This document shows positions 1-64,000 of a DNA stretch of 64,000 nucleotides, in pieces. A program made the translations under genes and the position numbers. The stretch's first letter is position 1; each line of letters begins with the position of its first letter. The notes beneath the pieces are model-generated. The model had not been told where the DNA came from. It ran no database searches and was given only the letters and a program-made list of their open reading frames with translations. This DNA is from a virus. The stretch covers positions 1-64,000 of the IMG/VR virus record IMGVR_UViG_3300030012_003189. The stretch is one strand, 5' to 3'.

Positions 1-3000
1 ACTATCCAATGAAGTTAGATAAGAACCAGTTTCCGATGCTAATTGATTTATTCTTACATCAGTAGATGCTGTATATGAATTTAAAGATGTTGTTGAATCA
101 GAAGATGATATAAATCCTAATGCGGTAATCTGTGCAGAACCACTAAGAACACCTGTTGGTAAAGCATTTGTAGTATCAATAGATATTACCCAATACCCAT
201 CATAATATACATAAAGATTACCATCATTTGATTTCCACCATAAATCACCCTCTGATGGTGAACCTGGTGCTGAATCTGAAACAGTTACACTTGCACCACC
301 ACCTGCTGAAGAACTAATAAAGAATCCATCACTACCAGAGTTGATTGTTATATTTGTACCTGGTAATAAAGAACCACTTAAAAATCCTAAACCAGTTAAT
401 TGTGAACTTCCACTTACTATTCCACCAGGTAATTGTTCTGATGAACTTATAATACCACTATCTAATGAAGTTAGATATGAAGAAGTTGCTGCACTTAATG
501 CATCTACCTCTGTTTGTATAGAAGAACTAAATGTGTTTAGTGATGTTGTTGAATCAGATGAAGAAATAAATCCTAATCCAGTTATCTGTGCGGAAGATGA
601 TATCGTACCACTTGGTAATTGTGATTCTATTGAACCACTAAGTACACCATCACTCAGATTTACTAATGGATGCCAAGCGCCAGCGTGTGCAAAATATCCT
701 CTACCCGTTGAATGAACATGAGCGAACATACCATGATAAGTTGATGCGTTTGGTAAATCTCCTTCGTTAGAATAAACATTACCAAATAAAACTTTATTAC
801 CACCCATGTCTAAATCAGCGCCAGTTATATGAGCTACTGATTGAGCAGAACTACTAACTAATCCACCCGGTAGTTGTTCTGAACCACTAACAATTCCACT
901 TGGAATTGATGTGATATCTGTAAAGTCAACTGAACCCGAAGATGTTAAGTATGAACTTGTAGCTGCTGATAATCCATCTACTTCTGTTTGAATGGATGAT
1001 GTGAATGTATTTAGAGATGTGTTTTCACCTCCACTTTCTGATACAAATCCTAATGCGGTTATTTGTGCAGATGAACTAATTAGTACAGAACCTGTAAATG
1101 ATTCTAAATTACTTAATTGTACATTTGCTGAAGATGTAAATGCGTTTAATGATGTATTCTCTCCTCCACTTTCAGAAACGAATCCTAAAGCAGTAATCTG
1201 TTCAGATGAACTTACTATATTACTATCTAAAGAAGTTAGGTAAGAAGATGTTGCTGCACTTAATCCATCTACTTCAGTTTGTATAGAAGAAGTAAATGTA
1301 TTTAGTGATGTTGTTGAGTCTGAAGAAGAAATAAATCCTAATCCAGTTATTTGTTCTGAACCTGATATTGTTCCTGATGGAGCTTTTACATTACCAGCGG
1401 TAACATCCCCACCTGTAAATGTACCTTCTACTACATTTTGAACTACATTACCAGCGTTATTTATTAATTCAATCGATGATGTTGTAATTCTAATATTACC
1501 AATTTTTATTTGTTCTGAATCTGCTTTTATTTCAGAAAGTACTGCACCATCTTTTACAAATTTGATTGATTCTGATGTGATAAATAAATCTCTAAAGGGT
1601 TTATCTAATGAACCTAAATCATAGGTACTTGGTGTTGCAGGTAATATTGAACCACTAAATGTTTGTGTTCCATTAAATGTATTTGAAGATGTTACTGCAA
1701 ATCCTAAATCAGTAACTTGTTGTGCCCCACTTACTATACCACTACCTCTTAATTCAAATGAACTTGATAATTGGTCTGAACCACTAACAGTTCCAGCAGG
1801 CGCTTGTGTTAAATAAGAACCACTCTCTCCTTCTAATGAACCTATTCTCTGTGCAAATGATTCAGTTACTGTTTGTACCTGGTCTAATCTATCATCAAAT
1901 GATGCTGATTCTACTTGTCCTATACTTCCAGAGCTAAATCCTAAAGCAGTAATTTGTGCAGAACCTGATATTGTTCCAGCAGGTCCAATTGTACTCAATT
2001 GTCCGTTGTTAGCTGTTATATTTGTACCAGCTATAGCATTAACTAAATCAACTACCGATTCTCTTCTACTTCCATCGGAATTTGAAGCATCTATAAAACC
2101 AATGCTATCATTAGCTACATCTATTACCGAAGGTGATAAACTTCCTAAATCAGTACTACCACCACCGCCACCACCAGCATTAGTTCCATTAATTAAGAAC
2201 ATAGATACAGTTGAACGACCACCTTCTGAATCTGAATTGTGAAGTGCAATCGGTTCTTCCGAAGATGCATCTATCTTACCAACTATTCTAACATAAGAAC
2301 CACTTTCAAAGAATGTAGTAGATACACCACCACCATATGCGTAATCTGGTTCTTGAGATGGTGAACCTATACCAAAGGTTGAACCACTAACATCTGTCCA
2401 ATCAGTATTGTTTAAACTTCTTTGCCATTTAAATAATGCAACTCTATCATTATCATTTGCTTTAAATAATGTAAAGTTAGAATTCAATAAGTAAGTACCA
2501 CTTGTAGTAATTCGTACAAAAGAACCATCTGATATAGTCCAATTTGAACTACCTGTTTGGAAAAGTGGTGTTGATATAAATTCTAAGTTTTGATATGAAT
2601 CGGTAAGTGCTTTTCTTTTGAAAGAACCACTACCACTCATTTCTAACTCTATATCAGAAACTTCACCAGTTATTAAACTACCACTTCTAAATCCTAAATC
2701 TTGTAATTGTTCTGAACCACTAATTATATCTGTTCCACCTAAAACTTGAATCGAACCTGATACTAATCCACCTGGTAGTTGTTCTGATGAGCTTACTATA
2801 TTATCAGGTAAGTTAGCTAACTCTTCATAGTTAACTTGGATTGATGCACTTAATAATGTTTTTGCTGCACTAGCTCTGGCTTCATATCGTTCATCGTATG
2901 ATGATGTAAGTTGTGAAGAACCACTAACTATACTTCTACCTATTGTTTCATAAGAGGAGGTAGCTCCCTCAATATTGTCTAATCGTGCATCTATTGATGC

Positions 3001-4700
3001 CGTTTCTGTTTCAATAGTACCGAATCTACTTTGGAATGAAGAAGTTGTAGATTCAATAGTTTCAAATCTATTTTGGAATGAAGAAGTTGTTGATTCTATA
3101 CTTCCAAATTTATTTTCAAAAGAAGAAGTTGTTACTTCTAAATTATTTAATCTTATTGTAGTTGAAGCGGTATATGCATTTATACCTTCAATTGATTCTG
3201 TAAATTCATTTAATGATGTATTTTCATTTGATGAACTAAATGATTCTAAATTACTTAATTGTATTGTAGCTGAAGATGTAAAGTTATTTAAGTGACTTAC
3301 AGATGCTTCAGAAGATGAAGATACGAATCCTAATGCAGTTATTTGTGCAGATGAACTGATGAATACACTTCCAGTAAATGAGTTAATAGAAGCAGTTGCA
3401 TTTGCTAAATCATTAACTCTAGTTTCTAATGAAGATGAAGTAAATTCAATTCTTTCTAACCTTTGGTCGGTTGATGATGTATATGTGTTAAATCCATCTA
3501 ATCTCGTATCAGTAGATGATGTGTAAGAATTTAGAGATGTAATTATTGTTTTTTCTTCGTATGAACTGGTATTAGATTCAATTTGTTCAACTCTTTGTTC
3601 TAATGATGAAGTTGATGATTCTATATTATCTAATCTATCATCGGTAGATGCTGTATATGAATTAAGAGATGTATTCTCACCTCCACTACTACTTACAAAT
3701 CCCAATTCTGTTATTTGTGCTGAACCTGATATTGTTCCAGCTGGTATTGTATCTCCACTACTACTTACAAATCCTAAAGAAGTAATCTGTGCTGAACTAC
3801 TAACTATATCACTTCCACCTAATATTTGAATTGAACCACTAACAATACCACTCCCAATTGATTCATATGATGATGTAGCTTCTTCTAAAGAATCTAATCT
3901 ATTATCTTGGGCAACAGTACCAGTTTGTAATATAGTAACTCTATTATCTAATGAAGCAGTTGTTGATTCTATATCCAACAATCTTGTATCATTAGATGCG
4001 GTATATGTATTGACAGAACCTAATACATCAACTATCTGTTCTGAACCTGATACTACATTAGCAGGTAATTGTTCTGATGATGATATTAAACCAACTGGTA
4101 ATTGTTCTGATGAACTTAAAATACCCGTGCCAGCCAATACTTGTACTGAACCACTTACTAAACCAGCAGGTAAATTTGCTAAACTATCGAAATCTACTTG
4201 TTCTGAACCTGAGATTACATCATCTCCACCTGGTCTAAGTACTGAACCACTTACGATTCCTTCACCTAAATCAGTTGCGTATCTACTATCTAAATCTGAG
4301 TGTAATTGTGCAGATGATGATATTATTCCAGCAGGTAGTTGTTCTGAAGATGAAAGGATTCCAGTACTACCTAAGACTTGAATAGAACCACTAATTAGAC
4401 CCGCAGGTAAATTATCTAAACCTGTAAATGATACTTGAGATGAACCAGATACTACTCCTAACCCACCTACACTTAAAAAAGAACCACTTACTACACCATC
4501 ACCATCGGTGTTTAAATATCTTGTATCGAATGTAGATAATAATTGTGCTGCTCCAGATACTATTCCACCAGGCAATTGTTCAGATGAACTTATTAATCCA
4601 CCTGGTAATTGTTCCGAACCACTAAATACTCCTCTACCAGATAATTCAATGCCTGATAAGGTACTACCATCACCGAAAAACGATGAACCACTAATGTTTC
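1..4700 (-). repeat. Degenerate in-frame SGS/SSSAQI protein repeats
   Basis: Within the fibre gene the DNA repeats short, diverged units whose translations read VSGSEQLPGG, ISSSAQITALGFVS and TSLNTFTSSIQTEVDGLSAA. Some units are almost identical at the nucleotide level, for example near 1000-1060 and 1140-1200. The repeats are in frame and variable in spacing, so they are protein repeats rather than a CRISPR-like array. Confidence 0.75.
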
Positions 4701-4833
4701 CACTAGCACTAATAGAACCAGTAACATTTAGAGAACCTGTAAAGTTCGATGAACCACTTACTTGAAAATCTCCACTTACTGCGGATGCGGTTACAACACC
4801 ACTAATTTGTTTACTTGATATTAGATTGGCCAT
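1..4833 (-). CDS. Giant repetitive tail fibre / virion structural protein (C-terminus beyond window)
   Basis: The frame is open from an ATG at 4833 to base 1 without a stop: 1611 codons are visible and the protein continues outside the window. The protein begins MANLISSKQISGVV and consists largely of degenerate repeats built on VSGSxQL, ISSSAQITxLGF and SSLNxYTAST-like units, rich in Ser, Gly, Thr and Leu, with short heptad-like stretches (DxRLxxIExxTSS). This suggests a long trimeric fibre with coiled-coil and beta segments. A less repetitive region at about residues 660-860 contains a poly-Gly run. Similar SGS-repeat fibres are common in marine T4-like phages, and the 49133-53188 fibre uses related SGSA units. 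The ATG overlaps the stop of the upstream gene (TAATG), consistent with translational coupling. The exact tail location (long fibre or baseplate) is inferred, not shown. Confidence 0.8.
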   Translation of the reverse strand, partial: MANLISSKQISGVVTASAVSGDFQVSGSSNFTGSLNVTGSISASGNISGSSFFGDGSTLSGIELSGRGVFSGSEQLPGGLISSSEQLPGGIVSGAAQLLSTFDTRYLNTDGDGVVSGSFLSVGGLGVVSGSSQVSFTGLDNLPAGLISGSIQVLGSTGILSSSEQLPAGIISSSAQLHSDLDSRYATDLGEGIVSGSVLRPGGDDVISGSEQVDFDSLANLPAGLVSGSVQVLAGTGILSSSEQLPVGLISSSEQLPANVVSGSEQIVDVLGSVNTYTASNDTRLLDIESTTASLDNRVTILQTGTVAQDNRLDSLEEATSSYESIGSGIVSGSIQILGGSDIVSSSAQITSLGFVSSSGDTIPAGTISGSAQITELGFVSSSGGENTSLNSYTASTDDRLDNIESSTSSLEQRVEQIESNTSSYEEKTIITSLNSYTSSTDTRLDGFNTYTSSTDQRLERIEFTSSSLETRVNDLANATASINSFTGSVFISSSAQITALGFVSSSSEASVSHLNNFTSSATIQLSNLESFSSSNENTSLNEFTESIEGINAYTASTTIRLNNLEVTTSSFENKFGSIESTTSSFQNRFETIESTTSSFQSRFGTIETETASIDARLDNIEGATSSYETIGRSIVSGSSQLTSSYDERYEARASAAKTLLSASIQVNYEELANLPDNIVSSSEQLPGGLVSGSIQVLGGTDIISGSEQLQDLGFRSGSLITGEVSDIELEMSGSGSFKRKALTDSYQNLEFISTPLFQTGSSNWTISDGSFVRITTSGTYLLNSNFTLFKANDNDRVALFKWQRSLNNTDWTDVSGSTFGIGSPSQEPDYAYGGGVSTTFFESGSYVRIVGKIDASSEEPIALHNSDSEGGRSTVSMFLINGTNAGGGGGGSTDLGSLSPSVIDVANDSIGFIDASNSDGSRRESVVDLVNAIAGTNITANNGQLSTIGPAGTISGSAQITALGFSSGSIGQVESASFDDRLDQVQTVTESFAQRIGSLEGESGSYLTQAPAGTVSGSDQLSSSFELRGSGIVSGAQQVTDLGFAVTSSNTFNGTQTFSGSILPATPSTYDLGSLDKPFRDLFITSESIKFVKDGAVLSEIKADSEQIKIGNIRITTSSIELINNAGNVVQNVVEGTFTGGDVTAGNVKAPSGTISGSEQITGLGFISSSDSTTSLNTFTSSIQTEVDGLSAATSSYLTSLDSNIVSSSEQITALGFVSESGGENTSLNAFTSSANVQLSNLESFTGSVLISSSAQITALGFVSESGGENTSLNTFTSSIQTEVDGLSAATSSYLTSSGSVDFTDITSIPSGIVSGSEQLPGGLVSSSAQSVAHITGADLDMGGNKVLFGNVYSNEGDLPNASTYHGMFAHVHSTGRGYFAHAGAWHPLVNLSDGVLSGSIESQLPSGTISSSAQITGLGFISSSDSTTSLNTFSSSIQTEVDALSAATSSYLTSLDSGIISSSEQLPGGIVSGSSQLTGLGFLSGSLLPGTNITINSGSDGFFISSSAGGGASVTVSDSAPGSPSEGDLWWKSNDGNLYVYYDGYWVISIDTTNALPTGVLSGSAQITALGFISSSDSTTSLNSYTASTDVRINQLASETGSYLTSLDS

Positions 4834-5198
4834 TATCTACTTACTATCTTTCCTTTTACTAAAAAATCTCCAGCAACTATATCACCCGGTGATGCTGCTA
4901 TCGCTTGATTGAATGTAACCACTATATTTGTACCATCATCTACAATCTCATAATATGATGATGGAGTTTTGACACTTTGTAAATAAATATCAACATAATC
5001 AGAAGAAGAATCAATTTTTAGTTCTTCATCTAAAAATTTTTTGTTTGAGAGGGTCAAAATAAAGTTTGAACCATCTAAACTTATAGAATTTGGAGTATGA
5101 TGAGAAACAAACATATCATCAAATACACTCTGTATAAAATTATTTGTTTGAGCTTTTCCATCAAATGGTGTGATTATATTTGGTTTCTTTCTACTCAT
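4833..5198 (-). CDS. Small structural protein, unknown function
   Basis: A 121-residue protein (MSRKKPNIITPFDGKAQ...) that I do not recognise by family. It is polar, apparently beta-rich in the second half (alternating hydrophobics, DYVDIYLQSV, NIVVTFNQAI), and has no signal peptide or membrane segment. It sits between the neck/tail-terminator genes and the giant fibre. It overlaps the upstream gene by 4 bases (ATGA) and the fibre gene by 1 base (TAATG), so it is almost certainly co-translated with virion components. A baseplate or fibre-attachment role is plausible from position only. Confidence 0.6.
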   Translation of the reverse strand: MSRKKPNIITPFDGKAQTNNFIQSVFDDMFVSHHTPNSISLDGSNFILTLSNKKFLDEELKIDSSSDYVDIYLQSVKTPSSYYEIVDDGTNIVVTFNQAIAASPGDIVAGDFLVKGKIVSR

Positions 5199-5524
5199 AA
5201 TCTTTGTAAATCTCCCTCTACTGATATTTTATCCGAACCAACCAATGCATAACTAAAGTTTTCTTTTTTAAATTTGATGAAGAAATCCCTTCCTACTTGT
5301 TCAAAAATATAATCCGCATCTAATATAAATTGTCCATTTATAAATACATCGAATCTTGAATGGTCTGGTCTAAGATTATCAAATCTATTATTCATATCTT
5401 TTATTTTACAATTTGATATTTTCCAAATGTAGTGATTTACATCAGCTAAATTTACCTCTTCCATTATGAATTCATTTGGTTCATTTAGTTGTTGTAAAAC
5501 ATCTCTTATTTCTTTTACACTCAT
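5195..5524 (-). CDS. Small structural protein with INGxFI-type beta domain
   Basis: A 109-residue protein of unknown function. Its C-terminal half (FDVFINGQFILDADYIF, then FFIKF and ALVGSDKISVEG) resembles the C-terminal end of the neighbouring gp15-like protein (FKVYINGLFIPSTKYSYF... EFAFVGKF), so both appear to carry the same small beta-domain, probably by duplication. It overlaps both neighbours by 4 bases. This domain type is common in phage tail and fibre proteins with repeated modules. The structural assignment rests on this similarity and on position. Confidence 0.6.
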   Translation of the reverse strand: MSVKEIRDVLQQLNEPNEFIMEEVNLADVNHYIWKISNCKIKDMNNRFDNLRPDHSRFDVFINGQFILDADYIFEQVGRDFFIKFKKENFSYALVGSDKISVEGDLQRL

Positions 5525-6660
5525 AATTCTCTAAATTTTCCAACAAATGCAAATTCATCGGTTGATTCTAGTTCGTAACCTAATTCTGTTGAAGATGCTG
5601 ATGAACCAGTGGTAAAATTAAACTCTACCGAATCATCAGAACTACTTACAAAGTAAGAATATTTTGTTGATGGAATAAATAATCCATTTATGTAAACTTT
5701 GAACCAATTATCAACATCAAAGTTTCCTTCTAATGATGGTGGTAGTTTTGGAACTTCTACATCATTAATTTTAACAGTGTCCGCATCTACAAAACTACCC
5801 GATACTGAACCTCTTGTTGCTAAGAAATCTAAAACATCAGCGTATTGATTTAATGCTTTTTGTTTAATAGGATTTACCCCTCCACCTCCACCTGTTAAGT
5901 CTGCTTCATATCCAAAAACAACTTTTTTTGGTGTGTATTCTTTGATAGTAGTAGGTTTATTATTGAATTCAGATGGAAGTAAATAAGCGTTTACTGCCAT
6001 TGTAAATGAAGTTCTAACTATTCTTTCACTTCCTTGTCCTACTTCTGTTTGATTATCAAATGAGTCGATTCTTACCCTAAATTTGTATTTATCTTTATCA
6101 CCCCAATATTCATCTGTAGCGTATTGGAATGCTTCTACGATTTTATTCATATGTTCTGTAAAGTTTGTCCAAATCATCACTTCATATGAAACAGTTACAT
6201 AATCAGGCATCGTAATGTTATATGCTTCAACATTAGGATTTACCTCATTCATCAAACTAAATTTATCGTACTTTTGTTTTTTATTGTATTTTGTTAATGT
6301 AGAATAAGATACATTTCTATTCATAGTATTAGCTAAACTATCATCTCTTGCTATACTATTTCTTTTATACATAATAAGAGGGATTTGGATTCTACCTCTT
6401 TGGTCTCTTATGTATCCATCTTTAGTAGCTGCTTTCCATCTTTCTGGATTTCCATATATCAATGGTACTTTTACTTTAGTTCCATTCTCTTCTACATCAG
6501 GAATGACTACATCAGTCATATATTCCATCATAGCAAAATCTATATCAAATAGCGTAATACCAACTTTTGATTTTTGGTCAATAGCGATTTGTTGCGCTCT
6601 ATTTTTAGTTTTACTAATTGGGTCTGTTGCTTTTTTATTATATCCTGATATATCTGCCAT
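5521..6660 (-). CDS. gp15-like tail terminator / sheath stabiliser with C-terminal extension
   Basis: A 379-residue protein. The first ~245 residues follow the pattern I recall for T4 gp15 (proximal tail sheath stabilisation protein, the terminator hexamer at the head-proximal end of the tail): a VPLIYGNPERW segment near residues 65-75, then RIQIPLIMYKR, then YEVMIWTNFTEHMNKIVEAF around 160-180, and FRVRIDSF...RTSFTMAVNAYLLP around 195-230. A Gly-rich linker (GGGGG) separates this core from a ~125-residue C-terminal extension ending in an INGLFI beta-domain shared with the downstream gene. T4 gp15 is about 270 residues, so the extension is lineage specific. Its order after gp13-like and gp14-like genes supports the call. 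Confidence 0.65.
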   Translation of the reverse strand: MADISGYNKKATDPISKTKNRAQQIAIDQKSKVGITLFDIDFAMMEYMTDVVIPDVEENGTKVKVPLIYGNPERWKAATKDGYIRDQRGRIQIPLIMYKRNSIARDDSLANTMNRNVSYSTLTKYNKKQKYDKFSLMNEVNPNVEAYNITMPDYVTVSYEVMIWTNFTEHMNKIVEAFQYATDEYWGDKDKYKFRVRIDSFDNQTEVGQGSERIVRTSFTMAVNAYLLPSEFNNKPTTIKEYTPKKVVFGYEADLTGGGGGVNPIKQKALNQYADVLDFLATRGSVSGSFVDADTVKINDVEVPKLPPSLEGNFDVDNWFKVYINGLFIPSTKYSYFVSSSDDSVEFNFTTGSSASSTELGYELESTDEFAFVGKFREL

Positions 6661-7115
6661 TATACTATTCTCTCCTCTATATTAAGTTGAGACCTTCTAA
6701 CCATAAATGTAGAACATATGATTGAGAACTTCTCTTCAGGTCTACCATATACTAATTGGTTTTGACCAACTTTATCAATTTCAAAATATGCATTATTATG
6801 AAAAATAATATCTCCAATTTCAGGAAATAAATTTTTCTCTTCTAAAGTTGCCCTATTAAATCTAAATTCAGCATTTTGTGCTCTATCAGGTCCGAATCCT
6901 TCATATTCTATAGTACTTTCATCCCTCTCAATTAAACAAGCACATTGTACGGCAGGTAAGTATGATTTACCCAAAGATTCCCCATATAGATTAGTTCTTG
7001 TTTCAGATAAAGATAATTTAAATATCTCAACTGTAGTCTGAACTACTACATCCACTAATTCTTTAGAAATCTTTTCAAAGAATGCTAAATCTTTTTGTTG
7101 TACAAATCTTGCCAT
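6660..7115 (-). CDS. gp14-like neck / head-completion protein
   Basis: A 151-residue protein. The second half has a neck-protein pattern: FPEIGDIIFHNNAYFEIDKV at about residues 97-116 followed by QLVYGRPEEKF, close in style to the LGDLIYFP...FEI segment of T4 gp14. It is shorter than T4 gp14 (256 residues). It lies between the gp13-like and gp15-like genes, where gp14 belongs, with a 4-base gap upstream and a 1-base overlap downstream. In the virion it would join portal and tail. The family call rests on motif memory and synteny. Confidence 0.55.
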   Translation of the reverse strand: MARFVQQKDLAFFEKISKELVDVVVQTTVEIFKLSLSETRTNLYGESLGKSYLPAVQCACLIERDESTIEYEGFGPDRAQNAEFRFNRATLEEKNLFPEIGDIIFHNNAYFEIDKVGQNQLVYGRPEEKFSIICSTFMVRRSQLNIEERIV

Positions 7116-7119
7116 TTGC

Positions 7120-8265
7120 TTATCCTATATAAATGTTCAAAGGTACTTTAGATATAACTCTCTGTTGTGCATCTGATTGGTCTGCTTCACTCTGATACCT
7201 TTCTTTATCTGATAAATCATTAAGTACATCTCTTAATTGTTCTATCAAAGCATCTTTCTCAGTTTGAGCTTCTGACCTAAGAGCCGCTCCATCTAATGAT
7301 ACCTCAGAACCAGGAATAGGTACAGATGAGAATTTTTCTCTAATTGCTCCTAATAATTCTTTAGCTAATGCTAATGTATATTTTCTAATCCATTGTTTAC
7401 CAACATCATTTATCCTACTATAGTTATGGAAATCATATCCTGTATTTGAATAATCTGCTACTACTCCATCTGTTACAGATGTTGCTGATTGGTCGAATTC
7501 TGATTTTACAATATATTCAAAATACAGTGTTGATTTTTTCACTGGTTTTGGGAATATTTGTAGTTTATTGTTTACTAAATTAAATGTAAATGCTGATTTT
7601 CTAATTTGGTCATTAAATTCAATAGCTCCAATTCTAAGTAAATCTTCATATATTGGCATCAATACAAATTGTGCCGCTGGTGAGAATGAACCAAATCCAA
7701 ACTCATCAATTAAGTTTAGAGTTCCTTGTCCACTTACTGAATATGGGTCAAAGAATTTATTTATTGCTGGTGTTGCCTCATAAAATACTTTTGTTACATT
7801 GATTCTATTTCCACTCTCACTTACATCTGCCCATAAAGATTGTAAGTCATATTCTTGTGAACCACTATTAAGTTCTATATTACCTTTTTTTACATCAACT
7901 TTTCCACCAACATTAGCGTATGTTCCATATGAATCTGATATTTCAATAAGGTTAGGTAGTGGGTTACCAGCTATTTTTTTCTGAGTATAATCTGAACCCG
8001 TAGGTTGACCTTGCAAAGATGTAAGGTTGTTTTTTATATTAAATTGATTTACTTGTGCCGAATATTCTGATACTGCTTCTTCGAAACATGCATAGAAGTT
8101 TAAATCTACTAATTCAACATCAACGATTGGGTATCCCAATCTTTTAGCACACCAAGATGCTACTTTAGGCCCATCTGTTTGATATTCTGTATCTGTATCA
8201 TAAATACCAAATGGCGTTGAACCCGAAATTACATTATCTGCTGAACCACTCCAGAAGTTTGACAT
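7120..8265 (-). CDS. gp13-like neck protein
   Basis: A 381-residue protein. Residues 42-52 (RLGYPIVDVEL) followed by FYACFEEAVSEYSAQVNQF match the N-terminal signature of T4 gp13 (RRLGAPIINVEL...IYDCIQRALELYGEYH). T4 gp13 forms part of the neck that closes the filled head and binds the tail. This protein is longer than T4 gp13 (309). The C-terminal 60 residues are charged and helical (EKDALIEQLRDVLNDL). The ATG at 8265 has a strong ribosome site (AAGGAGAG) and is preceded by a TATATTTATATA box at 8303-8292 and, further upstream, by the terminator after the capsid gene, so it probably opens a new late transcript. Confidence 0.75.
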   Translation of the reverse strand: MSNFWSGSADNVISGSTPFGIYDTDTEYQTDGPKVASWCAKRLGYPIVDVELVDLNFYACFEEAVSEYSAQVNQFNIKNNLTSLQGQPTGSDYTQKKIAGNPLPNLIEISDSYGTYANVGGKVDVKKGNIELNSGSQEYDLQSLWADVSESGNRINVTKVFYEATPAINKFFDPYSVSGQGTLNLIDEFGFGSFSPAAQFVLMPIYEDLLRIGAIEFNDQIRKSAFTFNLVNNKLQIFPKPVKKSTLYFEYIVKSEFDQSATSVTDGVVADYSNTGYDFHNYSRINDVGKQWIRKYTLALAKELLGAIREKFSSVPIPGSEVSLDGAALRSEAQTEKDALIEQLRDVLNDLSDKERYQSEADQSDAQQRVISKVPLNIYIG

Positions 8266-8291
8266 ATTTCTCTCCTTTGTATTATTTCTCT

Positions 8292-8303
8292 TATATAAAT
8301 ATA
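8292..8303 (-). promoter_or_regulatory. Putative late promoter box (TATATTTATATA) before gp13-like gene
   Basis: The coding strand reads TATATTTATATA, 26 bases before the ATG of the gp13-like gene and directly after the intrinsic terminator that closes the capsid gene. The same box recurs before other unit starts in this window. It lacks an obvious -35 element, as do T4 late promoters, although T4 uses TATAAATA on the coding strand. Confidence 0.55.
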
Positions 8304-8332
8304 GAATAAAAAGATATCACTAAAAAAGACAC

Positions 8333-8360
8333 AAAAAAAGGGGAAATTTCTTTCCCCTTA
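8333..8360 (-). terminator. Intrinsic terminator after major capsid gene
   Basis: On the coding strand a 9-bp perfect stem (AAGGGGAAA / TTTCCCCTT) with a 4-base loop is followed by a run of T. It lies about 25 bases past the stop of the capsid gene at 8386, a textbook rho-independent terminator. Confidence 0.85.
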
Positions 8361-8385
8361 ATTTATCTTACTAAGTTATCTCAGA

Positions 8386-10008
8386 TTAGATTTGGTCCAT
8401 ATCTGCGATATCGATAGTACCATAGAATTCTGGTCTTACCATTTTCTTAGCGTATCTAGTCATTACACCTCTTCGAGGAGTAAAGTTAGATGGGTCATAT
8501 ACCAACGGAGTCATGATTAGTGGTACATATGGTGCGTAAACCGCTCCACTTTCAAGGAAGTTATTTCCTTTGTATCCTAACAAGATTTGGTTAGTAGTCA
8601 TGTAAGGATTTTTGTACACAGTATATCTGTTAGATAATGCTCCGATAGCAGTTACACCTGCTGCGAACTCCATAGCATCTTTTCCAGCGTTTACAGTAAA
8701 CTGAGGAATTGATTCTAAGATAGTACATACATCAGGAGATGCTACGATAAAGTTAGCTCCACCTCTAAGAGTTAATTGGTGAATCTTATTAGATACTTTA
8801 TTGATTTTAGTACCTAATGTAGAGAACCAAGTGTTCTTAGTATAAGCTTGACCTGTAAATGAAGAAGTAGTAAATACTGAACCATTCCACTCTTCACCAA
8901 CTTTTGCTGACCATTTATCGTTAGTCAATGCACCAGCTCTAATCATATCTAAGATTTCTAAGTCAATCTCTAATGAGATATACTCAGATAACATAGATGT
9001 TAATTCAGCTTCAGCATCGATTGAATGGTAAGCGTTAAGGTCTTGCGCCAATTCAGGTGTCCATACTGCTTTCAACTTTCTAGTCTTAGCAACGATAGCC
9101 TCTGATTTCAACTCTAGGTCGATTTCAGGAATATCAAGTACAGTACCAGAACCTGCGTTTCCACCAGCATTGTTTACTGGGTCTCTATCTTCAAAGTCAC
9201 CTCTGTTAGTAGAAACAGGAACATTTGCGAACTTAACTCTAGCACCATCAACTAATGGTGAACCAGCAGATGCTGATACGAAGAATATGTAGTCAGTACC
9301 ACTTACTCTGTTATGCTCACCTACAGTTTCAACAAGAGCAACAGATGCAGAATCAATTGTAAATGCTTTGATTGCATCATCATCAGCTGTTGATGAAATG
9401 TTAGATTTAGCTATAGTTAATTTATGAATTTCTCCAGCTGCGATTGATGCGCTGATAGAACTATCATAATTTACATCTGAAAAAGATGCACTTGCAGCTG
9501 CTACATTAGCGGCTACTACATCTGCAGATTGGTCGTTAAGGGTATATCCATAACGTCCACTTCCATATAGACCATTTTTAGCAACATTAGTTGAACCTAA
9601 GTCCGAACCATCACCACCAAATAATGAAGAACCACTATAAGTAGTTGCTCCAAATTGTTGGTTGTTGTATTTAAAGTCTAGATAGAAAATAAGTCCTGAT
9701 GGTAAGTTCATTGGTTGAACAGAAACGAAGTTTTTCGCTGCAATTTCACCAAAGATTCTTCTTACCAAAGGAAGAGCTACACCATTCCACTCCTCATTAC
9801 CTGAGCCGTTAGAAGTAGCATTAGCTTCATCAAGCAATTGTTTTGCTTGGTTTTCTAAAAGAACCGACATTTGATGTTGGTCTCTTTCTTGTAAACCTTC
9901 AAGAAGTCCAGTTTTCTCCCATTTGTTCTTTAATCCTCTTGTTTCCGCAAGCATTACAGACTGTGGGTTCTTTCCTTCCATAAGTTTATTTAAATCAAAA
10001 TTTGCCAT
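8386..10008 (-). CDS. gp23-like major capsid protein
   Basis: A 540-residue protein, close to T4 gp23 (521). After a charged N-terminal region it has LPLVRRIFGEIAAKNFVSVQPMN at about residues 75-97, the equivalent of the gp23 VRRAIPNLIAFDICGVQPMN segment that opens the HK97-fold shell domain. The C-terminal part has YKNPYMTTNQILLGYKG and TRYAKKMVRPEFYGTI, typical of gp23 C-termini. The N-terminus holds plausible gp21-type cleavage sites (LMEG near residue 10, LLEG near 36), and a gp21-like protease is encoded nearby. No separate gp24-like vertex protein is seen. It is preceded by AAGGAGAG and the scaffold gene and followed by a strong terminator. Confidence 0.9.
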   Translation of the reverse strand: MANFDLNKLMEGKNPQSVMLAETRGLKNKWEKTGLLEGLQERDQHQMSVLLENQAKQLLDEANATSNGSGNEEWNGVALPLVRRIFGEIAAKNFVSVQPMNLPSGLIFYLDFKYNNQQFGATTYSGSSLFGGDGSDLGSTNVAKNGLYGSGRYGYTLNDQSADVVAANVAAASASFSDVNYDSSISASIAAGEIHKLTIAKSNISSTADDDAIKAFTIDSASVALVETVGEHNRVSGTDYIFFVSASAGSPLVDGARVKFANVPVSTNRGDFEDRDPVNNAGGNAGSGTVLDIPEIDLELKSEAIVAKTRKLKAVWTPELAQDLNAYHSIDAEAELTSMLSEYISLEIDLEILDMIRAGALTNDKWSAKVGEEWNGSVFTTSSFTGQAYTKNTWFSTLGTKINKVSNKIHQLTLRGGANFIVASPDVCTILESIPQFTVNAGKDAMEFAAGVTAIGALSNRYTVYKNPYMTTNQILLGYKGNNFLESGAVYAPYVPLIMTPLVYDPSNFTPRRGVMTRYAKKMVRPEFYGTIDIADMDQI

Positions 10009-10035
10009 TTTTTCTCTCCTTATAAAATTAAAAAA

Positions 10036-11193
10036 TTATTTAATGTTAGCTAACTTTTTAAATCTGTTAGCTATCTCGTTACTTTCAGAAATAATTTCTT
10101 TCTTAGGAGCAGTTGAAGCTTGAGGTTTAGAAGCGATTCCTTCTGTTACTCTTACTTTTCTTTTAGTTTCTCCACCGAATTTCATTGATTCTGCTAAAGT
10201 AGCGAATACCAATTTCACCTCTCTTACAGATTTTGTTCTGTCAAGAGTTTCTACAACTTTACTCTTTTGGTCATTGTTCATAGCGTATGAACGGAATAAC
10301 TTGTTAGCGTAAAGTAATTTTGCGTTGAGTAGGTTGACTTCGTTGATTGTACTTTTAAGTTCTTTTACAGTAGCGTATGCTTCTTCAAGTTCTTTACTAA
10401 GTTCTTCAACTTTGTTAGATTCTTCCATGTCTTTCATTTCCTCTTCACCTTCTTCTTCTCCGTATCCCATTTCTTTTAGGATTTCGTCTAAGTCGATGTC
10501 TTCGTCCATGTCATCTTCTTCGGAATCTTTTTCCATTTCGTCCATATCAGCCATTTCTTCATCTCCATGCACTTCTTTATCTCCATGCACTTCTTTGTCT
10601 CCATGTACCTCTTTGTCTCCATGTACTTCTTCAACATCCTCATCATCTTCACCTTCTTCTTCAGAAAGTTCAGATTCTAATTCTCTGATGATATCTTCAA
10701 GATTTAACTCTTCGTCCATCTCGTCCTCATCATCACCTTCTTTTGCCATTTCGTCAACTTCTTCAGAATCTTCTTCTTCGTTTACTTCAGTTTCTTCCTT
10801 AACTTCTTCAGTTTCTTCAGATACAGTTTCTTCAACTTCATCCTCTTCTTCACCTTCTTTTAAGTCATCAACTTTGTCAACAGCGTCTAATTCTTCGCCA
10901 GGAGCTGCAGTCTCTTTTTCAGTTTCTGGGTCTAACTCAGTATGAGCCTCATCGTACTCAGGTTCTTTGTTATCTCCACTACCGATGTTTGAAGAATCTA
11001 ACTCTTCTGCTACTTCTTCCATTTCATCTTCTTCTTCTTCTTCAGCCATTTCTGATTGAAGTTTTTTAGATAAAATTGATTGTAGCTTTGGAGTAAATGC
11101 TTCTTCTAATGCGATTTTAGCATTAGCGATTGCAGTTTCTCTTACAGCTTTAGCGTCAGCGATGGCTTCTTTTAATAATTTAGAATTTGCCAT
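10036..11193 (-). CDS. gp22-like prohead scaffold / core protein (acidic)
   Basis: A 385-residue, extremely Glu/Asp-rich protein immediately upstream of the major capsid gene, where the T4 scaffold gene 22 sits. The N-terminus is helical and charged (LLKEAIADAKAVRETAIANA). The middle (about 75-265) is almost purely acidic and includes four tandem copies of VHGDKE/VHGDEE. A helical region follows (LEEAYATVKELKSTINEV), then a basic C-terminal tail with a VTEG site that could be cut by the gp21-like protease. T4 gp22 is 269 residues, so the acidic insert makes this one longer. Function is inferred from position, composition and the C-terminal half. Confidence 0.7.
   Translation of the reverse strand: MANSKLLKEAIADAKAVRETAIANAKIALEEAFTPKLQSILSKKLQSEMAEEEEEDEMEEVAEELDSSNIGSGDNKEPEYDEAHTELDPETEKETAAPGEELDAVDKVDDLKEGEEEDEVEETVSEETEEVKEETEVNEEEDSEEVDEMAKEGDDEDEMDEELNLEDIIRELESELSEEEGEDDEDVEEVHGDKEVHGDKEVHGDKEVHGDEEMADMDEMEKDSEEDDMDEDIDLDEILKEMGYGEEEGEEEMKDMEESNKVEELSKELEEAYATVKELKSTINEVNLLNAKLLYANKLFRSYAMNNDQKSKVVETLDRTKSVREVKLVFATLAESMKFGGETKRKVRVTEGIASKPQASTAPKKEIISESNEIANRFKKLANIK
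10562..10633 (-). repeat. Four tandem 18-bp repeats in scaffold gene
   Basis: Four head-to-tail 18-base units encode VHGDKE three times and VHGDEE once. The copies differ mainly at third positions, so the array is recent or maintained. It could expand or contract by slippage without shifting the frame. Confidence 0.85.
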
Positions 11194-11362
11194 TTTTTGC
11201 CTTCCTTATTAATGTGAAAATATTATGGGATTTCCAATGATGTTAGGTCGGTTGTTCGGTCACCTCATAATAATGGGTATTCATTAACCAACTGAAATTC
11301 AAACACACATAGAATGGTGTGTTACTGAGTATAAGTATTATAATAGATTAAAAAACGTAAAA
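11194..11362 (-). promoter_or_regulatory. Noncoding gap with stem-loop between bS21 and scaffold genes
   Basis: This is the longest noncoding stretch in the window (~169 bases). On the coding strand it holds AACACAC-8 bases-GTGTGTT, a perfect 7-bp stem (about 11300-11321), followed by TGAATTTCA, and nearer the scaffold gene a GGTGACCGAACAACCGACC segment. There is no T run after the stem and no TATATTTATATA box. It could be a leader or regulatory RNA, a processing site or a promoter of another class. I cannot assign it. Confidence 0.4.
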
Positions 11363-11629
11363 TTATCTTCGTTTTTTTCTTTTCTTTGTAAATAATCTGA
11401 TTGTTCTATCACCATTATCTATCTTTTCCAACATAGTTAACTTCTGTTGTTCCCTTACTGCTGCTTGTTTTTGTTTTCTTCTTACAGTTGTAGGTTTTGT
11501 GTATTGTTGTTTAGTTCTCAACAATTGAAGATGACCAGATTCATCTATTCTTCTTTTAAAAATTTTAAGTGCTTTTTGTATGTTTCCGTTTCTTACTTGT
11601 ACAGAAACTAATTTTGGGTGTTTACTCAT
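11363..11629 (-). CDS. rpsU: Ribosomal protein bS21 homologue
   Basis: An 88-residue basic protein. Residues 8-60 align by eye with bacterial bS21: VQVRNGNIQKALKIFKRR, a Gly in the middle, then QQYTKPTTVRRKQKQAA, equivalent to the VxVrxxxxxxALrrFKR...YEKPTxxRkrkxxAa pattern. Bacterial bS21 is 55-75 residues; the extra C-terminus (KIDNGDRTIRLFTKKRKKRR) is phage specific and strongly basic. In cells bS21 sits on the 30S platform near the anti-Shine-Dalgarno end of 16S rRNA and aids initiation. Phage copies are known from marine viruses and may enter host ribosomes late in infection. It has a good ribosome site (AAAGGAG) and lies among head genes just before the scaffold gene. Confidence 0.85.
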   Translation of the reverse strand: MSKHPKLVSVQVRNGNIQKALKIFKRRIDESGHLQLLRTKQQYTKPTTVRRKQKQAAVREQQKLTMLEKIDNGDRTIRLFTKKRKKRR

Positions 11630-11647
11630 TCTCCTTTATTTAAATAA

Positions 11648-11983
11648 CTATGCGCCTGTTTTTGAGAAAGTTGGCTTTTTACCTTTAGACCTGTTTCCTC
11701 CCTTTTTAGAATCACCAGCTTTCTTTTGGTCTGCTCTTTTTCTCCTTACAAATGCTGCTCTACCTTTAGCTCCTAATTTAGCTGCTTTTTCTTTTGATAA
11801 ACATGCTGCGTATGCATCACCTTTTTTACCTCCACCACATTTACCTAATTTTTGTCCATCAGAACCATATCTATCCCATCCTCCACCTGATGAAGAACCA
11901 GTCTTACCTTTACCAAACCACTTACGCAAATCTTCGTTTTGTGGTTCGTTTACTAATTCATGTAGGATATCTGTTAAGTTCAT
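11648..11983 (-). CDS. Small basic internal-protein candidate with Cys/Gly module
   Basis: A 111-residue very basic protein. It starts MNLTDILHELVNE, one of several related leaders in this block. A compact module follows: WDRYGSDGQKLGKCGGG, ACLSKEKAAKLGAKG, FVRRKRADQKKAGD, then a Lys/Gly tail. I have seen this C...C...RRKR module in other phage and giant-virus small proteins, but no function is known to me. Being basic, short and encoded among head genes, it could be packaged with DNA. It has a 1-base gap to the upstream gene and no membrane segment. Confidence 0.55.
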   Translation of the reverse strand: MNLTDILHELVNEPQNEDLRKWFGKGKTGSSSGGGWDRYGSDGQKLGKCGGGKKGDAYAACLSKEKAAKLGAKGRAAFVRRKRADQKKAGDSKKGGNRSKGKKPTFSKTGA

Positions 11984-11984
11984 C

Positions 11985-13043
11985 TTATTTTTTTGTTAAC
12001 ATATATAGTTTTTCCTCTGCATCTGGTACAGTTTTGTATTTACTTGGATTTTCTCCAAATCCTCTTAATGCTTTGTCAATAAATTTTTTGTAATCTCTTG
12101 GACCAATTCTTCTTTCATGTTCTGCCATCTTATCATAAAACTTTTTTTCAGTTTTAGAATATTTGGACATTACTTGGACCGCTTTACTTTCTTTCGTTTT
12201 AGATTCATCAATACCTCTGATTTTCTTTTGGGTCATCATTACTTTAAATCCATCTCTCTTCATATCAGCCATAAACTTTTGAGCCATCTTTTTATCGGCG
12301 TAAGCTGCGAATGCAGGTTTGATAGGTTTAGGTCCTTTTCCGTATGCAACAACAAATGCTTCATCTACTGGCCCTTCATCATCACCCTCATCATCTCTAT
12401 ACGTTCTAAAACTTCTATCAATGGTTTCTGATGTTTTTTCTTCTGAATCTAAATAGTGATATGCTTTTGATACATAATCTCTTGCTAATGTAAGTTTTGA
12501 TTGCCACCAATTAGGAAAATCAACTTCACCTTCCATATCATCATACTTATCTAACTTATCCATCAGTTTTTTACCATACTCCATTATCTCTAATGCAGTT
12601 GATTTTAACATATTTGGTTCATCATCTTGATGTCCTACATCAGTATCCTCTCCGATACCTTCACCGAATCCATATTTGTATCCACCTCTATGTAAAGCGT
12701 TTACAAACTTTGCTAAATCTTTTTTGTTTCTGAAAATTTGTATATCAAAGAAATCACTACCATCTTTGTGTTTCTTTTTACCATCATGGTAAGAGATTAC
12801 ATATTTTGATTTACCGACACCATCTTTTTGATTGTATCTTTTTGGTCCTTCATCTATAGCTTTTGGAAATTTTGTTTTTTTAGCAAGTTGTAGAAGTTTT
12901 TTAACATCAGCTGGTTTGTTTCTATTGAACTTATCAGCGTTCTTCTTATCTTTGAATATAGCAGAAACCATTTTATTACCATCACGAATCATAATGATAA
13001 TACCCTTTTTACCAAAAAATCTTTCTGTTTCTACTTTAGCCAT
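11985..13043 (-). CDS. Conserved marine-phage head-region protein, unknown function
   Basis: A 352-residue charged protein. The N-terminal third (FGKKGIIIMIRDGNKMVSAIFKD) looks like a small alpha/beta fold. The centre (about 145-205) has NMLKSTALEIMEYGKKL, DDMEGEVDFPNWWQSKL and DYVSKAYHYLDSE, a helical module I associate with marine T4-like phages. The C-terminal part resembles the N-terminal fold again (AFAAYADKKMAQKFMADM) and ends in a helical region. No catalytic motif is visible. It lies between protease and capsid genes, so a prohead-core or internal role is likely but unproven. Confidence 0.55.
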   Translation of the reverse strand: MAKVETERFFGKKGIIIMIRDGNKMVSAIFKDKKNADKFNRNKPADVKKLLQLAKKTKFPKAIDEGPKRYNQKDGVGKSKYVISYHDGKKKHKDGSDFFDIQIFRNKKDLAKFVNALHRGGYKYGFGEGIGEDTDVGHQDDEPNMLKSTALEIMEYGKKLMDKLDKYDDMEGEVDFPNWWQSKLTLARDYVSKAYHYLDSEEKTSETIDRSFRTYRDDEGDDEGPVDEAFVVAYGKGPKPIKPAFAAYADKKMAQKFMADMKRDGFKVMMTQKKIRGIDESKTKESKAVQVMSKYSKTEKKFYDKMAEHERRIGPRDYKKFIDKALRGFGENPSKYKTVPDAEEKLYMLTKK

Positions 13044-13046
13044 TTG

Positions 13047-14192
13047 TTATCCTTTTTTCCAACCACCACCAGCGGCTTTGTACTTTTTAGCAGCCCATCC
13101 GTTGGCGTAAGCTGAAGGATATACATCAAACTTCTTTTTAGCTTGCGCTTTATAGTATGCCCATTTAGATGGTTGTGTTGGAACATTTTTTTCAATCAAT
13201 GGTGTAACTTTATTTCCAAATTCTTCTAAGGTATTTATTTCACCAATAGTATCTTTGTACATTTTTACAATCATAGCATCAGCTTTAGGTCCAGTTTTAA
13301 GAAATTGACTTCCGAATTCTTTTCTAAACATTTTTACAAAATCTTTATTATCTTTTGCTCGTTTTGCCATCATATGAATTGTTTTCATCACACCTTCTTT
13401 CATTTTCTTCTTCTTACCTTTTTTACCTTTAGCTTTGTATCCACTAGCAAATGCAGCTCTTCGTTGTGCATCTGATGCGAATCCATCCAAAATATAATCA
13501 CCATCTCTATGTTGAGATATACCATCCATATCTTTTAACATATCAGCAGTCAATTCAACTCCCATTTCCTTTGCTTTATCTTGTAAATCTTTGAATCCAG
13601 CTGCTCCACCCTCATCAGATAATTTATCTTTCAAAGCTTGTAGTAACTCTTCTGATTCTTCTTTGATTGTAGTAGTTATAGAACCATCAGCATTTCTACT
13701 TGAAACTTTTACTGATTCTTCTTTGATTGTATCTCCACATCCACCTGGTGTAGTTCCTCCACATCCACATCCACAATCTCCTTTAGATTCTTTGATACCT
13801 AATCTTTCTCTCATTTCATCTTCAGTAATCTCACCGATTTTGTAGTATCTTGAAAGAATGTTCCCCATATCTTCGTATAGAGTATTCATTCTTTGGTCTA
13901 AGTTTCTTGCTTCCTTAGCAACTTTATCAAATTGAGAACCTAACTTAGTTAGTTCACTCATATTTCTTTTTATAGTATGCTTATCAAACCAATCATCAGC
14001 TTCTCTTAGAGCAAGTTCTCTTGCAGCTTCTGTGATACCACCCAAAGTTTCAGCAACTTCAATGATATCAGATTTTCTATCCATTGATTCTTGATATTTG
14101 TTGTATGTAGAAACGATTTCTAAGAAGTGTTTTTTAACTTCGTTAGATAATCCCCTATCCTCTGATTCTTTAAGTATATCTCTTAGTTTCAT
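13047..14192 (-). CDS. Head-region protein with MKLRDILKES leader, Cys-Gly motif and basic C-terminal module
   Basis: A 381-residue protein starting MKLRDILKES, like its neighbours. Segments: a helical N-terminal region to about 130; an unusual DCGCGCGGTTPGGCGD stretch near 138-153 that could bind metal; TIKEES repeated twice; and a C-terminal basic module (PSKWAYYKAQAKKKFDVYPS then YANGWAAKKYKAAGGGW) that I recognise from many phage and giant-virus proteins without a known function. Internal VxE/IxE-like sites could be protease cuts. It is likely a packaged or prohead-core protein. It has a 3-base gap to the gene downstream. Confidence 0.55.
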   Translation of the reverse strand: MKLRDILKESEDRGLSNEVKKHFLEIVSTYNKYQESMDRKSDIIEVAETLGGITEAARELALREADDWFDKHTIKRNMSELTKLGSQFDKVAKEARNLDQRMNTLYEDMGNILSRYYKIGEITEDEMRERLGIKESKGDCGCGCGGTTPGGCGDTIKEESVKVSSRNADGSITTTIKEESEELLQALKDKLSDEGGAAGFKDLQDKAKEMGVELTADMLKDMDGISQHRDGDYILDGFASDAQRRAAFASGYKAKGKKGKKKKMKEGVMKTIHMMAKRAKDNKDFVKMFRKEFGSQFLKTGPKADAMIVKMYKDTIGEINTLEEFGNKVTPLIEKNVPTQPSKWAYYKAQAKKKFDVYPSAYANGWAAKKYKAAGGGWKKG

Positions 14193-14201
14193 ATCTCTCT
14201 T

Positions 14202-14564
14202 TTATTTTTTAGTTGTGTTTTGAAACTTAAACTTCTCACCTGTAATAGATAATTTATCTATGACTTCAGTTTGAACATCTCTTAATAGTTTCTCTAACTT
14301 ATCTTTTTCGATAACCATAGCGGATACTTTATCTTCCAATGCCTCATTCCTAGCTTTTAGTGATTCTACCTCTTCAGGATTCTTACCTATAAAAGTATAG
14401 ATAACAACTGATAATGAACCAACTAACATACCAACGATTACTTTAAATATATCGTTATTAGTTTCTGGTATTTCAAAAAATGCTAAAAATAATAGTAGAC
14501 CCATTACAAGTAAAAATACTGTAGCGGCTCCTAAATATCCTCTTAATTCTTTATCTTCTAACAT
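14202..14564 (-). CDS. Two-transmembrane small protein (holin-like candidate)
   Basis: A 120-residue protein with two hydrophobic helices (about residues 10-30 and 40-60) joined by a short polar turn (EIPETNNDIF), then a charged coiled coil (about 62-105: EEVESLKARNEALEDKVS). Size and two-helix topology suit a class II holin or a membrane anchor. The long cytoplasmic coiled coil is unusual for a holin, and no endolysin gene is adjacent. It lies among head genes, so a role in membrane-associated prohead assembly (as T4 gp40/gp20 initiators) is an alternative. Confidence 0.5.
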   Translation of the reverse strand: MLEDKELRGYLGAATVFLLVMGLLLFLAFFEIPETNNDIFKVIVGMLVGSLSVVIYTFIGKNPEEVESLKARNEALEDKVSAMVIEKDKLEKLLRDVQTEVIDKLSITGEKFKFQNTTKK

Positions 14565-14587
14565 TATTAACTCCTCTTTCTTTTCTG

Positions 14588-14803
14588 TTATTTTATTTTT
14601 TTACCTCTCTTAACATCTCTTTGTAAATCCATCAGAGCGTTAATTTGGTCTTGTATTGCTTGTTCTAAACTTACAGTTCTATATTTAGCTTGTTTTCTAA
14701 CAGCCAACATAGCAATTCTTTTTTCTTCAGTAGAAGGTCCTTCGTTAAGTCCTAACTCTTCTAATACTTTTTTTTGTTCGATAATATCTTTTAACTTTAT
14801 CAT
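14588..14803 (-). CDS. Small head-region protein with MIKLKDIIEQ leader
   Basis: A 71-residue helical protein: MIKLKDIIEQKKVLEELGLNEGP, then a charged helical remainder (KRIAMLAVRKQAKYRTVS). The leader resembles those of five or more neighbours and includes a possible gp21-type cleavage site (LNEG at residues 19-22). It is a candidate capsid-targeted internal peptide. It sits 1 base after the upstream stop. Function unknown. Confidence 0.5.
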   Translation of the reverse strand: MIKLKDIIEQKKVLEELGLNEGPSTEEKRIAMLAVRKQAKYRTVSLEQAIQDQINALMDLQRDVKRGKKIK

Positions 14804-14804
14804 C

Positions 14805-16091
14805 TTAACTTTTCCTTTTTACTACCTTATGTAAATCTTCTAATCTTGAAATAGCATCTTCAATGTGATTTAATGCATCATTGTTTTCACCAGCATTTAG
14901 TAAATCCATCATTTCTTCAAAGTCTTGCTTTATGTTTCCATTCTGAGCTTTCGCCATTCTGATAAGGTTTCTATCAGGTCTACCCTCAGGTAACATTTTA
15001 CTTAATCTCATTGAAGATTCATTAGTATCATCAAAAATTGATTGCATTTTTAATGCTAAATCTTTACTTCCATTTACTTTTAAATCAAATGCGATAGCAT
15101 CTAATGCATCTCTACCATCATAAGAAGCTTCTTGAGAAGCAAATTGTCCTATCTCATCAGTACCAGGTGATGAATCATAATATGAAGAACCATATACACT
15201 ATTCTTTCTCCATTTATCATATTCAGGTGACATGATATCTGGCATATTAGGGTCTTTTCTTGGGTCTTTAGCAAAATCAGGATTATCTTCTAACATTGCG
15301 ATTAATTTTCTTGCTTCAGAATGGAAGTTTGAATCTGTTAATGCTTCTACTGCTGCTTGACCCATTCTTCTTTGATATTCTTCTTTACCTAAGTTCTTTG
15401 GACTAATTCCGATTCTTTTTATTTTACTACGAACTGCTTTGTTTACTTCAATGTTTCCTGCTCTACCACCAGTCGAATCTTTTTGTGGTCCACTATCTTT
15501 AGGTTCTTCTTTATCTTTTTCACCTTTAAGTTTTTGTCCTAACTCTTTTGCGTATGCTACTGCATCTTCTTTACTATTGAATGATTTGTAATGATTATCA
15601 GCACGAGCATTATCCATATCATCAACTTTTCCACCAAATACGGCAAATTTATTAGGGTCATCAAATAATTTACCTTTAGAAATTTGCATATAATTACCAT
15701 CCGAATCTTCAAAATCTTCAGTACCTTCCATTCCACCCAAATCAGCTGATGAGAATCCCATATCTTTCATTGTTGATTCGATATCTCTTTTAAAATCTTT
15801 AAACTTAGCTTTCTTAGGTTTATCTTTTTCACCGGCAGAAGAGTCACCTCCCTTCGCTGCCTTATCTTTTTTTGGTTTATCAAAAATATTTACTTTAGGT
15901 TTATCGGTTGGGTCTTTAACTGCACCATCCTTATCATCTTTTCTTTTTTCGTGAGTACCTGCTTTTATTGCAGCATCTCTTGCTGCTTTTGATTTAAATA
16001 CAGAAGTTGTACCTGTTTCTTTACTGGTAGCAGTAAAAACATCTGCTTCAGTAATTGGTTTTAAATCTATTAATCCACCTAATTTTATCAT
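14805..16091 (-). CDS. Head-region protein, unknown function, low-complexity N-terminal half
   Basis: A 428-residue protein starting MIKLGGLIDLKPITEADVF. Residues ~25-210 are Lys/Asp/Gly-rich and probably disordered, apart from a segment near 95-190 (IESTMKDMGFSSADLGG, MQISKGKLF) that looks like a small alpha/beta module. The C-terminal half is helical (KAVRSKIKRIGISPKNLG, ARKLIAMLEDNPDF, DALDAIAFDLKVNGSKDL), ending in LNHIEDAISRLEDLHKVVKR. No family is recognised. It directly follows the prohead protease gene with a 4-base overlap, so it is probably a prohead-core or internal protein and a protease substrate. Confidence 0.5.
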   Translation of the reverse strand: MIKLGGLIDLKPITEADVFTATSKETGTTSVFKSKAARDAAIKAGTHEKRKDDKDGAVKDPTDKPKVNIFDKPKKDKAAKGGDSSAGEKDKPKKAKFKDFKRDIESTMKDMGFSSADLGGMEGTEDFEDSDGNYMQISKGKLFDDPNKFAVFGGKVDDMDNARADNHYKSFNSKEDAVAYAKELGQKLKGEKDKEEPKDSGPQKDSTGGRAGNIEVNKAVRSKIKRIGISPKNLGKEEYQRRMGQAAVEALTDSNFHSEARKLIAMLEDNPDFAKDPRKDPNMPDIMSPEYDKWRKNSVYGSSYYDSSPGTDEIGQFASQEASYDGRDALDAIAFDLKVNGSKDLALKMQSIFDDTNESSMRLSKMLPEGRPDRNLIRMAKAQNGNIKQDFEEMMDLLNAGENNDALNHIEDAISRLEDLHKVVKRKS

Positions 16092-16672
16092 GATAATTCT
16101 GTTATTATTTCTCTTATTAAATCGTGTGCTTTACAATAATCTCCACAAACTTCATTAACTTTAAGTTGTTTTGATTCGTTCATCGGAGTCATAAATGCAC
16201 CATGTGTAGACGGGTTGGATACAAAATCCCAACCTATTAGTTCAAAATCATCACCAACAGTTACACCACCACCATTTCTTGGTTCTACTGAACCCATACC
16301 TCTTGATGAGATACCTAATAGAATGCCAGCTTTTAACAATTCTTTAAGAATGTTACCAGATGGCGTTGGTAGTATTTCAACAGTTCCCATCAAATCATCA
16401 TTTTCCCAATGAATTTCTCTAATGTTGTGTGATACGTTCTTTAAATTTATTACAGAAGATTCTGGATGGTCTAACTCACCCAACGCTCTTCTTTCTTTTA
16501 TGAGAGTTTCATATTTCTTAGCTTCTCTCATTAGAATTTCTTTAGGATAAACCCTTTCGTTTTGGTTAGGCGCTTCAGCTCTCTGTAAGATTCCTTTTAC
16601 GATAGTTCTACCTGATGAATCTTCGTTTATTTTACCTTCGAATAAATGAGTTTCTATAAGTAAATTTTTCAT
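16088..16672 (-). CDS. gp21-like prohead core protease
   Basis: A 194-residue protein using the ATG at 16672 (MKNLLIETHLFEG), which overlaps the upstream stop as TAATG and has GGGGAG ahead; a TTG at 16684 is less likely. It has the prohead-protease (T4 gp21 / herpes-assemblin-like) pattern: ERVYPKEIL near 40, the catalytic His in RALGELDHP (His69), and the catalytic Ser in LLGISSRGMGSV (Ser122/123), followed by GWDFVSNPSTHGAFM. It cuts scaffold, capsid N-termini and internal proteins during prohead maturation. T4 gp21 is 212 residues, so the gene is full length. It lies between portal and capsid genes as in T4. Confidence 0.88.
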   Translation of the reverse strand: MKNLLIETHLFEGKINEDSSGRTIVKGILQRAEAPNQNERVYPKEILMREAKKYETLIKERRALGELDHPESSVINLKNVSHNIREIHWENDDLMGTVEILPTPSGNILKELLKAGILLGISSRGMGSVEPRNGGGVTVGDDFELIGWDFVSNPSTHGAFMTPMNESKQLKVNEVCGDYCKAHDLIREIITELS

Positions 16673-16857
16673 TATGCTCCCCAACTTCTACGTTTTTTAA
16701 ATAATTCAAAAAATATTGCTGAAACTTCTTGTCTGATAATCTTACGAATCTTATCTTCATCTTCGTTAGTTACCTCTTCATTGACTAAAGAAATTCCACC
16801 ATATTTGTGGATTAGAATTTCTTCTTTAACAATTTGTTTCAACTTATCTATTTTCAT
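16672..16857 (-). CDS. Small helical head-region protein
   Basis: A 61-residue charged helical protein (MKIDKLKQIVKEEILI... EDKIRKIIRQEVSAIFFELF). Unknown function. Its leader resembles the other MKLxDII-type starts in this block. It is coupled to the protease gene by a TAATG overlap and lies 3 bases after the next gene upstream. It is too short to assign a domain; a protease partner or packaged peptide is possible. Confidence 0.5.
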   Translation of the reverse strand: MKIDKLKQIVKEEILIHKYGGISLVNEEVTNEDEDKIRKIIRQEVSAIFFELFKKRRSWGA

Positions 16858-16860
16858 TTT

Positions 16861-17058
16861 TTAACTTTCTTTCTTTTCGCCTTTGCCTTTCCAAGCAGCA
16901 TCGATTTTGTTAAAAAATGCTTTTTTCTCTTCATCAGACATTTGAGGAATTGATTTACCAGATTTTTTTAGTGCTTTTGCAAAAAACTTCTGATATTCAG
17001 TTTCTTCTCTCAATACATCTTTGATGATTTCTTTTAATCTTTCCTTTGTTATTTTCAT
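16861..17058 (-). CDS. Small basic head-region protein with FFxxIDxAWK module
   Basis: A 65-residue protein: leader MKITKERLKEIIKDVLREE, then a compact module YQKFFAKALKKSGKSIPQM and EEKKAFFNKIDAAWKGKG. I recognise this module as a recurrent C-terminal unit of small phage proteins, function unknown. Four-base overlap (ATGA) with the gene upstream. Probably a structural or internal protein. Confidence 0.5.
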   Translation of the reverse strand: MKITKERLKEIIKDVLREETEYQKFFAKALKKSGKSIPQMSDEEKKAFFNKIDAAWKGKGEKKES

Positions 17059-17516
17059 TGGTCTAATTCCTTTATACTGTTAACTATATTAATTAACCTT
17101 TCCTTTATCTTATAAATATGAGTATTTGTTCTTTTCCAATACTTGTCTTTGTTTAACTCATTCATAGAACGAATCTTATTGTACCATCTAAAAAACATCT
17201 CAACTTCGGCTAATTGATATTTTAATTCTTTTAATCCCAAAGCTAACTTATGGTTGGGAGTTTTTGTTTCATCATTTTTTAACTCTAACCATCTATTTAC
17301 AGGTCTTTTTATCTTCTTACCCTCACCAACAATTCTATAACCCATTTGAGTAGCTATCCTTTTTCTTTTTTCTTTATCTTTTTTGGATTTTTTGTTTAGA
17401 AAAGCGTAAGGAGTATCGAAACCATCTATATTTGCGGTTGTTGTGATTTCATCTAAATCCTCATCCATCTCTTCGACAAGATTACGAATATATTCTTTAA
17501 GCTTTGTTTCTAACAT
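17055..17516 (-). CDS. Conserved marine T4-like hypothetical protein
   Basis: A 153-residue basic helical protein. It starts MLETKLKEYIRNLVEEMDED, then ITTTANIDGFDTPYAFLNKK (about 25-44), which I recall from other marine T4-like phages, then a basic region (KRIATQMGYRIVGEGKK) and a helical C-terminal half (LKELKYQLAEVEMFFRWYNK). No catalytic motif. It overlaps its neighbours at both ends (20 and 4 bases). The position between portal and protease suggests a head-assembly role. Confidence 0.55.
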   Translation of the reverse strand: MLETKLKEYIRNLVEEMDEDLDEITTTANIDGFDTPYAFLNKKSKKDKEKRKRIATQMGYRIVGEGKKIKRPVNRWLELKNDETKTPNHKLALGLKELKYQLAEVEMFFRWYNKIRSMNELNKDKYWKRTNTHIYKIKERLINIVNSIKELDQ

Positions 17517-18372
17517 TTTTTATTTCACTAATCAATTCATATGCTATCATCATAGCAGAAACCTGATTGTCTGAAACTACCCTACCAATTTTTGTTTTTT
17601 TCAAAACATTGATAGTTTCTTTTAACTTTATTTTTGTAACCTTATCTTTGACCTCTTTATGTTGTTTTACCAACTGAGTAACCACTTCTTTGAGTTGTTG
17701 AGTATAGTATTCTGTAAATTTGGAAGTATTACTTACATTGTTAATGTAATTTTTTAACAATGCTTTTTGAGATTCATTTAATTTTTGATGTTTTTTGTTG
17801 AAAGTTTCTAACAATACTTTATATGTTAAGAATCTTTCTTCTTTATTCTGAGTTTTAAACTCAGAAATTGTTTTATCTTCAACAAGTTGTGCTTTATTTT
17901 CTAATTCACCACCTATTAAACCTTCTACAATAGTATATTTAGAATTAAATACATCTTTTACATCGTAGTTTTCTTTGTTTTGAGATTCAAATATCTTATA
18001 AATGGAAGCCATCACCTTATAATTTGTAATTGGTGATGATAAAAATTGATTAATATCAAAAGATTCTTGGATTTTTTTAACTAAATTGTATTTTTCTTTA
18101 GTTAACTTCTTTAAATCAATTCTTTTTCTTGCTTCTAAAATAGTATCAATAAATTTTTCTGCTCTTCCCTCTGATTTGTACTTTTCTTCGGATAGCATTT
18201 GATACAATCTGAGTTCTTTACCTAACTCAGTCCTATTACTATAAAATTCTTTGAGAATTTTTTGTGCTTTTTCGTTATTATCACCATTTAAGACCTCAAA
18301 AGTAATTTGTCTGACTAATAGTTCAAACAAAATTCCAGTGTTCTTAAACTTACTATGTTTAATTTTTTTCAT
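17497..18372 (-). CDS. Conserved portal-adjacent hypothetical protein
   Basis: A 291-residue mostly helical, Lys-rich protein beginning MKKIKHSKFKNTGILFELLV. This KNTGILFELLVRQIT start followed by LKEFYSNRTELGKELRLYQ is a pattern I recall directly after the portal gene in marine T4-like phages; function unknown to me. There is no membrane segment. It starts after a TATATTTATATT-like box at 18418-18407 and has an AGGAAGT ribosome site, so it probably begins a transcript carrying the protease and internal-protein genes. Confidence 0.6.
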   Translation of the reverse strand: MKKIKHSKFKNTGILFELLVRQITFEVLNGDNNEKAQKILKEFYSNRTELGKELRLYQMLSEEKYKSEGRAEKFIDTILEARKRIDLKKLTKEKYNLVKKIQESFDINQFLSSPITNYKVMASIYKIFESQNKENYDVKDVFNSKYTIVEGLIGGELENKAQLVEDKTISEFKTQNKEERFLTYKVLLETFNKKHQKLNESQKALLKNYINNVSNTSKFTEYYTQQLKEVVTQLVKQHKEVKDKVTKIKLKETINVLKKTKIGRVVSDNQVSAMMIAYELISEIKNVRNKA

Positions 18373-18406
18373 TTTACTTCCTAATTTGATAGAATACTAA
18401 ATCTCT

Positions 18407-18418
18407 AATATAAATATA
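18407..18418 (-). promoter_or_regulatory. Putative late promoter box (TATATTTATATT)
   Basis: Coding strand TATATTTATATT, 34 bases before the ATG at 18372 and after the portal gene. One mismatch to the TATATTTATATA box seen before other units. Confidence 0.5.
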
Positions 18419-18439
18419 AAAATATTTATTAAAGAGAAT

Positions 18440-20170
18440 TTATTCCTCTATAATGTTATTTTCATCCAACATATCTGTCTCTTGAAGAAACTTTCGTTTT
18501 GATGAAACACCATTAACTATACTCTTAATTTTATCGGATGATAACCTGGTTTCCTTCTTTAACGCATTTTTACGTTCTTCGTCCCCAAGAGGGTCTCTAC
18601 CATAAGGATGTTTATCTTTCTTATAAGTATTACCTTCTCTCGGTCTACCACCTTTATCTTTCAACTCATTTTTAAGATTTTCCAAAGATTCTTCTACATC
18701 AACTGGCTCTTCATCTTCTTTAGCTGGGTCACTACCCTCATCTTCGATTGAACGGAATCTGTATCTATCTTTTAAATCTTCAATCATTGTTTCTCTTTGT
18801 TTATCAGATTCACCTCTACTCAATTTAAAGATATTATCATATACCCATTCTTTGGATAACATATTTAAACCTTGAATGTCTTGTGCTAATCTAATCTTTT
18901 CACTCCAAAGATTTACTTTTTCTTGCTCATATATCATTGATGGGTTAACCAATCCTAATTCAAAGTTAGTTAACTCTGCATCTTGAATACCTTGTGAGTA
19001 TAAATGAACGATTGCAATTTTTGTTAACTCAGAAATTACAATTCTTTGGATTCTTTCGATTGTTCTTGCGAATCTAACATCTTCAGCTGCTAATGTTGCT
19101 TTACCATTAACCTGCTCTTCGTATCCTAAATAAGCTTTTGGTATTTTAAGAGCTGCAAATAGTTTATTTTTAAGATAATCAATATCTTCAATGTTACTAA
19201 ACTCTAAACCTGATAGGTTTTCAATATTAGTACCACTATCACCACCTCTGACTGGTAAGTAAAAATCTTCTGTAAGGTTTTGTATATTATACTTTAGGTT
19301 GTAATCACCTGTATTTTGGTCAACAAATGGAATCTTCTTCATTTTGTTGATGATTCTTTGCATATAGTTATCTACTTCGTTTGGTGGGATGTTACCTATA
19401 TCAATTTTGAACACTCTCTTTTCAGGTGCTCTCATAATTCTATGAATCAACATAGCATCTTCCATCAGAGATAATTGTTTCCATAATCTTCTACCATTTT
19501 CAATCATAGCTTTACCATATGGTAAGAAGTTTGTATCAGCTAATAATCTAAAATGTGCTACTTCGAAGTTATCATAATCCACTTTACCTAATGAATCATC
19601 TTCTACGTGGAATTTTACAAAGTTTGGATTGTTAGGGTCTGTATTTTCTAATCTTTCTGTATTGTAAACAGATAGTGGAGATACATTTACAATACCTTTA
19701 CCCTCAGCCATCTCCAATGAAAGGAAGAAATCTCCATACTTACACATATTTCTTACCCAAGGCCAAAGATTGAATTCAATATTTAGTACATCGTAGAATA
19801 AGTTGTTTAGAATCTGTTGTACTTGTTCATTTGTTGAACGAACTGTAAGAATATCACCATATTCATTCTTTAGTGTTGATTCATCAGCGTATATATCTAA
19901 TGCTGATGCCAAAATAGGGTCATTATCCATAGCATCATAATCTCTGAATAATTCTCTACGAACTTGTTGATATGCCATTGATTGGGCTGCACCTGCTGAT
20001 TCGTAAAATCCTTTTTGTAATTTTGTGTATCGGTCTCTTAGATGAGATAAGTTTGTTTTTTGTCTCATATCGACATCAGAAACTTTTCTTCTACCTTTAG
20101 CATCGACTCTAACGACTGCTTGTGTAGCGAATAGTTTTCTTAATCTACCGAAAAATGAAGTATCTGCCAT
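18440..20170 (-). CDS. gp20-like portal vertex protein
   Basis: A 576-residue protein, close to T4 gp20 (524). T4-type portal features: MDNDPILASALDIYADEST near residue 81, FLPYGKAMIENGRRLWKQ around 218, and the hallmark stretch LMEDAMLIHRIMRAPEKR then VFKIDIGNIPPNEVDNYM around 240-270, and FYLPVRGGDSGTNIENL around 310. The C-terminal ~90 residues are charged and probably disordered (DPAKEDEEPVDVEESL). The portal is the dodecameric ring at the unique vertex that initiates prohead assembly and threads DNA. The start is an ATG. Confidence 0.9.
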   Translation of the reverse strand: MADTSFFGRLRKLFATQAVVRVDAKGRRKVSDVDMRQKTNLSHLRDRYTKLQKGFYESAGAAQSMAYQQVRRELFRDYDAMDNDPILASALDIYADESTLKNEYGDILTVRSTNEQVQQILNNLFYDVLNIEFNLWPWVRNMCKYGDFFLSLEMAEGKGIVNVSPLSVYNTERLENTDPNNPNFVKFHVEDDSLGKVDYDNFEVAHFRLLADTNFLPYGKAMIENGRRLWKQLSLMEDAMLIHRIMRAPEKRVFKIDIGNIPPNEVDNYMQRIINKMKKIPFVDQNTGDYNLKYNIQNLTEDFYLPVRGGDSGTNIENLSGLEFSNIEDIDYLKNKLFAALKIPKAYLGYEEQVNGKATLAAEDVRFARTIERIQRIVISELTKIAIVHLYSQGIQDAELTNFELGLVNPSMIYEQEKVNLWSEKIRLAQDIQGLNMLSKEWVYDNIFKLSRGESDKQRETMIEDLKDRYRFRSIEDEGSDPAKEDEEPVDVEESLENLKNELKDKGGRPREGNTYKKDKHPYGRDPLGDEERKNALKKETRLSSDKIKSIVNGVSSKRKFLQETDMLDENNIIEE

Positions 20171-20199
20171 TTTGTTTTAATTTAATTATATAACCTTTA

Positions 20200-20604
20200 T
20201 TACCAAGCTCTACAACTCCAATACCTAGCCTTATGTCTTGGACCAGGATTATCACAGTTGTGTCTTGCTCTGAATGCTTTTCTTCGGGCTGGGTCTGATT
20301 TTTTAATTCTCATTGTTTTCTCACCACCCTTACCTTTGTGACCGAAATTAACTTTTACCACGTTACCTTTCGGATTTTTTACATAAACTTTGAATTTTGC
20401 TACATCACCTCTTGTTGGTTTACCTAATTTTACCTTTCTACCTTGATACTCAGCTTCATTTACATCAGGTTTGTAATGTTTTAAAAATTCTATAAGCTCT
20501 GAAATGTCTTGTTCGTTCACTACATCATACTCTTCAACCTCTTCGGCTTCATTTCTGATAATATTAATGTGATTAGAATATAATGCTTTTGTAATATTGT
20601 CCAT
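20200..20604 (-). CDS. Small conserved protein with RHNCDNPG...YWSC C-terminal module
   Basis: A 134-residue protein between terminase and portal genes. The N-terminal half is acidic; the C-terminal half is basic and ends with a well-conserved module, PARRKAFRARHNCDN then GPRHKARYWSCRAW, whose His/Cys residues could bind zinc. I recall this module at the C-terminus of marine T4-like proteins, sometimes attached to structural or protease-linked proteins. Function unknown. Good ribosome site (AAGGAG) and a TATATATTTATA box just upstream. Packaged basic protein or packaging accessory are both possible. Confidence 0.55.
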   Translation of the reverse strand: MDNITKALYSNHINIIRNEAEEVEEYDVVNEQDISELIEFLKHYKPDVNEAEYQGRKVKLGKPTRGDVAKFKVYVKNPKGNVVKVNFGHKGKGGEKTMRIKKSDPARRKAFRARHNCDNPGPRHKARYWSCRAW

Positions 20605-20620
20605 AATTAACTCCTTACAC

Positions 20621-20632
20621 TATAAATATATA
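20621..20632 (-). promoter_or_regulatory. Putative late promoter box (TATATATTTATA)
   Basis: The coding strand reads TATATATTTATA, 16 bases before the ATG at 20604, between the terminase stop and the next gene. Related to the box found at eight other unit starts here. Confidence 0.5.
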
Positions 20633-20643
20633 ATTTTTCATTA

Positions 20644-22224
20644 TTACCTAATTAACCAAGTCAAATCCTCATCGGTATCACCAACTCTTTGTGTCCAAGG
20701 GTTTCCATCTACAGTACTTCCACCACCATAAACTCCTTGTCCATGCGTTTGTTGTCCAATACTACCTAAAGCTTGTTTTGTTAAATCAATACCTTCCTGT
20801 CTTAATCTCAAAGCGGTATCTCTAACCCACAATCCGATTGCGAATGACATAGTTAAATCATCATTATAACCTTTCATTGCTTCAGCTCTATTACCACTCC
20901 ATATAAATGTAAATAATTCATCTATAAGGCGTGATGAACGAACCATACAAGATTTTTCTCTGAAGTAATCATCTAATTTAGATATAATCAGAGGTCTTGT
21001 CTTAGATGTAGTACTAAAACCAGCTACCATACCTCTTTCTTCTCTTCGGTATTTATTTGTCATCTGATTTTCTACATCTACATATTTTAAATCCTTACTC
21101 ATATAAAATAAGTTAGGATATGCTCTATCAATTATCTGTTGGATTACTGCCCAACCTATATTTGCGTTTTCAACTACTAATAATGCGTTATTGTACTCTG
21201 TTGCTAATGCAACTAAAAAGTTTCCAAAGTCTTTTGTTTCCAATTTTCCTTTGTACTCAGCTACTTGTGAAGCTTGTTCAACATCAAAGACGTGACAAGC
21301 AGAGTAATCTGTTGAATCTCCTCTAGCTACATCAGCTACTACCATATAACTTTTGTTGTAATCAGGATATTCCCATTTCCATAGGTTTCCATCAAATCCA
21401 GTCTTTTCAATTGGTTCTTGTATATGTGTTTCTTTGTAAAACATAAGGAGTTGAGGGTCAATCACTGTATCACCAGAGGAAACGAAATCACAATCACATT
21501 CTTGAGCCGCTCCTTTTGGTCCTAATAGTTTTTCTTGTTCATCTCTCCAAGTTTGGTCTCTTTCAGGATGTACACTCCAATGTAAACGGATTGTATTAAA
21601 TCCATTTTCCTCTTCTTCGGCTCCTACCCATGTCTTATGAAAGAAATTTCCTACACCATTTGGTGTTGAAAGGATAACTGCACTACCACCAGTAGATAAG
21701 GTAGATTGTGCTGATACCCATATATCTTCAATCTTATCAATGAATGCTGCCTCATCAAATACTAATAAGGATAGTGCTTCAGAACGACCAGCATCACCAG
21801 CTGCTGATGTTGCTTTTATCTGAGAACCATTTGAATATCTAAGAGATAGTTTATTATCTTCTATAGCTGTTTGTTTTAACCACGATGGTAAGTTATCATT
21901 CATATATCTTACCTTAGTAACTAAGTTTTTAGCTACTTCTTGTTTAGTTGCTATAATTAAAATATTGAAATCAGAATTAAATAACATTTTCCAAAGAGAA
22001 AATCCCGCTACTAATGTTGATATACCAGTTTGTCTTGATTTAAGAACTATGTTATATCTATTCTCATCAAATTGTGTAAGAGTTCTTTCTTGAAATTCAA
22101 ATAAATGAAAAGGTATCTTCCCTCTAACTGGGTGCTGAATATAGCAGTACTTTTTCATAAAGTGAATCGGGTCTGATGCACATTTCTGATATTCAATTTT
22201 GATAATCTCCTTTAAGGATGCCAT
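20644..22224 (-). CDS. gp17-like large terminase subunit
   Basis: A 526-residue DNA-packaging motor. ATPase: Walker A variant KSRQTGIST at 62-70 (the SRQxGxS form typical of T4-like terminases), Walker B LSLLVFDEAAFID with the acidic pair at 157-158, and coupling motif ILSTPNG near 184-190. Nuclease: MVVADVARGDSTDYS with first acidic residue Asp298, and further acidic residues downstream (VVENANIGW; DDLTMSFAIGLW). It cuts concatemeric DNA and pumps it through the portal. T4 gp17 is 610 residues, so this one is somewhat compact. No small terminase (gp16) is recognised beside it. Adjacent to the upstream gene by 0 bases. Confidence 0.92.
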   Translation of the reverse strand: MASLKEIIKIEYQKCASDPIHFMKKYCYIQHPVRGKIPFHLFEFQERTLTQFDENRYNIVLKSRQTGISTLVAGFSLWKMLFNSDFNILIIATKQEVAKNLVTKVRYMNDNLPSWLKQTAIEDNKLSLRYSNGSQIKATSAAGDAGRSEALSLLVFDEAAFIDKIEDIWVSAQSTLSTGGSAVILSTPNGVGNFFHKTWVGAEEEENGFNTIRLHWSVHPERDQTWRDEQEKLLGPKGAAQECDCDFVSSGDTVIDPQLLMFYKETHIQEPIEKTGFDGNLWKWEYPDYNKSYMVVADVARGDSTDYSACHVFDVEQASQVAEYKGKLETKDFGNFLVALATEYNNALLVVENANIGWAVIQQIIDRAYPNLFYMSKDLKYVDVENQMTNKYRREERGMVAGFSTTSKTRPLIISKLDDYFREKSCMVRSSRLIDELFTFIWSGNRAEAMKGYNDDLTMSFAIGLWVRDTALRLRQEGIDLTKQALGSIGQQTHGQGVYGGGSTVDGNPWTQRVGDTDEDLTWLIR

Positions 22225-22932
22225 CTATTTCTTTTTCTTAAATGATAATTTCCAATATAGTGAACCGCCAACATAAGGAGTTACATTATTATTTGCATTT
22301 AGTACACCTAAATTTAATCCAAATATTTTATCCTTCTTGTCTTTATATAAAATACCAAATTTTGCACTTTGTATAAAATCGGTTTTATTGAAATCAGCGC
22401 CAACTCCGTAATAGAATTGTCTTTTGGGTAACTCTTTTACTATCTTTGTATTGTAGATTGTTGGAATCTGAAAGTTCCATTCTATTTTTCTACTTAGAAT
22501 TTTATTTTGTGATATTGTATCTGTAAGATATCCAAATCCTAAAGATGGATTCGGTTTTGTTCCAATTGAATCAATTGTTATTTCAGGTCCAAAATCATAT
22601 GTTAGATTTAAAGTATCTTTTACAATATATTTTGCGTAGTAATCTTCTACTACTTTTAAAGAATCAACATCAGCTGGAACTTCTACAGTAATCGTTTCTA
22701 CTTTTGTAATATACTTAGGTACATACTTTGGAACTTCGATTGTCTTTTCAATAAATACTGTATCTATCTTTTGTTCTAACAATTCATAATCTTTTCCATC
22801 TACCTTAACTATATCTTTTGGTTCTGTGGATGAATCTCCACTACATGCTCTCATTAATAGAATTACAACTATTAATCCTAAGATTAGTATTTCTTTAAAA
22901 TACTTTCTTAATATACTAAAGAATGTGCTCAT
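22225..22932 (-). CDS. Membrane-anchored protein, possible spanin-like or envelope protein
   Basis: A 235-residue protein with an N-terminal hydrophobic helix (about residues 13-28, EILILGLIVVILLM) followed by ACSGDSS, so it is anchored with the bulk outside the cytoplasm. A Cys follows the helix, but the preceding residues (LMRAC) are not a good lipobox. The exposed part has Val/Pro-rich repeats (EVPKYVPKYITKVETI) and a C-terminal beta-rich region (YYGVGADF, VTPYVGGSLYWKL) resembling small outer-membrane-like strands. Similar proteins occur in phages of Bacteroidota as I recall. It overlaps the upstream gene by 17 bases and abuts the terminase. Lysis (spanin) function is a guess. Confidence 0.5.
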   Translation of the reverse strand: MSTFFSILRKYFKEILILGLIVVILLMRACSGDSSTEPKDIVKVDGKDYELLEQKIDTVFIEKTIEVPKYVPKYITKVETITVEVPADVDSLKVVEDYYAKYIVKDTLNLTYDFGPEITIDSIGTKPNPSLGFGYLTDTISQNKILSRKIEWNFQIPTIYNTKIVKELPKRQFYYGVGADFNKTDFIQSAKFGILYKDKKDKIFGLNLGVLNANNNVTPYVGGSLYWKLSFKKKK

Positions 22933-23581
22933 AATTTTTATCTTTTATTCGTTGGAAGCATTCTTCTCTTTTTTGTTTTATATCTTCCAACTCTATTTTA
23001 CTCTTCTCAACAAACTCACGCATTTCTGCTTTCATCTCATCTACAGGTTTTGGAAGAGTGTAAGTTTCAATAACTTCACCTTCCTCATTAATTTGTTCAT
23101 ATGTTTGTTTTAAATTTTTGATATCTTCTTCAATCTGGTCTAGTCTTAATATACCATCTGCCATAGCATTTGAAAACATTTTGTATTTTTCGTAATCCTC
23201 AAAAATACCATTTATTCTAAGTTCTCTTTCCATCTCTTTATTACAAGAAATACAAAATCCAGTTTTACGAATTAATTTTTTATTATTTGGTCCGAATTCA
23301 CCAACATGCTTACAATCTGTACCTTTACAATTATTTTGCTCTGCTAAATACTTTCTAATTTCTTGAAAAGTTTCTGAGTTTTTACCTGTTTTTAAAGTAT
23401 AACCCTCTTTCTTTTCATATCTGTAATGTTCATCTTCCCAAACATCACCTACTTTTCTATCTTCTTTTTTAGAAGTCCAACCAACAGTTGTATTTTTATC
23501 AAATTCACCACCCGTTCTAACCATATCGGATAGTTTTCTACGAGTTGGGTGCATAAATTTTCTTTTGAATTCTTTTGCCAT
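22916..23581 (-). CDS. Conserved zinc-ribbon-like protein upstream of terminase
   Basis: A 221-residue protein. Start MAKEFKRKFMHPTRRKLSDM, then EDEHYRYEKKEGYTLKTGKN. A likely zinc site: Cys in NNCKGTDCKH near 104-109 and GFCISCNKE near 128-131. The C-terminal third is coiled-coil (IEEDIKNLKQTYEQI, VEKSKIELEDIKQKREE). This architecture occurs upstream of the terminase in marine T4-like genomes as far as I recall, function unknown. It might do the DNA-recognition job of a small terminase, but I see no gp16 signature. Preceded by a TGATATTTATATA-type box. Confidence 0.55.
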   Translation of the reverse strand: MAKEFKRKFMHPTRRKLSDMVRTGGEFDKNTTVGWTSKKEDRKVGDVWEDEHYRYEKKEGYTLKTGKNSETFQEIRKYLAEQNNCKGTDCKHVGEFGPNNKKLIRKTGFCISCNKEMERELRINGIFEDYEKYKMFSNAMADGILRLDQIEEDIKNLKQTYEQINEEGEVIETYTLPKPVDEMKAEMREFVEKSKIELEDIKQKREECFQRIKDKNYEHIL

Positions 23582-23606
23582 ACTATTTTAACATATTATA
23601 TATGTA

Positions 23607-23617
23607 TATATAAATAT
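23607..23617 (-). promoter_or_regulatory. Putative late promoter box (GATATTTATATA)
   Basis: The coding strand reads GATATTTATATA, 25 bases before the ATG at 23581. Just upstream is AAATTGT-9 bases-ACAATTT, a weak hairpin that may end the previous transcript. Confidence 0.5.
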
Positions 23618-23642
23618 CACTAAATTGTAAAAACATAACAAT

Positions 23643-24116
23643 TTATATTAAAGTACTTTCTAAAGATTTTAATTGAGCATGTACTTGTTTACAATAAATA
23701 ACATCTTCTGCTAATGAAATACCTATTCTGTAGTTTTTGTAATCAAATACTTTTACCGATGTTAGTTTATCTAATTTTGTAAAATTTAAATTATATCTAT
23801 TACCAAACTCATCAATTAGTATTTTCCATTCACTTTCTAATATTTTAAATTTATGTTCTTTTTTTCCAACTACAATTATATCTTTATAATAACCTCGCCT
23901 TCCTAAATTTAAAATTTCAAATGATTTAGTATTTTTAACACTTTCATAAAATTTTGTTTTGTGTATATCGCTCACATAAAACAAATCAACATCTGTTGAG
24001 TTACGTTTATCTAATTCATCTTTCATATAGTAGATACCAACAGAACCACCCAAAGTTATGTGTGGGTTGTTGTTCATATGTGGCGCTACGAAATCAATAA
24101 GGTTTCTAGCTAACAT
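23643..24116 (-). CDS. Minimal pol-beta-type nucleotidyltransferase
   Basis: A 157-residue protein with the signature of the polymerase-beta-like nucleotidyltransferase superfamily: LGGSVGIYY (Gly-Gly-Ser at 23-25) followed by TDVDLFYV with the metal-binding pair Asp42 and Asp44. A third acidic residue is probably in the next strands (KFKILESEWKIL). Enzymes of this fold add nucleotides to proteins, antibiotics or RNA ends. It lies 2 bases downstream of the large NMNAT/ligase-like protein, so both may act in one nucleotide-transfer or end-repair process. The substrate is unknown; there is no antitoxin-like partner. Confidence 0.6.
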   Translation of the reverse strand: MLARNLIDFVAPHMNNNPHITLGGSVGIYYMKDELDKRNSTDVDLFYVSDIHKTKFYESVKNTKSFEILNLGRRGYYKDIIVVGKKEHKFKILESEWKILIDEFGNRYNLNFTKLDKLTSVKVFDYKNYRIGISLAEDVIYCKQVHAQLKSLESTLI

Positions 24117-24118
24117 TT

Positions 24119-27100
24119 TTAGAAAAATATACCTAATATTTGATTAAGAGGTGCAAATGTACCTGTAAGTTTGAAAGTCTTTCCATTGTAAGTAAATACA
24201 ATACCCTCATTTGGTACTATCTTTTTAGCCCCTCCGATAGAGTTTAATCTTTGAAGTTCTAATTTTAGTTTTTGGATTTTCTTTTCATCACCAGATTTTC
24301 TTACATCTTTGATTGTTTTATCCAATTTCTTTTTCATATCTCTAATAGCTTTGTCAGGATTGACAGTCAATGCGGAACTTACAAATTGTAACACTTCTGC
24401 ACCTAAACCTAAGAAAATATCCTCAAATGGTCTAATATTATCTTTAGCTATTTTACTATGTTTTTCTTTATCAGTTTTCTTTGCCCAATCTAAAGTTTTA
24501 GCATCAACTATGTTTTTTCTATCTAACCTAAATTTCTTATCAAAGAAAGCCCATCTTTTAACTAATCCCATTTTGGTTTTGTTATCTAATGTAGTAGGTG
24601 ATTTTTTATCTACATAGTTTTCCCAAAAAGCTTGGTGATATTCTGCTACACCATCTGTATCTTTAAGATTATATTTCTTTTGTAATCTTTTTATTTTACC
24701 ACTATATACAGATTTCTTTTTAGAAAGGTCTTGCGATTTTGGTAATTTAACAACCGGCGGTCCTTCTATTGTATATGATGATTGAACATTTTGATTGACT
24801 TGTTTAATCATACCAGCTAACACTCTAGCAGCTCCTTGATTCTCACCAATAGCTACACCCTCTTCATTATACTCCATTGTTCCGTGGAATACTAAGAGTG
24901 CTTGTCCATAAGGTACTACATTAACAGATGTTGGATAGATTACCTCTAAGTTCATAAAACAAGCTCCACCTTTGAAAACCTTTTCTCTTTGTTTTTCTGA
25001 TAACGAAGAGATAGCTTTAGATAAATCTCTCATAGCAAAGTTATATGCATCACTCAATCCTCCTCTACCTTGAAACTTATCCGATACTCCCTTTATATCT
25101 AAAGCATTCTCCCCTTTATTTTTAAGGTGTCCTTTATTACGAGCAGCAACCAATCGGTTATCTCTCCAACTGATAGCTAATGCTTGTCCATCAGTTTTTT
25201 CTCTTGTATTTTCTAATGTACCATCAAGCGCTCTGTTTACAATATCTTTTAATTGTCCAAATGTAAGATTAACTTCCGAATCAAATGGGTGATTCATATG
25301 ACCATAAGCTCCTCCTTCCATTATCATCTCTTCTTTAACAACTCTATCCTTTTTAAGTTTGTTGTGTAATTCACCACCCTTACCTTTGATATCTTTATCA
25401 GCCATTCTATAAGTTGGTGATTTAAAAAGTTTTACATATAATCTTTCTAAATATTCTTTTTTCTTTTCAGGTGATAATCCTTTAAATAGTTTATTTATTT
25501 TTCCTCTGTTTTTATAAACATACTTTTTAAAATCCATATAAAAGAAATCATTAACTTCATTAATTGGGTCATACTGATACTCTTGATTTGAATCGGTATT
25601 GTTTCTTGCTTTTGTTAATCTTTTCTTAATAACCTTCATATCTTCTTTTGAAGGATAACCCAAAGTTTCATTCTTAGCTTTGGTTTTCTTTTTCATCTTA
25701 TTGATGTATGCTCTATAAACTGCAGCTTGTGATTTTTTACCCATCTCTTTAGCTCTTTGTTCCATAGCTACAGCAGCTTGGATTTTGTGTGCATGGGATT
25801 TACCACTACTCTTAATCTTACTTACAGATTTTTGTGCATCTTTTACTGTTGCGAATTTTAATCCTTTGATTGTTCCTTTTGGATTCTCATCAGTATATAA
25901 ATCAGAATGTGAAGATGATTGTCTATGTTGTCCTTTTTTTCTTGGGATTCTTGCTGCTTCCTTACCATCAAACTTATCTGCTTCTTTTGCTCTTAACGCT
26001 GGTAAAAATCTGAACTTTGCTCTTTTTCTAACTCTTCCTTTTTTTCTTAATACATTTTTATGAACTACTTTAGCTTGTTGGATTGATAAATCTGATTTCT
26101 TTTTACCAGGAAATAAATCTTTCATAAACTCATCATAGACTTGAAGGTATGCTTTTTTGTATGCAATCTTTTTAAGTTTAGCAAGAGGTTTTCTTCTCTT
26201 CATCGTTCTTGCTCTTCTTCTTGCTATAGCGGCTCTTTTACCAGCCATCGCTGCTTTTCTTCTAAGTAAATCTGCAGGTCTTAGTTTACCTTTACTTCTT
26301 TCATCTAATTCCTCCTCACCCATTTTCATCAAACCTTTAGGTGGTTGTGCTAATGGATTCACCCCAAAACATCTTGTTCTAAATTGTTGTTCGGTTTCAC
26401 CCTTCATTGGTCTATCACAACTTTCTTCTAATTCAACTTTGAATCCTTCTTTCATTAGTCGAAAAGTTACAACTTTTTTACCATTGATAGTTGGCATCCC
26501 ATGCTCATCTTTACCGATTGTTTTAATCACTACCTTTTTGTTTTTGAATCTACCCATTAGAATAGTATCACCAACCTTTACAGGTAACTTAATCATCTCA
26601 GTTAGTGATGCTTCAAACTCTTTCTCTAAATCCTTAGCTCCTTTTGCATCATCGGTTGATTGTTCCTTATCATCCTTTTCTATATCTAACTTTTTGATTA
26701 CATCGTATCCTACCATAGCAGCTTTACGAGTAACATGCTTATACCAATTAGAGTATGCACCACTTGAGTAGATATCAACTTGGTTGTTTGGAGTCATCGT
26801 ACCAATTACACCAGCTGGGAAATATGATACTGCTGTTTGTGGTCCATCGGGATATTCGGGATGTTCATAGTAATCTTCAAACTTCTCATCACCAATCATA
26901 TTAACTACGGTGTATCCTAATTTAGCTGCTCTATCAGCTGCTACTCTTCTGAATGTTTTATAATTTGGTATAAAGAAGTTTGGTCCATCATCTACATCTA
27001 ATCCATTTAGACCACCAGTAGATATTTCCATCATATATTCTTCTATAGTTTCTTTTGGTACAAATAAACCTTCACTAAGTTTATCAGATACCATTTGGAA

Positions 27101-27664
27101 TATAGTTTTGTTAAACTTACCATACGCCCTATCTTTGAAGAACTTTTCTTTCTGGTCATCCGAACCCATTGATAATCCTTGTCTAACTTCAGTACCACTT
27201 ATTGCTCCACCCTGCATCGGTGCTACATAAAGGTATCCTCTATCTTCATATCCTTCGGTTGGCTTACCATCATACTTCTGAAAGTATTTGTGTGATAATC
27301 TACTAGCATCTTTTTGCCCTACAACAGTTACAAATGCCGTAGTATCTTTGTTAAATCTTTTTAGAACTTCTTGTGGATTGTATGGATTTTTGACTTGTAC
27401 GATTTTGGATTTTGGTATTCCAAACATCGTTGTCATTATTTTTACTTTTTCTTTGAAGTTAAAAGGTGAACGACCTTTTTCTGTTTTGTTTGATGTACCT
27501 ATGTACACATCTTTTTTTCCAAACTTTTTCTGAAGGTGTTGGAATGTTTTGAAGTGTCCTTTGTGCATGGGTTGGAATCTACCAACATAGACCACCACAG
27601 TCTTTTTGATTTTAGATTCTTCCATAAGAATCTGTTCTGCTAAGAAATTGCTTAGTTGACTCAT
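24119..27664 (-). CDS. NMNAT-like and ligase-like multidomain protein (1181 aa)
   Basis: Domains in order: an N-terminal leader (MSQLSNFLAEQILMEES) like those of head-region proteins; an NMNAT/cytidylyltransferase-like domain (about 22-200) with GRFQPMHKGH at 28-37 and an ISGTEVR motif near 155; two similar YKTFRRVAADRAAKLGY / YKHVTRKAAMVGYDV segments around 235-325; a very basic region around 450-560 (RRKAAMAGKRAAIARRRAR); a SSHSDLYTDENPKGTIKG module near 590-660 seen in other phages and giant viruses; and a C-terminal ~400-residue nucleotidyltransferase fold with motif I KTDG (Lys823), NLEVIY (motif III), EGIV (~1153) and KLTG, as in RNA/DNA ligases. It may join or cap nucleic-acid ends, or be a packaged polyprotein cut by the gp21-like protease (IMEGG precedes the ligase part). 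Strong ribosome context; preceded by a TATATTTATATA box. Confidence 0.72.
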   Translation of the reverse strand: MSQLSNFLAEQILMEESKIKKTVVVYVGRFQPMHKGHFKTFQHLQKKFGKKDVYIGTSNKTEKGRSPFNFKEKVKIMTTMFGIPKSKIVQVKNPYNPQEVLKRFNKDTTAFVTVVGQKDASRLSHKYFQKYDGKPTEGYEDRGYLYVAPMQGGAISGTEVRQGLSMGSDDQKEKFFKDRAYGKFNKTIFQMVSDKLSEGLFVPKETIEEYMMEISTGGLNGLDVDDGPNFFIPNYKTFRRVAADRAAKLGYTVVNMIGDEKFEDYYEHPEYPDGPQTAVSYFPAGVIGTMTPNNQVDIYSSGAYSNWYKHVTRKAAMVGYDVIKKLDIEKDDKEQSTDDAKGAKDLEKEFEASLTEMIKLPVKVGDTILMGRFKNKKVVIKTIGKDEHGMPTINGKKVVTFRLMKEGFKVELEESCDRPMKGETEQQFRTRCFGVNPLAQPPKGLMKMGEEELDERSKGKLRPADLLRRKAAMAGKRAAIARRRARTMKRRKPLAKLKKIAYKKAYLQVYDEFMKDLFPGKKKSDLSIQQAKVVHKNVLRKKGRVRKRAKFRFLPALRAKEADKFDGKEAARIPRKKGQHRQSSSHSDLYTDENPKGTIKGLKFATVKDAQKSVSKIKSSGKSHAHKIQAAVAMEQRAKEMGKKSQAAVYRAYINKMKKKTKAKNETLGYPSKEDMKVIKKRLTKARNNTDSNQEYQYDPINEVNDFFYMDFKKYVYKNRGKINKLFKGLSPEKKKEYLERLYVKLFKSPTYRMADKDIKGKGGELHNKLKKDRVVKEEMIMEGGAYGHMNHPFDSEVNLTFGQLKDIVNRALDGTLENTREKTDGQALAISWRDNRLVAARNKGHLKNKGENALDIKGVSDKFQGRGGLSDAYNFAMRDLSKAISSLSEKQREKVFKGGACFMNLEVIYPTSVNVVPYGQALLVFHGTMEYNEEGVAIGENQGAARVLAGMIKQVNQNVQSSYTIEGPPVVKLPKSQDLSKKKSVYSGKIKRLQKKYNLKDTDGVAEYHQAFWENYVDKKSPTTLDNKTKMGLVKRWAFFDKKFRLDRKNIVDAKTLDWAKKTDKEKHSKIAKDNIRPFEDIFLGLGAEVLQFVSSALTVNPDKAIRDMKKKLDKTIKDVRKSGDEKKIQKLKLELQRLNSIGGAKKIVPNEGIVFTYNGKTFKLTGTFAPLNQILGIFF

Positions 27665-27680
27665 AAATACACCCTATCAG

Positions 27681-27692
27681 TATATAAATATA
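27681..27692 (-). promoter_or_regulatory. Putative late promoter box (TATATTTATATA)
   Basis: The coding strand reads TATATTTATATA, 16 bases before the ATG at 27664, in the short gap that separates the glycan cluster from the NMNAT/ligase gene. Confidence 0.55.
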
Positions 27693-27710
27693 AGATTATA
27701 AGAAAGGGGA

Positions 27711-27818
27711 TTATTTTTTGTAAACAAACGGGTCTCTCTTTTTAAGCTCTTTTATACGCTTTTTATAGAGTCTTTCCATTTTCCAATCTTTATATTTTTT
27801 TTTAATCCAGTTTATCAT
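27711..27818 (-). CDS. Small basic protein (35 aa) ending KKRDPFVYKK
   Basis: A 35-residue ORF: MINWIKKKYKDWK, then MERLYKKRIKELKKRDPF, ending VYKK. It is highly basic with an amphipathic N-terminal helix. The ATG lies 1 base past the stop of the preceding gene, so it is coupled to the glycan operon as its last gene. I recall similar KRDPFIYK-ending small proteins in marine T4-like phages. Function unknown. The coupling, size and recalled pattern make it more than a chance ORF. Confidence 0.55.
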   Translation of the reverse strand: MINWIKKKYKDWKMERLYKKRIKELKKRDPFVYKK

Positions 27819-27819
27819 A

Positions 27820-29193
27820 CTATATTAAATAGTTAGAAGCTAATCTTTTTAGATTATTTTGATTCTCTCTTTTTGATATTTTGTAGTTATAAAATAAATT
27901 TAATAAAACTTTATAGTTTTTTTCTAATATTGGTTTTATATTTTTCATCCAAATTAATTTTTCTTCTTCTGTTTTATTTACAAGCTTAATTACCTCATCA
28001 AATACCATATCCATTCTTTTTTGTATATTTGGTTCTAAATCATACGATTCATCTATGAATGGTTCAAATGTTTCAAATCCCATTCTTTTCAATTCTTTTA
28101 AAGTTCCAAAATTACCAAATACAATAAATGGATGATTCTGTCCAAGTGCCTTTACTACCTTTTCTGATATGTAAAATTCATCTTCTAAAAATGATGTTTC
28201 TGATATAAAACTAAACATTGAATCCTCATAAACACTAGCATCTTCATACATTATACCATATAGAGATTCTAAATCTTCAAAATCATAAAACTTCTTATCA
28301 TTATTTATTTGTAAATCTAAAATGTATTTTTTAAGTTCTGTAAAATCTAATAATTCATTTTCGTGTATATTTGGAATTTCCTTTAAATGTTTTTGGTTAT
28401 CATTTATAGTAAAATCATATGTAACAATATTATTATCTATTAAGTTTAATTGATTTAGCTTTGCTAAAATATACAAGCGATGTGTTCTTAATCTACGATT
28501 TAGACAATTAAAATCATATTTTTTTGGTTCAATCTTATAATCCAAATGAACTTTATGAAACTCTTTTGCTTTTTTATATTTAGAGTATTCTTCTCCTTTT
28601 GTTTTCCAAACCCAATGATTATGATTAAATTTTATTTTTTGAGAGATATTAAATTTTTTACAAAAAGTATCATACCACTCTTTTTGATTATATCCAGCAA
28701 ATGAAAATATACATTTTTTAGTTGGTATATTATATTCATGTAATTTTGTATGTAACATTTTTAAAGGTATTTGTTCTATAATACCTTCCCAACAATAATC
28801 TATGTGAATCACAAAGTTTTTATTTTTTTTAAGTGCATCTATAACTCTATATGGAATTAAATCAATAGTTGTATTTCTATTATCGCCAGGAAAAGATAAA
28901 TCACTTCCACCAAACATATCTATTTGATAAAATAGTGGTTCATCTTTGTATTTATCTAATACTATATTATTATCATCAAAAATATCATAAAAGAATAAAT
29001 GCTTTGTAGTCCATTTAGTATTTCTTGCAGGATTGTAAACCCAAGTAGCTATACCTTCAATACCAATATTTTCTTCATAAGCCATCTCCCACAAAGTTTC
29101 ACTATCTAAACTTTTACTAAGAGAGGATAATTTTGAAAAATCAAAAGAGTTTATAAATAAATCATCAAATACATAAGTAAATACTAAATTCAT
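27820..29193 (-). CDS. Putative glycosyltransferase, ISEKVVK family (paralogue 1)
   Basis: A 457-residue protein, one of three clear paralogues here (also 29190-30590 and 34865-36037). Shared landmarks: LNRRLRTHRLYILAKL near 230-250; FSFISETSFLEDEFYISEKV around 328-348; HPFIVFGNFGTLKELKRMGF then DESYDLE. An acidic residue followed by a Glu-Lys pair before a Pro/Val strand recalls the C-terminal nucleotide-sugar site of GT10-type fucosyltransferases, so I infer a GT-B glycosyltransferase, but the family is not firmly identified. Four-base overlap with the paralogue upstream. There is no membrane segment. Confidence 0.5.
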   Translation of the reverse strand: MNLVFTYVFDDLFINSFDFSKLSSLSKSLDSETLWEMAYEENIGIEGIATWVYNPARNTKWTTKHLFFYDIFDDNNIVLDKYKDEPLFYQIDMFGGSDLSFPGDNRNTTIDLIPYRVIDALKKNKNFVIHIDYCWEGIIEQIPLKMLHTKLHEYNIPTKKCIFSFAGYNQKEWYDTFCKKFNISQKIKFNHNHWVWKTKGEEYSKYKKAKEFHKVHLDYKIEPKKYDFNCLNRRLRTHRLYILAKLNQLNLIDNNIVTYDFTINDNQKHLKEIPNIHENELLDFTELKKYILDLQINNDKKFYDFEDLESLYGIMYEDASVYEDSMFSFISETSFLEDEFYISEKVVKALGQNHPFIVFGNFGTLKELKRMGFETFEPFIDESYDLEPNIQKRMDMVFDEVIKLVNKTEEEKLIWMKNIKPILEKNYKVLLNLFYNYKISKRENQNNLKRLASNYLI

Positions 29194-30590
29194 AATAGGA
29201 AATCCAAATTAGTTCTTGCTTTTTGAAAATACCACATCAAATTTCTGTTGTATTTAACCATATCAAAGTTTTTAAGGTGATTGTAATTATGCTCTATGAT
29301 TTCTTTACAATTGTACATAAACGTTTCTCTTTGTTCAGTTGTTAGTTGTGATAAATTTATTATTTCTTTCAAAACCATTTTATATCTTTTTTCAGGATCC
29401 TCTTCACAATCGTAAGTTTCATCAACATAACCAGTTTCACCAAATGTTTTAAAACCCATATTGTGTAACCAAGTTAAAGTTCCACTTGTTGATAGAACTA
29501 TAAATGGATGTTGATGTAATATTGGTTTTATAACTTTTTCAGAAACATATCCTATTCTCTCCGTCTCATAAAAGAAGGATTCAGCTACTACTGTAAATAG
29601 CGTATCTTTATATGGAATATCAGTTTCCATACCTTCTCCTCTAACATCCCAAAGTCTTTCATAATCTATTGTTTTTTTAGGAGCTTTTTCAATTAAATCT
29701 TCTAGTATTTTCCAATACCTTTGAAACTTAGGACTATCCTGCTCAAACCATTGTTCCATTTTAATCCAATTGTTTTTTATATGATTTACATCTTCGTAAC
29801 CTTCATGTAGATAAAAGTCATATGATACATTATTATTTTCTATTAAATCTAAATAGTGTAAGTCACATAAAAGTTGTGTTCTATGAGGTTTTTGTTCTCT
29901 AGTCAATAAATTAAATGATTTTTTTCTACCTACATTAAAATTTTGCTTATACAAAGTTTCATTTGGAAAATTATCGTAATGTAATTTATTATGAAAAAAT
30001 GGAATGGACCATAAATATGGGATAACATTAACACACTTATCAGTTCCATATTTTTCTTTATAATCTAAGGCATATTCTGAAATTCTGTAATTTGCATGTA
30101 TCAAAAAAGTTTTATCTAATTTTAGCTCCTTTTCTAATAACCAATTATTTAGATTGTTAAAACTTTCATAAGGTAAGTATCCTTCAGAACTAGCATTTAT
30201 AATTAAATATACATTTGGATTGTATTTTAGGTGTTCAATAATTTTATATGGTATTTTGTTAAATACACTATCGTTATCAAAAGAATCCGCAGGCCATGAA
30301 TATATGTTAATCTGATAAAAATATAAAGTATCTTCTCTTTGATTTGGATTTTCTAAAAAATCAAAAGTAGGTATTATCTCAAAGTTATCTTCAAAATAAC
30401 CTATGTTACTCTGATAACATTGGGGTTGTGTTTGTTCATTTTGTCTAACAAAATTATCTATATAATCAAATTGGTTTTTAAAAAAATCAGTTTTGTTAAA
30501 ATAACTTGATTTATTAAAATCCATACAATTAATACCTAATTGTTTTCCAAAAAAATAATCTTCTAAAAATACTATATCTTTAAGCTTCAT
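29190..30590 (-). CDS. Putative glycosyltransferase, ISEKVVK family (paralogue 2)
   Basis: A 466-residue paralogue of the gene downstream. The same landmarks are seen: LTREQKPHRTQLLCDLHYLD, FTVVAESFFYETERIGYVSE then KVIKPILHQHPFIVLSTSG and LHNMGFKTFGE, ending with NYNHLKNFD. The tandem arrangement points to duplication followed by divergence; the two probably use different acceptors or donors. Overlaps the E1-beta-like gene upstream by 11 bases. Confidence 0.5.
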   Translation of the reverse strand: MKLKDIVFLEDYFFGKQLGINCMDFNKSSYFNKTDFFKNQFDYIDNFVRQNEQTQPQCYQSNIGYFEDNFEIIPTFDFLENPNQREDTLYFYQINIYSWPADSFDNDSVFNKIPYKIIEHLKYNPNVYLIINASSEGYLPYESFNNLNNWLLEKELKLDKTFLIHANYRISEYALDYKEKYGTDKCVNVIPYLWSIPFFHNKLHYDNFPNETLYKQNFNVGRKKSFNLLTREQKPHRTQLLCDLHYLDLIENNNVSYDFYLHEGYEDVNHIKNNWIKMEQWFEQDSPKFQRYWKILEDLIEKAPKKTIDYERLWDVRGEGMETDIPYKDTLFTVVAESFFYETERIGYVSEKVIKPILHQHPFIVLSTSGTLTWLHNMGFKTFGETGYVDETYDCEEDPEKRYKMVLKEIINLSQLTTEQRETFMYNCKEIIEHNYNHLKNFDMVKYNRNLMWYFQKARTNLDFLL

Positions 30591-31128
30591 AATATAACTC
30601 TGGGTATTCTACTAATATGTGTATTCCACCTTTTGATAATGCATTTTTGTATGCTGGTAAAATCTTATCAGGTGAATCTAATTTTACAATTGTTGAGTTT
30701 GTTACCATCTGTTCAAATGCATCGGTATAATCTGCTTTATGTTGATGACCAGGGTCTAATGGTTTATCACTTCCCTTACCAACTCTAACAATTACATTTG
30801 GTTTCCACTCACCATCAGACATTGCCTCTAATTTATCTAAGTGATTTATTAATTGATTTGCTGCGCAGATTAAAAAATCCCATCTTGGATAAAATGAAAC
30901 TACTCTATGACCTGTCATACTAAGACCTACAGTCATTCCCATTTGTACCTCTTCCATTACTGGTGTCTCAATCATCCTTTCCTTTGGTAATCCTTCAATT
31001 GTTTTACTCATTGGGTTACCATAATAAACTATCTGTTGTCCAATAAAAATAGTAGATGGGTCATCCATACAAAGTTTCATTGATTCTGTAAGTGCATCTA
31101 CATATGGTGTGAATTCTGGTTTACTCAT
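30580..31128 (-). CDS. ThDP-dependent E1 beta-like subunit (pyrimidine-binding domain only)
   Basis: A 182-residue protein matching the N-terminal pyrimidine-binding domain of 2-oxoacid dehydrogenase E1 beta / transketolase-like enzymes: PVMEEVQMGMTVGLSMTGHR (about 51-70, the Glu being the likely cofactor-activating residue), FYPRWDFLICAANQLINHLD, and VIVRVGKGSD then DPGHQHKADYTDAFE. The C-terminal transketolase domain of normal E1 beta (~325 residues) is absent. A matching alpha-like subunit lies 5 kb away in the same cluster (36022-36669). Such pairs in sugar pathways can transfer an acyl group from a 2-oxoacid to a keto sugar (AviB1/AviB2 of avilamycin is the precedent I know). Role here is inferred. 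Confidence 0.7.
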   Translation of the reverse strand: MSKPEFTPYVDALTESMKLCMDDPSTIFIGQQIVYYGNPMSKTIEGLPKERMIETPVMEEVQMGMTVGLSMTGHRVVSFYPRWDFLICAANQLINHLDKLEAMSDGEWKPNVIVRVGKGSDKPLDPGHQHKADYTDAFEQMVTNSTIVKLDSPDKILPAYKNALSKGGIHILVEYPELYYEA

Positions 31129-31132
31129 AATA

Positions 31133-32293
31133 TTAATTTTTTATATTTGTATAAAGATGATTCCAATTTGATTGAATGTGTATTCTATCTCTCCACTTAT
31201 CAGCTTTTTTAATATACTTTATAAAATCTTTGTGGTTTATATGTTTTGGATTTGATACATCCATTCTCATCATATCCTCATCTGTTAAATGTTGCCATTG
31301 ATTTATATATCCAAAATACATAACTACTTTTTTGGAATCTATATCATCTGTTATTCTATGTTTAAAAATATCATATACCAACTCCAGTGCGAGTTCCATT
31401 TCTTTATAGTTATCATTTTGTACTACAAATGAAATTCTAAAAAAATTTATACTTTTTATTGTTGATATAAATTTTAGATTTTTTAATAATGTTTCCCAAT
31501 GACCCCCTAATCTTGTTTTGTTTTCATAAGTATCTTTTGTACCAGCATCTATGGAAACATCTACTATATCAACATATGGTTGAATGGCTTTCATTAAGTT
31601 CCAATTCTTTTCATTAAAAAGTTTTCCATTTGTAATTAGTTGTACACTTTTTAATTCAGGCCATTGAGAAGGTTGAAAATTAAATAAAAATTTTCTAAAT
31701 GATTTTGAAGCGAATGGGTCTCCACTACCTGTTATTAATATTTTTTTACAATTTGCTGAATATGTTTTATTTATAAATTCAACAATACCATCAATTTCTT
31801 TTACTTCATCAGATTTTGCCATTATAGTATCTACTCTACAAGATGGACATTTAAAATTACAACTCCAATCGAATGTAAAATTAAGTGAGCCAGGAGTATT
31901 TTTTACATAACAATCATCATCTATTTTTATATTATCAAAATCGTAGTGAGGAAAATCTGTATCATCTCTTTTTACAAAAATTCCTCTATCAGTAATTCCT
32001 GTTGAAATTAATGAATTTAAATGTGGACATATTTGCTTATCACAATATGTGTATTTACCATCTAAAATAGATTGCCTTATCTCTTGCGCAGCTTCACTAT
32101 TCCAAACATCATAATCATATTTACCATTTTCATCTTTAGGATATACTAACTCTTTTTTTAACCATGTACCACAACATAATGTAGCTTTATCTTTAAACAT
32201 TTCCATATGTTTAAATGGTATCATACACACATGATTTTTCAAAAGCTCTTCTTCTGTGTATAAGTTTTGAGTATATACCTGTCCTTTAATCAT
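31133..32293 (-). CDS. Radical SAM enzyme with extra N-terminal cysteines
   Basis: A 386-residue radical SAM protein. The FeS motif CNFKCPSC (Cys145, 149, 152; CX3CX2C) binds the SAM-cleaving cluster; ILITGSGDPF around 184-193 stands for the GGE strand; KSVQLITNGKLF and VDVSIDAG follow. Extra cysteines in the first 90 residues (23, 40, 41, 84, 89; CCGTW and CDKQICPHL) suggest a twitch/SPASM-like auxiliary cluster placed N-terminally. Marine T4-like phages often encode such enzymes of unknown substrate. In this cluster a sugar or peptide substrate is plausible. It lies 4 bases upstream of E1-beta and overlaps the SGNH gene by 8 bases. Confidence 0.75.
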   Translation of the reverse strand: MIKGQVYTQNLYTEEELLKNHVCMIPFKHMEMFKDKATLCCGTWLKKELVYPKDENGKYDYDVWNSEAAQEIRQSILDGKYTYCDKQICPHLNSLISTGITDRGIFVKRDDTDFPHYDFDNIKIDDDCYVKNTPGSLNFTFDWSCNFKCPSCRVDTIMAKSDEVKEIDGIVEFINKTYSANCKKILITGSGDPFASKSFRKFLFNFQPSQWPELKSVQLITNGKLFNEKNWNLMKAIQPYVDIVDVSIDAGTKDTYENKTRLGGHWETLLKNLKFISTIKSINFFRISFVVQNDNYKEMELALELVYDIFKHRITDDIDSKKVVMYFGYINQWQHLTDEDMMRMDVSNPKHINHKDFIKYIKKADKWRDRIHIQSNWNHLYTNIKN

Positions 32294-32921
32294 ATTTTGG
32301 TTGTTTTAACAAACCCAATTCTTCTATGTTATCTATGATTCGATTTGCTATAATTTTATGTGTTCTAAAATTAAAATGCCTATCTTTACTATCAACTATA
32401 TATTCATCTTTAAGTGTCATGTCAAAAAAACTATATTTGCCATCAAACTTCATACTTATATTTTTGATTTCACTTGGTATTTCTATCATATCTTCTGGCC
32501 AATCCCAATGTAAAAATCTAATAGGTATATTTTTTCCATTACAATAATCCAAAATTTCTTTATACATACTGACTTGTGTTTCCATAGATAAATTTCTACC
32601 ATCAGTCATATTTCTTGTAAAGTTAGTTGTTTGTATTATTACTAAATCTGTAAGAGTATCAATAGCTTTTAAAACGTGTGCATGAATACTCCATGTACTA
32701 CCACCATTGTTTATATCAACCTTTGATTTTCTACCAAAGTAATTACTTACTATAGTTGCAAATCTCCTATCTATAATTTTTTGGTAATCCCAAGAACGGA
32801 CTGAGTTTTCATCAAATCCATGTGTACCTGGTGAGGATGGGTCTACATCACTGTCATCAAAAAGATGTAAACTTTGACCCCAAGTATAAGAGCACCCACC
32901 AAATACAATATTTCTAATCAT
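32286..32921 (-). CDS. SGNH/GDSL-type hydrolase or O-acyltransferase
   Basis: A 211-residue protein. The block I Ser is in FGGCSYTWG (GGCS at 8-11), a middle block is NNGGSTWSIHAH (Gly and possible oxyanion residue), followed by LVIIQTTNFTRN (block III Asn), and the C-terminal Asp-His pair is in DRHFN (about 180-182). SGNH enzymes remove or add acetyl groups on sugars. In a glycan cluster it could trim or acetylate the surface sugar. No signal peptide, so it acts in the cytoplasm or on virions. Stop and start share one base with the epimerase upstream. Confidence 0.6.
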   Translation of the reverse strand: MIRNIVFGGCSYTWGQSLHLFDDSDVDPSSPGTHGFDENSVRSWDYQKIIDRRFATIVSNYFGRKSKVDINNGGSTWSIHAHVLKAIDTLTDLVIIQTTNFTRNMTDGRNLSMETQVSMYKEILDYCNGKNIPIRFLHWDWPEDMIEIPSEIKNISMKFDGKYSFFDMTLKDEYIVDSKDRHFNFRTHKIIANRIIDNIEELGLLKQPKYD

Positions 32922-33913
32922 TATGGTTTAGAATTTGGGTCAAATTGGTCTTTGTTTTCTTTGTACCATCTTAGTGCATCTTTCAATCCACTATCTAAAT
33001 CGTAGCTAGGTGTCCATCCTAAATCTCTAAGTTTTTTATTATCTAACAATCTTACAGGTATCATAGGAGCTTTATTGTTTACAAACTCAATAGGATTATC
33101 GTTACCTTCGATTTCTTTAATTTTATTAAGAACTTCCATAACTGTATATCCTTTACCATAAGATACATTGTAAATATCATATGTATCAACTTTTTCAGCA
33201 ACTGTAATAAACCCAAGTACCATATCATCTACATGAATCACATCTCTTACTTCAGTACCATCACCCCAAAGTGGAATTGGATTTAAACCATCAGCAACTT
33301 TCCTAATGTTAGCTGGAGTTACATGACATTTTTCGAAATCATACTTATCATTCGGTCCATATGCATTTGAAGGTCTGATGATTATACACTGCATTGGGTC
33401 GTGAATCTGATTTGAAAAGAAATCACAAAGAGTTTCACAATATCTTTTCATCCAACCTACTGCTTTGTAAACTGGTACAATATCTGGTGTTTGTACTTCC
33501 ATATCTTCTGTACAAGGAACATCTCCCATATCAGGATATGTTGTATTTGAAGATATGAATATAAATTTTCTTACCTTATGTTTCCAAGATTGCTCCATAA
33601 GATTCACATTCATTTCTATATTTGGTGTAACATGAAGTAATGGATTAAATCTAGTATCTAATGCATTAGATGTGTTTGCAGCCGCATGGATTACAACATC
33701 ACAATCTTTAGATACAACTTCACAAAAATCTGCATCTTGTAAATTACCTTTAATGTGTTCTATATTTTCACATCCTTCGAAATCATTTCTTAAATCTCTA
33801 CTCCAAGATGTTGCTCTTAGGTTTGTGTAACCTAATTCGTATAACATCTTAATTAATCGTGAACCTATAAATCCACTTGCGCCTGTAACTAATATTTTAT
33901 CTGTTTTTTTCAT
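32921..33913 (-). CDS. NAD-dependent nucleotide-sugar epimerase/dehydratase (extended SDR)
   Basis: A 330-residue extended SDR. Nucleotide-binding GASGFIG at 10-16; Asp-containing second strand (HIKGNLQDADF); substrate strand FIFISSNTTYP; IIIRPSNAYGPNDKY; and RDVIHVDDMV. At the active site VPVYKAVGWMK the Tyr is present but the usual Lys of YxxxK is a Gly at +4, so catalysis may differ or use a shifted Lys. Resembles GDP-fucose synthase or UDP-galactose epimerase-type enzymes; substrate unknown. It overlaps the next epimerase by 4 bases. Confidence 0.75.
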   Translation of the reverse strand: MKKTDKILVTGASGFIGSRLIKMLYELGYTNLRATSWSRDLRNDFEGCENIEHIKGNLQDADFCEVVSKDCDVVIHAAANTSNALDTRFNPLLHVTPNIEMNVNLMEQSWKHKVRKFIFISSNTTYPDMGDVPCTEDMEVQTPDIVPVYKAVGWMKRYCETLCDFFSNQIHDPMQCIIIRPSNAYGPNDKYDFEKCHVTPANIRKVADGLNPIPLWGDGTEVRDVIHVDDMVLGFITVAEKVDTYDIYNVSYGKGYTVMEVLNKIKEIEGNDNPIEFVNNKAPMIPVRLLDNKKLRDLGWTPSYDLDSGLKDALRWYKENKDQFDPNSKP

Positions 33914-34875
33914 TTTGTAAATTCATTTAAATAATAATCAATTGTTTCTTTTAATCCTTCTCTTAGAGATACTTGTTGAACTACACCGAAAGATTCTGCT
34001 CTTTCTGTACTCATCAATCTTTTAGCATCTCCATTTGGTTTTGTACTATCCCACTCGATACCAACTTTTACTCCGTACATTTCTTCGTATATATCTACAA
34101 GAGTTTCAGCAAGTTCTCTAATGGTAACACCAGTACCACTACCTAAGTTGATTGGTTGTGTTAATTTTTGTTCGTATGCTTTTATGATTCCATCAGCAAC
34201 ATCACCAGCATAAATAAAATCTCTGATTGGTGAACCATCTCCCCAACAAATTAGTGGATGTTCTTTTTCACCAAATAATCTTTTGATAAGTGATGCGATT
34301 ACTGTTGATTCTGGTCCGAAGTTATCGTGTCTACCATAAATGTTTGCTGGTCTTACAACTGATGCCTTATTCCAATCGAATGATACTGAATACACTTCAG
34401 CTTGTAATTCACCTAATCTCTTTGCCCATCCAGCATACTTATCTTTTTCTGATGGGAATGTTTTCCATACATCATCTTCGTAGAATACCTCAGCGGGTTG
34501 ATAAACTCCAACTGTGGATGTGTAAACATACCACTCAACATCTTCTAATCGAGCCGCTTCCATCATATTGGTATTGAATTGTAACATCGGTACAAAGTAA
34601 TCAGCAGGTTGTTCCATAGCCCTCTTAGGAGAACCTTTGACACCAGCTATATGAAAGATTATATCTTGTCCTTCTACAACTCTTCTACAACTTTTAAACT
34701 CTCTTAAATCAGCGTTTATGAACTGATAGTTTTCATCTTTATATTTTTCTATTTGATTGTTTGGTTGAACAATATCAACCGCAGTTACAAATGCACCCCT
34801 ATCGATACATTTTTGAACCATATAATTACCAACCAATCCATTGGCACCTGTTATTAAAACTTTTTTACCATTCAT
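33910..34875 (-). CDS. NAD-dependent nucleotide-sugar epimerase/reductase (extended SDR)
   Basis: A 321-residue extended SDR: GANGLVG at 10-16; IFHIAGVKGSP; VYTSTVGVYQPAEVFYED; YAGWAKRLGE (Tyr with Lys at +5 rather than the canonical +4); VVRPANIYGRHDNFG; ICWGDGSPIRDFIYAGD. The pattern is nearest GDP-L-fucose synthase among those I know, but the substrate is not certain. It overlaps the glycosyltransferase-like gene upstream by 11 bases and the second epimerase downstream by 4, so the two may act in sequence on one sugar nucleotide. Confidence 0.75.
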   Translation of the reverse strand: MNGKKVLITGANGLVGNYMVQKCIDRGAFVTAVDIVQPNNQIEKYKDENYQFINADLREFKSCRRVVEGQDIIFHIAGVKGSPKRAMEQPADYFVPMLQFNTNMMEAARLEDVEWYVYTSTVGVYQPAEVFYEDDVWKTFPSEKDKYAGWAKRLGELQAEVYSVSFDWNKASVVRPANIYGRHDNFGPESTVIASLIKRLFGEKEHPLICWGDGSPIRDFIYAGDVADGIIKAYEQKLTQPINLGSGTGVTIRELAETLVDIYEEMYGVKVGIEWDSTKPNGDAKRLMSTERAESFGVVQQVSLREGLKETIDYYLNEFTK

Positions 34876-36037
34876 TTTCTATTTGTTTAAATATTCTATA
34901 TATACTTTCTTCCTTTAAGGATTTAAAATGATTGTGATTATATATACATATATCTTTTGCTAATTTATACATTTCATTAACCTCACTTATATCCTTTTTA
35001 TTAATACTTAATATTAATTTTAATACTTTATCGTAGCGTTTTTCAAAATCAACCTCATCATCGTAACTTTCATCCCATATAAAATCAAATGTTTTAAATC
35101 CTAATCTTTTTAGTTCTTTTAAATATCCATATGGACCTAATACTATAAAAGGTTGGAATCCTACCAATGGTTTAACTACTTTTTCTGATATAAACAATTC
35201 TTCTAATTCAAAAGAAGTTTCAGTTACGATATTTATGCACGAATCTAAAAATAACTCTTTTTTGAAGTTATTATGTGTTCTATCCCATTCAACTAGCTTA
35301 CCATCTCTTTTTATATGATGAGTATCAATTTCAATTGGTAGTTTTTTTTCTAAATTATCACAATAATCTTGACCATATTTTTCAGTAAGTTCTCTAATAT
35401 CATATCCAACAGTTTTATAAACATTTAGAAATGAAAATAACGAATCATCAAAATTATTTTGATTCCAATCTAAAAATAATCTGTATCTATGATACTTTTC
35501 CAACGTTCTGTTAAAACATAAAAATTTATTGTTTCTGAAAGTATCTAACTCATCAATTAATATGGGTTCATTTGAATATTTTAATTCTTCTTGAAATTTA
35601 TCATGCCCATAAAAAATTTCATTATAATTTTTAGCAGATTCTTCTAAGAAAAAGTTGAACACAAAAGCTTTTGAATCCAATCTCATATTAGTATCCATAA
35701 AAATAACTTTATTATTTAATTTTTCTTGGATAATATCATAATTATCATCGTAAAACTTTTCATTAGTTGGGTCTGCAGTACGCATGTACGCTATTTTAAA
35801 ATCATCTCTATCTAATAAAGATGTAATTTCTTTTTTTGATAAAATATAATCTAAAAATTCTTCTGGATGCTCAACTTCGTAAAATAGTATATTCTTATAA
35901 CCATCTTTCAATTGTAAATTTGATGTTATAGAATAATTATTTTCGATTCTATTTTTTAAAGGGCCTCCTAAGCAAAAATGCTCCCCATTTATATCACTTG
36001 TATTTTTTTCAAAAACAAAATTTAAAATACTACCCAT
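34865..36037 (-). CDS. Putative glycosyltransferase, ISEKVVK family (paralogue 3)
   Basis: A 390-residue paralogue of the genes at 27820-30590. Landmarks: FLCFNRTLEKYHRYRLFLDW around 172; INIVTETSFELEELFISEKV at about 280; VKPLVGFQPFIVLGPYGYLK; ELKRLGFKTFD, ending HNHFKSLKEE. It is shorter at the N-terminus. It overlaps the E1-alpha-like gene upstream by 16 bases. Probably a cytoplasmic glycosyltransferase; donor and acceptor unknown. Confidence 0.5.
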   Translation of the reverse strand: MGSILNFVFEKNTSDINGEHFCLGGPLKNRIENNYSITSNLQLKDGYKNILFYEVEHPEEFLDYILSKKEITSLLDRDDFKIAYMRTADPTNEKFYDDNYDIIQEKLNNKVIFMDTNMRLDSKAFVFNFFLEESAKNYNEIFYGHDKFQEELKYSNEPILIDELDTFRNNKFLCFNRTLEKYHRYRLFLDWNQNNFDDSLFSFLNVYKTVGYDIRELTEKYGQDYCDNLEKKLPIEIDTHHIKRDGKLVEWDRTHNNFKKELFLDSCINIVTETSFELEELFISEKVVKPLVGFQPFIVLGPYGYLKELKRLGFKTFDFIWDESYDDEVDFEKRYDKVLKLILSINKKDISEVNEMYKLAKDICIYNHNHFKSLKEESIYRIFKQIENEW

Positions 36038-36669
36038 TTTCCTGTTCCATAATGTGGATATTTTGAATTATATTTGTAATAGATTACATCTTCTGGTATT
36101 TCTCTCTGCTTATTACCCCATGTATCTAATGTAGGTGTGTTAGTACTTACACCATTATCTTCAACTATAAAATAAAGTGGTAAATCATAATTTCTAGCAT
36201 ACTTATGAACTTCATAAAAGATACCTGTTTCAAAAGTCATATCCCCTATAAAGCACCAAATTTTATTTTTACTATTTTGCATCTTCGCTGCTTTAGCAAC
36301 ACCCAATGCTATTGGTAATATACCAGTTACAATTGCTGAAGAGTAGAATTTAGAATCTTTATCTATTATTGTAATAGATTTTCCATCTAAAATTTTTTCT
36401 TTTAGTGTAGATGGGTCTACTCCATGTAATAAAGCATGATAATGAGACCTCCAAGTTGAAAATACCCAATCATCAACTCCTATTTTATTAAATACTTTTA
36501 TCAATTGCTTCTCATTACCATGAGATAAATGAATAGGTCCTCTGATTTCTCCATTCTCCCAATGTTTTATAATATCATCTTCAAAATCAATTAAATCTTG
36601 CTCAGACCAATTACCATCAACCCATCTATCTTCGTGATAATCTAAATTAAGAATTTTTTCCATTTGCAT
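36022..36669 (-). CDS. ThDP-dependent E1 alpha-like subunit (short)
   Basis: A 215-residue protein with the E1-alpha pattern: VFSTWRSHYHALLHGVDP around 69-86, SAIVTGILPIALGVAKAAKM around 111-130, and the thiamine-diphosphate/metal motif GDMTFETG (Gly142-Asp143) ... LPLYFIVEDNGVSTNTPT (Asp171-Asn172). Normal E1-alpha chains are ~320 residues or more; the C-terminal region is missing. Together with the E1-beta-like gene at 30580-31128 it could form a minimal 2-oxoacid decarboxylase/acyl transferase. No E2 or E3 is present, which argues against a pyruvate dehydrogenase role. It overlaps the RmlC-like gene by 23 bases. Confidence 0.7.
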   Translation of the reverse strand: MQMEKILNLDYHEDRWVDGNWSEQDLIDFEDDIIKHWENGEIRGPIHLSHGNEKQLIKVFNKIGVDDWVFSTWRSHYHALLHGVDPSTLKEKILDGKSITIIDKDSKFYSSAIVTGILPIALGVAKAAKMQNSKNKIWCFIGDMTFETGIFYEVHKYARNYDLPLYFIVEDNGVSTNTPTLDTWGNKQREIPEDVIYYKYNSKYPHYGTGKWVVF

Positions 36670-37252
36670 CTCTTTTTGAAATTATCGGATTAGTACAAGG
36701 CCACTCTATATTGAACTTCTTACTATTCCATTTTATTGTTTTTTGCTTATCTACATCTACAAACTCACCATCATATGCTAATTTGTAAGAGAATATAGAG
36801 TTTTTTTCCATTACATAGTGTCCATTAGCAAAACCTGGTGGTATTAGTACCTGCGTTTGTGTGGATGGTGATAAAATGTAAGTTTCCCAACTACCATATT
36901 GTGGATTTTTAGTTGTATTACCATCTCTTACATCCAAAACTACCAAATATATCTTACCATGTAAACAAGACACCATTTTCCAAGTCTTATCATCCCAATG
37001 TAAACCTCTTAGTACACCTTCTTCTGATTTTGAGTACCTATCATGTTTAAATTTGACTCCTTTTTCTCTTTCCTCTACAGGAATCAACCTATCATAGTAA
37101 TCTGAATGATATGTGGTGGATATTTCACCTCTATGTTCGTGATAAACCGATGGTTGTATGATTTTTAGTCCACCAGTCAAAACTTCTGATGAATAAATGT
37201 GGAAATCGTTCCAGCTTCTTTCTTTATAATATATACTACGTCCTATTGCCAT
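36647..37252 (-). CDS. RmlC-like 3,5-epimerase (cupin)
   Basis: A 201-residue protein of the dTDP-4-dehydrorhamnose 3,5-epimerase family: PSVYHEHRGEI near 35-44, GVLRGLHWDD with the probable catalytic His85, VLDVRDGNTTKNPQYGSWE, and VLIPPGFANGHYV followed by FSYKLAYDGEF. Family length is ~185 residues, so it is complete. It inverts ring carbons of 4-keto sugar nucleotides; an RmlB-like dehydratase is encoded at 54028-54909. It overlaps neighbours by 17 and 23 bases, placing it firmly in the cluster. Confidence 0.85.
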   Translation of the reverse strand: MAIGRSIYYKERSWNDFHIYSSEVLTGGLKIIQPSVYHEHRGEISTTYHSDYYDRLIPVEEREKGVKFKHDRYSKSEEGVLRGLHWDDKTWKMVSCLHGKIYLVVLDVRDGNTTKNPQYGSWETYILSPSTQTQVLIPPGFANGHYVMEKNSIFSYKLAYDGEFVDVDKQKTIKWNSKKFNIEWPCTNPIISKRDANGKNS

Positions 37253-38216
37253 AACCTAAAGGGAATCCGTTCCTATATTTTGAACTCAAATCTGAAATTA
37301 GTACTGAGTAAGCTTTTATTAACTCAACTATACCATCTTCTAACTCATATATTGGTCTCCATCCAGTATTTTCTAACTTTTCATTACTAACTGTATAGTT
37401 TCTTTTATCTGGGTCTTTATAATAATCAGAATATGTGATTGCAAAATCAGGAACATATGTTTTTATAAGTTCTACTAATTGCTCTTTTGATAAATTAGCT
37501 TCTGATAACCCCACATTGAAGGTTTCTCCACTATATTTACCATATCTTTCTAACATAAACATAAAAGTGTGTGATACATCTCTAATGTGTATGTAATTTC
37601 TTACGAAATCTTTTTCAAAAATGGTGATGTACTTATCAGTCAGTGCTTTATACACAAATTCATTTACCAATAAGTCCATCCTCATTCTCATCGATGAACC
37701 AAAGACCGTTGCCAGTCTTAAAGATATACCACCAACACTCAAAACTTCCTTTTCAGCGTTTACTTTGGTAATCCCATAATGAGATATCGGGTTTAGTGGG
37801 CTATCTTCGGTACAAATACCGCTCTCTCCTATTCCATAACCACTATTTGTGTTAGGATAGATAATTTTTTTATCCGTATCCTTAATTAGTTCACAAATGT
37901 ATCTCACATGTTCATAGTTCACCGCAGTTGCGAGCTCTTTATCCCTTTCACAAGCAGGAAATCCAACGATTGCTGCTAGTGGAATGATAATATCAGCTTC
38001 TTCAACGTACTTTTTTAATAATTTTTTATCTCTAACATCACCATATACAAACTCAAAGTTCTTTTGATGTGAAAAATTCATCGATGATGTTTGATTATAC
38101 ATTAAATTATCATAAATAACAAGCTTTTCAACCATCCCTCTACTGAAAAACGATTGTGTAATTACTGAACCTAAGTATCCAGCTCCACCTGTTATTAAGA
38201 TTTTATCATATTTCAT
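37236..38216 (-). CDS. NAD-dependent epimerase/dehydratase (extended SDR)
   Basis: A 326-residue extended SDR with GGAGYLG at 10-16, IIPLAAIVGFPACE, NTNSGYG, the canonical active site HYGITKVNAE (Tyr147, Lys151), and RNYIHIRDVSHTF. It resembles UDP-glucose 4-epimerase / CDP-tyvelose epimerase-type enzymes. The substrate could be the 4-keto sugar also used by the RmlC-like neighbour. It overlaps the RmlC-like gene by 17 bases and the gene upstream by 11. Confidence 0.8.
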   Translation of the reverse strand: MKYDKILITGGAGYLGSVITQSFFSRGMVEKLVIYDNLMYNQTSSMNFSHQKNFEFVYGDVRDKKLLKKYVEEADIIIPLAAIVGFPACERDKELATAVNYEHVRYICELIKDTDKKIIYPNTNSGYGIGESGICTEDSPLNPISHYGITKVNAEKEVLSVGGISLRLATVFGSSMRMRMDLLVNEFVYKALTDKYITIFEKDFVRNYIHIRDVSHTFMFMLERYGKYSGETFNVGLSEANLSKEQLVELIKTYVPDFAITYSDYYKDPDKRNYTVSNEKLENTGWRPIYELEDGIVELIKAYSVLISDLSSKYRNGFPLGYGNRT

Positions 38217-38586
38217 ATTTTAATTGTTTTAAAATTTCATATTCTTCTGATGTTAGTTTTATATTGTTTGGATTCTCTAAAATAAATTCAATATTTCCAT
38301 TTTCTATCGAATCTCTTAACAAACTTATCGTACTATCTGCTAAGTTAGATAGTCTACAATCTTTATCAATTACAATTTTAAATACACATTCACTAAGGTG
38401 AAACTTAGAAAAGTCCCTCATTGTAGTTTTTTTACAATCTGTAGTATCAATATGTTCTTTTGTAAATGTATTCTCATCATAATTTACAATCATACTGTTT
38501 GCAAATAAAGTTTTTAGTTTTGTTTTATCAAAACCATTCTTAACGTATCCATCAGGACACAATATTTCAAATAAATGTTTTTTCAT
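38206..38586 (-). CDS. Unknown protein in glycan cluster
   Basis: A 126-residue protein (MKKHLFEILCPDGYVKNGF) that I do not recognise. It has several Cys (9, 50, 68, 77) but no clear metal motif, mixed alpha/beta character (ECVFKIVIDKDCRLS) and no membrane segment. It overlaps both neighbours (11 and 20 bases), so it is translated with the LamG-like protein upstream and the epimerase downstream. Confidence 0.5.
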   Translation of the reverse strand: MKKHLFEILCPDGYVKNGFDKTKLKTLFANSMIVNYDENTFTKEHIDTTDCKKTTMRDFSKFHLSECVFKIVIDKDCRLSNLADSTISLLRDSIENGNIEFILENPNNIKLTSEEYEILKQLKYEI

Positions 38587-39343
38587 CTCCTAAAATATTT
38601 ACATCTAATGTTCTCCAAGGCTCAACATCATATATTTTTTTAATTAATCCAATGTTTATTTCTAAATTAAAACAATTTCCACTATTATCGTATGCCTTAT
38701 ACTTTGTTAATTCATTTGTGTTTATCAAAAATATGGAATTTGCTAAAGGTTTTACAAGATTTCTTTTTACATCTTTATTTCTTTCTAAAAAATCTTCAAT
38801 TCTTTGAAATGTATAAAGTTTATCAAATAATCCAGCTCTCCACAATGTATATTGGCAAATAGCTTTGTGTTCATCTGTTAAATCATGTTCATAGTTTGCT
38901 ATTCCAAAGTTAAATGGGGTATCGCTATAATCATGCAACCCACCAATATAGTCTATTTCTTTGGAAAATGTTTTATCATCATCTAAACAAGTTAATTTTG
39001 CTTTAAATCTTTTTGATATTGAATCATGACTTATAATCATAACATATCTTTTATATAAGTTTTCTTTACCAACATAAAATGATATATCATTAAAATTAGA
39101 TTTACCATCAATCACATCCCAAAAATCCCAAGTGAACATATTTCTATTTTTAGCAAATACACCCATATGTTTACCTGGTCTACAAAAAATACAATGAGTA
39201 TCTCCTGTATTTATTTCATCCATTTGAAATTCTACATAAAAAGTAAAATCTTTTTGTGTAGATTCCCAAACATTTGTATCAGTAAATCTATAACTATTAT
39301 TATTTGTAATGAACCAAGGTCTTTTGTGTAATATCTTTAACAT
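38567..39343 (-). CDS. LamG/concanavalin-like protein (tentative)
   Basis: A 258-residue protein. DFTFYVEFQMDEINTGDTHC near 32-51, HMGVFAKNRN, RYVMIISHDSISKRFKAKLT and FNFGIANYEHD follow the strand order of LamG-type jelly rolls (exposed-residue strand, ligand-like strand, velocity of alternating hydrophobics). The GT7 proteins in this cluster carry inserted LamG-like domains, which supports this reading, but the match is weak. It overlaps the radical SAM gene by 7 bases. No signal peptide. Confidence 0.4.
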   Translation of the reverse strand: MLKILHKRPWFITNNNSYRFTDTNVWESTQKDFTFYVEFQMDEINTGDTHCIFCRPGKHMGVFAKNRNMFTWDFWDVIDGKSNFNDISFYVGKENLYKRYVMIISHDSISKRFKAKLTCLDDDKTFSKEIDYIGGLHDYSDTPFNFGIANYEHDLTDEHKAICQYTLWRAGLFDKLYTFQRIEDFLERNKDVKRNLVKPLANSIFLINTNELTKYKAYDNSGNCFNLEINIGLIKKIYDVEPWRTLDVNILGDEKTFI

Positions 39344-40758
39344 AGTGATTTACATTTATGGTAAAAATCTTCCAATTCAGGAAAAGTTTCTAAAAAGTTT
39401 GTATTTCTTCTCATATCATGAGCATTAAAATATCTATAAAAATTTTGCATTGACATTTTAAGATGCTTAGGGTCTACATCAGCGTTCATCCAATCATATA
39501 TCCTTTTTACTTTTTGTATCTCTATATCTGAGTATCCAATGTAGTTATGGTCAAAAATTGGAACTCCTTGAAAGAACATAAGTTTGGATTGTTCTAATAC
39601 AGTATCTTTCCATTTTTTATCTTGTAGTAATTGTACACTTTGATGCCAAGGATATCTTAGGTATGATGAATCTAAAAATACAGCTGATGCCCAATATCTA
39701 TCTGATGTTCCATACTCTTGTTTTAAATCATAAATACCATCTATAAGTTTTATATAATTTGGAACAGAAAGAAGTCCGTATGTTCCCATTACCGTAATAT
39801 TAACTCTTGGACACTTAGTAAGAATTTTATTTAAATTATCCCAAAATCTATTAAATTCTAAACCAGTCCTTATGTACTCAGCTTGTTTACCCCAAGTATC
39901 AACTGATGTAAATATGATAAATTCTTTAACTCTATCTTCATCAGAAATTTTATTTATTTTATCGATAAATCTATCAACCAATTTATCATCAATACCTAAA
40001 TTAGAATTTATTGCTAATTGTAAGTTTTTATTTGGGTTTGGTTCTTCTATTATATAATCTAATACTTTCCATGTATCTTTTGATAGTAATGGTTCACCAC
40101 CAGTAATTCTAAATGTATGTAAATCTCTATATAAATCTGGCCACCATTTCCAAAATGCTTCTACATATGGATTATGTTCAGTTTGTTTTTGAGGCCACTT
40201 ATCTTCATCAATATGTCTTTGTTTAGAATTAAAATCATCTGAGGTTGGATAACCTCCAAACTTTTCAACTTCTTGTTGCCAAGTTGTTGAATATGCAGGT
40301 CCACAATAAGAACATTTAAAATTACAAGTGTGAGAGAATGCTACCTCTACATATTTTGGATTATAATCAGCTCTCCAGTCTGATGTTGCTATTTCATCCA
40401 TATGAGGTAAAGACCAACTTTCATTTGATTTAAAAACTCTATCTGAAAATTGATTTGAATTATCTTCTACATTCCAACAATAATCGCACTCTTTAGGTCT
40501 TTTACCTTCAAGCATTTCTTTCCTTCTTCTTTTCTTAAATGAAGTATTGTGAAGTGCGGATGGATTTCTTTGAATCTCCCTTACAGGTATTTTATGTGTT
40601 TTAGGATGGTGGCACGAATGTGTATGACCAGTTTGCATTTGTATTGTAACCTGTGTCCATTTTGCTAAACAAAATCCACATCCAACTTTATCTAATTTGT
40701 TTTTTGTGGATACGAAATGTTTATTTTCGTGATGATTCCAATTATTATCTGTTGACAT
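39337..40758 (-). CDS. Radical SAM enzyme with additional cysteine clusters
   Basis: A 473-residue radical SAM protein. FeS motif CNFKCSYC (Cys145, 149, 152) and FRITGGEPLLSKDTWKVLD for SAM binding. The N-terminal region has further Cys pairs (GCGFC at 27/30, SCHHP at 49, CDYCW at 91/94), suggesting an auxiliary cluster domain (SPASM/twitch-like but N-terminal). Proteins of this layout are common in marine T4-like phages; the substrate is unknown. Here it lies beside LamG-like and GT7 genes, so sugar or peptide modification of a surface component is the likely context. Confidence 0.78.
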   Translation of the reverse strand: MSTDNNWNHHENKHFVSTKNKLDKVGCGFCLAKWTQVTIQMQTGHTHSCHHPKTHKIPVREIQRNPSALHNTSFKKRRRKEMLEGKRPKECDYCWNVEDNSNQFSDRVFKSNESWSLPHMDEIATSDWRADYNPKYVEVAFSHTCNFKCSYCGPAYSTTWQQEVEKFGGYPTSDDFNSKQRHIDEDKWPQKQTEHNPYVEAFWKWWPDLYRDLHTFRITGGEPLLSKDTWKVLDYIIEEPNPNKNLQLAINSNLGIDDKLVDRFIDKINKISDEDRVKEFIIFTSVDTWGKQAEYIRTGLEFNRFWDNLNKILTKCPRVNITVMGTYGLLSVPNYIKLIDGIYDLKQEYGTSDRYWASAVFLDSSYLRYPWHQSVQLLQDKKWKDTVLEQSKLMFFQGVPIFDHNYIGYSDIEIQKVKRIYDWMNADVDPKHLKMSMQNFYRYFNAHDMRRNTNFLETFPELEDFYHKCKSLC

Positions 40759-40771
40759 ATATTAATACATA

Positions 40772-42214
40772 TTAAAACTTTACATTTATCATTTTTGCTT
40801 TAGGGTTGATTTCCTCTATACTAACCAACTCATATTTTAGCTGCTTGATACCATCAGATTTGTAATCCCACTTACCTTGCTGCATTTCCAAAACATATCT
40901 TCTTTCATTTCTTGCTGTAGTTTCTCCTTTAGCCCACCTATCTTGTCCTTTATTATCTGATATCAATCCTTCATCTTTATGGTGTAGACAAAACATTCTC
41001 CCCTTTCTTCGATGTGGAATTGGTGGTTGTGATAATTTGATTATTTCTTCTCCAGTAGTTATTGTTTCCACTTCACCATCATAACTATTACCACTAATAT
41101 CCTTTGCTTCACCATTTTCAAATTCATAGTGAAGTTTTAAACCATCGGATGGAATATTATTTGTTAATTGTTTTATTTCATCATCTTTTAAATTTCTATC
41201 CCATAACATTACCTTTGCTATATCACCTTTAAAGAATCTACTAGCATCTCTTTCACCAACAGAAGTTGTGTGTCCTAACGTGAATGGCATAGAACCATAC
41301 CTTTTTAACTTACCATCAAAACTAAGTGGTGAATGAGTTCCATGTCCATGTCTTGCATCAGATTCCGTACCATTTAGATAAAAATGTATTTTATTGTTTT
41401 CAGTATCAATTGATAATGTTATCCAACTCCAATAATTTTCATATCGTTTCATCCATTGATATAGAGCTTCTTTTTTATGATTCCATAATAGTGATGTATA
41501 TGCTCTACTGTTATTGTAACTCAATCCCCAATCATATCCTGCTCTCCTAATTATAGGATATTCACAAAATCTTCTATCCCAATCACCAACTAACCATATT
41601 GGAACTTTTTCTTCTTGTTGATTTGCCTTTACCAATACTGAAACTGTATGAGATTTTGATGTGAGGTGTGCAATACCTCTATCTACTGGGATTGTTACCT
41701 TTGAATTAGTACCATTGAATCTTAAAAAGTTTTGTTTACCAATTTCTACTTCTCTCACATTAGCATATCCTTCTAAATAACATCTCCAAAACAAATCATC
41801 ATCTTCCATACCCCAATCCCAATAATCATTTGAATATCCGTTGGTTTTTTCAACTTGTTCTTTGTTAAAAAGTACTGCTCCACCAAAATATTCCTGATAT
41901 TTTAGTTCATAGTTCATTTGTGATATATGAGTTGCTATATGAATAGGTGTTTTTTCAGGAAAAGAATAATCAGTTCCTTCTTCTGGTATCATATCGATAT
42001 CGTGCCAAACGATATAATCACAACCATCTTCGAATGCATGTTTTGCAGCTACATTTTTTGTTGCTCCTCTATTAAATAACTTATCATCTACTTGATGAGC
42101 AAAGTACATACAATAATCTATACCTTTAGACTCCAAATATGCTCCGACTTTTGGCACAAACTCTTTTAAGTGAGCTTCTCTATTTCTATATGGTACACAA
42201 ACTCCTAATTTCAT
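40772..42214 (-). CDS. Beta-1,4-galactosyltransferase-like GT7 with inserted LamG-like domain (A)
   Basis: A 480-residue protein. GT7 N-part: VPYRNREAHLKEF near 8-20, FNRGATKNV (46-54), the metal-binding HDIDMIP (70-76), YFGGAVLFNKEQVEKTNGYS (108-127), WDWGMEDDDLFWRC (131-144). From about 161 to 395 a LamG-like domain intervenes: FLRFNGTNSKVTIPV, ITLSIDTENNKIHFYLNG, FTLGHTTS, FKGDIAKVMLWDRNL. The GT7 fold then resumes with FCLHHKDEG (a metal-ligand His equivalent) and DGIKQLKYELVSIE. In vertebrate B4GALT these two parts are adjacent, so the LamG-like domain is inserted at one point. Likely transfers a hexose from a UDP-sugar; the LamG part may hold the acceptor. ATGA overlap with the gene upstream. 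Confidence 0.8.
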   Translation of the reverse strand: MKLGVCVPYRNREAHLKEFVPKVGAYLESKGIDYCMYFAHQVDDKLFNRGATKNVAAKHAFEDGCDYIVWHDIDMIPEEGTDYSFPEKTPIHIATHISQMNYELKYQEYFGGAVLFNKEQVEKTNGYSNDYWDWGMEDDDLFWRCYLEGYANVREVEIGKQNFLRFNGTNSKVTIPVDRGIAHLTSKSHTVSVLVKANQQEEKVPIWLVGDWDRRFCEYPIIRRAGYDWGLSYNNSRAYTSLLWNHKKEALYQWMKRYENYWSWITLSIDTENNKIHFYLNGTESDARHGHGTHSPLSFDGKLKRYGSMPFTLGHTTSVGERDASRFFKGDIAKVMLWDRNLKDDEIKQLTNNIPSDGLKLHYEFENGEAKDISGNSYDGEVETITTGEEIIKLSQPPIPHRRKGRMFCLHHKDEGLISDNKGQDRWAKGETTARNERRYVLEMQQGKWDYKSDGIKQLKYELVSIEEINPKAKMINVKF

Positions 42215-42369
42215 TTAGATTCTCTAATATCTACTAATAATTGCATTACTTCTTCTAACTTATATTTTGATTCTTGCCCTTCACACAAATCTTGACAACA
42301 TATATCCAAATTTCTGTGAATAAATTGTAACTTTTCATCTATCTCATCCCATTTGTTTTCCAATCCCAT
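42211..42369 (-). CDS. Small acidic helical protein (52 aa)
   Basis: A 52-residue ORF: MGLENKWDEIDEKLQF, then LDICCQDLCEGQESK and EEVMQLLVDIRESK. It is helical and acidic, with Cys at 24, 25 and 29. The start lies 2 bases after the cytidylyltransferase stop and its TGA overlaps the next ATG (ATGA), a perfect operon fit. Function unknown; perhaps an accessory subunit of the GT7 enzyme downstream. Confidence 0.55.
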   Translation of the reverse strand: MGLENKWDEIDEKLQFIHRNLDICCQDLCEGQESKYKLEEVMQLLVDIRESK

Positions 42370-42371
42370 AC

Positions 42372-42848
42372 TTAATCCATTTCTAATTTTCTATCAAAGT
42401 GTTTTGCATCTTTTAATACTTGTGGATTTTGTTTGATTGTTTGCATAGAAATCATATCCTTCATCTTAGTTGTTGACCAACCATGTGCTCGAGTTGTATA
42501 AACAATCTTTGGTGGTAAGTCATCACCAGTAAATGATTTACCAATGTAATCTTCACCTAAGATTCTTATATCAGGTTTAAAAAACTCTATTAAACGTCTT
42601 AGCTCTTTTTCTGTTTGATATACATAAACTTCATCTATATATCTTATAGCCATCAATGTACGATATCTTTCATGTATAGGAATTACAGGTTTATATTTTG
42701 ATTTTCTATGTTCGGATGGGTCTCTATGTAAAAACACTATGAACTTATCACAATGTTCTTTTGCTGCTTCGAATGTGTAAATGTAACCCGGATGAATTAA
42801 ATCAAAATTACCAGCCGTAAATCCTACTATCTGTTTTTGTTTTTTCAT
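42372..42848 (-). CDS. Cytidylyltransferase-family nucleotidyltransferase (TagD/RfaE-C-like)
   Basis: A 158-residue protein with the HxGH-superfamily layout: GFTAGNFDLIHPGYIYTFEA (residues 9-28, the HIGH-like motif being HPGY), a conserved ERYRTLMAIRYIDEVYVY, and WSTTKMKDMI near 124-133 (the RTxGxSTT-like phosphate-binding segment). Family members make CDP-glycerol, CDP-ethanolamine or ADP-heptose. This activates a small alcohol or sugar phosphate for transfer. It sits between the two GT7-LamG genes and overlaps the upstream one by 4 bases. Confidence 0.8.
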   Translation of the reverse strand: MKKQKQIVGFTAGNFDLIHPGYIYTFEAAKEHCDKFIVFLHRDPSEHRKSKYKPVIPIHERYRTLMAIRYIDEVYVYQTEKELRRLIEFFKPDIRILGEDYIGKSFTGDDLPPKIVYTTRAHGWSTTKMKDMISMQTIKQNPQVLKDAKHFDRKLEMD

Positions 42849-44290
42849 AATTCTACTGTTATATAGTTAACTTTCTGATTTCCATAATCAGTACCAAATG
42901 TTAATTTGTTATCACTTATAGTTTTGAATTTTAATGAATCTATTCCATCCCTTCTCCAATTAGTTTTACCTTTTAGCACTTTATTATAAAATCTAAGTTG
43001 GTTTTTACGAGTTTCTGTATAAATCCATTTGTTTTCATAGAATCCATTATCGTCGTGATGTAACAATTCAAATTTAGAGTTTCTTCGCCACGGAATTGTT
43101 ATCTCTTGATAATCTTCAATATGTGGAGTTGATATTCTATTACAATGGTGTATTTTACCATTTGAACCATTACCAGTAAGTTCAATTAGTTTGTGATATG
43201 TAGATGCTTTAGCATCATATGCACATTCTAAACAATGTGGTGTGGTGTATCCATCAAATCCTTCGGTTACACCAATACCTAAGTTATTATATATGGATTC
43301 TACTTGACCCGGCTCTAATGAATGATTCCAAATTGCTACTTGATTTATTAAACCATTAAAAAACCTTCTTCCATTTTGTGAGTTTGGACCAGGCCTACCT
43401 AAGTAAAAATACTTTTGATTGTGGTATGGTAGCAATCTACCTTCAAATGTAGCTTCATCAATTAACTCACCATCTTGATATAGTTTTACAAACTTATTAT
43501 ACTGGTCTACAACTACCATAAGTGTAGTTCTTCTTTCTGTACCGATTGTTGATTTTAAACTTATACATTCTTTTTTAGATGTAAATGTTTCAAACTTAAA
43601 TCGTTTAAATGAATTAAATGTAAATCCAGTATCAAAACCAGGTACTGATAAAATAGAATATTCATCTACTTCTAAATTTTCACTTAAATCCATTTTGTAT
43701 GGTTCGCATTCTAACAACATAGTGTAATTATCCAAACCAAATTTCATCGGTATTTTAACTTCACTATCATATCCATTGAATTCTAAACCAGCGGTGTTCC
43801 AAGTTTTAATTGGTTGGTGTTTTAAATTTAAATCAAAAAAGTTTTCTTTACATCTGAATAGTAAATCATCATCTTCATATCCCCATCCCCAATATTCATT
43901 TGAGTACCCATTTACTTTGTAGTAATCCATTATAGGAAACAAAGTAACTCCTCCGAAATATGAATCGAAGATAATTCTTTTTTCTCCTACCTTAGATACA
44001 AAGTTTGTAGCAAGGTGAGTTGGTCTGTTTACATATGAATAATCAACATCCATAGGTAACATATCCACATCATGCAGAGCTACATAGGTACATTTTAACT
44101 TTTTTGCTCTTTCTACACCAATGTTAAGTAACTTACCTCTATTGAAAGGTTTATCATCAGCTTGCTCTACCACAATAATCTCATATGGTATCTTCTGCTT
44201 TTTAAGATGATTTGATATAGAAGGAATAAATTGGTTAAGATGTTCTCTACGATTTCTGTAAGGAACAACTATACCAATTTTATTTTTCAT
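42845..44290 (-). CDS. Beta-1,4-galactosyltransferase-like GT7 with inserted LamG-like domain (B)
   Basis: A 481-residue paralogue with the same architecture as 40772-42214. GT7 motifs: VPYRNRREHL (9-18), FNRGKLLNIG (49-58), HDVDMLP (73-79), YFGGVTLF (111-118), NEYWGWGYEDDDLLFRC (131-147). Insert (about 165-395): LEFNGYDSEVKIPM, VKLYQDGELIDEATF, FYLGRPGPNSQNGRRFFNGL, INQVAIWNHSLEPGQVESIY. The GT7 C-part resumes with FELLHHDDNG and DGIDSLKFKTI. The closer match of WGWGYEDDD and FNRGKLLN to the B4GALT family makes this the more canonical copy. It overlaps the gene upstream by 11 bases. Confidence 0.82.
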   Translation of the reverse strand: MKNKIGIVVPYRNRREHLNQFIPSISNHLKKQKIPYEIIVVEQADDKPFNRGKLLNIGVERAKKLKCTYVALHDVDMLPMDVDYSYVNRPTHLATNFVSKVGEKRIIFDSYFGGVTLFPIMDYYKVNGYSNEYWGWGYEDDDLLFRCKENFFDLNLKHQPIKTWNTAGLEFNGYDSEVKIPMKFGLDNYTMLLECEPYKMDLSENLEVDEYSILSVPGFDTGFTFNSFKRFKFETFTSKKECISLKSTIGTERRTTLMVVVDQYNKFVKLYQDGELIDEATFEGRLLPYHNQKYFYLGRPGPNSQNGRRFFNGLINQVAIWNHSLEPGQVESIYNNLGIGVTEGFDGYTTPHCLECAYDAKASTYHKLIELTGNGSNGKIHHCNRISTPHIEDYQEITIPWRRNSKFELLHHDDNGFYENKWIYTETRKNQLRFYNKVLKGKTNWRRDGIDSLKFKTISDNKLTFGTDYGNQKVNYITVEL

Positions 44291-44504
44291 TATCTATATA
44301 CTTGTCTTTCCAAAGTGATAAGTACCATTCCATTCTTGGTCCCCATTCTTCTTTATCGATTTCTTCAAACCATAAAGTAAGTGCATCTACTGAATTAGCT
44401 ATCTTTTCTAATGCTTTTACTTTTCTCTCCTCTAATAAAGGGTCAAAACCTCCACCATTAGCTGAGATACTTGCTTCTTCTACTTTTGCTGCTTTCTTTG
44501 CCAT
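44280..44504 (-). CDS. Small acidic protein, unknown function
   Basis: A 74-residue protein: MAKKAAKVEEASISANGG, then FDPLLEERKVKALEKIANSV and WFEEIDKEEWGPRMEWYLSL. Helical, with several Trp near the C-terminus. Not recognised. Five bases after the upstream stop and overlapping the GT7 gene by 11 bases. Possibly an accessory protein for the glycosyltransferases. Confidence 0.5.
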   Translation of the reverse strand: MAKKAAKVEEASISANGGGFDPLLEERKVKALEKIANSVDALTLWFEEIDKEEWGPRMEWYLSLWKDKYIDNEK

Positions 44505-44509
44505 AATTT

Positions 44510-45370
44510 TTAAATTTTTAATATTCCTTTTGTTAGTCTATTCCAATATTGATAATCCCAATGTTCGTTTTCAATAGGAATTTGTCTTTCCAATCCAAAC
44601 TTTACATTATCGATATCTATTTTCCAATCATTATCTTTGATTGCGTTATACATCTTTTTGTATTCTTCCCAAAAAGTGTAATCTTCTTCTGTTTCTGAAA
44701 CTTCTTTTAATCTTTCTAAAACAGTTGAATCCCATTTGAAGTGATGAACTTGTACAAATCCTTCACCTCTACCAGGTGGGTATCTTAAAGAGTGATTAAC
44801 ACCTTCTTCTCCCCACACATCCTTTCCATCAATATGTGCGTAATGCTGTCCGTTTGTTATTTGAATCTTTCCTTTCATTACACACACTTTATTTGGACAA
44901 GCTCCACTAAGTGGATACCTAAAAAAACCACTATATGGAAACGCTTCCCATATATTAGTTTCGCTATCTACAATGGGAAAACTCCCATCCTCTCCAATCC
45001 TATCCAAGAATCCACCTGTGATAAACTCCCATCCTTTTACTTCACATTCATCAATCATTTCTTCAATTGGCTTTGGATAAATCTGAATCTCATCATCATC
45101 TGATACAATCCACCAATCGTTTGGTTTAGTCATCTTTACTTCATTATAAAGTTCAGTTACCTTTTCCCAATGAAACTTTGGTTCAGTTACTACTTTGTAA
45201 GGAGTCAATCCCAAGTTTTCAATTTCCTCTAATATCCCATCGTTCTCATCTTGTCGATAAACTACGATAAAGATATTTTTTTCATCCACAAATTGCTGAT
45301 AGTATTTCAACATATGTGGTAACATAGTGATGTTATGCCCAACTACTGTTACTAAGTTTAAACCCTGCAT
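44510..45370 (-). CDS. GT-A glycosyltransferase-like protein
   Basis: I place the start at the ATG 45370 (MQGLNLVTVVGHN, 286 residues); the frame stays open upstream to 45448 but that would overlap the methyltransferase gene by 91 bases. Motifs: VVGHNITMLPHMLKYYQQ, IFIVVYRQDENDGI, DWWIVSDDDEIQIYP (a DDD/DxD metal motif), WEFITGGFLDRIGED, HHFKWDSTVLERL. This follows GT2/GT92-like proteins that begin with a V-x-N-E strand and carry a DDDE metal site. Donor and acceptor unknown. It overlaps the upstream gene by 13 bases. Confidence 0.6.
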   Translation of the reverse strand: MQGLNLVTVVGHNITMLPHMLKYYQQFVDEKNIFIVVYRQDENDGILEEIENLGLTPYKVVTEPKFHWEKVTELYNEVKMTKPNDWWIVSDDDEIQIYPKPIEEMIDECEVKGWEFITGGFLDRIGEDGSFPIVDSETNIWEAFPYSGFFRYPLSGACPNKVCVMKGKIQITNGQHYAHIDGKDVWGEEGVNHSLRYPPGRGEGFVQVHHFKWDSTVLERLKEVSETEEDYTFWEEYKKMYNAIKDNDWKIDIDNVKFGLERQIPIENEHWDYQYWNRLTKGILKI

Positions 45371-46137
45371 CTTTGTATCAGTGTCAACCCAGTTGTAGAT
45401 GGTTTTTCTTTCATCACCCCGTTGTTGAAGAAATTGAAAAGTTCCCATTCGTTACTTTCTTTTAGTTCTTTTATGAGTTTATTAGGTCCATCAAATGGAG
45501 CATGATGGTTTTTTTCTTTTACATCTTCCGTTATGATGAGTTCTTTTTCAAAAGATTCATCTGTATCGTGGATTGAAATTACACCATAATCCGATAAGAT
45601 ACTTGAGTAAAGAGTAAAATCATTTTTAACATCATCATACGAGTGACCCGCATCTATGTGTAGGTAATCTATCTTTATATCTTCCTTAACAAAGAAGTTA
45701 TAAAATGCGTTTTCGGTGGTATCTAAGATAACTCTACAATCAAAGTTTTTCCTAAAGAATGAACGTTTATCCGTCCAATCAGTAAACCCTCCTACTCCGT
45801 TATCTGCATCAACTACGAATGTAGTACCACAATCACCCCACTCCATCTGTTTTAGACCTGTAAATATTTTTTGGTCATGCAAATCTATTCTCGCTTGTGT
45901 CATTATACGAGGAATAAATCCACCACCACTTCCTAAACATACACATACCTTTGCTCTCATCATTTGTATGGTAGAATATATAATCATACCATCACCTAAA
46001 TGTAAATCGGTTGCTCCATGTGTCCATCTATATGGAACAGGTGCAATATCAGTAAAAGGTTTACCATTAGTATCCCTCTTTTTGACTTGATTGTTTGATA
46101 TGTATTTTTCTATTAAACCTAAATTAAGTAAAGACAT
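45358..46137 (-). CDS. Class I SAM methyltransferase (Methyltransf_24-like)
   Basis: A 259-residue protein with a Rossmann methyltransferase pattern: VCVCLGSGGGFIPRIM (motif I), DCRVILDTTENAF, IDYLHIDAGHSYDDVKNDF and LSDYGVISIHDTD. The last two segments (YLHIDAGHSYDxVxxDF...IxxHDTD) are typical of methyltransferases that modify sugars in surface polysaccharide clusters. It is the first gene of its unit: preceded by a TATATTTATATA box and a 57-base gap. Confidence 0.7.
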   Translation of the reverse strand: MSLLNLGLIEKYISNNQVKKRDTNGKPFTDIAPVPYRWTHGATDLHLGDGMIIYSTIQMMRAKVCVCLGSGGGFIPRIMTQARIDLHDQKIFTGLKQMEWGDCGTTFVVDADNGVGGFTDWTDKRSFFRKNFDCRVILDTTENAFYNFFVKEDIKIDYLHIDAGHSYDDVKNDFTLYSSILSDYGVISIHDTDESFEKELIITEDVKEKNHHAPFDGPNKLIKELKESNEWELFNFFNNGVMKEKPSTTGLTLIQRCRV

Positions 46138-46158
46138 TTGGTTTAGATTATGGTGTTG

Positions 46159-46170
46159 TATATAAATATA
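46159..46170 (-). promoter_or_regulatory. Putative late promoter box (TATATTTATATA)
   Basis: The coding strand reads TATATTTATATA, 21 bases before the ATG at 46137. It would drive the main glycan cluster (46137 to about 27711), where no other such box was seen. Confidence 0.55.
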
Positions 46171-46194
46171 TAAAAATATAGAAAACGATAAAAA

Positions 46195-47181
46195 TTAGAA
46201 TAGTTTTTTTACCTTATCTCGCCATGCCCATTTGTTGTGGTACTTCATCATCCATTCAGATAATCTTATCCAATTATCTAATTGCTCTTCATAAGAATCT
46301 CTACATATGATTTCTACCATAGAATCAAACTCTTCTTTTGATGATGCTCTATATTTGTAATCTACATCTCCCCAATCGGAATGTAGTATTGGAAGTTTTC
46401 CGTAATCAACGGCTTGGAAGATTGAATATCCAAATGGTTCATTTGTATGACAGGAATGTGAAATACTCCAATCCTTTTTCATAAATGAATCTAAAATCTG
46501 AATATCCCATTGGTAAAATTTAATATCACTAAAATTATATTGGTTAGTTTCTACTATGTTTTTCCAATCATATTTACTACTTAAAACAAATCCTCTATGA
46601 TTATCCATATAGTGAATATTTTTACGAGATTCAATACGAGAAGTAAATCCAATTTTAGAATCTGTTAATCTTTGTAGTAAAAAATCTTTTTTAAATTCAT
46701 AAAAGTTTGGAATTGTTATAGTATTATTAGGATAATCTGTAAATAATTGTGAATCTGTTAGTCCAATCCAAATTCTTTGTTTACAATACTTCATTAAATC
46801 ATCAATTGCTTCGGTATCTATATTAGTTTGGAATTGTTTTGTAGAATCACCATACTTTAACATATCGGGTAAATATGCATGTACAAATATATTAGTCCAT
46901 TTATCTTTATACTTCCAAAGATGTTCTCTTTTGTGATAATTCGCATGTAAAAAATGGATTTCTTCACAATCTTCTAAAAGTTGTTCTGATTTTTTAGGAT
47001 TATCGTAATGAAAATGATAATTTGTTAAAGATGTTTCAAATCCAACAGGTTTTCTACCATCTACAAATATAAAATAATCATCTGATAGTTCAGGTAGTAC
47101 TAAGTTAATAAAATGATTTGTCCATAAATCAGCTCCACCTTGTATGATATTTCCAAAACCAGTTGTTACTAATAGTTTCAT
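46195..47181 (-). CDS. GT-B glycosyltransferase-like protein
   Basis: A 328-residue protein. N-terminus MKLLVTTGFGNIIQGGADLW suits a GT-B acceptor-domain loop; IGFTSRIESRKNIHYM near 180 is the linker-type phosphate segment (GxxSRxxxxKN) and EPFGYSIFQAVDYGKLPILH near 270 is the GT4-type E-x7-E donor site, here with Glu followed by Gln. Likely retaining glycosyltransferase. It follows the fibre genes by 11 bases, so it may modify fibres made from the same transcript. Confidence 0.65.
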   Translation of the reverse strand: MKLLVTTGFGNIIQGGADLWTNHFINLVLPELSDDYFIFVDGRKPVGFETSLTNYHFHYDNPKKSEQLLEDCEEIHFLHANYHKREHLWKYKDKWTNIFVHAYLPDMLKYGDSTKQFQTNIDTEAIDDLMKYCKQRIWIGLTDSQLFTDYPNNTITIPNFYEFKKDFLLQRLTDSKIGFTSRIESRKNIHYMDNHRGFVLSSKYDWKNIVETNQYNFSDIKFYQWDIQILDSFMKKDWSISHSCHTNEPFGYSIFQAVDYGKLPILHSDWGDVDYKYRASSKEEFDSMVEIICRDSYEEQLDNWIRLSEWMMKYHNKWAWRDKVKKLF

Positions 47182-47192
47182 AAAGTATTATT

Positions 47193-49133
47193 TTATGGTT
47201 CAGGTGGTCCGCCAGGATCCCCACCATCATCCCCACTACCAATTAAATTAATTCTGAGTTCATCAGTTCCAGATGAATTTGGGAAAGTGAATGTTAAAAT
47301 TACTAATCTTGTTGAACCATGCTGTGCTTCAGTTTTTGAATTAAAGAAAAATTGAGTTTGTGCATTTGATGTAGGAGTACTGGTGGTTGTACTTAAACCA
47401 GTTAATGTTTGTGAACCTGCACCATTACCAGATGAATCAAAATTTGTACTTAAAGCTCCATAAGTCGTTGAGTTGGCACTTACTGAATATGTTGTAGCAT
47501 AATTCGTTTGAACTGCTATTGGGAAATATGTAGGTGAGTAATGATATGGATTATTAGCTATTTGTGTAATGTTTCTACTTACCAATACTAAAGAGCCAAA
47601 TGAACCAGACCATGCACCACTTAAATTTGTAAAGATTCCAGAATCAACTGGTCTAGGTTGTTGTGAAATATTGAATTGTAAATGTTCACTTGTACCAGCA
47701 GTAGTAGAACCTATATCAAATGTACCAAATTTCTTAGCTCCAGTATTCCCAGCCGCAAATATACTGAAATTTTCGTTACCAGTGCCAGTTTTTGGATTGT
47801 TGTTAAGATTACTAAAGTTTGAACCTTCGTAGAATGTAAATTGACTACCTGTTATAGATGCGTTCCAAGCTAAGTTTGATGTTAAATCAATTGTATTATC
47901 ACCTGATGATAAACTACCACTATGAGTAAATACCATTTCATCACCACTACCTGGAGATGGATTGGATGTGAATGTAACTTGACCTGATTGTTCTAAACCT
48001 ACAGTATCATTTGCACCAGCATCAGTTGTAACTGATACTACTGCTAATCGTTTTGAAACACTACTATTTGAAGCCGTAGGGAATGCATATATAACATCAT
48101 CGCCTGATAAACCACTTATTGAAAAACTAGCTCCACTACCATCTGAATTAGTTGATATCTCAAATTCTAAATCAACCATACCAGGATTATCATCTGAATC
48201 TGCTTGTACAACAGCTGCTGACCAACCAACACTTTCTGCATTCACATCTATTGAAATTGATTTTCTAACACTTGTACCTGATTGATTAGATGTCCATTGT
48301 AACGGGTCTGTTCCAACACCTTCTCCACTAAGTGATACTGTTTCATTTGGTTGTTGAGTAAATGTTTTTGTACCAGTTACAGTACCACCAACATTTCCAT
48401 ATTGTCCTCCACTACCATCTAAATTAGTAGAAGGTACACCCAAAGTAAAATTAACTGTTTGAGATGTTGCAACTCCAACTGTACCGAATGATGTTGGTGT
48501 AAAGAAAACTTGCCCCGCACTTGGTGAAGCATTTGATGTTTGTGAAAATGTTGTTGTGTTTGATATTGCTCCTATACCTGTATTACTATCATTTCCTGGT
48601 GTAATTGTTACAACACCTGTATTTGGATTAATATTTGCTATCCCACCAGTCCAATCATCATATTCTAATTGATATGCACCTTGCGTAGAAGTAACTGTAC
48701 CACTAATTGTTGAACCTGCATTAGTATATGTTACCCCAGTTGCACTTTCAGCTGGACAAGTAAATGAAACATTAGCAGTTCTTGTAGTGTTAGTTAAAAC
48801 TGCGCTAAATGGTGAACTCACATAACTAACAGTTAATGAAGGTACAGGAGATGAACCTCCCGTTGCAACAGGATTAGATGTAATACTTCCGTTTTGTGTG
48901 TTTACAGAAAATCCAGTAATACCAAAATCTTCGAATGTGGCGGTTGCACTTGAACCAACTGAATCTCCATATAATTCACCCAAACTAAGTCCCGCTACTG
49001 AATCATCGTAATTGGGAGCACTTAACTCAAAAGAAGTTGCTATGTCTTGAAATGAAAGTTTAGCAGTAGCTGAGTTAGACAACTCCTCATTTATCATTGA
49101 CATTGATATCGGACCTGATGCTGGTAATGCCAT
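47193..49133 (-). CDS. Tail adhesin with BACON/Ig-like repeats
   Basis: A 646-residue Ser/Thr/Gly/Asn-rich protein. The start MALPASGPISMSMINEEL is a common opening of phage tail tip proteins. Several ~90-residue beta repeats follow, with FSQTSN, FTQQPNE, LEQSGQVTFTSNP and FNISQQPRP marking repeat ends, and DNTIDLTSNLAWNASITG as a BACON-like core. It ends in a Gly/Pro/Asp-rich tail (GDPGGPPEP). BACON domains are typical of Bacteroidota and their phages, so it likely binds host surface sugars. It overlaps the S74 fibre gene by 1 base. Confidence 0.65.
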   Translation of the reverse strand: MALPASGPISMSMINEELSNSATAKLSFQDIATSFELSAPNYDDSVAGLSLGELYGDSVGSSATATFEDFGITGFSVNTQNGSITSNPVATGGSSPVPSLTVSYVSSPFSAVLTNTTRTANVSFTCPAESATGVTYTNAGSTISGTVTSTQGAYQLEYDDWTGGIANINPNTGVVTITPGNDSNTGIGAISNTTTFSQTSNASPSAGQVFFTPTSFGTVGVATSQTVNFTLGVPSTNLDGSGGQYGNVGGTVTGTKTFTQQPNETVSLSGEGVGTDPLQWTSNQSGTSVRKSISIDVNAESVGWSAAVVQADSDDNPGMVDLEFEISTNSDGSGASFSISGLSGDDVIYAFPTASNSSVSKRLAVVSVTTDAGANDTVGLEQSGQVTFTSNPSPGSGDEMVFTHSGSLSSGDNTIDLTSNLAWNASITGSQFTFYEGSNFSNLNNNPKTGTGNENFSIFAAGNTGAKKFGTFDIGSTTAGTSEHLQFNISQQPRPVDSGIFTNLSGAWSGSFGSLVLVSRNITQIANNPYHYSPTYFPIAVQTNYATTYSVSANSTTYGALSTNFDSSGNGAGSQTLTGLSTTTSTPTSNAQTQFFFNSKTEAQHGSTRLVILTFTFPNSSGTDELRINLIGSGDDGGDPGGPPEP

Positions 49134-52100
49134 TATTTATCCTTTAATTTATTTTCTAAGTTTTCAATCTTATCTGATAATTCTTTGATTGCTTCTAAAA
49201 GTAAAGGTGTTAACTTTTCGTATTTAACTCCAAGAAATTTATTGTGTACATTTTCTTTGACAACCTCTGGTAATACTTTTTGTATTTCTTGCGCAATCAC
49301 CCCAATATCTCTGTTTGTTCCATATGGGTGAACTTTTGGAGTATATCCATCTTTCCAATTAAATAATATACCTCTAAGATTTTTTACTTTTTCTAAAGAG
49401 TCAGGTATAGTAGTAATATTTTCTTTTAATCTTTCATCAGATGAAGCAAATGCTGTAATATTACCCGATGCTTCGATTGAACCTGATACAGATAATGCGT
49501 TAGCTGCTGATTGGTCTGCTGGTAATTTTACAACTTTTAAAGCTGATGGGTTTGCATCGGATACAACCTGAAATCCTCCTCTACTTATTTCAGTAAATGG
49601 TTGGATAGTGGTACTTGTTGGTACACTTACTGAAATTGCTCCAATATCAGGTGTTCTAAATGTAGATGAAAGTGTAACACCCTGCGCAGTTGCTGACATA
49701 AAAGATGAACCATCTTTAATAAAAGTTTCAAATGAATAATTTTCACCATCTTCTAAATCTACTCCCAAACTAAATGCGTGACTACCTGATGTACCTAATG
49801 TATGAATAGCTTGACCACCACCTACATATGAAGTACTTAATGTCCTTTCAGTTGAAGATACGACTGTACCATCACTCTTTTTTATTCTTATACCAATCTT
49901 ACAACTGTTTGACCCGAATCCAACTACACCATTAAAAGATTCCATAACACTGCTTACAAATGGATTAGATGCAGTTTGTGGGTCTAATGTACCAGTAAAA
50001 GTTGCGGTAACACCATCAAAATCAGCTGATACATTTCCCGCATCAGGAAATCTTAAACCACTACCACCTGTAGTTATAGTTTCAGTCATCGTTGTTGGTG
50101 ATTGTGTAATTGATAATGAGTGTGCAAAGAAATCAGTAAAACTTTCTAAATCACTATCATTTTGTGAAGTAAATGATGAACCCAACATTGTAGGTGCACC
50201 TGATAGTACAATTGGAGATAAACTATTTTGTGAACTTAAAGTTACAACATCTACAGATGAAGAAACAAATTTTATCTTTGGTGTACCTGAACCATCTAAA
50301 ATAAGAGCTGAATCACTACCAAGTAATTGGTCACCTTGAATTGTAAATCCACCAATACTACCACCACTTGCACTTATATCCCCCTTAATATCTGCATCAT
50401 TTGCAATCATCCTACCCGCTGGTGATACGGAGAATACATTATCTTTGGATGTAATACTTACATGTTCAAATGAAGCAGATTGTGCTTCAACTACAGAACC
50501 ACTAACAGAAAAGTTAGATGCACTTATTTCTAAACCACCAGCACTATCTCTTTGTTGGAATTTAATAAATTGGTTATCACTACCTACTCTAAAGTAAAAT
50601 TTCTTTTGATTGGGTTCGGCTACCCATGCATTATTTACTACACTATTTACAGCGCCACTACCAGATGTGGTTAATAAGAATCCACCAACATCATCACCAT
50701 CAAAAGTCCAATCACCAGATTGACCAGAATCTAATTGAACTGCCTTTGTAGCACCAGCATTTACAAATCCTATTAATTTATTATCATCTAATGTAAATCC
50801 ACCAATGTTACCTGTACTTGCTGTTATATCACCTTTTATTTGTAATTGCTCACCTGTCCATTCTAAAGAATTATCACCAGTACCAGATAAGAAAAACTGA
50901 CCACTTGATGACATATAAGTTTTCCATGTATCAGACTCGTAAAATCCTAAATTATCTGCTCCCAAAAATAATCCATCCCCACTTGGTGTTGGGTTTTTTG
51001 TTAACTTACCAGTAGAAGGGTCTACTGTACCACTAACTGATGCTGATAGTGCTGCATTACCTGCGAATGCCGAACCACTAAGTACAGAATTATCTCCAGC
51101 TATTGTAGCGAATGCCGAACCACTTAATACTGCATTTTGATTTCCAGTAATAGCTATGGATGCTGATAATGAACCACTCAATACTGCATTTTCACTTCCA
51201 GTAATAGCTATTAATGTAGCAGCTGATGCTGATTCAGCTGCATTAGATGCTGATTGTGCTCCAGCAGCTAATGAACCAGAAATATCTGCTCCTAAAGATG
51301 CAGTAGCAGATTGTAGTGATGCTGTAGCTTGAGCTAAGGATGATGTAGCTACTGCTAACTCTTGTGAGAAGTTTGTTGGGTCTCCTAATCCAGCAATTGT
51401 TGATGATTGAATATTTGTACTAGCTATCTGTACCACCCCACCCTCAACATTTAAAATATCACCAGCATCTGCTATACCACTATTCTTAACATTAATTGAT
51501 GCTTCTAATCCTAACGCTTGATTACCTTTTGTAAATGGTACACTTTGTTCTACCTTTATTGGAATGAAGTTATTATTTATATCATAAAACTCTACCCTAA
51601 AATCAAATTGTTCTGTTGGGTTCTTTCTTGGGATATCTACAATCGCTGTATATTCATCAGGTGAATAAGAAGATTCTTCAGCATTCTTTAATGATAACCT
51701 ACTAAATAAAAATCTACCTGTAGTTGAATCAGTATTTGCTTCTACTCTAATTTGGCATTTACCAGTTGTTTTTGCAAAAAAGTTCTTTTGTATTCTTTGG
51801 ATATTACCCAATCCAGTTGGGTCTCTATCGATAGAACCACTAAGTAAATCTATAGATTGAGAAGTTACTAATGCGTTTGTTGTATTGTTTGATGATGTTA
51901 CAATCAAAAATCTAAGTGTATCTGTGCTTATTGATTCTCCTGAACCAGAATATCTTGCTGTAAATCCAAATGAATATTCAGAACCACTTACTATTTCAAA
52001 CTCACCAATAGCACCATTCGATTCTATAGAATGATTTCCTTTTACTTCTAATGAGTTGATTAATTTATCATTATGTATTTCTACACCCGATGATGTTGTG

Positions 52101-53188
52101 TAATAAACATCACCTGCTTCGGATACTATATTTTCTCTTCTTAATTTACCATAATTAATTACAGTTCTATTTTCTACAGAAAAATCTCTTAATAATTCAG
52201 TAGCATCTAATTTATTTTCTTGTACAACTTGAAAATCTCCTAAATCGTTTCTTGACTTCCTAAATATTTTTATTCTAGCTACATCTCCAGTAAATGTTTT
52301 TAAATTTTCTAATCTTATTTCAGCATATGATGCAGTAACATTTGAACCAGTCACAACTGCATCTTCTACAGATTCAAATTGTAATGAATAAGATACTGGT
52401 TGGAATTCATGCACTATATTGTTTATAAGAAAGGGTTTTCTAACTAACATCTCATCTGCATTAATTACTTCTAATACTGAAGATGAATATCCCAATGAAG
52501 GAATTTGAAGAGTTGTATTCTCCTCCATTGATTGAGTGAACTTATTTCCTTCTTCTAATTTTATTCTGTATTGTGATGGAGCTGTCCAAGTAGAAAAATC
52601 AGAACCTGAATCTGGTACTTCGGGTATACCACTAACTGAACCTGATTTGTTCAATGTCATTTCTGTTTTTACTAATAGTGGTTTTTCTATTTCAGTAACA
52701 GAAAATGATGGTCTTTTAAAAAATCTTACTTGTGTTTTATTTGGAATCTTTGGATTGATTTTGAATTGTTGAGTCCATCTAACATTTTGTATCCCTCTAA
52801 ATTCTTCAGGTACTTTCCTTTCCCTACCTCTATCATCTATATATGTTTCTAATTCAGCAAGTATTCGCAATGTACCAACTCCTATCGGAGTATCATCATA
52901 AACATGAATTGACATTACTATAGAGTTACCTTCTCTAAATGTTCTATCTCCTTGCTTTCCAGGTTCAATATATAATGGGTTTCCATTTACATCTAAAGCT
53001 TCAAATCTAACTTTTGAACCTTTAACAAAAAAAGAACTACCTTCAAATAAAAAAGCATTCTTACCACCAGTTAGTGTTCTTTCTAACTCAGTAACATTAA
53101 AATAAGGGGAATCTGATGAACTATCATCAATGAAAACCTTAGCTTTTCCTAAATTTAGTAAAGGTGAATATTTTTTTAATACTGCCAT
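49133..53188 (-). CDS. Tail fibre / tailspike with C-terminal S74 chaperone domain
   Basis: A 1351-residue protein. N-terminal ~550 residues: beta-rich virion-anchoring region (FIDDSSSDSPYFNVTELE...). Then a low-complexity Ala/Ser/Gly region (about 600-720) with QNAVLSGSAFAT-type repeats and ASLGADISGS. Then knob-like segments repeating NIGGFTLDDNKLIG / SIGGFTIQGDQLLG. The last ~103 residues (SSDERLKENI near 1249, NRDIGVIAQEIQKVLPEVV, VKYEKLTPLLLEAI) form a peptidase S74 intramolecular chaperone, with Ser in SSDERLK and Lys1255 as likely self-cleaving pair. Trimeric after release. It probably recognises the host. Its ATG is only 1 base from a TATATTTATAT-like box. Confidence 0.85.
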   Translation of the reverse strand: MAVLKKYSPLLNLGKAKVFIDDSSSDSPYFNVTELERTLTGGKNAFLFEGSSFFVKGSKVRFEALDVNGNPLYIEPGKQGDRTFREGNSIVMSIHVYDDTPIGVGTLRILAELETYIDDRGRERKVPEEFRGIQNVRWTQQFKINPKIPNKTQVRFFKRPSFSVTEIEKPLLVKTEMTLNKSGSVSGIPEVPDSGSDFSTWTAPSQYRIKLEEGNKFTQSMEENTTLQIPSLGYSSSVLEVINADEMLVRKPFLINNIVHEFQPVSYSLQFESVEDAVVTGSNVTASYAEIRLENLKTFTGDVARIKIFRKSRNDLGDFQVVQENKLDATELLRDFSVENRTVINYGKLRRENIVSEAGDVYYTTSSGVEIHNDKLINSLEVKGNHSIESNGAIGEFEIVSGSEYSFGFTARYSGSGESISTDTLRFLIVTSSNNTTNALVTSQSIDLLSGSIDRDPTGLGNIQRIQKNFFAKTTGKCQIRVEANTDSTTGRFLFSRLSLKNAEESSYSPDEYTAIVDIPRKNPTEQFDFRVEFYDINNNFIPIKVEQSVPFTKGNQALGLEASINVKNSGIADAGDILNVEGGVVQIASTNIQSSTIAGLGDPTNFSQELAVATSSLAQATASLQSATASLGADISGSLAAGAQSASNAAESASAATLIAITGSENAVLSGSLSASIAITGNQNAVLSGSAFATIAGDNSVLSGSAFAGNAALSASVSGTVDPSTGKLTKNPTPSGDGLFLGADNLGFYESDTWKTYMSSSGQFFLSGTGDNSLEWTGEQLQIKGDITASTGNIGGFTLDDNKLIGFVNAGATKAVQLDSGQSGDWTFDGDDVGGFLLTTSGSGAVNSVVNNAWVAEPNQKKFYFRVGSDNQFIKFQQRDSAGGLEISASNFSVSGSVVEAQSASFEHVSITSKDNVFSVSPAGRMIANDADIKGDISASGGSIGGFTIQGDQLLGSDSALILDGSGTPKIKFVSSSVDVVTLSSQNSLSPIVLSGAPTMLGSSFTSQNDSDLESFTDFFAHSLSITQSPTTMTETITTGGSGLRFPDAGNVSADFDGVTATFTGTLDPQTASNPFVSSVMESFNGVVGFGSNSCKIGIRIKKSDGTVVSSTERTLSTSYVGGGQAIHTLGTSGSHAFSLGVDLEDGENYSFETFIKDGSSFMSATAQGVTLSSTFRTPDIGAISVSVPTSTTIQPFTEISRGGFQVVSDANPSALKVVKLPADQSAANALSVSGSIEASGNITAFASSDERLKENITTIPDSLEKVKNLRGILFNWKDGYTPKVHPYGTNRDIGVIAQEIQKVLPEVVKENVHNKFLGVKYEKLTPLLLEAIKELSDKIENLENKLKDK

Positions 53189-53189
53189 A

Positions 53190-53201
53190 CATATAAATAT
53201 G
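53190..53201 (-). promoter_or_regulatory. TATATTTATATA-like box at fibre start (ambiguous)
   Basis: The coding strand reads CATATTTATATG one base before the ATG at 53188. It matches the other boxes, but if it acts as a -10 element the transcript would begin inside the gene. It may serve a leaderless or internal start, or be coincidence. Confidence 0.3.
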
Positions 53202-53215
53202 TAAAAGTAGAATTG

Positions 53216-54031
53216 TTAAACAACTGCTCTACCTTTCATATTTTCCCAATCCCTATTTGTTCTCACAACATCATTGGTTTCTTCTACGGCATTTAAAACA
53301 TTCGATTCAGTATCTAAATTCATAGCTAAGTATATTAGAGCCGATAAGTCTTTAGGTAAACAATGTCCTCCAAATCCAAAATCACCATCTGGTCCTGGTA
53401 CATTCCAATGTGATTTACCTAATCTATCATCTAATGTTGCATATTCAACAACTTTATCGTAATCAATATTTAACTTTTCACACACTTGATATATTTCATT
53501 AGCAAAAGAAACTTTAGTTGCCAAAAATGAATTGGTCAAATATTTTACCATTTCAGCGTGGGTAGAATCTGTTTTAATTATATGAGCTTTTGGAAATACT
53601 TTTGAGTATATTCTTCTTAATTTTGTAGTTGATGGTCTTGGTCCTCCTAAGATAATTCTATTTTGATTATTAAAATCTTCTACTGCATTAGCTTCAGTTA
53701 AAAACTCTGGATTGAAAACTATATCAATATCGTAATTTGAATTCCATCGTGCAGTAGTACCTGGTGATACTGTCGATTTTACAACGATAGTTTTACATTT
53801 TTTTAATTTACATATTTTATCAATTGTCCATTCAACTAATTCAGTACTACAACTACCATCACTATTCATTGGTGTTGGTAAACAAACGAAAACAATATTT
53901 TGTGACATAGCTTCTGTTTCGCCTGATGTTCTTTTGCTTTCATCTAAATCATAAGTGTAAACATCGAAGTAATTTTTAAATTTTTGATAAATTGCATTAC
54001 CAACAAATCCTTGTCCTATAATTCCTATCAT
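53216..54031 (-). CDS. UDP-glucose/GDP-mannose dehydrogenase-like protein, short form
   Basis: A 271-residue protein with the N-terminal NAD domain (IGIIGQGFVG at 2-11) and central catalytic domain of UDP-sugar dehydrogenases: VCLPTPM, VVKSTVSPGT, FNPEFLTE (107-113), MVKYLTNSF (Lys163, Asn167) and GFGGHCLPKD with the catalytic Cys224. Normal enzymes are 400-450 residues; the C-terminal UDP-binding domain is missing, so it may use another partner or have lost full activity. It would oxidise C6 of a nucleotide sugar to a uronic acid. Four-base overlap with the dehydratase upstream. Confidence 0.75.
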   Translation of the reverse strand: MIGIIGQGFVGNAIYQKFKNYFDVYTYDLDESKRTSGETEAMSQNIVFVCLPTPMNSDGSCSTELVEWTIDKICKLKKCKTIVVKSTVSPGTTARWNSNYDIDIVFNPEFLTEANAVEDFNNQNRIILGGPRPSTTKLRRIYSKVFPKAHIIKTDSTHAEMVKYLTNSFLATKVSFANEIYQVCEKLNIDYDKVVEYATLDDRLGKSHWNVPGPDGDFGFGGHCLPKDLSALIYLAMNLDTESNVLNAVEETNDVVRTNRDWENMKGRAVV

Positions 54032-54909
54032 AATTGTTCTTTTAAATATTCAAATAACGTTTTTGTTATTTTTGGTTTTTCAAAATCTGTATCTAATGTA
54101 TATCTTCTATCATGCCCTTTTCTATCTTCTACAAATTCATACTTTGGTGCTTTACCTAAAAGAAATGCTATGTGAGCTACTATATCTATATTTTGTAAAG
54201 TATCACCACTACCAATATTATAAGTACCTTCTTTATATAACATTAATTTTAAGATTTCTTTAACATTATCTTCGACCCAAATCCATTCTCTAATTTGTTT
54301 ACCATCACCATATACAGGTATTGGTTTATCCTCTTTTATTGAACGCATGATTGTGGGAATAAACTTTTCACTATGTTGGTTAATACCAAAGTTGTTACAA
54401 GTACGAGTTATAACATAAGGTAATCCAAACGTATGTCCACAACTATAAACTAACATATCAGCCGATGCTTTTGTTGCTGAGTAGTAAGATGATGGATATA
54501 AAAAGTTTTGTTCAAACGATGCATCAATATCTAATAAATCTAAATCACCATAAACTTCATCGGTACTGATTTGTACAAACTTTTGTAACTTTGGATTTTT
54601 TCTAGCTAATTCTAAAAGATTATATGTTCCTTCTATATTTGTTTTTACAAAAGGTTTACCATCTTTGATTGAGTTATCAACATGAGATTCAGCTGCAAAG
54701 TTTACTAAAAAATCATACTCACCTAAATCTTCTGCGGTTACATCACATATATCTTTTTTTAGAATTGGTATCTTTGGAATACTATCTACATTGGAAGCGT
54801 ATGTTAGTTTATCTACTACCAAAACATCTAATCCTTTACTAACACATAAATTAGCAAAAGAAGAACCTATAAAACCAGCTCCACCAGTAATGATTACTCT
54901 TATACTCAT
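54028..54909 (-). CDS. rmlB: dTDP-glucose 4,6-dehydratase-like (RmlB family)
   Basis: A 293-residue extended SDR with GGAGFIG at 9-15, VDKLTYASN (the dTDP-glucose dehydratase-type second strand), the dehydratase pair in ISTDEVYGDL (Asp117, Glu118) and YYSATKASAD (Tyr143, Lys147). It converts an NDP-glucose to 4-keto-6-deoxy sugar. Family length ~330-350, so a somewhat compact form. It could feed the RmlC-like epimerase at 36647. Four-base overlaps with both neighbours. Confidence 0.82.
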   Translation of the reverse strand: MSIRVIITGGAGFIGSSFANLCVSKGLDVLVVDKLTYASNVDSIPKIPILKKDICDVTAEDLGEYDFLVNFAAESHVDNSIKDGKPFVKTNIEGTYNLLELARKNPKLQKFVQISTDEVYGDLDLLDIDASFEQNFLYPSSYYSATKASADMLVYSCGHTFGLPYVITRTCNNFGINQHSEKFIPTIMRSIKEDKPIPVYGDGKQIREWIWVEDNVKEILKLMLYKEGTYNIGSGDTLQNIDIVAHIAFLLGKAPKYEFVEDRKGHDRRYTLDTDFEKPKITKTLFEYLKEQL

Positions 54910-55541
54910 ATTAAATTTGTCTTTGGGTTTTTAAATGAATCAGCATGATATTTAAAAATAGCTGAATACACTCCATCATTATTCCATTTCCTACCATTTC
55001 TATAAAATTGCTGGTGTTTTAGTTCTAATCTATCACATAAAGAATAAATGAAATCTGGTGAAACATAATTTATATTTTCTAATAAAAATAAATACCCACC
55101 AACATTTAAATACTTATCTAAATCTCTAAAAAACTTTTTATGAAAACTATAATCTTCATCAACTAATATTCTTGGATTATGATTAGTATGTTTTGGTTTA
55201 TGTGGAAAATGTGGTGGATTTGAACAAATAAAATCAACCTTTGGTCCATCATAATTATCAAAAGCATCACTTACATAAAACTTAGCATCTAAGTTATTTT
55301 GCTTATTTGTTTCTTCTATACACTCTCTATTTGGTTCATAAATATCTATTAGATGAATATCTTTTATTCCATATTTCATAGCTATATGAAACCCCATAAA
55401 GCCAGGTCCACTACACATTTCCATTATGGAATTTACCTTTGGGAAATCATAATTTTGGTAATCACGCACCCAATTTATTCCACCACCATTTAATCCCCTT
55501 TTCCAATATACATTGTTAAAATTTAACATTACTGAATCCAT
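54906..55541 (-). CDS. Class I methyltransferase with NPPH motif
   Basis: A 211-residue protein: MEMCSGPGFMGFHIAMKYG (motif I region, about 41-59), DIHLIDIYEPN, then FICSNPPHFPHKP with the NPP(H) motif near 109, and GYLFLLENI. NPPY-type motifs occur in methyltransferases acting on amide or amino nitrogens (PrmC, PrmA, RsmC, adenine-N6). Here His replaces Tyr. The target is unknown. It overlaps the Mre11-Rad50 gene by 26 bases; a second ATG lies at 55529. Confidence 0.65.
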   Translation of the reverse strand: MDSVMLNFNNVYWKRGLNGGGINWVRDYQNYDFPKVNSIMEMCSGPGFMGFHIAMKYGIKDIHLIDIYEPNRECIEETNKQNNLDAKFYVSDAFDNYDGPKVDFICSNPPHFPHKPKHTNHNPRILVDEDYSFHKKFFRDLDKYLNVGGYLFLLENINYVSPDFIYSLCDRLELKHQQFYRNGRKWNNDGVYSAIFKYHADSFKNPKTNLI

Positions 55542-58500
55542 TCACTTTTTTTATTTCTACTAAACTATCAACAACGTCTCTCATTGAATCAATATGTGAT
55601 ATAATCATAACAAAATCAAATTGAGTTTTTAAATATGCGAATAACATATAAAGAGATGTTAAGTTTTCATTATCTAATGTACCAAATCCTTCATCAATTA
55701 CTAAGAAGTTAGGTCTTGGAAGGTTACAGACATTGATTAGAGCAATTCTAATTGCTAAACCTGATATGAACCTCTCCATACCACTACACATCTCTAATCC
55801 CCATTTCTGGTCATCGTAAACAATAAATGCGTTAACATTCTTACCATCCATCTCCAACTGCATTCCAAAGTCAACAATCTGTCCTAAGATGTTATTTACT
55901 TCACCTTCAATCATAGGTAATGCTTTTTGTATCAACTCATATGATACACCATCTCTACCCAATGAGTTAAGATAATACTCAAATAGATTATGAGTTTCTT
56001 CTAAATCTTTTACTTCTTTAATTCTATCTTCGATTGTTTCTTTTTGATTTTGTAAAGCAGATATTGTACCATTCATTCTTAGAATATCGGTATTATTATT
56101 TCTGATTATTTGCTTTATTTTTGTTAAATCAGAACGAACATCTACAATCTCATCTCTAACTTCTTTATTTTTCTTAATCTGTTTTTCATTCTTATAATAT
56201 TCTTCGATAAGTTGTTCCTGTTGAGTGATTTGTGTAGAATTCTTAAATTCTTCGGTCTCAATTGTTGATAACTTGTTAATAAGTTGAGATATCTCTCTAT
56301 CAATCTTATCTTCTTTTTCTTTAGCTTCATTGAAATTTTTCCATTCTTCCTCTAAAGTTTTTAAAGAATCTATTTTAATTTCCAATTCAGATAATTTAGA
56401 TTTTAGCTCTTTATTTTCTGATTCTTTTTCATCTAATTCTTTATCTACCTTTTCTTTTTGCTCTAAGATTGTTTGTGAGTTTTCCATACAGATATCACAT
56501 TGTTCATTGTATTTGTGTGAATCTAAATGTTGTTTTCTTTCATATAGAGAATCTAACTTTATTTCTACTTTATCTAATTCTGACTTTATTTTATTAGAAT
56601 CAAATTTTGCTTCGCTTAGAGAATCCATTCCCTCTTCTAATACTTCTTCATCAAATTTATCTAAAATCTCCTCTAACGTTATCTGAAGTTCTTCTCGTTG
56701 GGTGATTCTGTTTTGAATCGAATCCTTATCTGTATCTACCTTATCTTTTTTCTTTTGTAGGATTTTTAATCTTTTTTCTAATTCCTCAATCGATACACCA
56801 CTATCGGCATTTAACTTTACAATCTTTTCATTTAATCTTACAATTTGATTTTGTAAATCCTCTTCTTTACCTTTAGCAGTTTCTTGTTCTTTCTCCATTT
56901 CCCCATACTCCTCAATAGAAGTTTTAAGGTCGTTTTCGATATCGGCCAGTCGGGTCGTAAAATCATCACTCTTGAATTTTCTGATAAGTGAAGCGTTATC
57001 CCTATTCTCATCACTTGCTAATCCATATAGTTTATCAAAGATATCTACTCCCATAAATTGAGCTAATATCTCCTTTCTTTCGGATTGTGATTTATCTATG
57101 AATAGTGCGTTATCACCTTGTAGTGATAAAGTAGTAAGTACGAAATCCTCATACTTACCTAAGTATTGTATAATTGATTTGTTTGTATCCTTTCGTTGTT
57201 CACCATTAAGTGAAGTGATATGTCCATTCTCATCACTCCAAAAATCCACATCTACTTTTAGATTTCTTCCGTGATTAATTAACTTAGCTCTTCTCTCAAT
57301 GTAGTAATCCACTTCATCTATTTGGAAGTGTAGTTTACATCTAAAGTGTGTTTTACGATTATTAAGTATGTTCTTAGCCATAAATGTTCTACTTGTCTTA
57401 TCGTAGATACAAAAGGATAAGGAATCAAATAGTGCTGATTTACCACTAGCATTAGGAGCAAAGATACCAACGATACCTTTTGTTTTAGTAAAATCAACTT
57501 TGTTACCCTCACCATAGGAGAACATATTAGTAAACTCAAATGATTGTGGTATCCATTGTATGTTAGGAGTTACATCATCATCTGTAAGTTTTGTATTGAT
57601 ATCTCTGTTGATTTGCTGAATCTTATCTATCGTATCATCATCTGCCAAATATTGTCTTTCCAAATATCCTTTGATAAGTTCGTTTTGTAATTCAACATCC
57701 CTAACATTACCGATGGTTAAGTTCGTATCGAAATCACCAATTTTTTGTTTAGTCAAAGTATCCATTCGAGTTACAGTAAACTCTTGTACTTTGTATTTCT
57801 TTTTGATTTCAGTTAAAGCCCTTTTGATTTGGGATGGGTCAGTATTTGATATCCTAACTCTCAATCGAGGTTTTTTGGGCATATCAGTTACATCAGGAAC
57901 AACTCCATTATCTACATCTAATGTGTAGAATCCATAATCATTAGGAATGTTAAATTCTTCGAATGTACGAGTAGGTACATCCCACAACAAGTATCCATGC
58001 TTATCCAGCGATTCACCATGATTTTGTTGAATCATAGAACCAGCATAGGCGATATGGTCTCCTCCAATAGTTTGTCTTTTGTGTATATCTCCCAATAGAG
58101 CCATATCAAATCCATCGAACATTTCTTCAGTAAATGAGTTAGAAGATACGATGTATCCAACATCAGTTTTTGAATCATTTACCGGTCCGTGAAAAACACA
58201 TATTTTATGTGCTCCATCAACGGTATCTGCTTTAGGCCAATTTTCCTTGTTATCCAATATAGAATACACAACAAAAGTAAGATTGTGGATATTATAGACA
58301 CCAGTATCACGAAGATAATGAATTCGAGGATTTGAGAGATTTTCGATAATAGGTGTGAGTACATCTAGTCTGTAGTTATTATTTAAGTTACAATCGTGGT
58401 TACCTGTGATTAACACAGTCTCTCTCAGTTTAGCACATTCGGTTAGAAACCAACTAATCTCCTGCACTAATTCGGGTGACATCTCAGTTTTAGCATGAGC

Positions 58501-58656
58501 AATATCACCAGCAATATAGATGATAGAATCTTCTATATTATCTTGTTTAACTTGTTTTAAGAATTTATTGAATACTTCTCTGTATTCTTTGTGTCTCTTC
58601 AGATTTCTAATATGTAAATCTGCTAAGTGATAAATTTTATTTATGGTATAACTCAT
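55516..58656 (-). CDS. Mre11-Rad50 (gp47-gp46) fusion recombination nuclease/ATPase
   Basis: A 1046-residue protein fusing two T4 functions. N-terminal metallophosphoesterase (Mre11/SbcD/gp47): HLADLHIR (Asp13, His15), YIAGDIAHAK (Asp51), VLITGNHDCN, CVFHGPV and ALLGDIHKR. From ~385 onward a Rad50/SbcC/gp46 ATPase: Walker A GIFAPNASGKSALFD (~400), long coiled coils, a CDIC zinc-hook-type apex (~719), signature EMCSGMERFISGLAIRIALI, and Walker B FLVIDEGFGTLD (~984-995) with VMIISHID as the H-loop. It resects and processes DNA ends for recombination-dependent replication and host DNA breakdown. In T4 these are two genes. It overlaps neighbours by 20 and 26 bases. Confidence 0.9.
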   Translation of the reverse strand: MSYTINKIYHLADLHIRNLKRHKEYREVFNKFLKQVKQDNIEDSIIYIAGDIAHAKTEMSPELVQEISWFLTECAKLRETVLITGNHDCNLNNNYRLDVLTPIIENLSNPRIHYLRDTGVYNIHNLTFVVYSILDNKENWPKADTVDGAHKICVFHGPVNDSKTDVGYIVSSNSFTEEMFDGFDMALLGDIHKRQTIGGDHIAYAGSMIQQNHGESLDKHGYLLWDVPTRTFEEFNIPNDYGFYTLDVDNGVVPDVTDMPKKPRLRVRISNTDPSQIKRALTEIKKKYKVQEFTVTRMDTLTKQKIGDFDTNLTIGNVRDVELQNELIKGYLERQYLADDDTIDKIQQINRDINTKLTDDDVTPNIQWIPQSFEFTNMFSYGEGNKVDFTKTKGIVGIFAPNASGKSALFDSLSFCIYDKTSRTFMAKNILNNRKTHFRCKLHFQIDEVDYYIERRAKLINHGRNLKVDVDFWSDENGHITSLNGEQRKDTNKSIIQYLGKYEDFVLTTLSLQGDNALFIDKSQSERKEILAQFMGVDIFDKLYGLASDENRDNASLIRKFKSDDFTTRLADIENDLKTSIEEYGEMEKEQETAKGKEEDLQNQIVRLNEKIVKLNADSGVSIEELEKRLKILQKKKDKVDTDKDSIQNRITQREELQITLEEILDKFDEEVLEEGMDSLSEAKFDSNKIKSELDKVEIKLDSLYERKQHLDSHKYNEQCDICMENSQTILEQKEKVDKELDEKESENKELKSKLSELEIKIDSLKTLEEEWKNFNEAKEKEDKIDREISQLINKLSTIETEEFKNSTQITQQEQLIEEYYKNEKQIKKNKEVRDEIVDVRSDLTKIKQIIRNNNTDILRMNGTISALQNQKETIEDRIKEVKDLEETHNLFEYYLNSLGRDGVSYELIQKALPMIEGEVNNILGQIVDFGMQLEMDGKNVNAFIVYDDQKWGLEMCSGMERFISGLAIRIALINVCNLPRPNFLVIDEGFGTLDNENLTSLYMLFAYLKTQFDFVMIISHIDSMRDVVDSLVEIKKVNGFSNVKF

Positions 58657-59668
58657 AAAATATATTTTCTAATTTATTTTTGTGGTGTTCCAAAAAGTCT
58701 AATAGCTTTTGGTAATTTCTTTCATATACATCTTTGTACTGTAAACTAAATTCTTTACACTCTTCTAAAGAAAGTTCACATATTCGTTTACAAATTTCCA
58801 GTTGTTGTGTTTTATGGTCTAATCCAAAATAGTTTGGAAATTCAAATCCAAATGATTCTAAATAATCATAAGCTTCTTTTTGTATCACATTTATAGATGG
58901 TCTTTTAAACATAAAAGATTTAAGTGTTTTTTCGGTACAACTTACTAACCAATGACAGTTATCATATTGTGTTGTTCTAGTTTCAATATCCAAAGAAAAA
59001 ATCGATTGAAAATCTTCATTTGGTAAAGTGTATGATTTAAAATCATTATCTATCTCATGGTTTTTGGCTTTATTGTGTAATTCTACTTCTGATTCAAATA
59101 ATTTTTGTTCAATTGAATTTTTTTCAAATTCACCATATTGTTCTTGAAATGCGTTTATACTATATACAAATGATTTATAATCTCTTAAACCTTTACAAAA
59201 TATATTTCTTTCTTCATTTGGTCTACCAAGCTTAGATATTAGATTATACTTAGGTTCTTTTTTATCAAGATTATATTTTTTTAAGTACAATTCAGTAATA
59301 TCTCCAAAAGAACCAATTGATGTATATGTGTTTTTTAGTAATTTGTATGGAGATTCTTTTGAAAAAAAGTTAAATATTATATGGATATTATCTTTTAATG
59401 TAGAAAGTAAAGGATAGTCTGCGTTAAATTCATCCCAATAAAGTTCAGTCATATGTACAATAACCTTATCATATTTTTTGTATAATTTTGTATTTACTAA
59501 AGTCTTTACACATTCTAATACTTTAGAATCACATATAACATATGCTATATCATCTCTATCATATTTTTTTAGTAAAGAAGCTATAGTATTATACCTTTTA
59601 TCTAAAGGTCTTTTTAAAAATTGTAAAGTTATTGTGTTAAATTTTTTATCCTTATATTCGAATATCAT
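58637..59668 (-). CDS. Putative glycosyltransferase-like protein, related to ISEKVVK family (distant)
   Basis: A 343-residue protein starting at the ATG 59668 (MIFEYKDKKF); an in-frame TTG precedes it. Similar in style to the three paralogues in the glycan cluster, with a SIFSLDIETRT and HWLVSCTEKTLKSFMFKRPS stretch (TEKTxK corresponding to SEKVxK), YLESFGFEFPNYFGLDHKT, and a C-terminal YERNYQKLLDFLEHHK. The match is distant, so the enzyme call is tentative. It overlaps the SGNH gene by 17 bases and the nuclease gene by 20. Confidence 0.42.
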   Translation of the reverse strand: MIFEYKDKKFNTITLQFLKRPLDKRYNTIASLLKKYDRDDIAYVICDSKVLECVKTLVNTKLYKKYDKVIVHMTELYWDEFNADYPLLSTLKDNIHIIFNFFSKESPYKLLKNTYTSIGSFGDITELYLKKYNLDKKEPKYNLISKLGRPNEERNIFCKGLRDYKSFVYSINAFQEQYGEFEKNSIEQKLFESEVELHNKAKNHEIDNDFKSYTLPNEDFQSIFSLDIETRTTQYDNCHWLVSCTEKTLKSFMFKRPSINVIQKEAYDYLESFGFEFPNYFGLDHKTQQLEICKRICELSLEECKEFSLQYKDVYERNYQKLLDFLEHHKNKLENIFYELYHK

Positions 59669-60473
59669 CAATAAATTCTTTTAACTTTTCAGCTATTATT
59701 TTATATCCTTTATAATTTGGATGTAATCCATTTTTATATTCCCTTTCATTAAAAGCAACATCACCCTCCCATATTTTCTCAGTACTATTTTTAAGTTCAT
59801 CAAACATTGTTGATTCTGGCTTATAATAATATTTTTTATTTAGTACATCATATGGTACTATTTTATTTTCATAATCAGTTTTGGGTTTTTGAGCTTCAAA
59901 TGCATTACACATTATATATTTTATATTTTTATCTTCTAAAAGAAATTGACAATAAATTTTAAAACACATTGTATAATAATCTAAAATTACATCACTAAAC
60001 ATTTCTGTTATAAATTTCTTTTTGAAATCTCTCCATACTGGATGCCCATCATCAGTAAATAATCCGTGCATTTCATTATCTAAAAGCATATCTTCACTTT
60101 TAAACAACCATCTACCAGTATCATCTTTATTTTGTTGTGGTAAGCAAAATAACCTATCTCTATATTTAGATGACCACATCATAACAACCAACGTATCCTC
60201 TGTACACTTATTCAACACATTTACCAATTGAAGCATTATTGTTTCATTAGAACAACCAGGCACTGCTTTAATGTCATAATCACACCCATACATTTCAGCT
60301 AATTGAGCTACCCAAGAGCCAGGTGTACACCTATCATAATATGGTTTGGAAACATTATCATCTGTTTGTTCTTTTGCATTTAAAAGTAATTTCTTTTCTT
60401 CTTTCGATAGTAAAGAACTACCTTCTCCAAAAGTCCAACTATCACCAATACCTATAATTTTTTTAAACTTCAT
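59652..60473 (-). CDS. SGNH/GDSL-type hydrolase
   Basis: A 273-residue protein. Block I: IIGIGDSWTFGEGSS with Ser12; block II: AVPGCSNETI; block III: VVMMWSSKYRDR; block V: GLHPNYKGYKIIAEKL with Asn/His near 251 and the preceding Asp missing or shifted. A full SGNH signature except that the catalytic acid is unclear. Second enzyme of this type in the window. Could remove acyl groups from a sugar. It overlaps the primase by 4 bases, so it is on a replication operon. Confidence 0.6.
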   Translation of the reverse strand: MKFKKIIGIGDSWTFGEGSSLLSKEEKKLLLNAKEQTDDNVSKPYYDRCTPGSWVAQLAEMYGCDYDIKAVPGCSNETIMLQLVNVLNKCTEDTLVVMMWSSKYRDRLFCLPQQNKDDTGRWLFKSEDMLLDNEMHGLFTDDGHPVWRDFKKKFITEMFSDVILDYYTMCFKIYCQFLLEDKNIKYIMCNAFEAQKPKTDYENKIVPYDVLNKKYYYKPESTMFDELKNSTEKIWEGDVAFNEREYKNGLHPNYKGYKIIAEKLKEFIDDIRI

Positions 60474-61411
60474 ATACCCATTAGTTTTTGAGATATAACA
60501 TCCTCAAATCCACTTTTCTTTGTTTTCTTTAGCATTTTGTTGACTTCTGAAAATCCCATATCACCGGCATCTTTTTCTGTAGGTAAGATGTTTGTAACTG
60601 TAATTCCGTTATTCATAAAATAGTTTACATAGTAAAGAGCTTGGTCTTGTGCATCTTTATCTAATAATATTTTTATTTCTTTTACACCTTTTTTATAGAT
60701 ATTATCCATTAAAGTTTTTGGAATAAATTTACCCAAAAGAGGGATAGCATTTCGTTTGATACTCATCGCATCAAAAACTCCTTCACAAAGTGTAATAGGT
60801 TTTTGCCAATTGATTTGATTTTCAAAGATTGTAACATTCTTCGATACCGGCGGATTTTTATATTTAAACTTTTCCTCAGAGAATACAGACCGTGCGATGA
60901 AGTAATTGAGTCTATTATCTCTATCATAACTCGGAATAATAATACGATTGGTGTAAATACCACCATCACAATACCCAATATTATAACGAATAATATCTTC
61001 CTTAGTAATACCTCTATCTTTTGCATATTGTACCACCTTTCTATATAATGGATTTAAACCTTTCGGTTCTACCAATAGAGATTTAAATTCTGATGGTAAC
61101 CTTAGTTCTACCTTTTCTTCATCGGTAGGTGTTGCTGAAACGATATAATCATCACCATATATTTCATAAACTTTTTTGATTTTTTTAGAATCAACTTGTA
61201 ATCTTTTTAGTAGAGTTTGTATTTTTCTACCTTTAGCATCACATACCCAACAATGCCATTGTTGTGTTTCTAAGTTTACTTGTAACTTCTTTTTATGATG
61301 GTGACAAAATGGACAGTGATGTGCTTGTTCATTACCTCTTAGAGATGTACCAACACCCAAAATTTCATCCAAAATGTTAATTATAACCGATTTATCTCGT
61401 TGTGAGAGCAT
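60470..61411 (-). CDS. DnaG/gp61-type DNA primase
   Basis: A 313-residue primase. The zinc ribbon has CPFCHHHKKK (Cys33, Cys36) and WHCWVCDAKG (Cys54, Cys57). The TOPRIM domain follows: ITLCEGVFDAMSI (Glu209) and IKILLDKDAQDQA (Asp250, Asp252). Middle region RIIIPSYDRDNRLNYFIARS is typical of the fold. It synthesises RNA primers for lagging-strand replication. T4 gp61 is 342 residues, so it is full length; no gp41-type helicase lies beside it. A palindrome (ATTTACA-T-TGTAAAT) precedes it. Confidence 0.88.
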   Translation of the reverse strand: MLSQRDKSVIINILDEILGVGTSLRGNEQAHHCPFCHHHKKKLQVNLETQQWHCWVCDAKGRKIQTLLKRLQVDSKKIKKVYEIYGDDYIVSATPTDEEKVELRLPSEFKSLLVEPKGLNPLYRKVVQYAKDRGITKEDIIRYNIGYCDGGIYTNRIIIPSYDRDNRLNYFIARSVFSEEKFKYKNPPVSKNVTIFENQINWQKPITLCEGVFDAMSIKRNAIPLLGKFIPKTLMDNIYKKGVKEIKILLDKDAQDQALYYVNYFMNNGITVTNILPTEKDAGDMGFSEVNKMLKKTKKSGFEDVISQKLMGI

Positions 61412-61421
61412 AAGATATACA

Positions 61422-61436
61422 ATTTACAATGTAAAT
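61422..61436. promoter_or_regulatory. Perfect palindrome upstream of primase gene
   Basis: The plus strand reads ATTTACAATGTAAAT, a 7-1-7 palindrome starting 10 bases before the primase ATG. The neighbouring bases read GTATATTTACAT on the coding strand, a partial match to the late box. Possible operator or weak promoter. Confidence 0.35.
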
Positions 61437-61450
61437 ATACGAAAAATTTT

Positions 61451-61855
61451 TCAATTTTCCAAATCTTTTCTAAAGAATTTTCCTAAAATATTATCATTAA
61501 AGCAATGAGATTCATATAAAACATTATGTTTTATCTGTTCTTCTAACTCATAATAAGTCATTGCTTTCTTTGTTTTACAGAATCGTAAGATGAATTTTTC
61601 GATATCATCACCATCCCACTTCTTTACTTCAGCGTGTGATGATTGATAATCTTTCCAATTTGATTCTTTTACTACCTTTCTTTTTCTCTTTGTACCTTTT
61701 AGTGGTGGTAGTGTTCGGTGTGCGTACAAAGATTTTCTTCCGATATAAAATTCACCTGATATTTTCTTTCGGATTTTGTATATAAATCCTATTGAATCTT
61801 CAGGCATATCGGAAATTTCGGTAATCAGTTTACCTTCATATTTCCATGTGGGCAT
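61451..61855 (-). CDS. GIY-YIG-like nuclease
   Basis: A 134-residue protein starting at ATG 61855 (MPTWKYEGKL); an upstream TTG is less likely. SIGFIYKIRK (22-30, the GIY part as GFIY) and EFYIGRKSLY (35-44, the YIG part) open a GIY-YIG nuclease domain. Helical and basic segments follow (KRKRKVVKESNWKDYQSSHAE) and TYYELEEQIKH with a candidate metal-binding Glu. Small GIY-YIG nucleases in T4-like phages may be homing enzymes or repair nucleases; this one is short and lies between late genes and the primase. Confidence 0.6.
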   Translation of the reverse strand: MPTWKYEGKLITEISDMPEDSIGFIYKIRKKISGEFYIGRKSLYAHRTLPPLKGTKRKRKVVKESNWKDYQSSHAEVKKWDGDDIEKFILRFCKTKKAMTYYELEEQIKHNVLYESHCFNDNILGKFFRKDLEN

Positions 61856-61866
61856 AGTCAAAAAGT

Positions 61867-62046
61867 TTAGTAATCAACTGAATCAGAGTATTTTTTTAAG
61901 TTCAGTTTGCCGCCTCTTGCTTTTTCTAAGTTTGGTTTTGTAGATATATCTTTTCCACCATCCAATGAGATGGGAGTTTTATCTTTTGAGTCTTTTCCTA
62001 ATTTTGAAAACTCAGAAGCTTTAAATAAATCAAGTATTGAAGCCAT
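61867..62046 (-). CDS. Small conserved-context protein (59 aa)
   Basis: A 59-residue ORF (MASILDLFKASEFSKLGK... DKTPISLDGGKDISTK) ending KKYSDSVDY. No family known to me. Good ribosome site (AGAGGAAA) and a TATATTTATATA box at 62074-62063, so it begins a unit that also carries the GIY-YIG-like gene. Coding is supported by box, ribosome site and tight spacing. Confidence 0.55.
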   Translation of the reverse strand: MASILDLFKASEFSKLGKDSKDKTPISLDGGKDISTKPNLEKARGGKLNLKKYSDSVDY

Positions 62047-62062
62047 AATATTTTTCCTCTTT

Positions 62063-62074
62063 TATATAAATATA
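62063..62074 (-). promoter_or_regulatory. Putative late promoter box (TATATTTATATA)
   Basis: The coding strand reads TATATTTATATA 16 bases before the ATG at 62046, directly after the stop of the upstream virion gene. Confidence 0.55.
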
Positions 62075-62084
62075 AGTTTTTTAA

Positions 62085-63359
62085 TTAAACATCAATTCTA
62101 ACTATAAAGTTAACTGGATAGTCAGGTAAGTTTTTAATTGGTTTTGGTAATTTAGCCACAGCCATCATTTCGTTATCATTATTATATAAACCAATTGTGG
62201 TTATATATGGTGCTAAATAAGAACCAGTCAAATCAGTTGAACCAGATTCCCAATAATCATCCCAACTACCACTAACATATTCGTTAGTTACTGATGATGT
62301 AACTGAACCACTATAAAATGGTTTTCTATCTATACTGTATATATCTCTAATTTTTACAGTTTTAGCTGGTTCACCTCTTACAACTGGTGTTGTTGTAAAA
62401 TTTTGAGAACCACTTTCAAATACCGTTACTGCTGTTGGGTTCTGAGAATAATTAAATTCACAATCTCCAACTTCTAAGAAAAACTCATGCTCATAAATTG
62501 TATGAGTTCCTTTAAATGTTAAATCATATCCATTTAGTAGTGAAGTACAATTAGCATCGTTTAAAACAAATAAGCCTTCACCATAAAAAACATTTCCAAC
62601 TATATAAGCACTCCAATTTGTAATTAGACCAAATGGATTATCATCATCAGCAAATCTAATAATACCACACTCAAAATCCATTGTAAGTATTGATACAGCG
62701 TTCATAGCAGTTACTCTCGTATCTGCTCCACCAATTGGAACTATTGTTAAAACATTTAACGAACCACTTTCAAAGTTTGTTAAATCAGTTGTTCCGTGAT
62801 ATTCATTTCCATCGAAATCAGCAAAGTGTATTTCACCTGTTTCATTATTTAATAAAAGAATCTTAGCACATCTCGTACTTTCAACCAAATTTCCATATCC
62901 ATCATCAACAATCTTTAATCTTTTTGATTCTACTTTAGGTGTGTGTATGAATAATTCTACCGAACCTGGTTTTATTTCTTCACCATATTGTGATTGTGAT
63001 ACTGCTAATAACTCTATGTGATTAGTTAATACTCTTTGATTACCATAAGCAAATTGTGGATGTTGTTTCCCTGCGCCTGTTAATGGTGATAATTTATTTG
63101 ATGGATGATAATATTTTGCTTTTGTTGATTGATATAATTGCCTTTGATAAAATTCATTAGTTTTTGCATCATTAATTGGGTCAAAGAATGTATCTAAATC
63201 ATAAGCACCACCCGGTATAGTATTCAGTACTATAACTTCATCTTTTACTGATGCTGAATGAGCAGTGTAAATCTCATAACTACCCGAACCATGTGTATAG
63301 GTTTTATGAGTCCTAATAGGTCTAATGTTTACGTTTTCTGCTGGAATTTCTTTTAACAT
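62085..63359 (-). CDS. Virion structural protein (paralogue of right-edge gene)
   Basis: A 424-residue protein. The C-terminal 130 residues (EFNYSQNPTAVTVFESGS ... YITTIGLYNNDNEMMAVAKL) are related to the C-terminus of the right-edge gene. The middle has IRFADDDNPFGLITNWSAYI. It begins MLKEIPAENVNIRP and has no catalytic motif; beta-rich. I recall this type among structural proteins of marine myoviruses, but cannot name the tail component. Preceded by the terminator at 63391-63420 and a TGATATTTATATA box. Confidence 0.6.
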   Translation of the reverse strand: MLKEIPAENVNIRPIRTHKTYTHGSGSYEIYTAHSASVKDEVIVLNTIPGGAYDLDTFFDPINDAKTNEFYQRQLYQSTKAKYYHPSNKLSPLTGAGKQHPQFAYGNQRVLTNHIELLAVSQSQYGEEIKPGSVELFIHTPKVESKRLKIVDDGYGNLVESTRCAKILLLNNETGEIHFADFDGNEYHGTTDLTNFESGSLNVLTIVPIGGADTRVTAMNAVSILTMDFECGIIRFADDDNPFGLITNWSAYIVGNVFYGEGLFVLNDANCTSLLNGYDLTFKGTHTIYEHEFFLEVGDCEFNYSQNPTAVTVFESGSQNFTTTPVVRGEPAKTVKIRDIYSIDRKPFYSGSVTSSVTNEYVSGSWDDYWESGSTDLTGSYLAPYITTIGLYNNDNEMMAVAKLPKPIKNLPDYPVNFIVRIDV

Positions 63360-63374
63360 ATGATATTACTCCTT

Positions 63375-63386
63375 TATATAAATATC
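63375..63386 (-). promoter_or_regulatory. Putative late promoter box (TGATATTTATATA)
   Basis: The coding strand reads TGATATTTATATA about 15 bases before the ATG at 63359, with AAGGAG between. It lies just downstream of the terminator at 63391-63420. Confidence 0.55.
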
Positions 63387-63390
63387 ACAA

Positions 63391-63420
63391 AAAGAAAAAC
63401 CTCACTTTTGATGAGGTTCT
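63391..63420 (-). terminator. Intrinsic terminator
   Basis: On the coding strand a 7-bp stem (AACCTCA / TGAGGTT) with a 7-base loop is followed by TTTCTTTTT. It is in the gap after the stop of the right-edge gene at 63448. Confidence 0.8.
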
Positions 63421-63447
63421 TACTTTGTTTGAAATGCGTGCCTACGG

Positions 63448-64000
63448 TTAAAAGTCTAATTTAACTTTTACTAATATTTCTTTATCAAACGATTTTGCAA
63501 TCGGTTGAGATGTTTTAGCTACTGCTAACATTTCGTTTGCATTATTGAATAATCCAATTGTTGTAATATAAACTCTTGGGTCTCTCTTAAACGATGATAC
63601 TGCAAATGCGTTATCTGAACCACTTACGAATGTTGGGTTGTTAGAGAAGTTAAACTCTCTGTTGTTTGCTCTAACAAAATAATGTGATGTAGATACATTC
63701 TCAGTTCTTCTTGCTTCGAAATCTGCTCCGTTCTTAATTGCTGCGTACAACCAGTGATGTGCTTTCTTATCAGCATCTACTCCAGTAAACAATGAACTAG
63801 TCGTTGAGTAATTCAATGCCGCTGAACCTGTATGTGCTGAGAAACCTATTTCAGCTTCTAATGCGCCAGGATTAAGTAGTATGATTCCTTGGTCAGGATA
63901 AAATACACCATAACCTTGTCCTACTGAGAATGAATTACCATCTGTAGAACCTGATGTATATTTACTATCTATAGTTGCTTCTGCTGAAGAACCTAAGTTA
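63448..64000 (-). CDS. Virion structural protein, partial (N-terminus beyond window)
   Basis: The frame is open from the stop at 63448 to base 64000, at least 183 codons, so the true start is outside the window; the TTG at 63816 is internal. Visible text: SGSTDGNSFSVGQGYGVFY, DQGIILLNPGALEAEIGF, REFNFSNNPTFVSGSDNAF, YITTIGLFNNANEMLAVAKT. The C-terminus is related to the 62085-63359 protein, giving a pair of structural paralogues. Ends before a strong terminator. Confidence 0.7.
   Translation of the reverse strand, partial: NLGSSAEATIDSKYTSGSTDGNSFSVGQGYGVFYPDQGIILLNPGALEAEIGFSAHTGSAALNYSTTSSLFTGVDADKKAHHWLYAAIKNGADFEARRTENVSTSHYFVRANNREFNFSNNPTFVSGSDNAFAVSSFKRDPRVYITTIGLFNNANEMLAVAKTSQPIAKSFDKEILVKVKLDF

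Follow-up and report, generated by a model that had tools for sequence, protein, structure and literature searches.

The gene occupying positions 40772-42214 on the minus strand of the window (64,000 nucleotides in total) raises the question of whether a lectin-type domain can reside within the catalytic domain of a glycosyltransferase, and what such an arrangement might accomplish. The window comes from a virus record of 102,940 bases that encodes T4-type portal, terminase, major head and tail proteins. When only named cultured phages are considered, the closest counterparts of its head protein are in Microcystis phage Mel-JY01 (51%) and the Flavobacterium phages immuto (49%). The gene, here termed A, begins with an ATG codon and encodes 480 amino acids. 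Its product carries a GT7 (β4-galactosyltransferase-type) core formed by residues 1-158 and 398-480, which is split by approximately 240 residues of a LamG/ConA-like jelly roll.

The N-part (41741..42214, minus strand) includes the UDP-binding PYRNR, FNRG, HDIDM (the DxD motif), YFGG, and WGMEDDD sequences. It is matched by the Pfam models Glyco_transf_7N (residues 2-80, 57 bits against a cut-off of 27) and Glyco_transf_7C (residues 92-152, 66 bits against a cut-off of 23). A phmmer search with A gave strong E-values only for animal B4GALT1/7 (E ~1e-27), and these matches cover residues 2-169 only. The insert (residues ~162-397, 41024..41731, minus strand), which is missing in uninserted relatives, matches the full Laminin_G_3 profile (positions 1-151) over residues 167-348 with 44 bits, exceeding the cut-off of 27.6. 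The Pentaxin model reaches 14.9 bits on A, which is under its cut-off of 25, and 25.1 bits on the relative L110. The C-part (40775..41023, minus strand) includes PHRRKGRMFCLHH with the C-His H412, a helix at residues 430-444, the sequence SDGIKQLKY, and the final two strands. The first-pass annotation had located the B4GALT-type core motifs within residues 1-145 and some 235 LamG-like residues in the middle of the chain. The motifs it quoted are present, with the N-part extending to about residue 158, and the LamG-like stretch is borne out by the Laminin_G_3 score and ends near residue 397. Its mention of an HH metal ligand in the C-part is correct in that histidines occur there, but the conserved one is the second, H412.

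An AlphaFold prediction of the whole chain, based on an alignment of 146 relatives, has a mean pLDDT of 94.4 and a pTM of 0.88. Folded alone, the insert yields values of 91.5 and 0.89, indicating a self-standing ConA-like jelly roll, which is the outcome that had been anticipated for the middle of the protein. This isolated domain resembles the Bacteroides carbohydrate-binding protein 4dqa (TM 0.66) and the pentraxin 4pbo (TM 0.66/0.69). More broadly, pentraxins, sialidase lectin domains, and 4dqa share the fold of the insert (TM about 0.5-0.69) together with weak sequence similarity, although they are stand-alone or separate domains rather than parts of a glycosyltransferase. A pentraxin calcium-binding motif is not evident in the A insert on inspection by eye. 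Foldseek aligns A with B4GALT1/7 (E 1e-13) through the N-part only, mostly at 1.2-2.3 Å over ~150 columns and for B4GALT1 at 1.2-1.4 Å over 150 columns, and returns separate matches of the middle to carbohydrate-binding and pentraxin jelly rolls. The predicted secondary structure following the insert consists of a strand (406-409), a helix (430-444), and two strands (462-470 and 473-479), and the same order of helix and strands is found at the C-terminus of B4GALT. The C-part is assigned to the GT-A fold only by this order and by a sequence profile.

That profile was built solely from inserted phage proteins. Against the whole PDB, it matches B4GALT1 entries only, with weak E-values (0.07 and up), and on 6fwu the match spans residues 224-268, which is past the N-part match and hence in the expected place. 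At an E-value of 0.01, a search of the 2,952 ORFs in the fetched loci matched 334 GT7 ORFs, including 74 of the 103 that lack the insert. The remaining 14 matches are ORFs truncated at locus ends, which we interpret as the final portions of such genes; none of the complete non-GT7 ORFs among the 2,952 was matched. The profile derived from inserted proteins therefore recognises the C-termini of uninserted GT7 proteins.

Alignments across the junction reveal how the two parts relate to continuous enzymes. In about 100 uninserted bacterial and viral GT7 proteins, which differ from A in having no insert, the N- and C-profiles abut with a gap of about -2 residues. The bacterial sequence RR.G.F..L.H directly follows ED.DL..R, whereas the phage protein has at this point the insert and then HRRKGRMFCLHH, and the RR.G.F..L.H motif is common to inserted and uninserted proteins across the junction. 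Continuous GT7 proteins of ~220 amino acids (L112, L113, L274, and the giant-virus protein A0A481YZG5) provide the closest GT cores and have the same motifs flanking the junction, and the A N-part is up to 47% identical to GT7 proteins from bacterial genomes. A continuous catalytic domain is usual in GT7, though not required, and A departs from this pattern by carrying ~240 residues between EDDD and C-His. The uninserted relatives and B4GALT have unbroken GT parts, as had been stated for known B4GALT enzymes, and the earlier proposal of a domain insertion at one site withstood its own tests, namely the structure of the middle and the completion of the GT7 core by the C-part. The LamG-split GT7 architecture of A is nearly certain. 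Chance can be excluded because 256 distinct viral ORFs share this architecture, and because a second copy in the window (copy B) gives the same three Pfam matches and is 29% identical to A by BLASTP over its whole length including the insert.

Active-site residues are conserved on both sides of the insert. The DxD motif D72-I-D74 (41993..42001, minus strand) corresponds to D252-V-D254 of bovine B4GALT1, and W134-GM-E137-D138-D139-D140 (41795..41815, minus strand) corresponds to the W314 loop and E317-D318-D319. The metal-binding C-His H412 (40979..40981, minus strand), equivalent to bovine H347, is encoded after the insert. In all 129 proteins of the A and B clades, residues P8, R12, F47, R49, D72, D74, Y109, W134, E137, D138, and H412 are invariant. 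By correspondence with B4GALT1, P8, R12, F47, and R49 bind UDP, and D74 and H412 bind the metal. Residue Y109 is equivalent to bovine Y289 and human Y285, the residue that favours Gal over GalNAc, and because it is conserved in all 129 proteins, it suggests that the donor is UDP-Gal. In human B4GALT1, Trp310 and Tyr285 participate in donor and acceptor binding, and a lid (residues 338-365) closes over the substrates, with the end of the lid forming part of the acceptor site (PMC6198961).

In five proteins of a divergent third clade, C, which represent two or three lineages, D74 or D138 has been lost, and H412 is missing from precisely these five (L041:2768-4258, L055:2785-4275, L067:2775-4229, L080:2749-4206, and L103:1737-3221). 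This joint loss is what is predicted if one site is shared across the insert, with few independent events. To judge from these substitutions, the five copies are possibly non-catalytic, binding-only relatives.

Scans of IMG/VR yielded 171 stretches related to A and 24 related to B; with the family profile, there were at least 553. A census over 357 loci identified 368 distinct GT7 ORFs. Of these, 256 viral ORFs carry the LamG insert and 40 lack it, 62 from bacterial genomes lack it, nine that have it are in records titled bacterial, and one viral ORF is cut by a locus end. The position of the insert is identical in all 256 inserted viral ORFs, in which its length ranges from 209 to 332 amino acids (median 246), and none of the 368 GT7 ORFs carries a non-LamG insert at this site. 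In a tree of the GT core, which was rooted at midpoint only, all 38 inserted representatives form one clade without outsiders (support 0.927) that is nested among uninserted proteins. Trees of the GT and LamG parts have 38 of 47 well-supported GT splits in common. Since all inserted proteins fall in one GT-core clade, a single insertion event preceded the triplication into A, B, and C, with each copy inheriting the insert. Separate insertions in A and B are ruled out by the tree and the common junction, and loss of the lectin from the uninserted relatives, rather than gain, is disfavoured by the nested position of the inserted clade under midpoint rooting. One phage (L103) is the sole carrier of basal members of all three clades.

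The insert is under purifying selection, though it evolves faster than the GT part. For clade A, the median dN/dS is 0.07 in the N-part, 0.18 in the insert, and 0.14 in the C-part, and identity is 57% in the insert compared to 76% in the GT part. Near-invariant aromatic and polar residues of the clade A insert (R223, N234, N235, S236, R237, Y252, W254, K256, W262, and N281) look like those of a binding site, although a protein interface would look similar.

Among the inserted genes in records titled bacterial, those of L107, L109, and L111 are judged by their gene neighbours to be on phage contigs binned into bacterial assemblies. In contrast, L110 is in a 3.4 Mb cellular genome that has neither the head nor the tail gene of the phage; L108 is a short contig related to it. 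The GT7-LamG genes of these cellular genomes (L110:5989-7428 and L108:409-1884) are followed by a GT2-type gene, and L110 additionally has an ABC exporter and an HlyD-type gene after GT7-LamG. A full-length relative is present in 2 of 40 genomes of the class. The cellular protein falls inside viral clade A in the GT-core tree, and transfer between phage and bacterium is probable.

A lies in a cluster of nucleotide-sugar genes. Copy B (42845..44290, minus strand) has its N-part at ~43811-44290, its LamG domain at 43169-43792, and its C-part at 42848-43099. Between the two copies is a cytidylyltransferase-like gene (42372..42848, minus strand) of the HldE-II / glycerol-3-phosphate cytidylyltransferase family, which matches PF01467 and PHROG 7878, and scores below cut-off for NCBIfam TIGR02199 and TIGR01518. 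The next gene after A (39337..40758, minus strand) encodes a twitch-domain radical SAM protein (NF033640, 349 bits with a cut-off of 170). This partner is present in 102 of 104 related loci, and tblastn found no match to it in 50,697 cultured phage records. Similarly retained, by 100 and 97 of the 104 loci, are a GT2-like gene (44510-45448) and a Methyltransf_24 gene (45358-46137), which occupy 44510..46137 on the minus strand. The cluster also includes sugar-nucleotide epimerases, a dTDP-sugar 3,5-epimerase, cytidylyltransferases, and a UDP-sugar dehydrogenase. Upstream of the cluster is a tail fibre or baseplate-type protein (49133..53188, minus strand) that matches PHROG tail families. All 19 records with a strong match to this tail protein have the homologue on the strand of the A gene, 8.8-19.6 kb upstream of it; the records are related, such that this reflects conserved synteny rather than independent evidence.

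Several known enzymes share features with A. B4GALT1/7 (CAZy GT7; PDB 1fgx, 2ae7, 4irp, and 3lw6) have the same GT-A fold, UDP-binding residues, DxD motif, WGxEDDD loop, C-His, DGL..L motif, and C-terminal strands, but they are membrane-anchored Golgi enzymes with a continuous catalytic chain and no lectin domain. GalNAc-transferases (GT27), MGAT4A (GT54), and POMGnT1 combine a GT-A enzyme and a lectin domain in one chain. However, they belong to other GT families, and in the literature consulted, GT-A enzymes with a lectin domain carry it at an end of the chain (a β-trefoil in GalNAc-transferases, CBM32 in MGAT4A) rather than inside the catalytic domain. PGAP4 (GT109) has an insertion in its GT-A domain, and this insertion has been proposed to position the active site at the substrate (PMC5785973). 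It resembles A in this interruption, whereas its insert consists of two transmembrane helices and the protein is eukaryotic and of another family. PDB, PHROGs, and NCBIfam yielded no GT7 protein with an inserted lectin domain, the best BFVD matches are to separate GT7 or LamG proteins without a full-length A relative, and the literature searched contained nothing on GT7 with LamG in phages. By sequence and active site, A is a member of GT7 in which the inserted lectin domain is the new part. An insertion located after the catalytic motifs and before the metal-binding histidine has been kept and triplicated across hundreds of aquatic (marine and freshwater) phage contigs, and the family thereby offers a natural setting in which to study how acceptor specificity arises.

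Textbook accounts of lid-controlled glycosyl transfer use GT7 enzymes as their model. The account that best explains the locus as a whole, in which we place about even confidence, is that A serves a T4-like marine phage as an inverting, metal-dependent GT7 galactosyltransferase, with a LamG lectin that grips the acceptor during synthesis of a phage-specific glycan. The pentraxin/LamG-type domain would be inserted in the connection into the C-His strand and acceptor lid, and both GT parts would fold together to create one active site. Chain order places the insert at the likely base of the lid. Because it enters just before the C-His strand leading into the lid, the lectin fold seems well placed to hold the acceptor, which would most likely be either a glycan under extension or a virion protein, glycosylated or bare, and this grip would restrict what A galactosylates. 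Gripping of the acceptor is plausible, and lectin domains steer catalysis in GalNAc-transferases (PMC4432651) and in MGAT4A (PMC9296478). Together with copy B (and C if present), the GT2, methyltransferase, radical SAM, and nucleotide-sugar genes would most likely build one glycan that is probably attached, as virions assemble, to tail proteins or other proteins of the particle. Mycobacteriophages glycosylate capsid and tail tube by means of phage-encoded glycosyltransferases (cited in PMC12363180).

The linkage to tail genes favours virion decoration, but modification of the host envelope is a real rival that we regard as possible, if somewhat doubtful. An enzyme of the same architecture could remodel lipopolysaccharide or capsule, for example to stop superinfection, with LamG binding the host polysaccharide. 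Phages do encode O-antigen-modifying glycosyltransferases, the nucleotide-sugar epimerase, UDP-sugar dehydrogenase, and dTDP-sugar epimerase genes around A fit an envelope target equally well, and the cellular relatives adjoin a GT2-type gene in both genomes and an ABC exporter in L110. The tail-gene linkage is nonetheless constant, and no polymerase, flippase, or membrane anchor was recognised among the Pfam-scanned neighbours. Tentative to a similar degree is the idea that LamG binds no sugar and serves as an oligomerisation or docking domain that holds A, B, and C, or an enzyme and a tail protein, together. Pentraxin-like domains are known to oligomerise, A and B adjoin and keep the same insert, and this insert evolves faster than the GT part. 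The binding-site-like residues in the clade A insert speak against docking, with the qualification already given for protein interfaces.

It is very improbable that GT7-LamG proteins have given up catalysis to become binding proteins. Some C-clade copies do lack the equivalents of the DxD motif, D318, or C-His, but the catalytic residues before and after the insert are intact in all 129 A and B proteins, including A itself. An artefact in which two genes were fused by assembly or by a wrong gene call has a negligible probability, even though every viral source is a metagenome contig, since the ~480-residue frame is unbroken in 256 distinct viral ORFs, shows purifying selection, and has a single origin in the tree.

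An extension of the acceptor-gripping galactosyltransferase reading, which we consider unlikely, is that LamG, positioned at the lid hinge, links closure of the lid to the binding of a ligand. Tandem copies with different inserts would then carry out successive, self-ordering steps in a template-free assembly line for virion glycans. If so, only phage glycans or virion proteins with the right sugar would be extended, and such an assembly line would be widespread in aquatic phages while so far unseen in cultured ones. The search found no relative of A in cultured phages, and the locus points to a phage glycan pathway beside tail genes that lacks a cultured representative there.

Other genes of the window have distinctive features. 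Two genes downstream of A is a stand-alone protein of 258 amino acids (38567..39343, minus strand) that has no Pfam match and shows weak similarity to the LamG insert (E 5e-4, 20 bits, and bias 11 with the insert profile). To judge from this resemblance, it is possibly a free lectin of the same pathway. The gene at 24119-27664 encodes an 1181-residue protein with an N-terminal cytidylyltransferase domain followed by ~1,000 residues without a Pfam match. Two small genes located apart within the sugar cluster (36022-36669 and 30580-31128) correspond to the two halves of a thiamine-dependent transketolase/E1-type enzyme.
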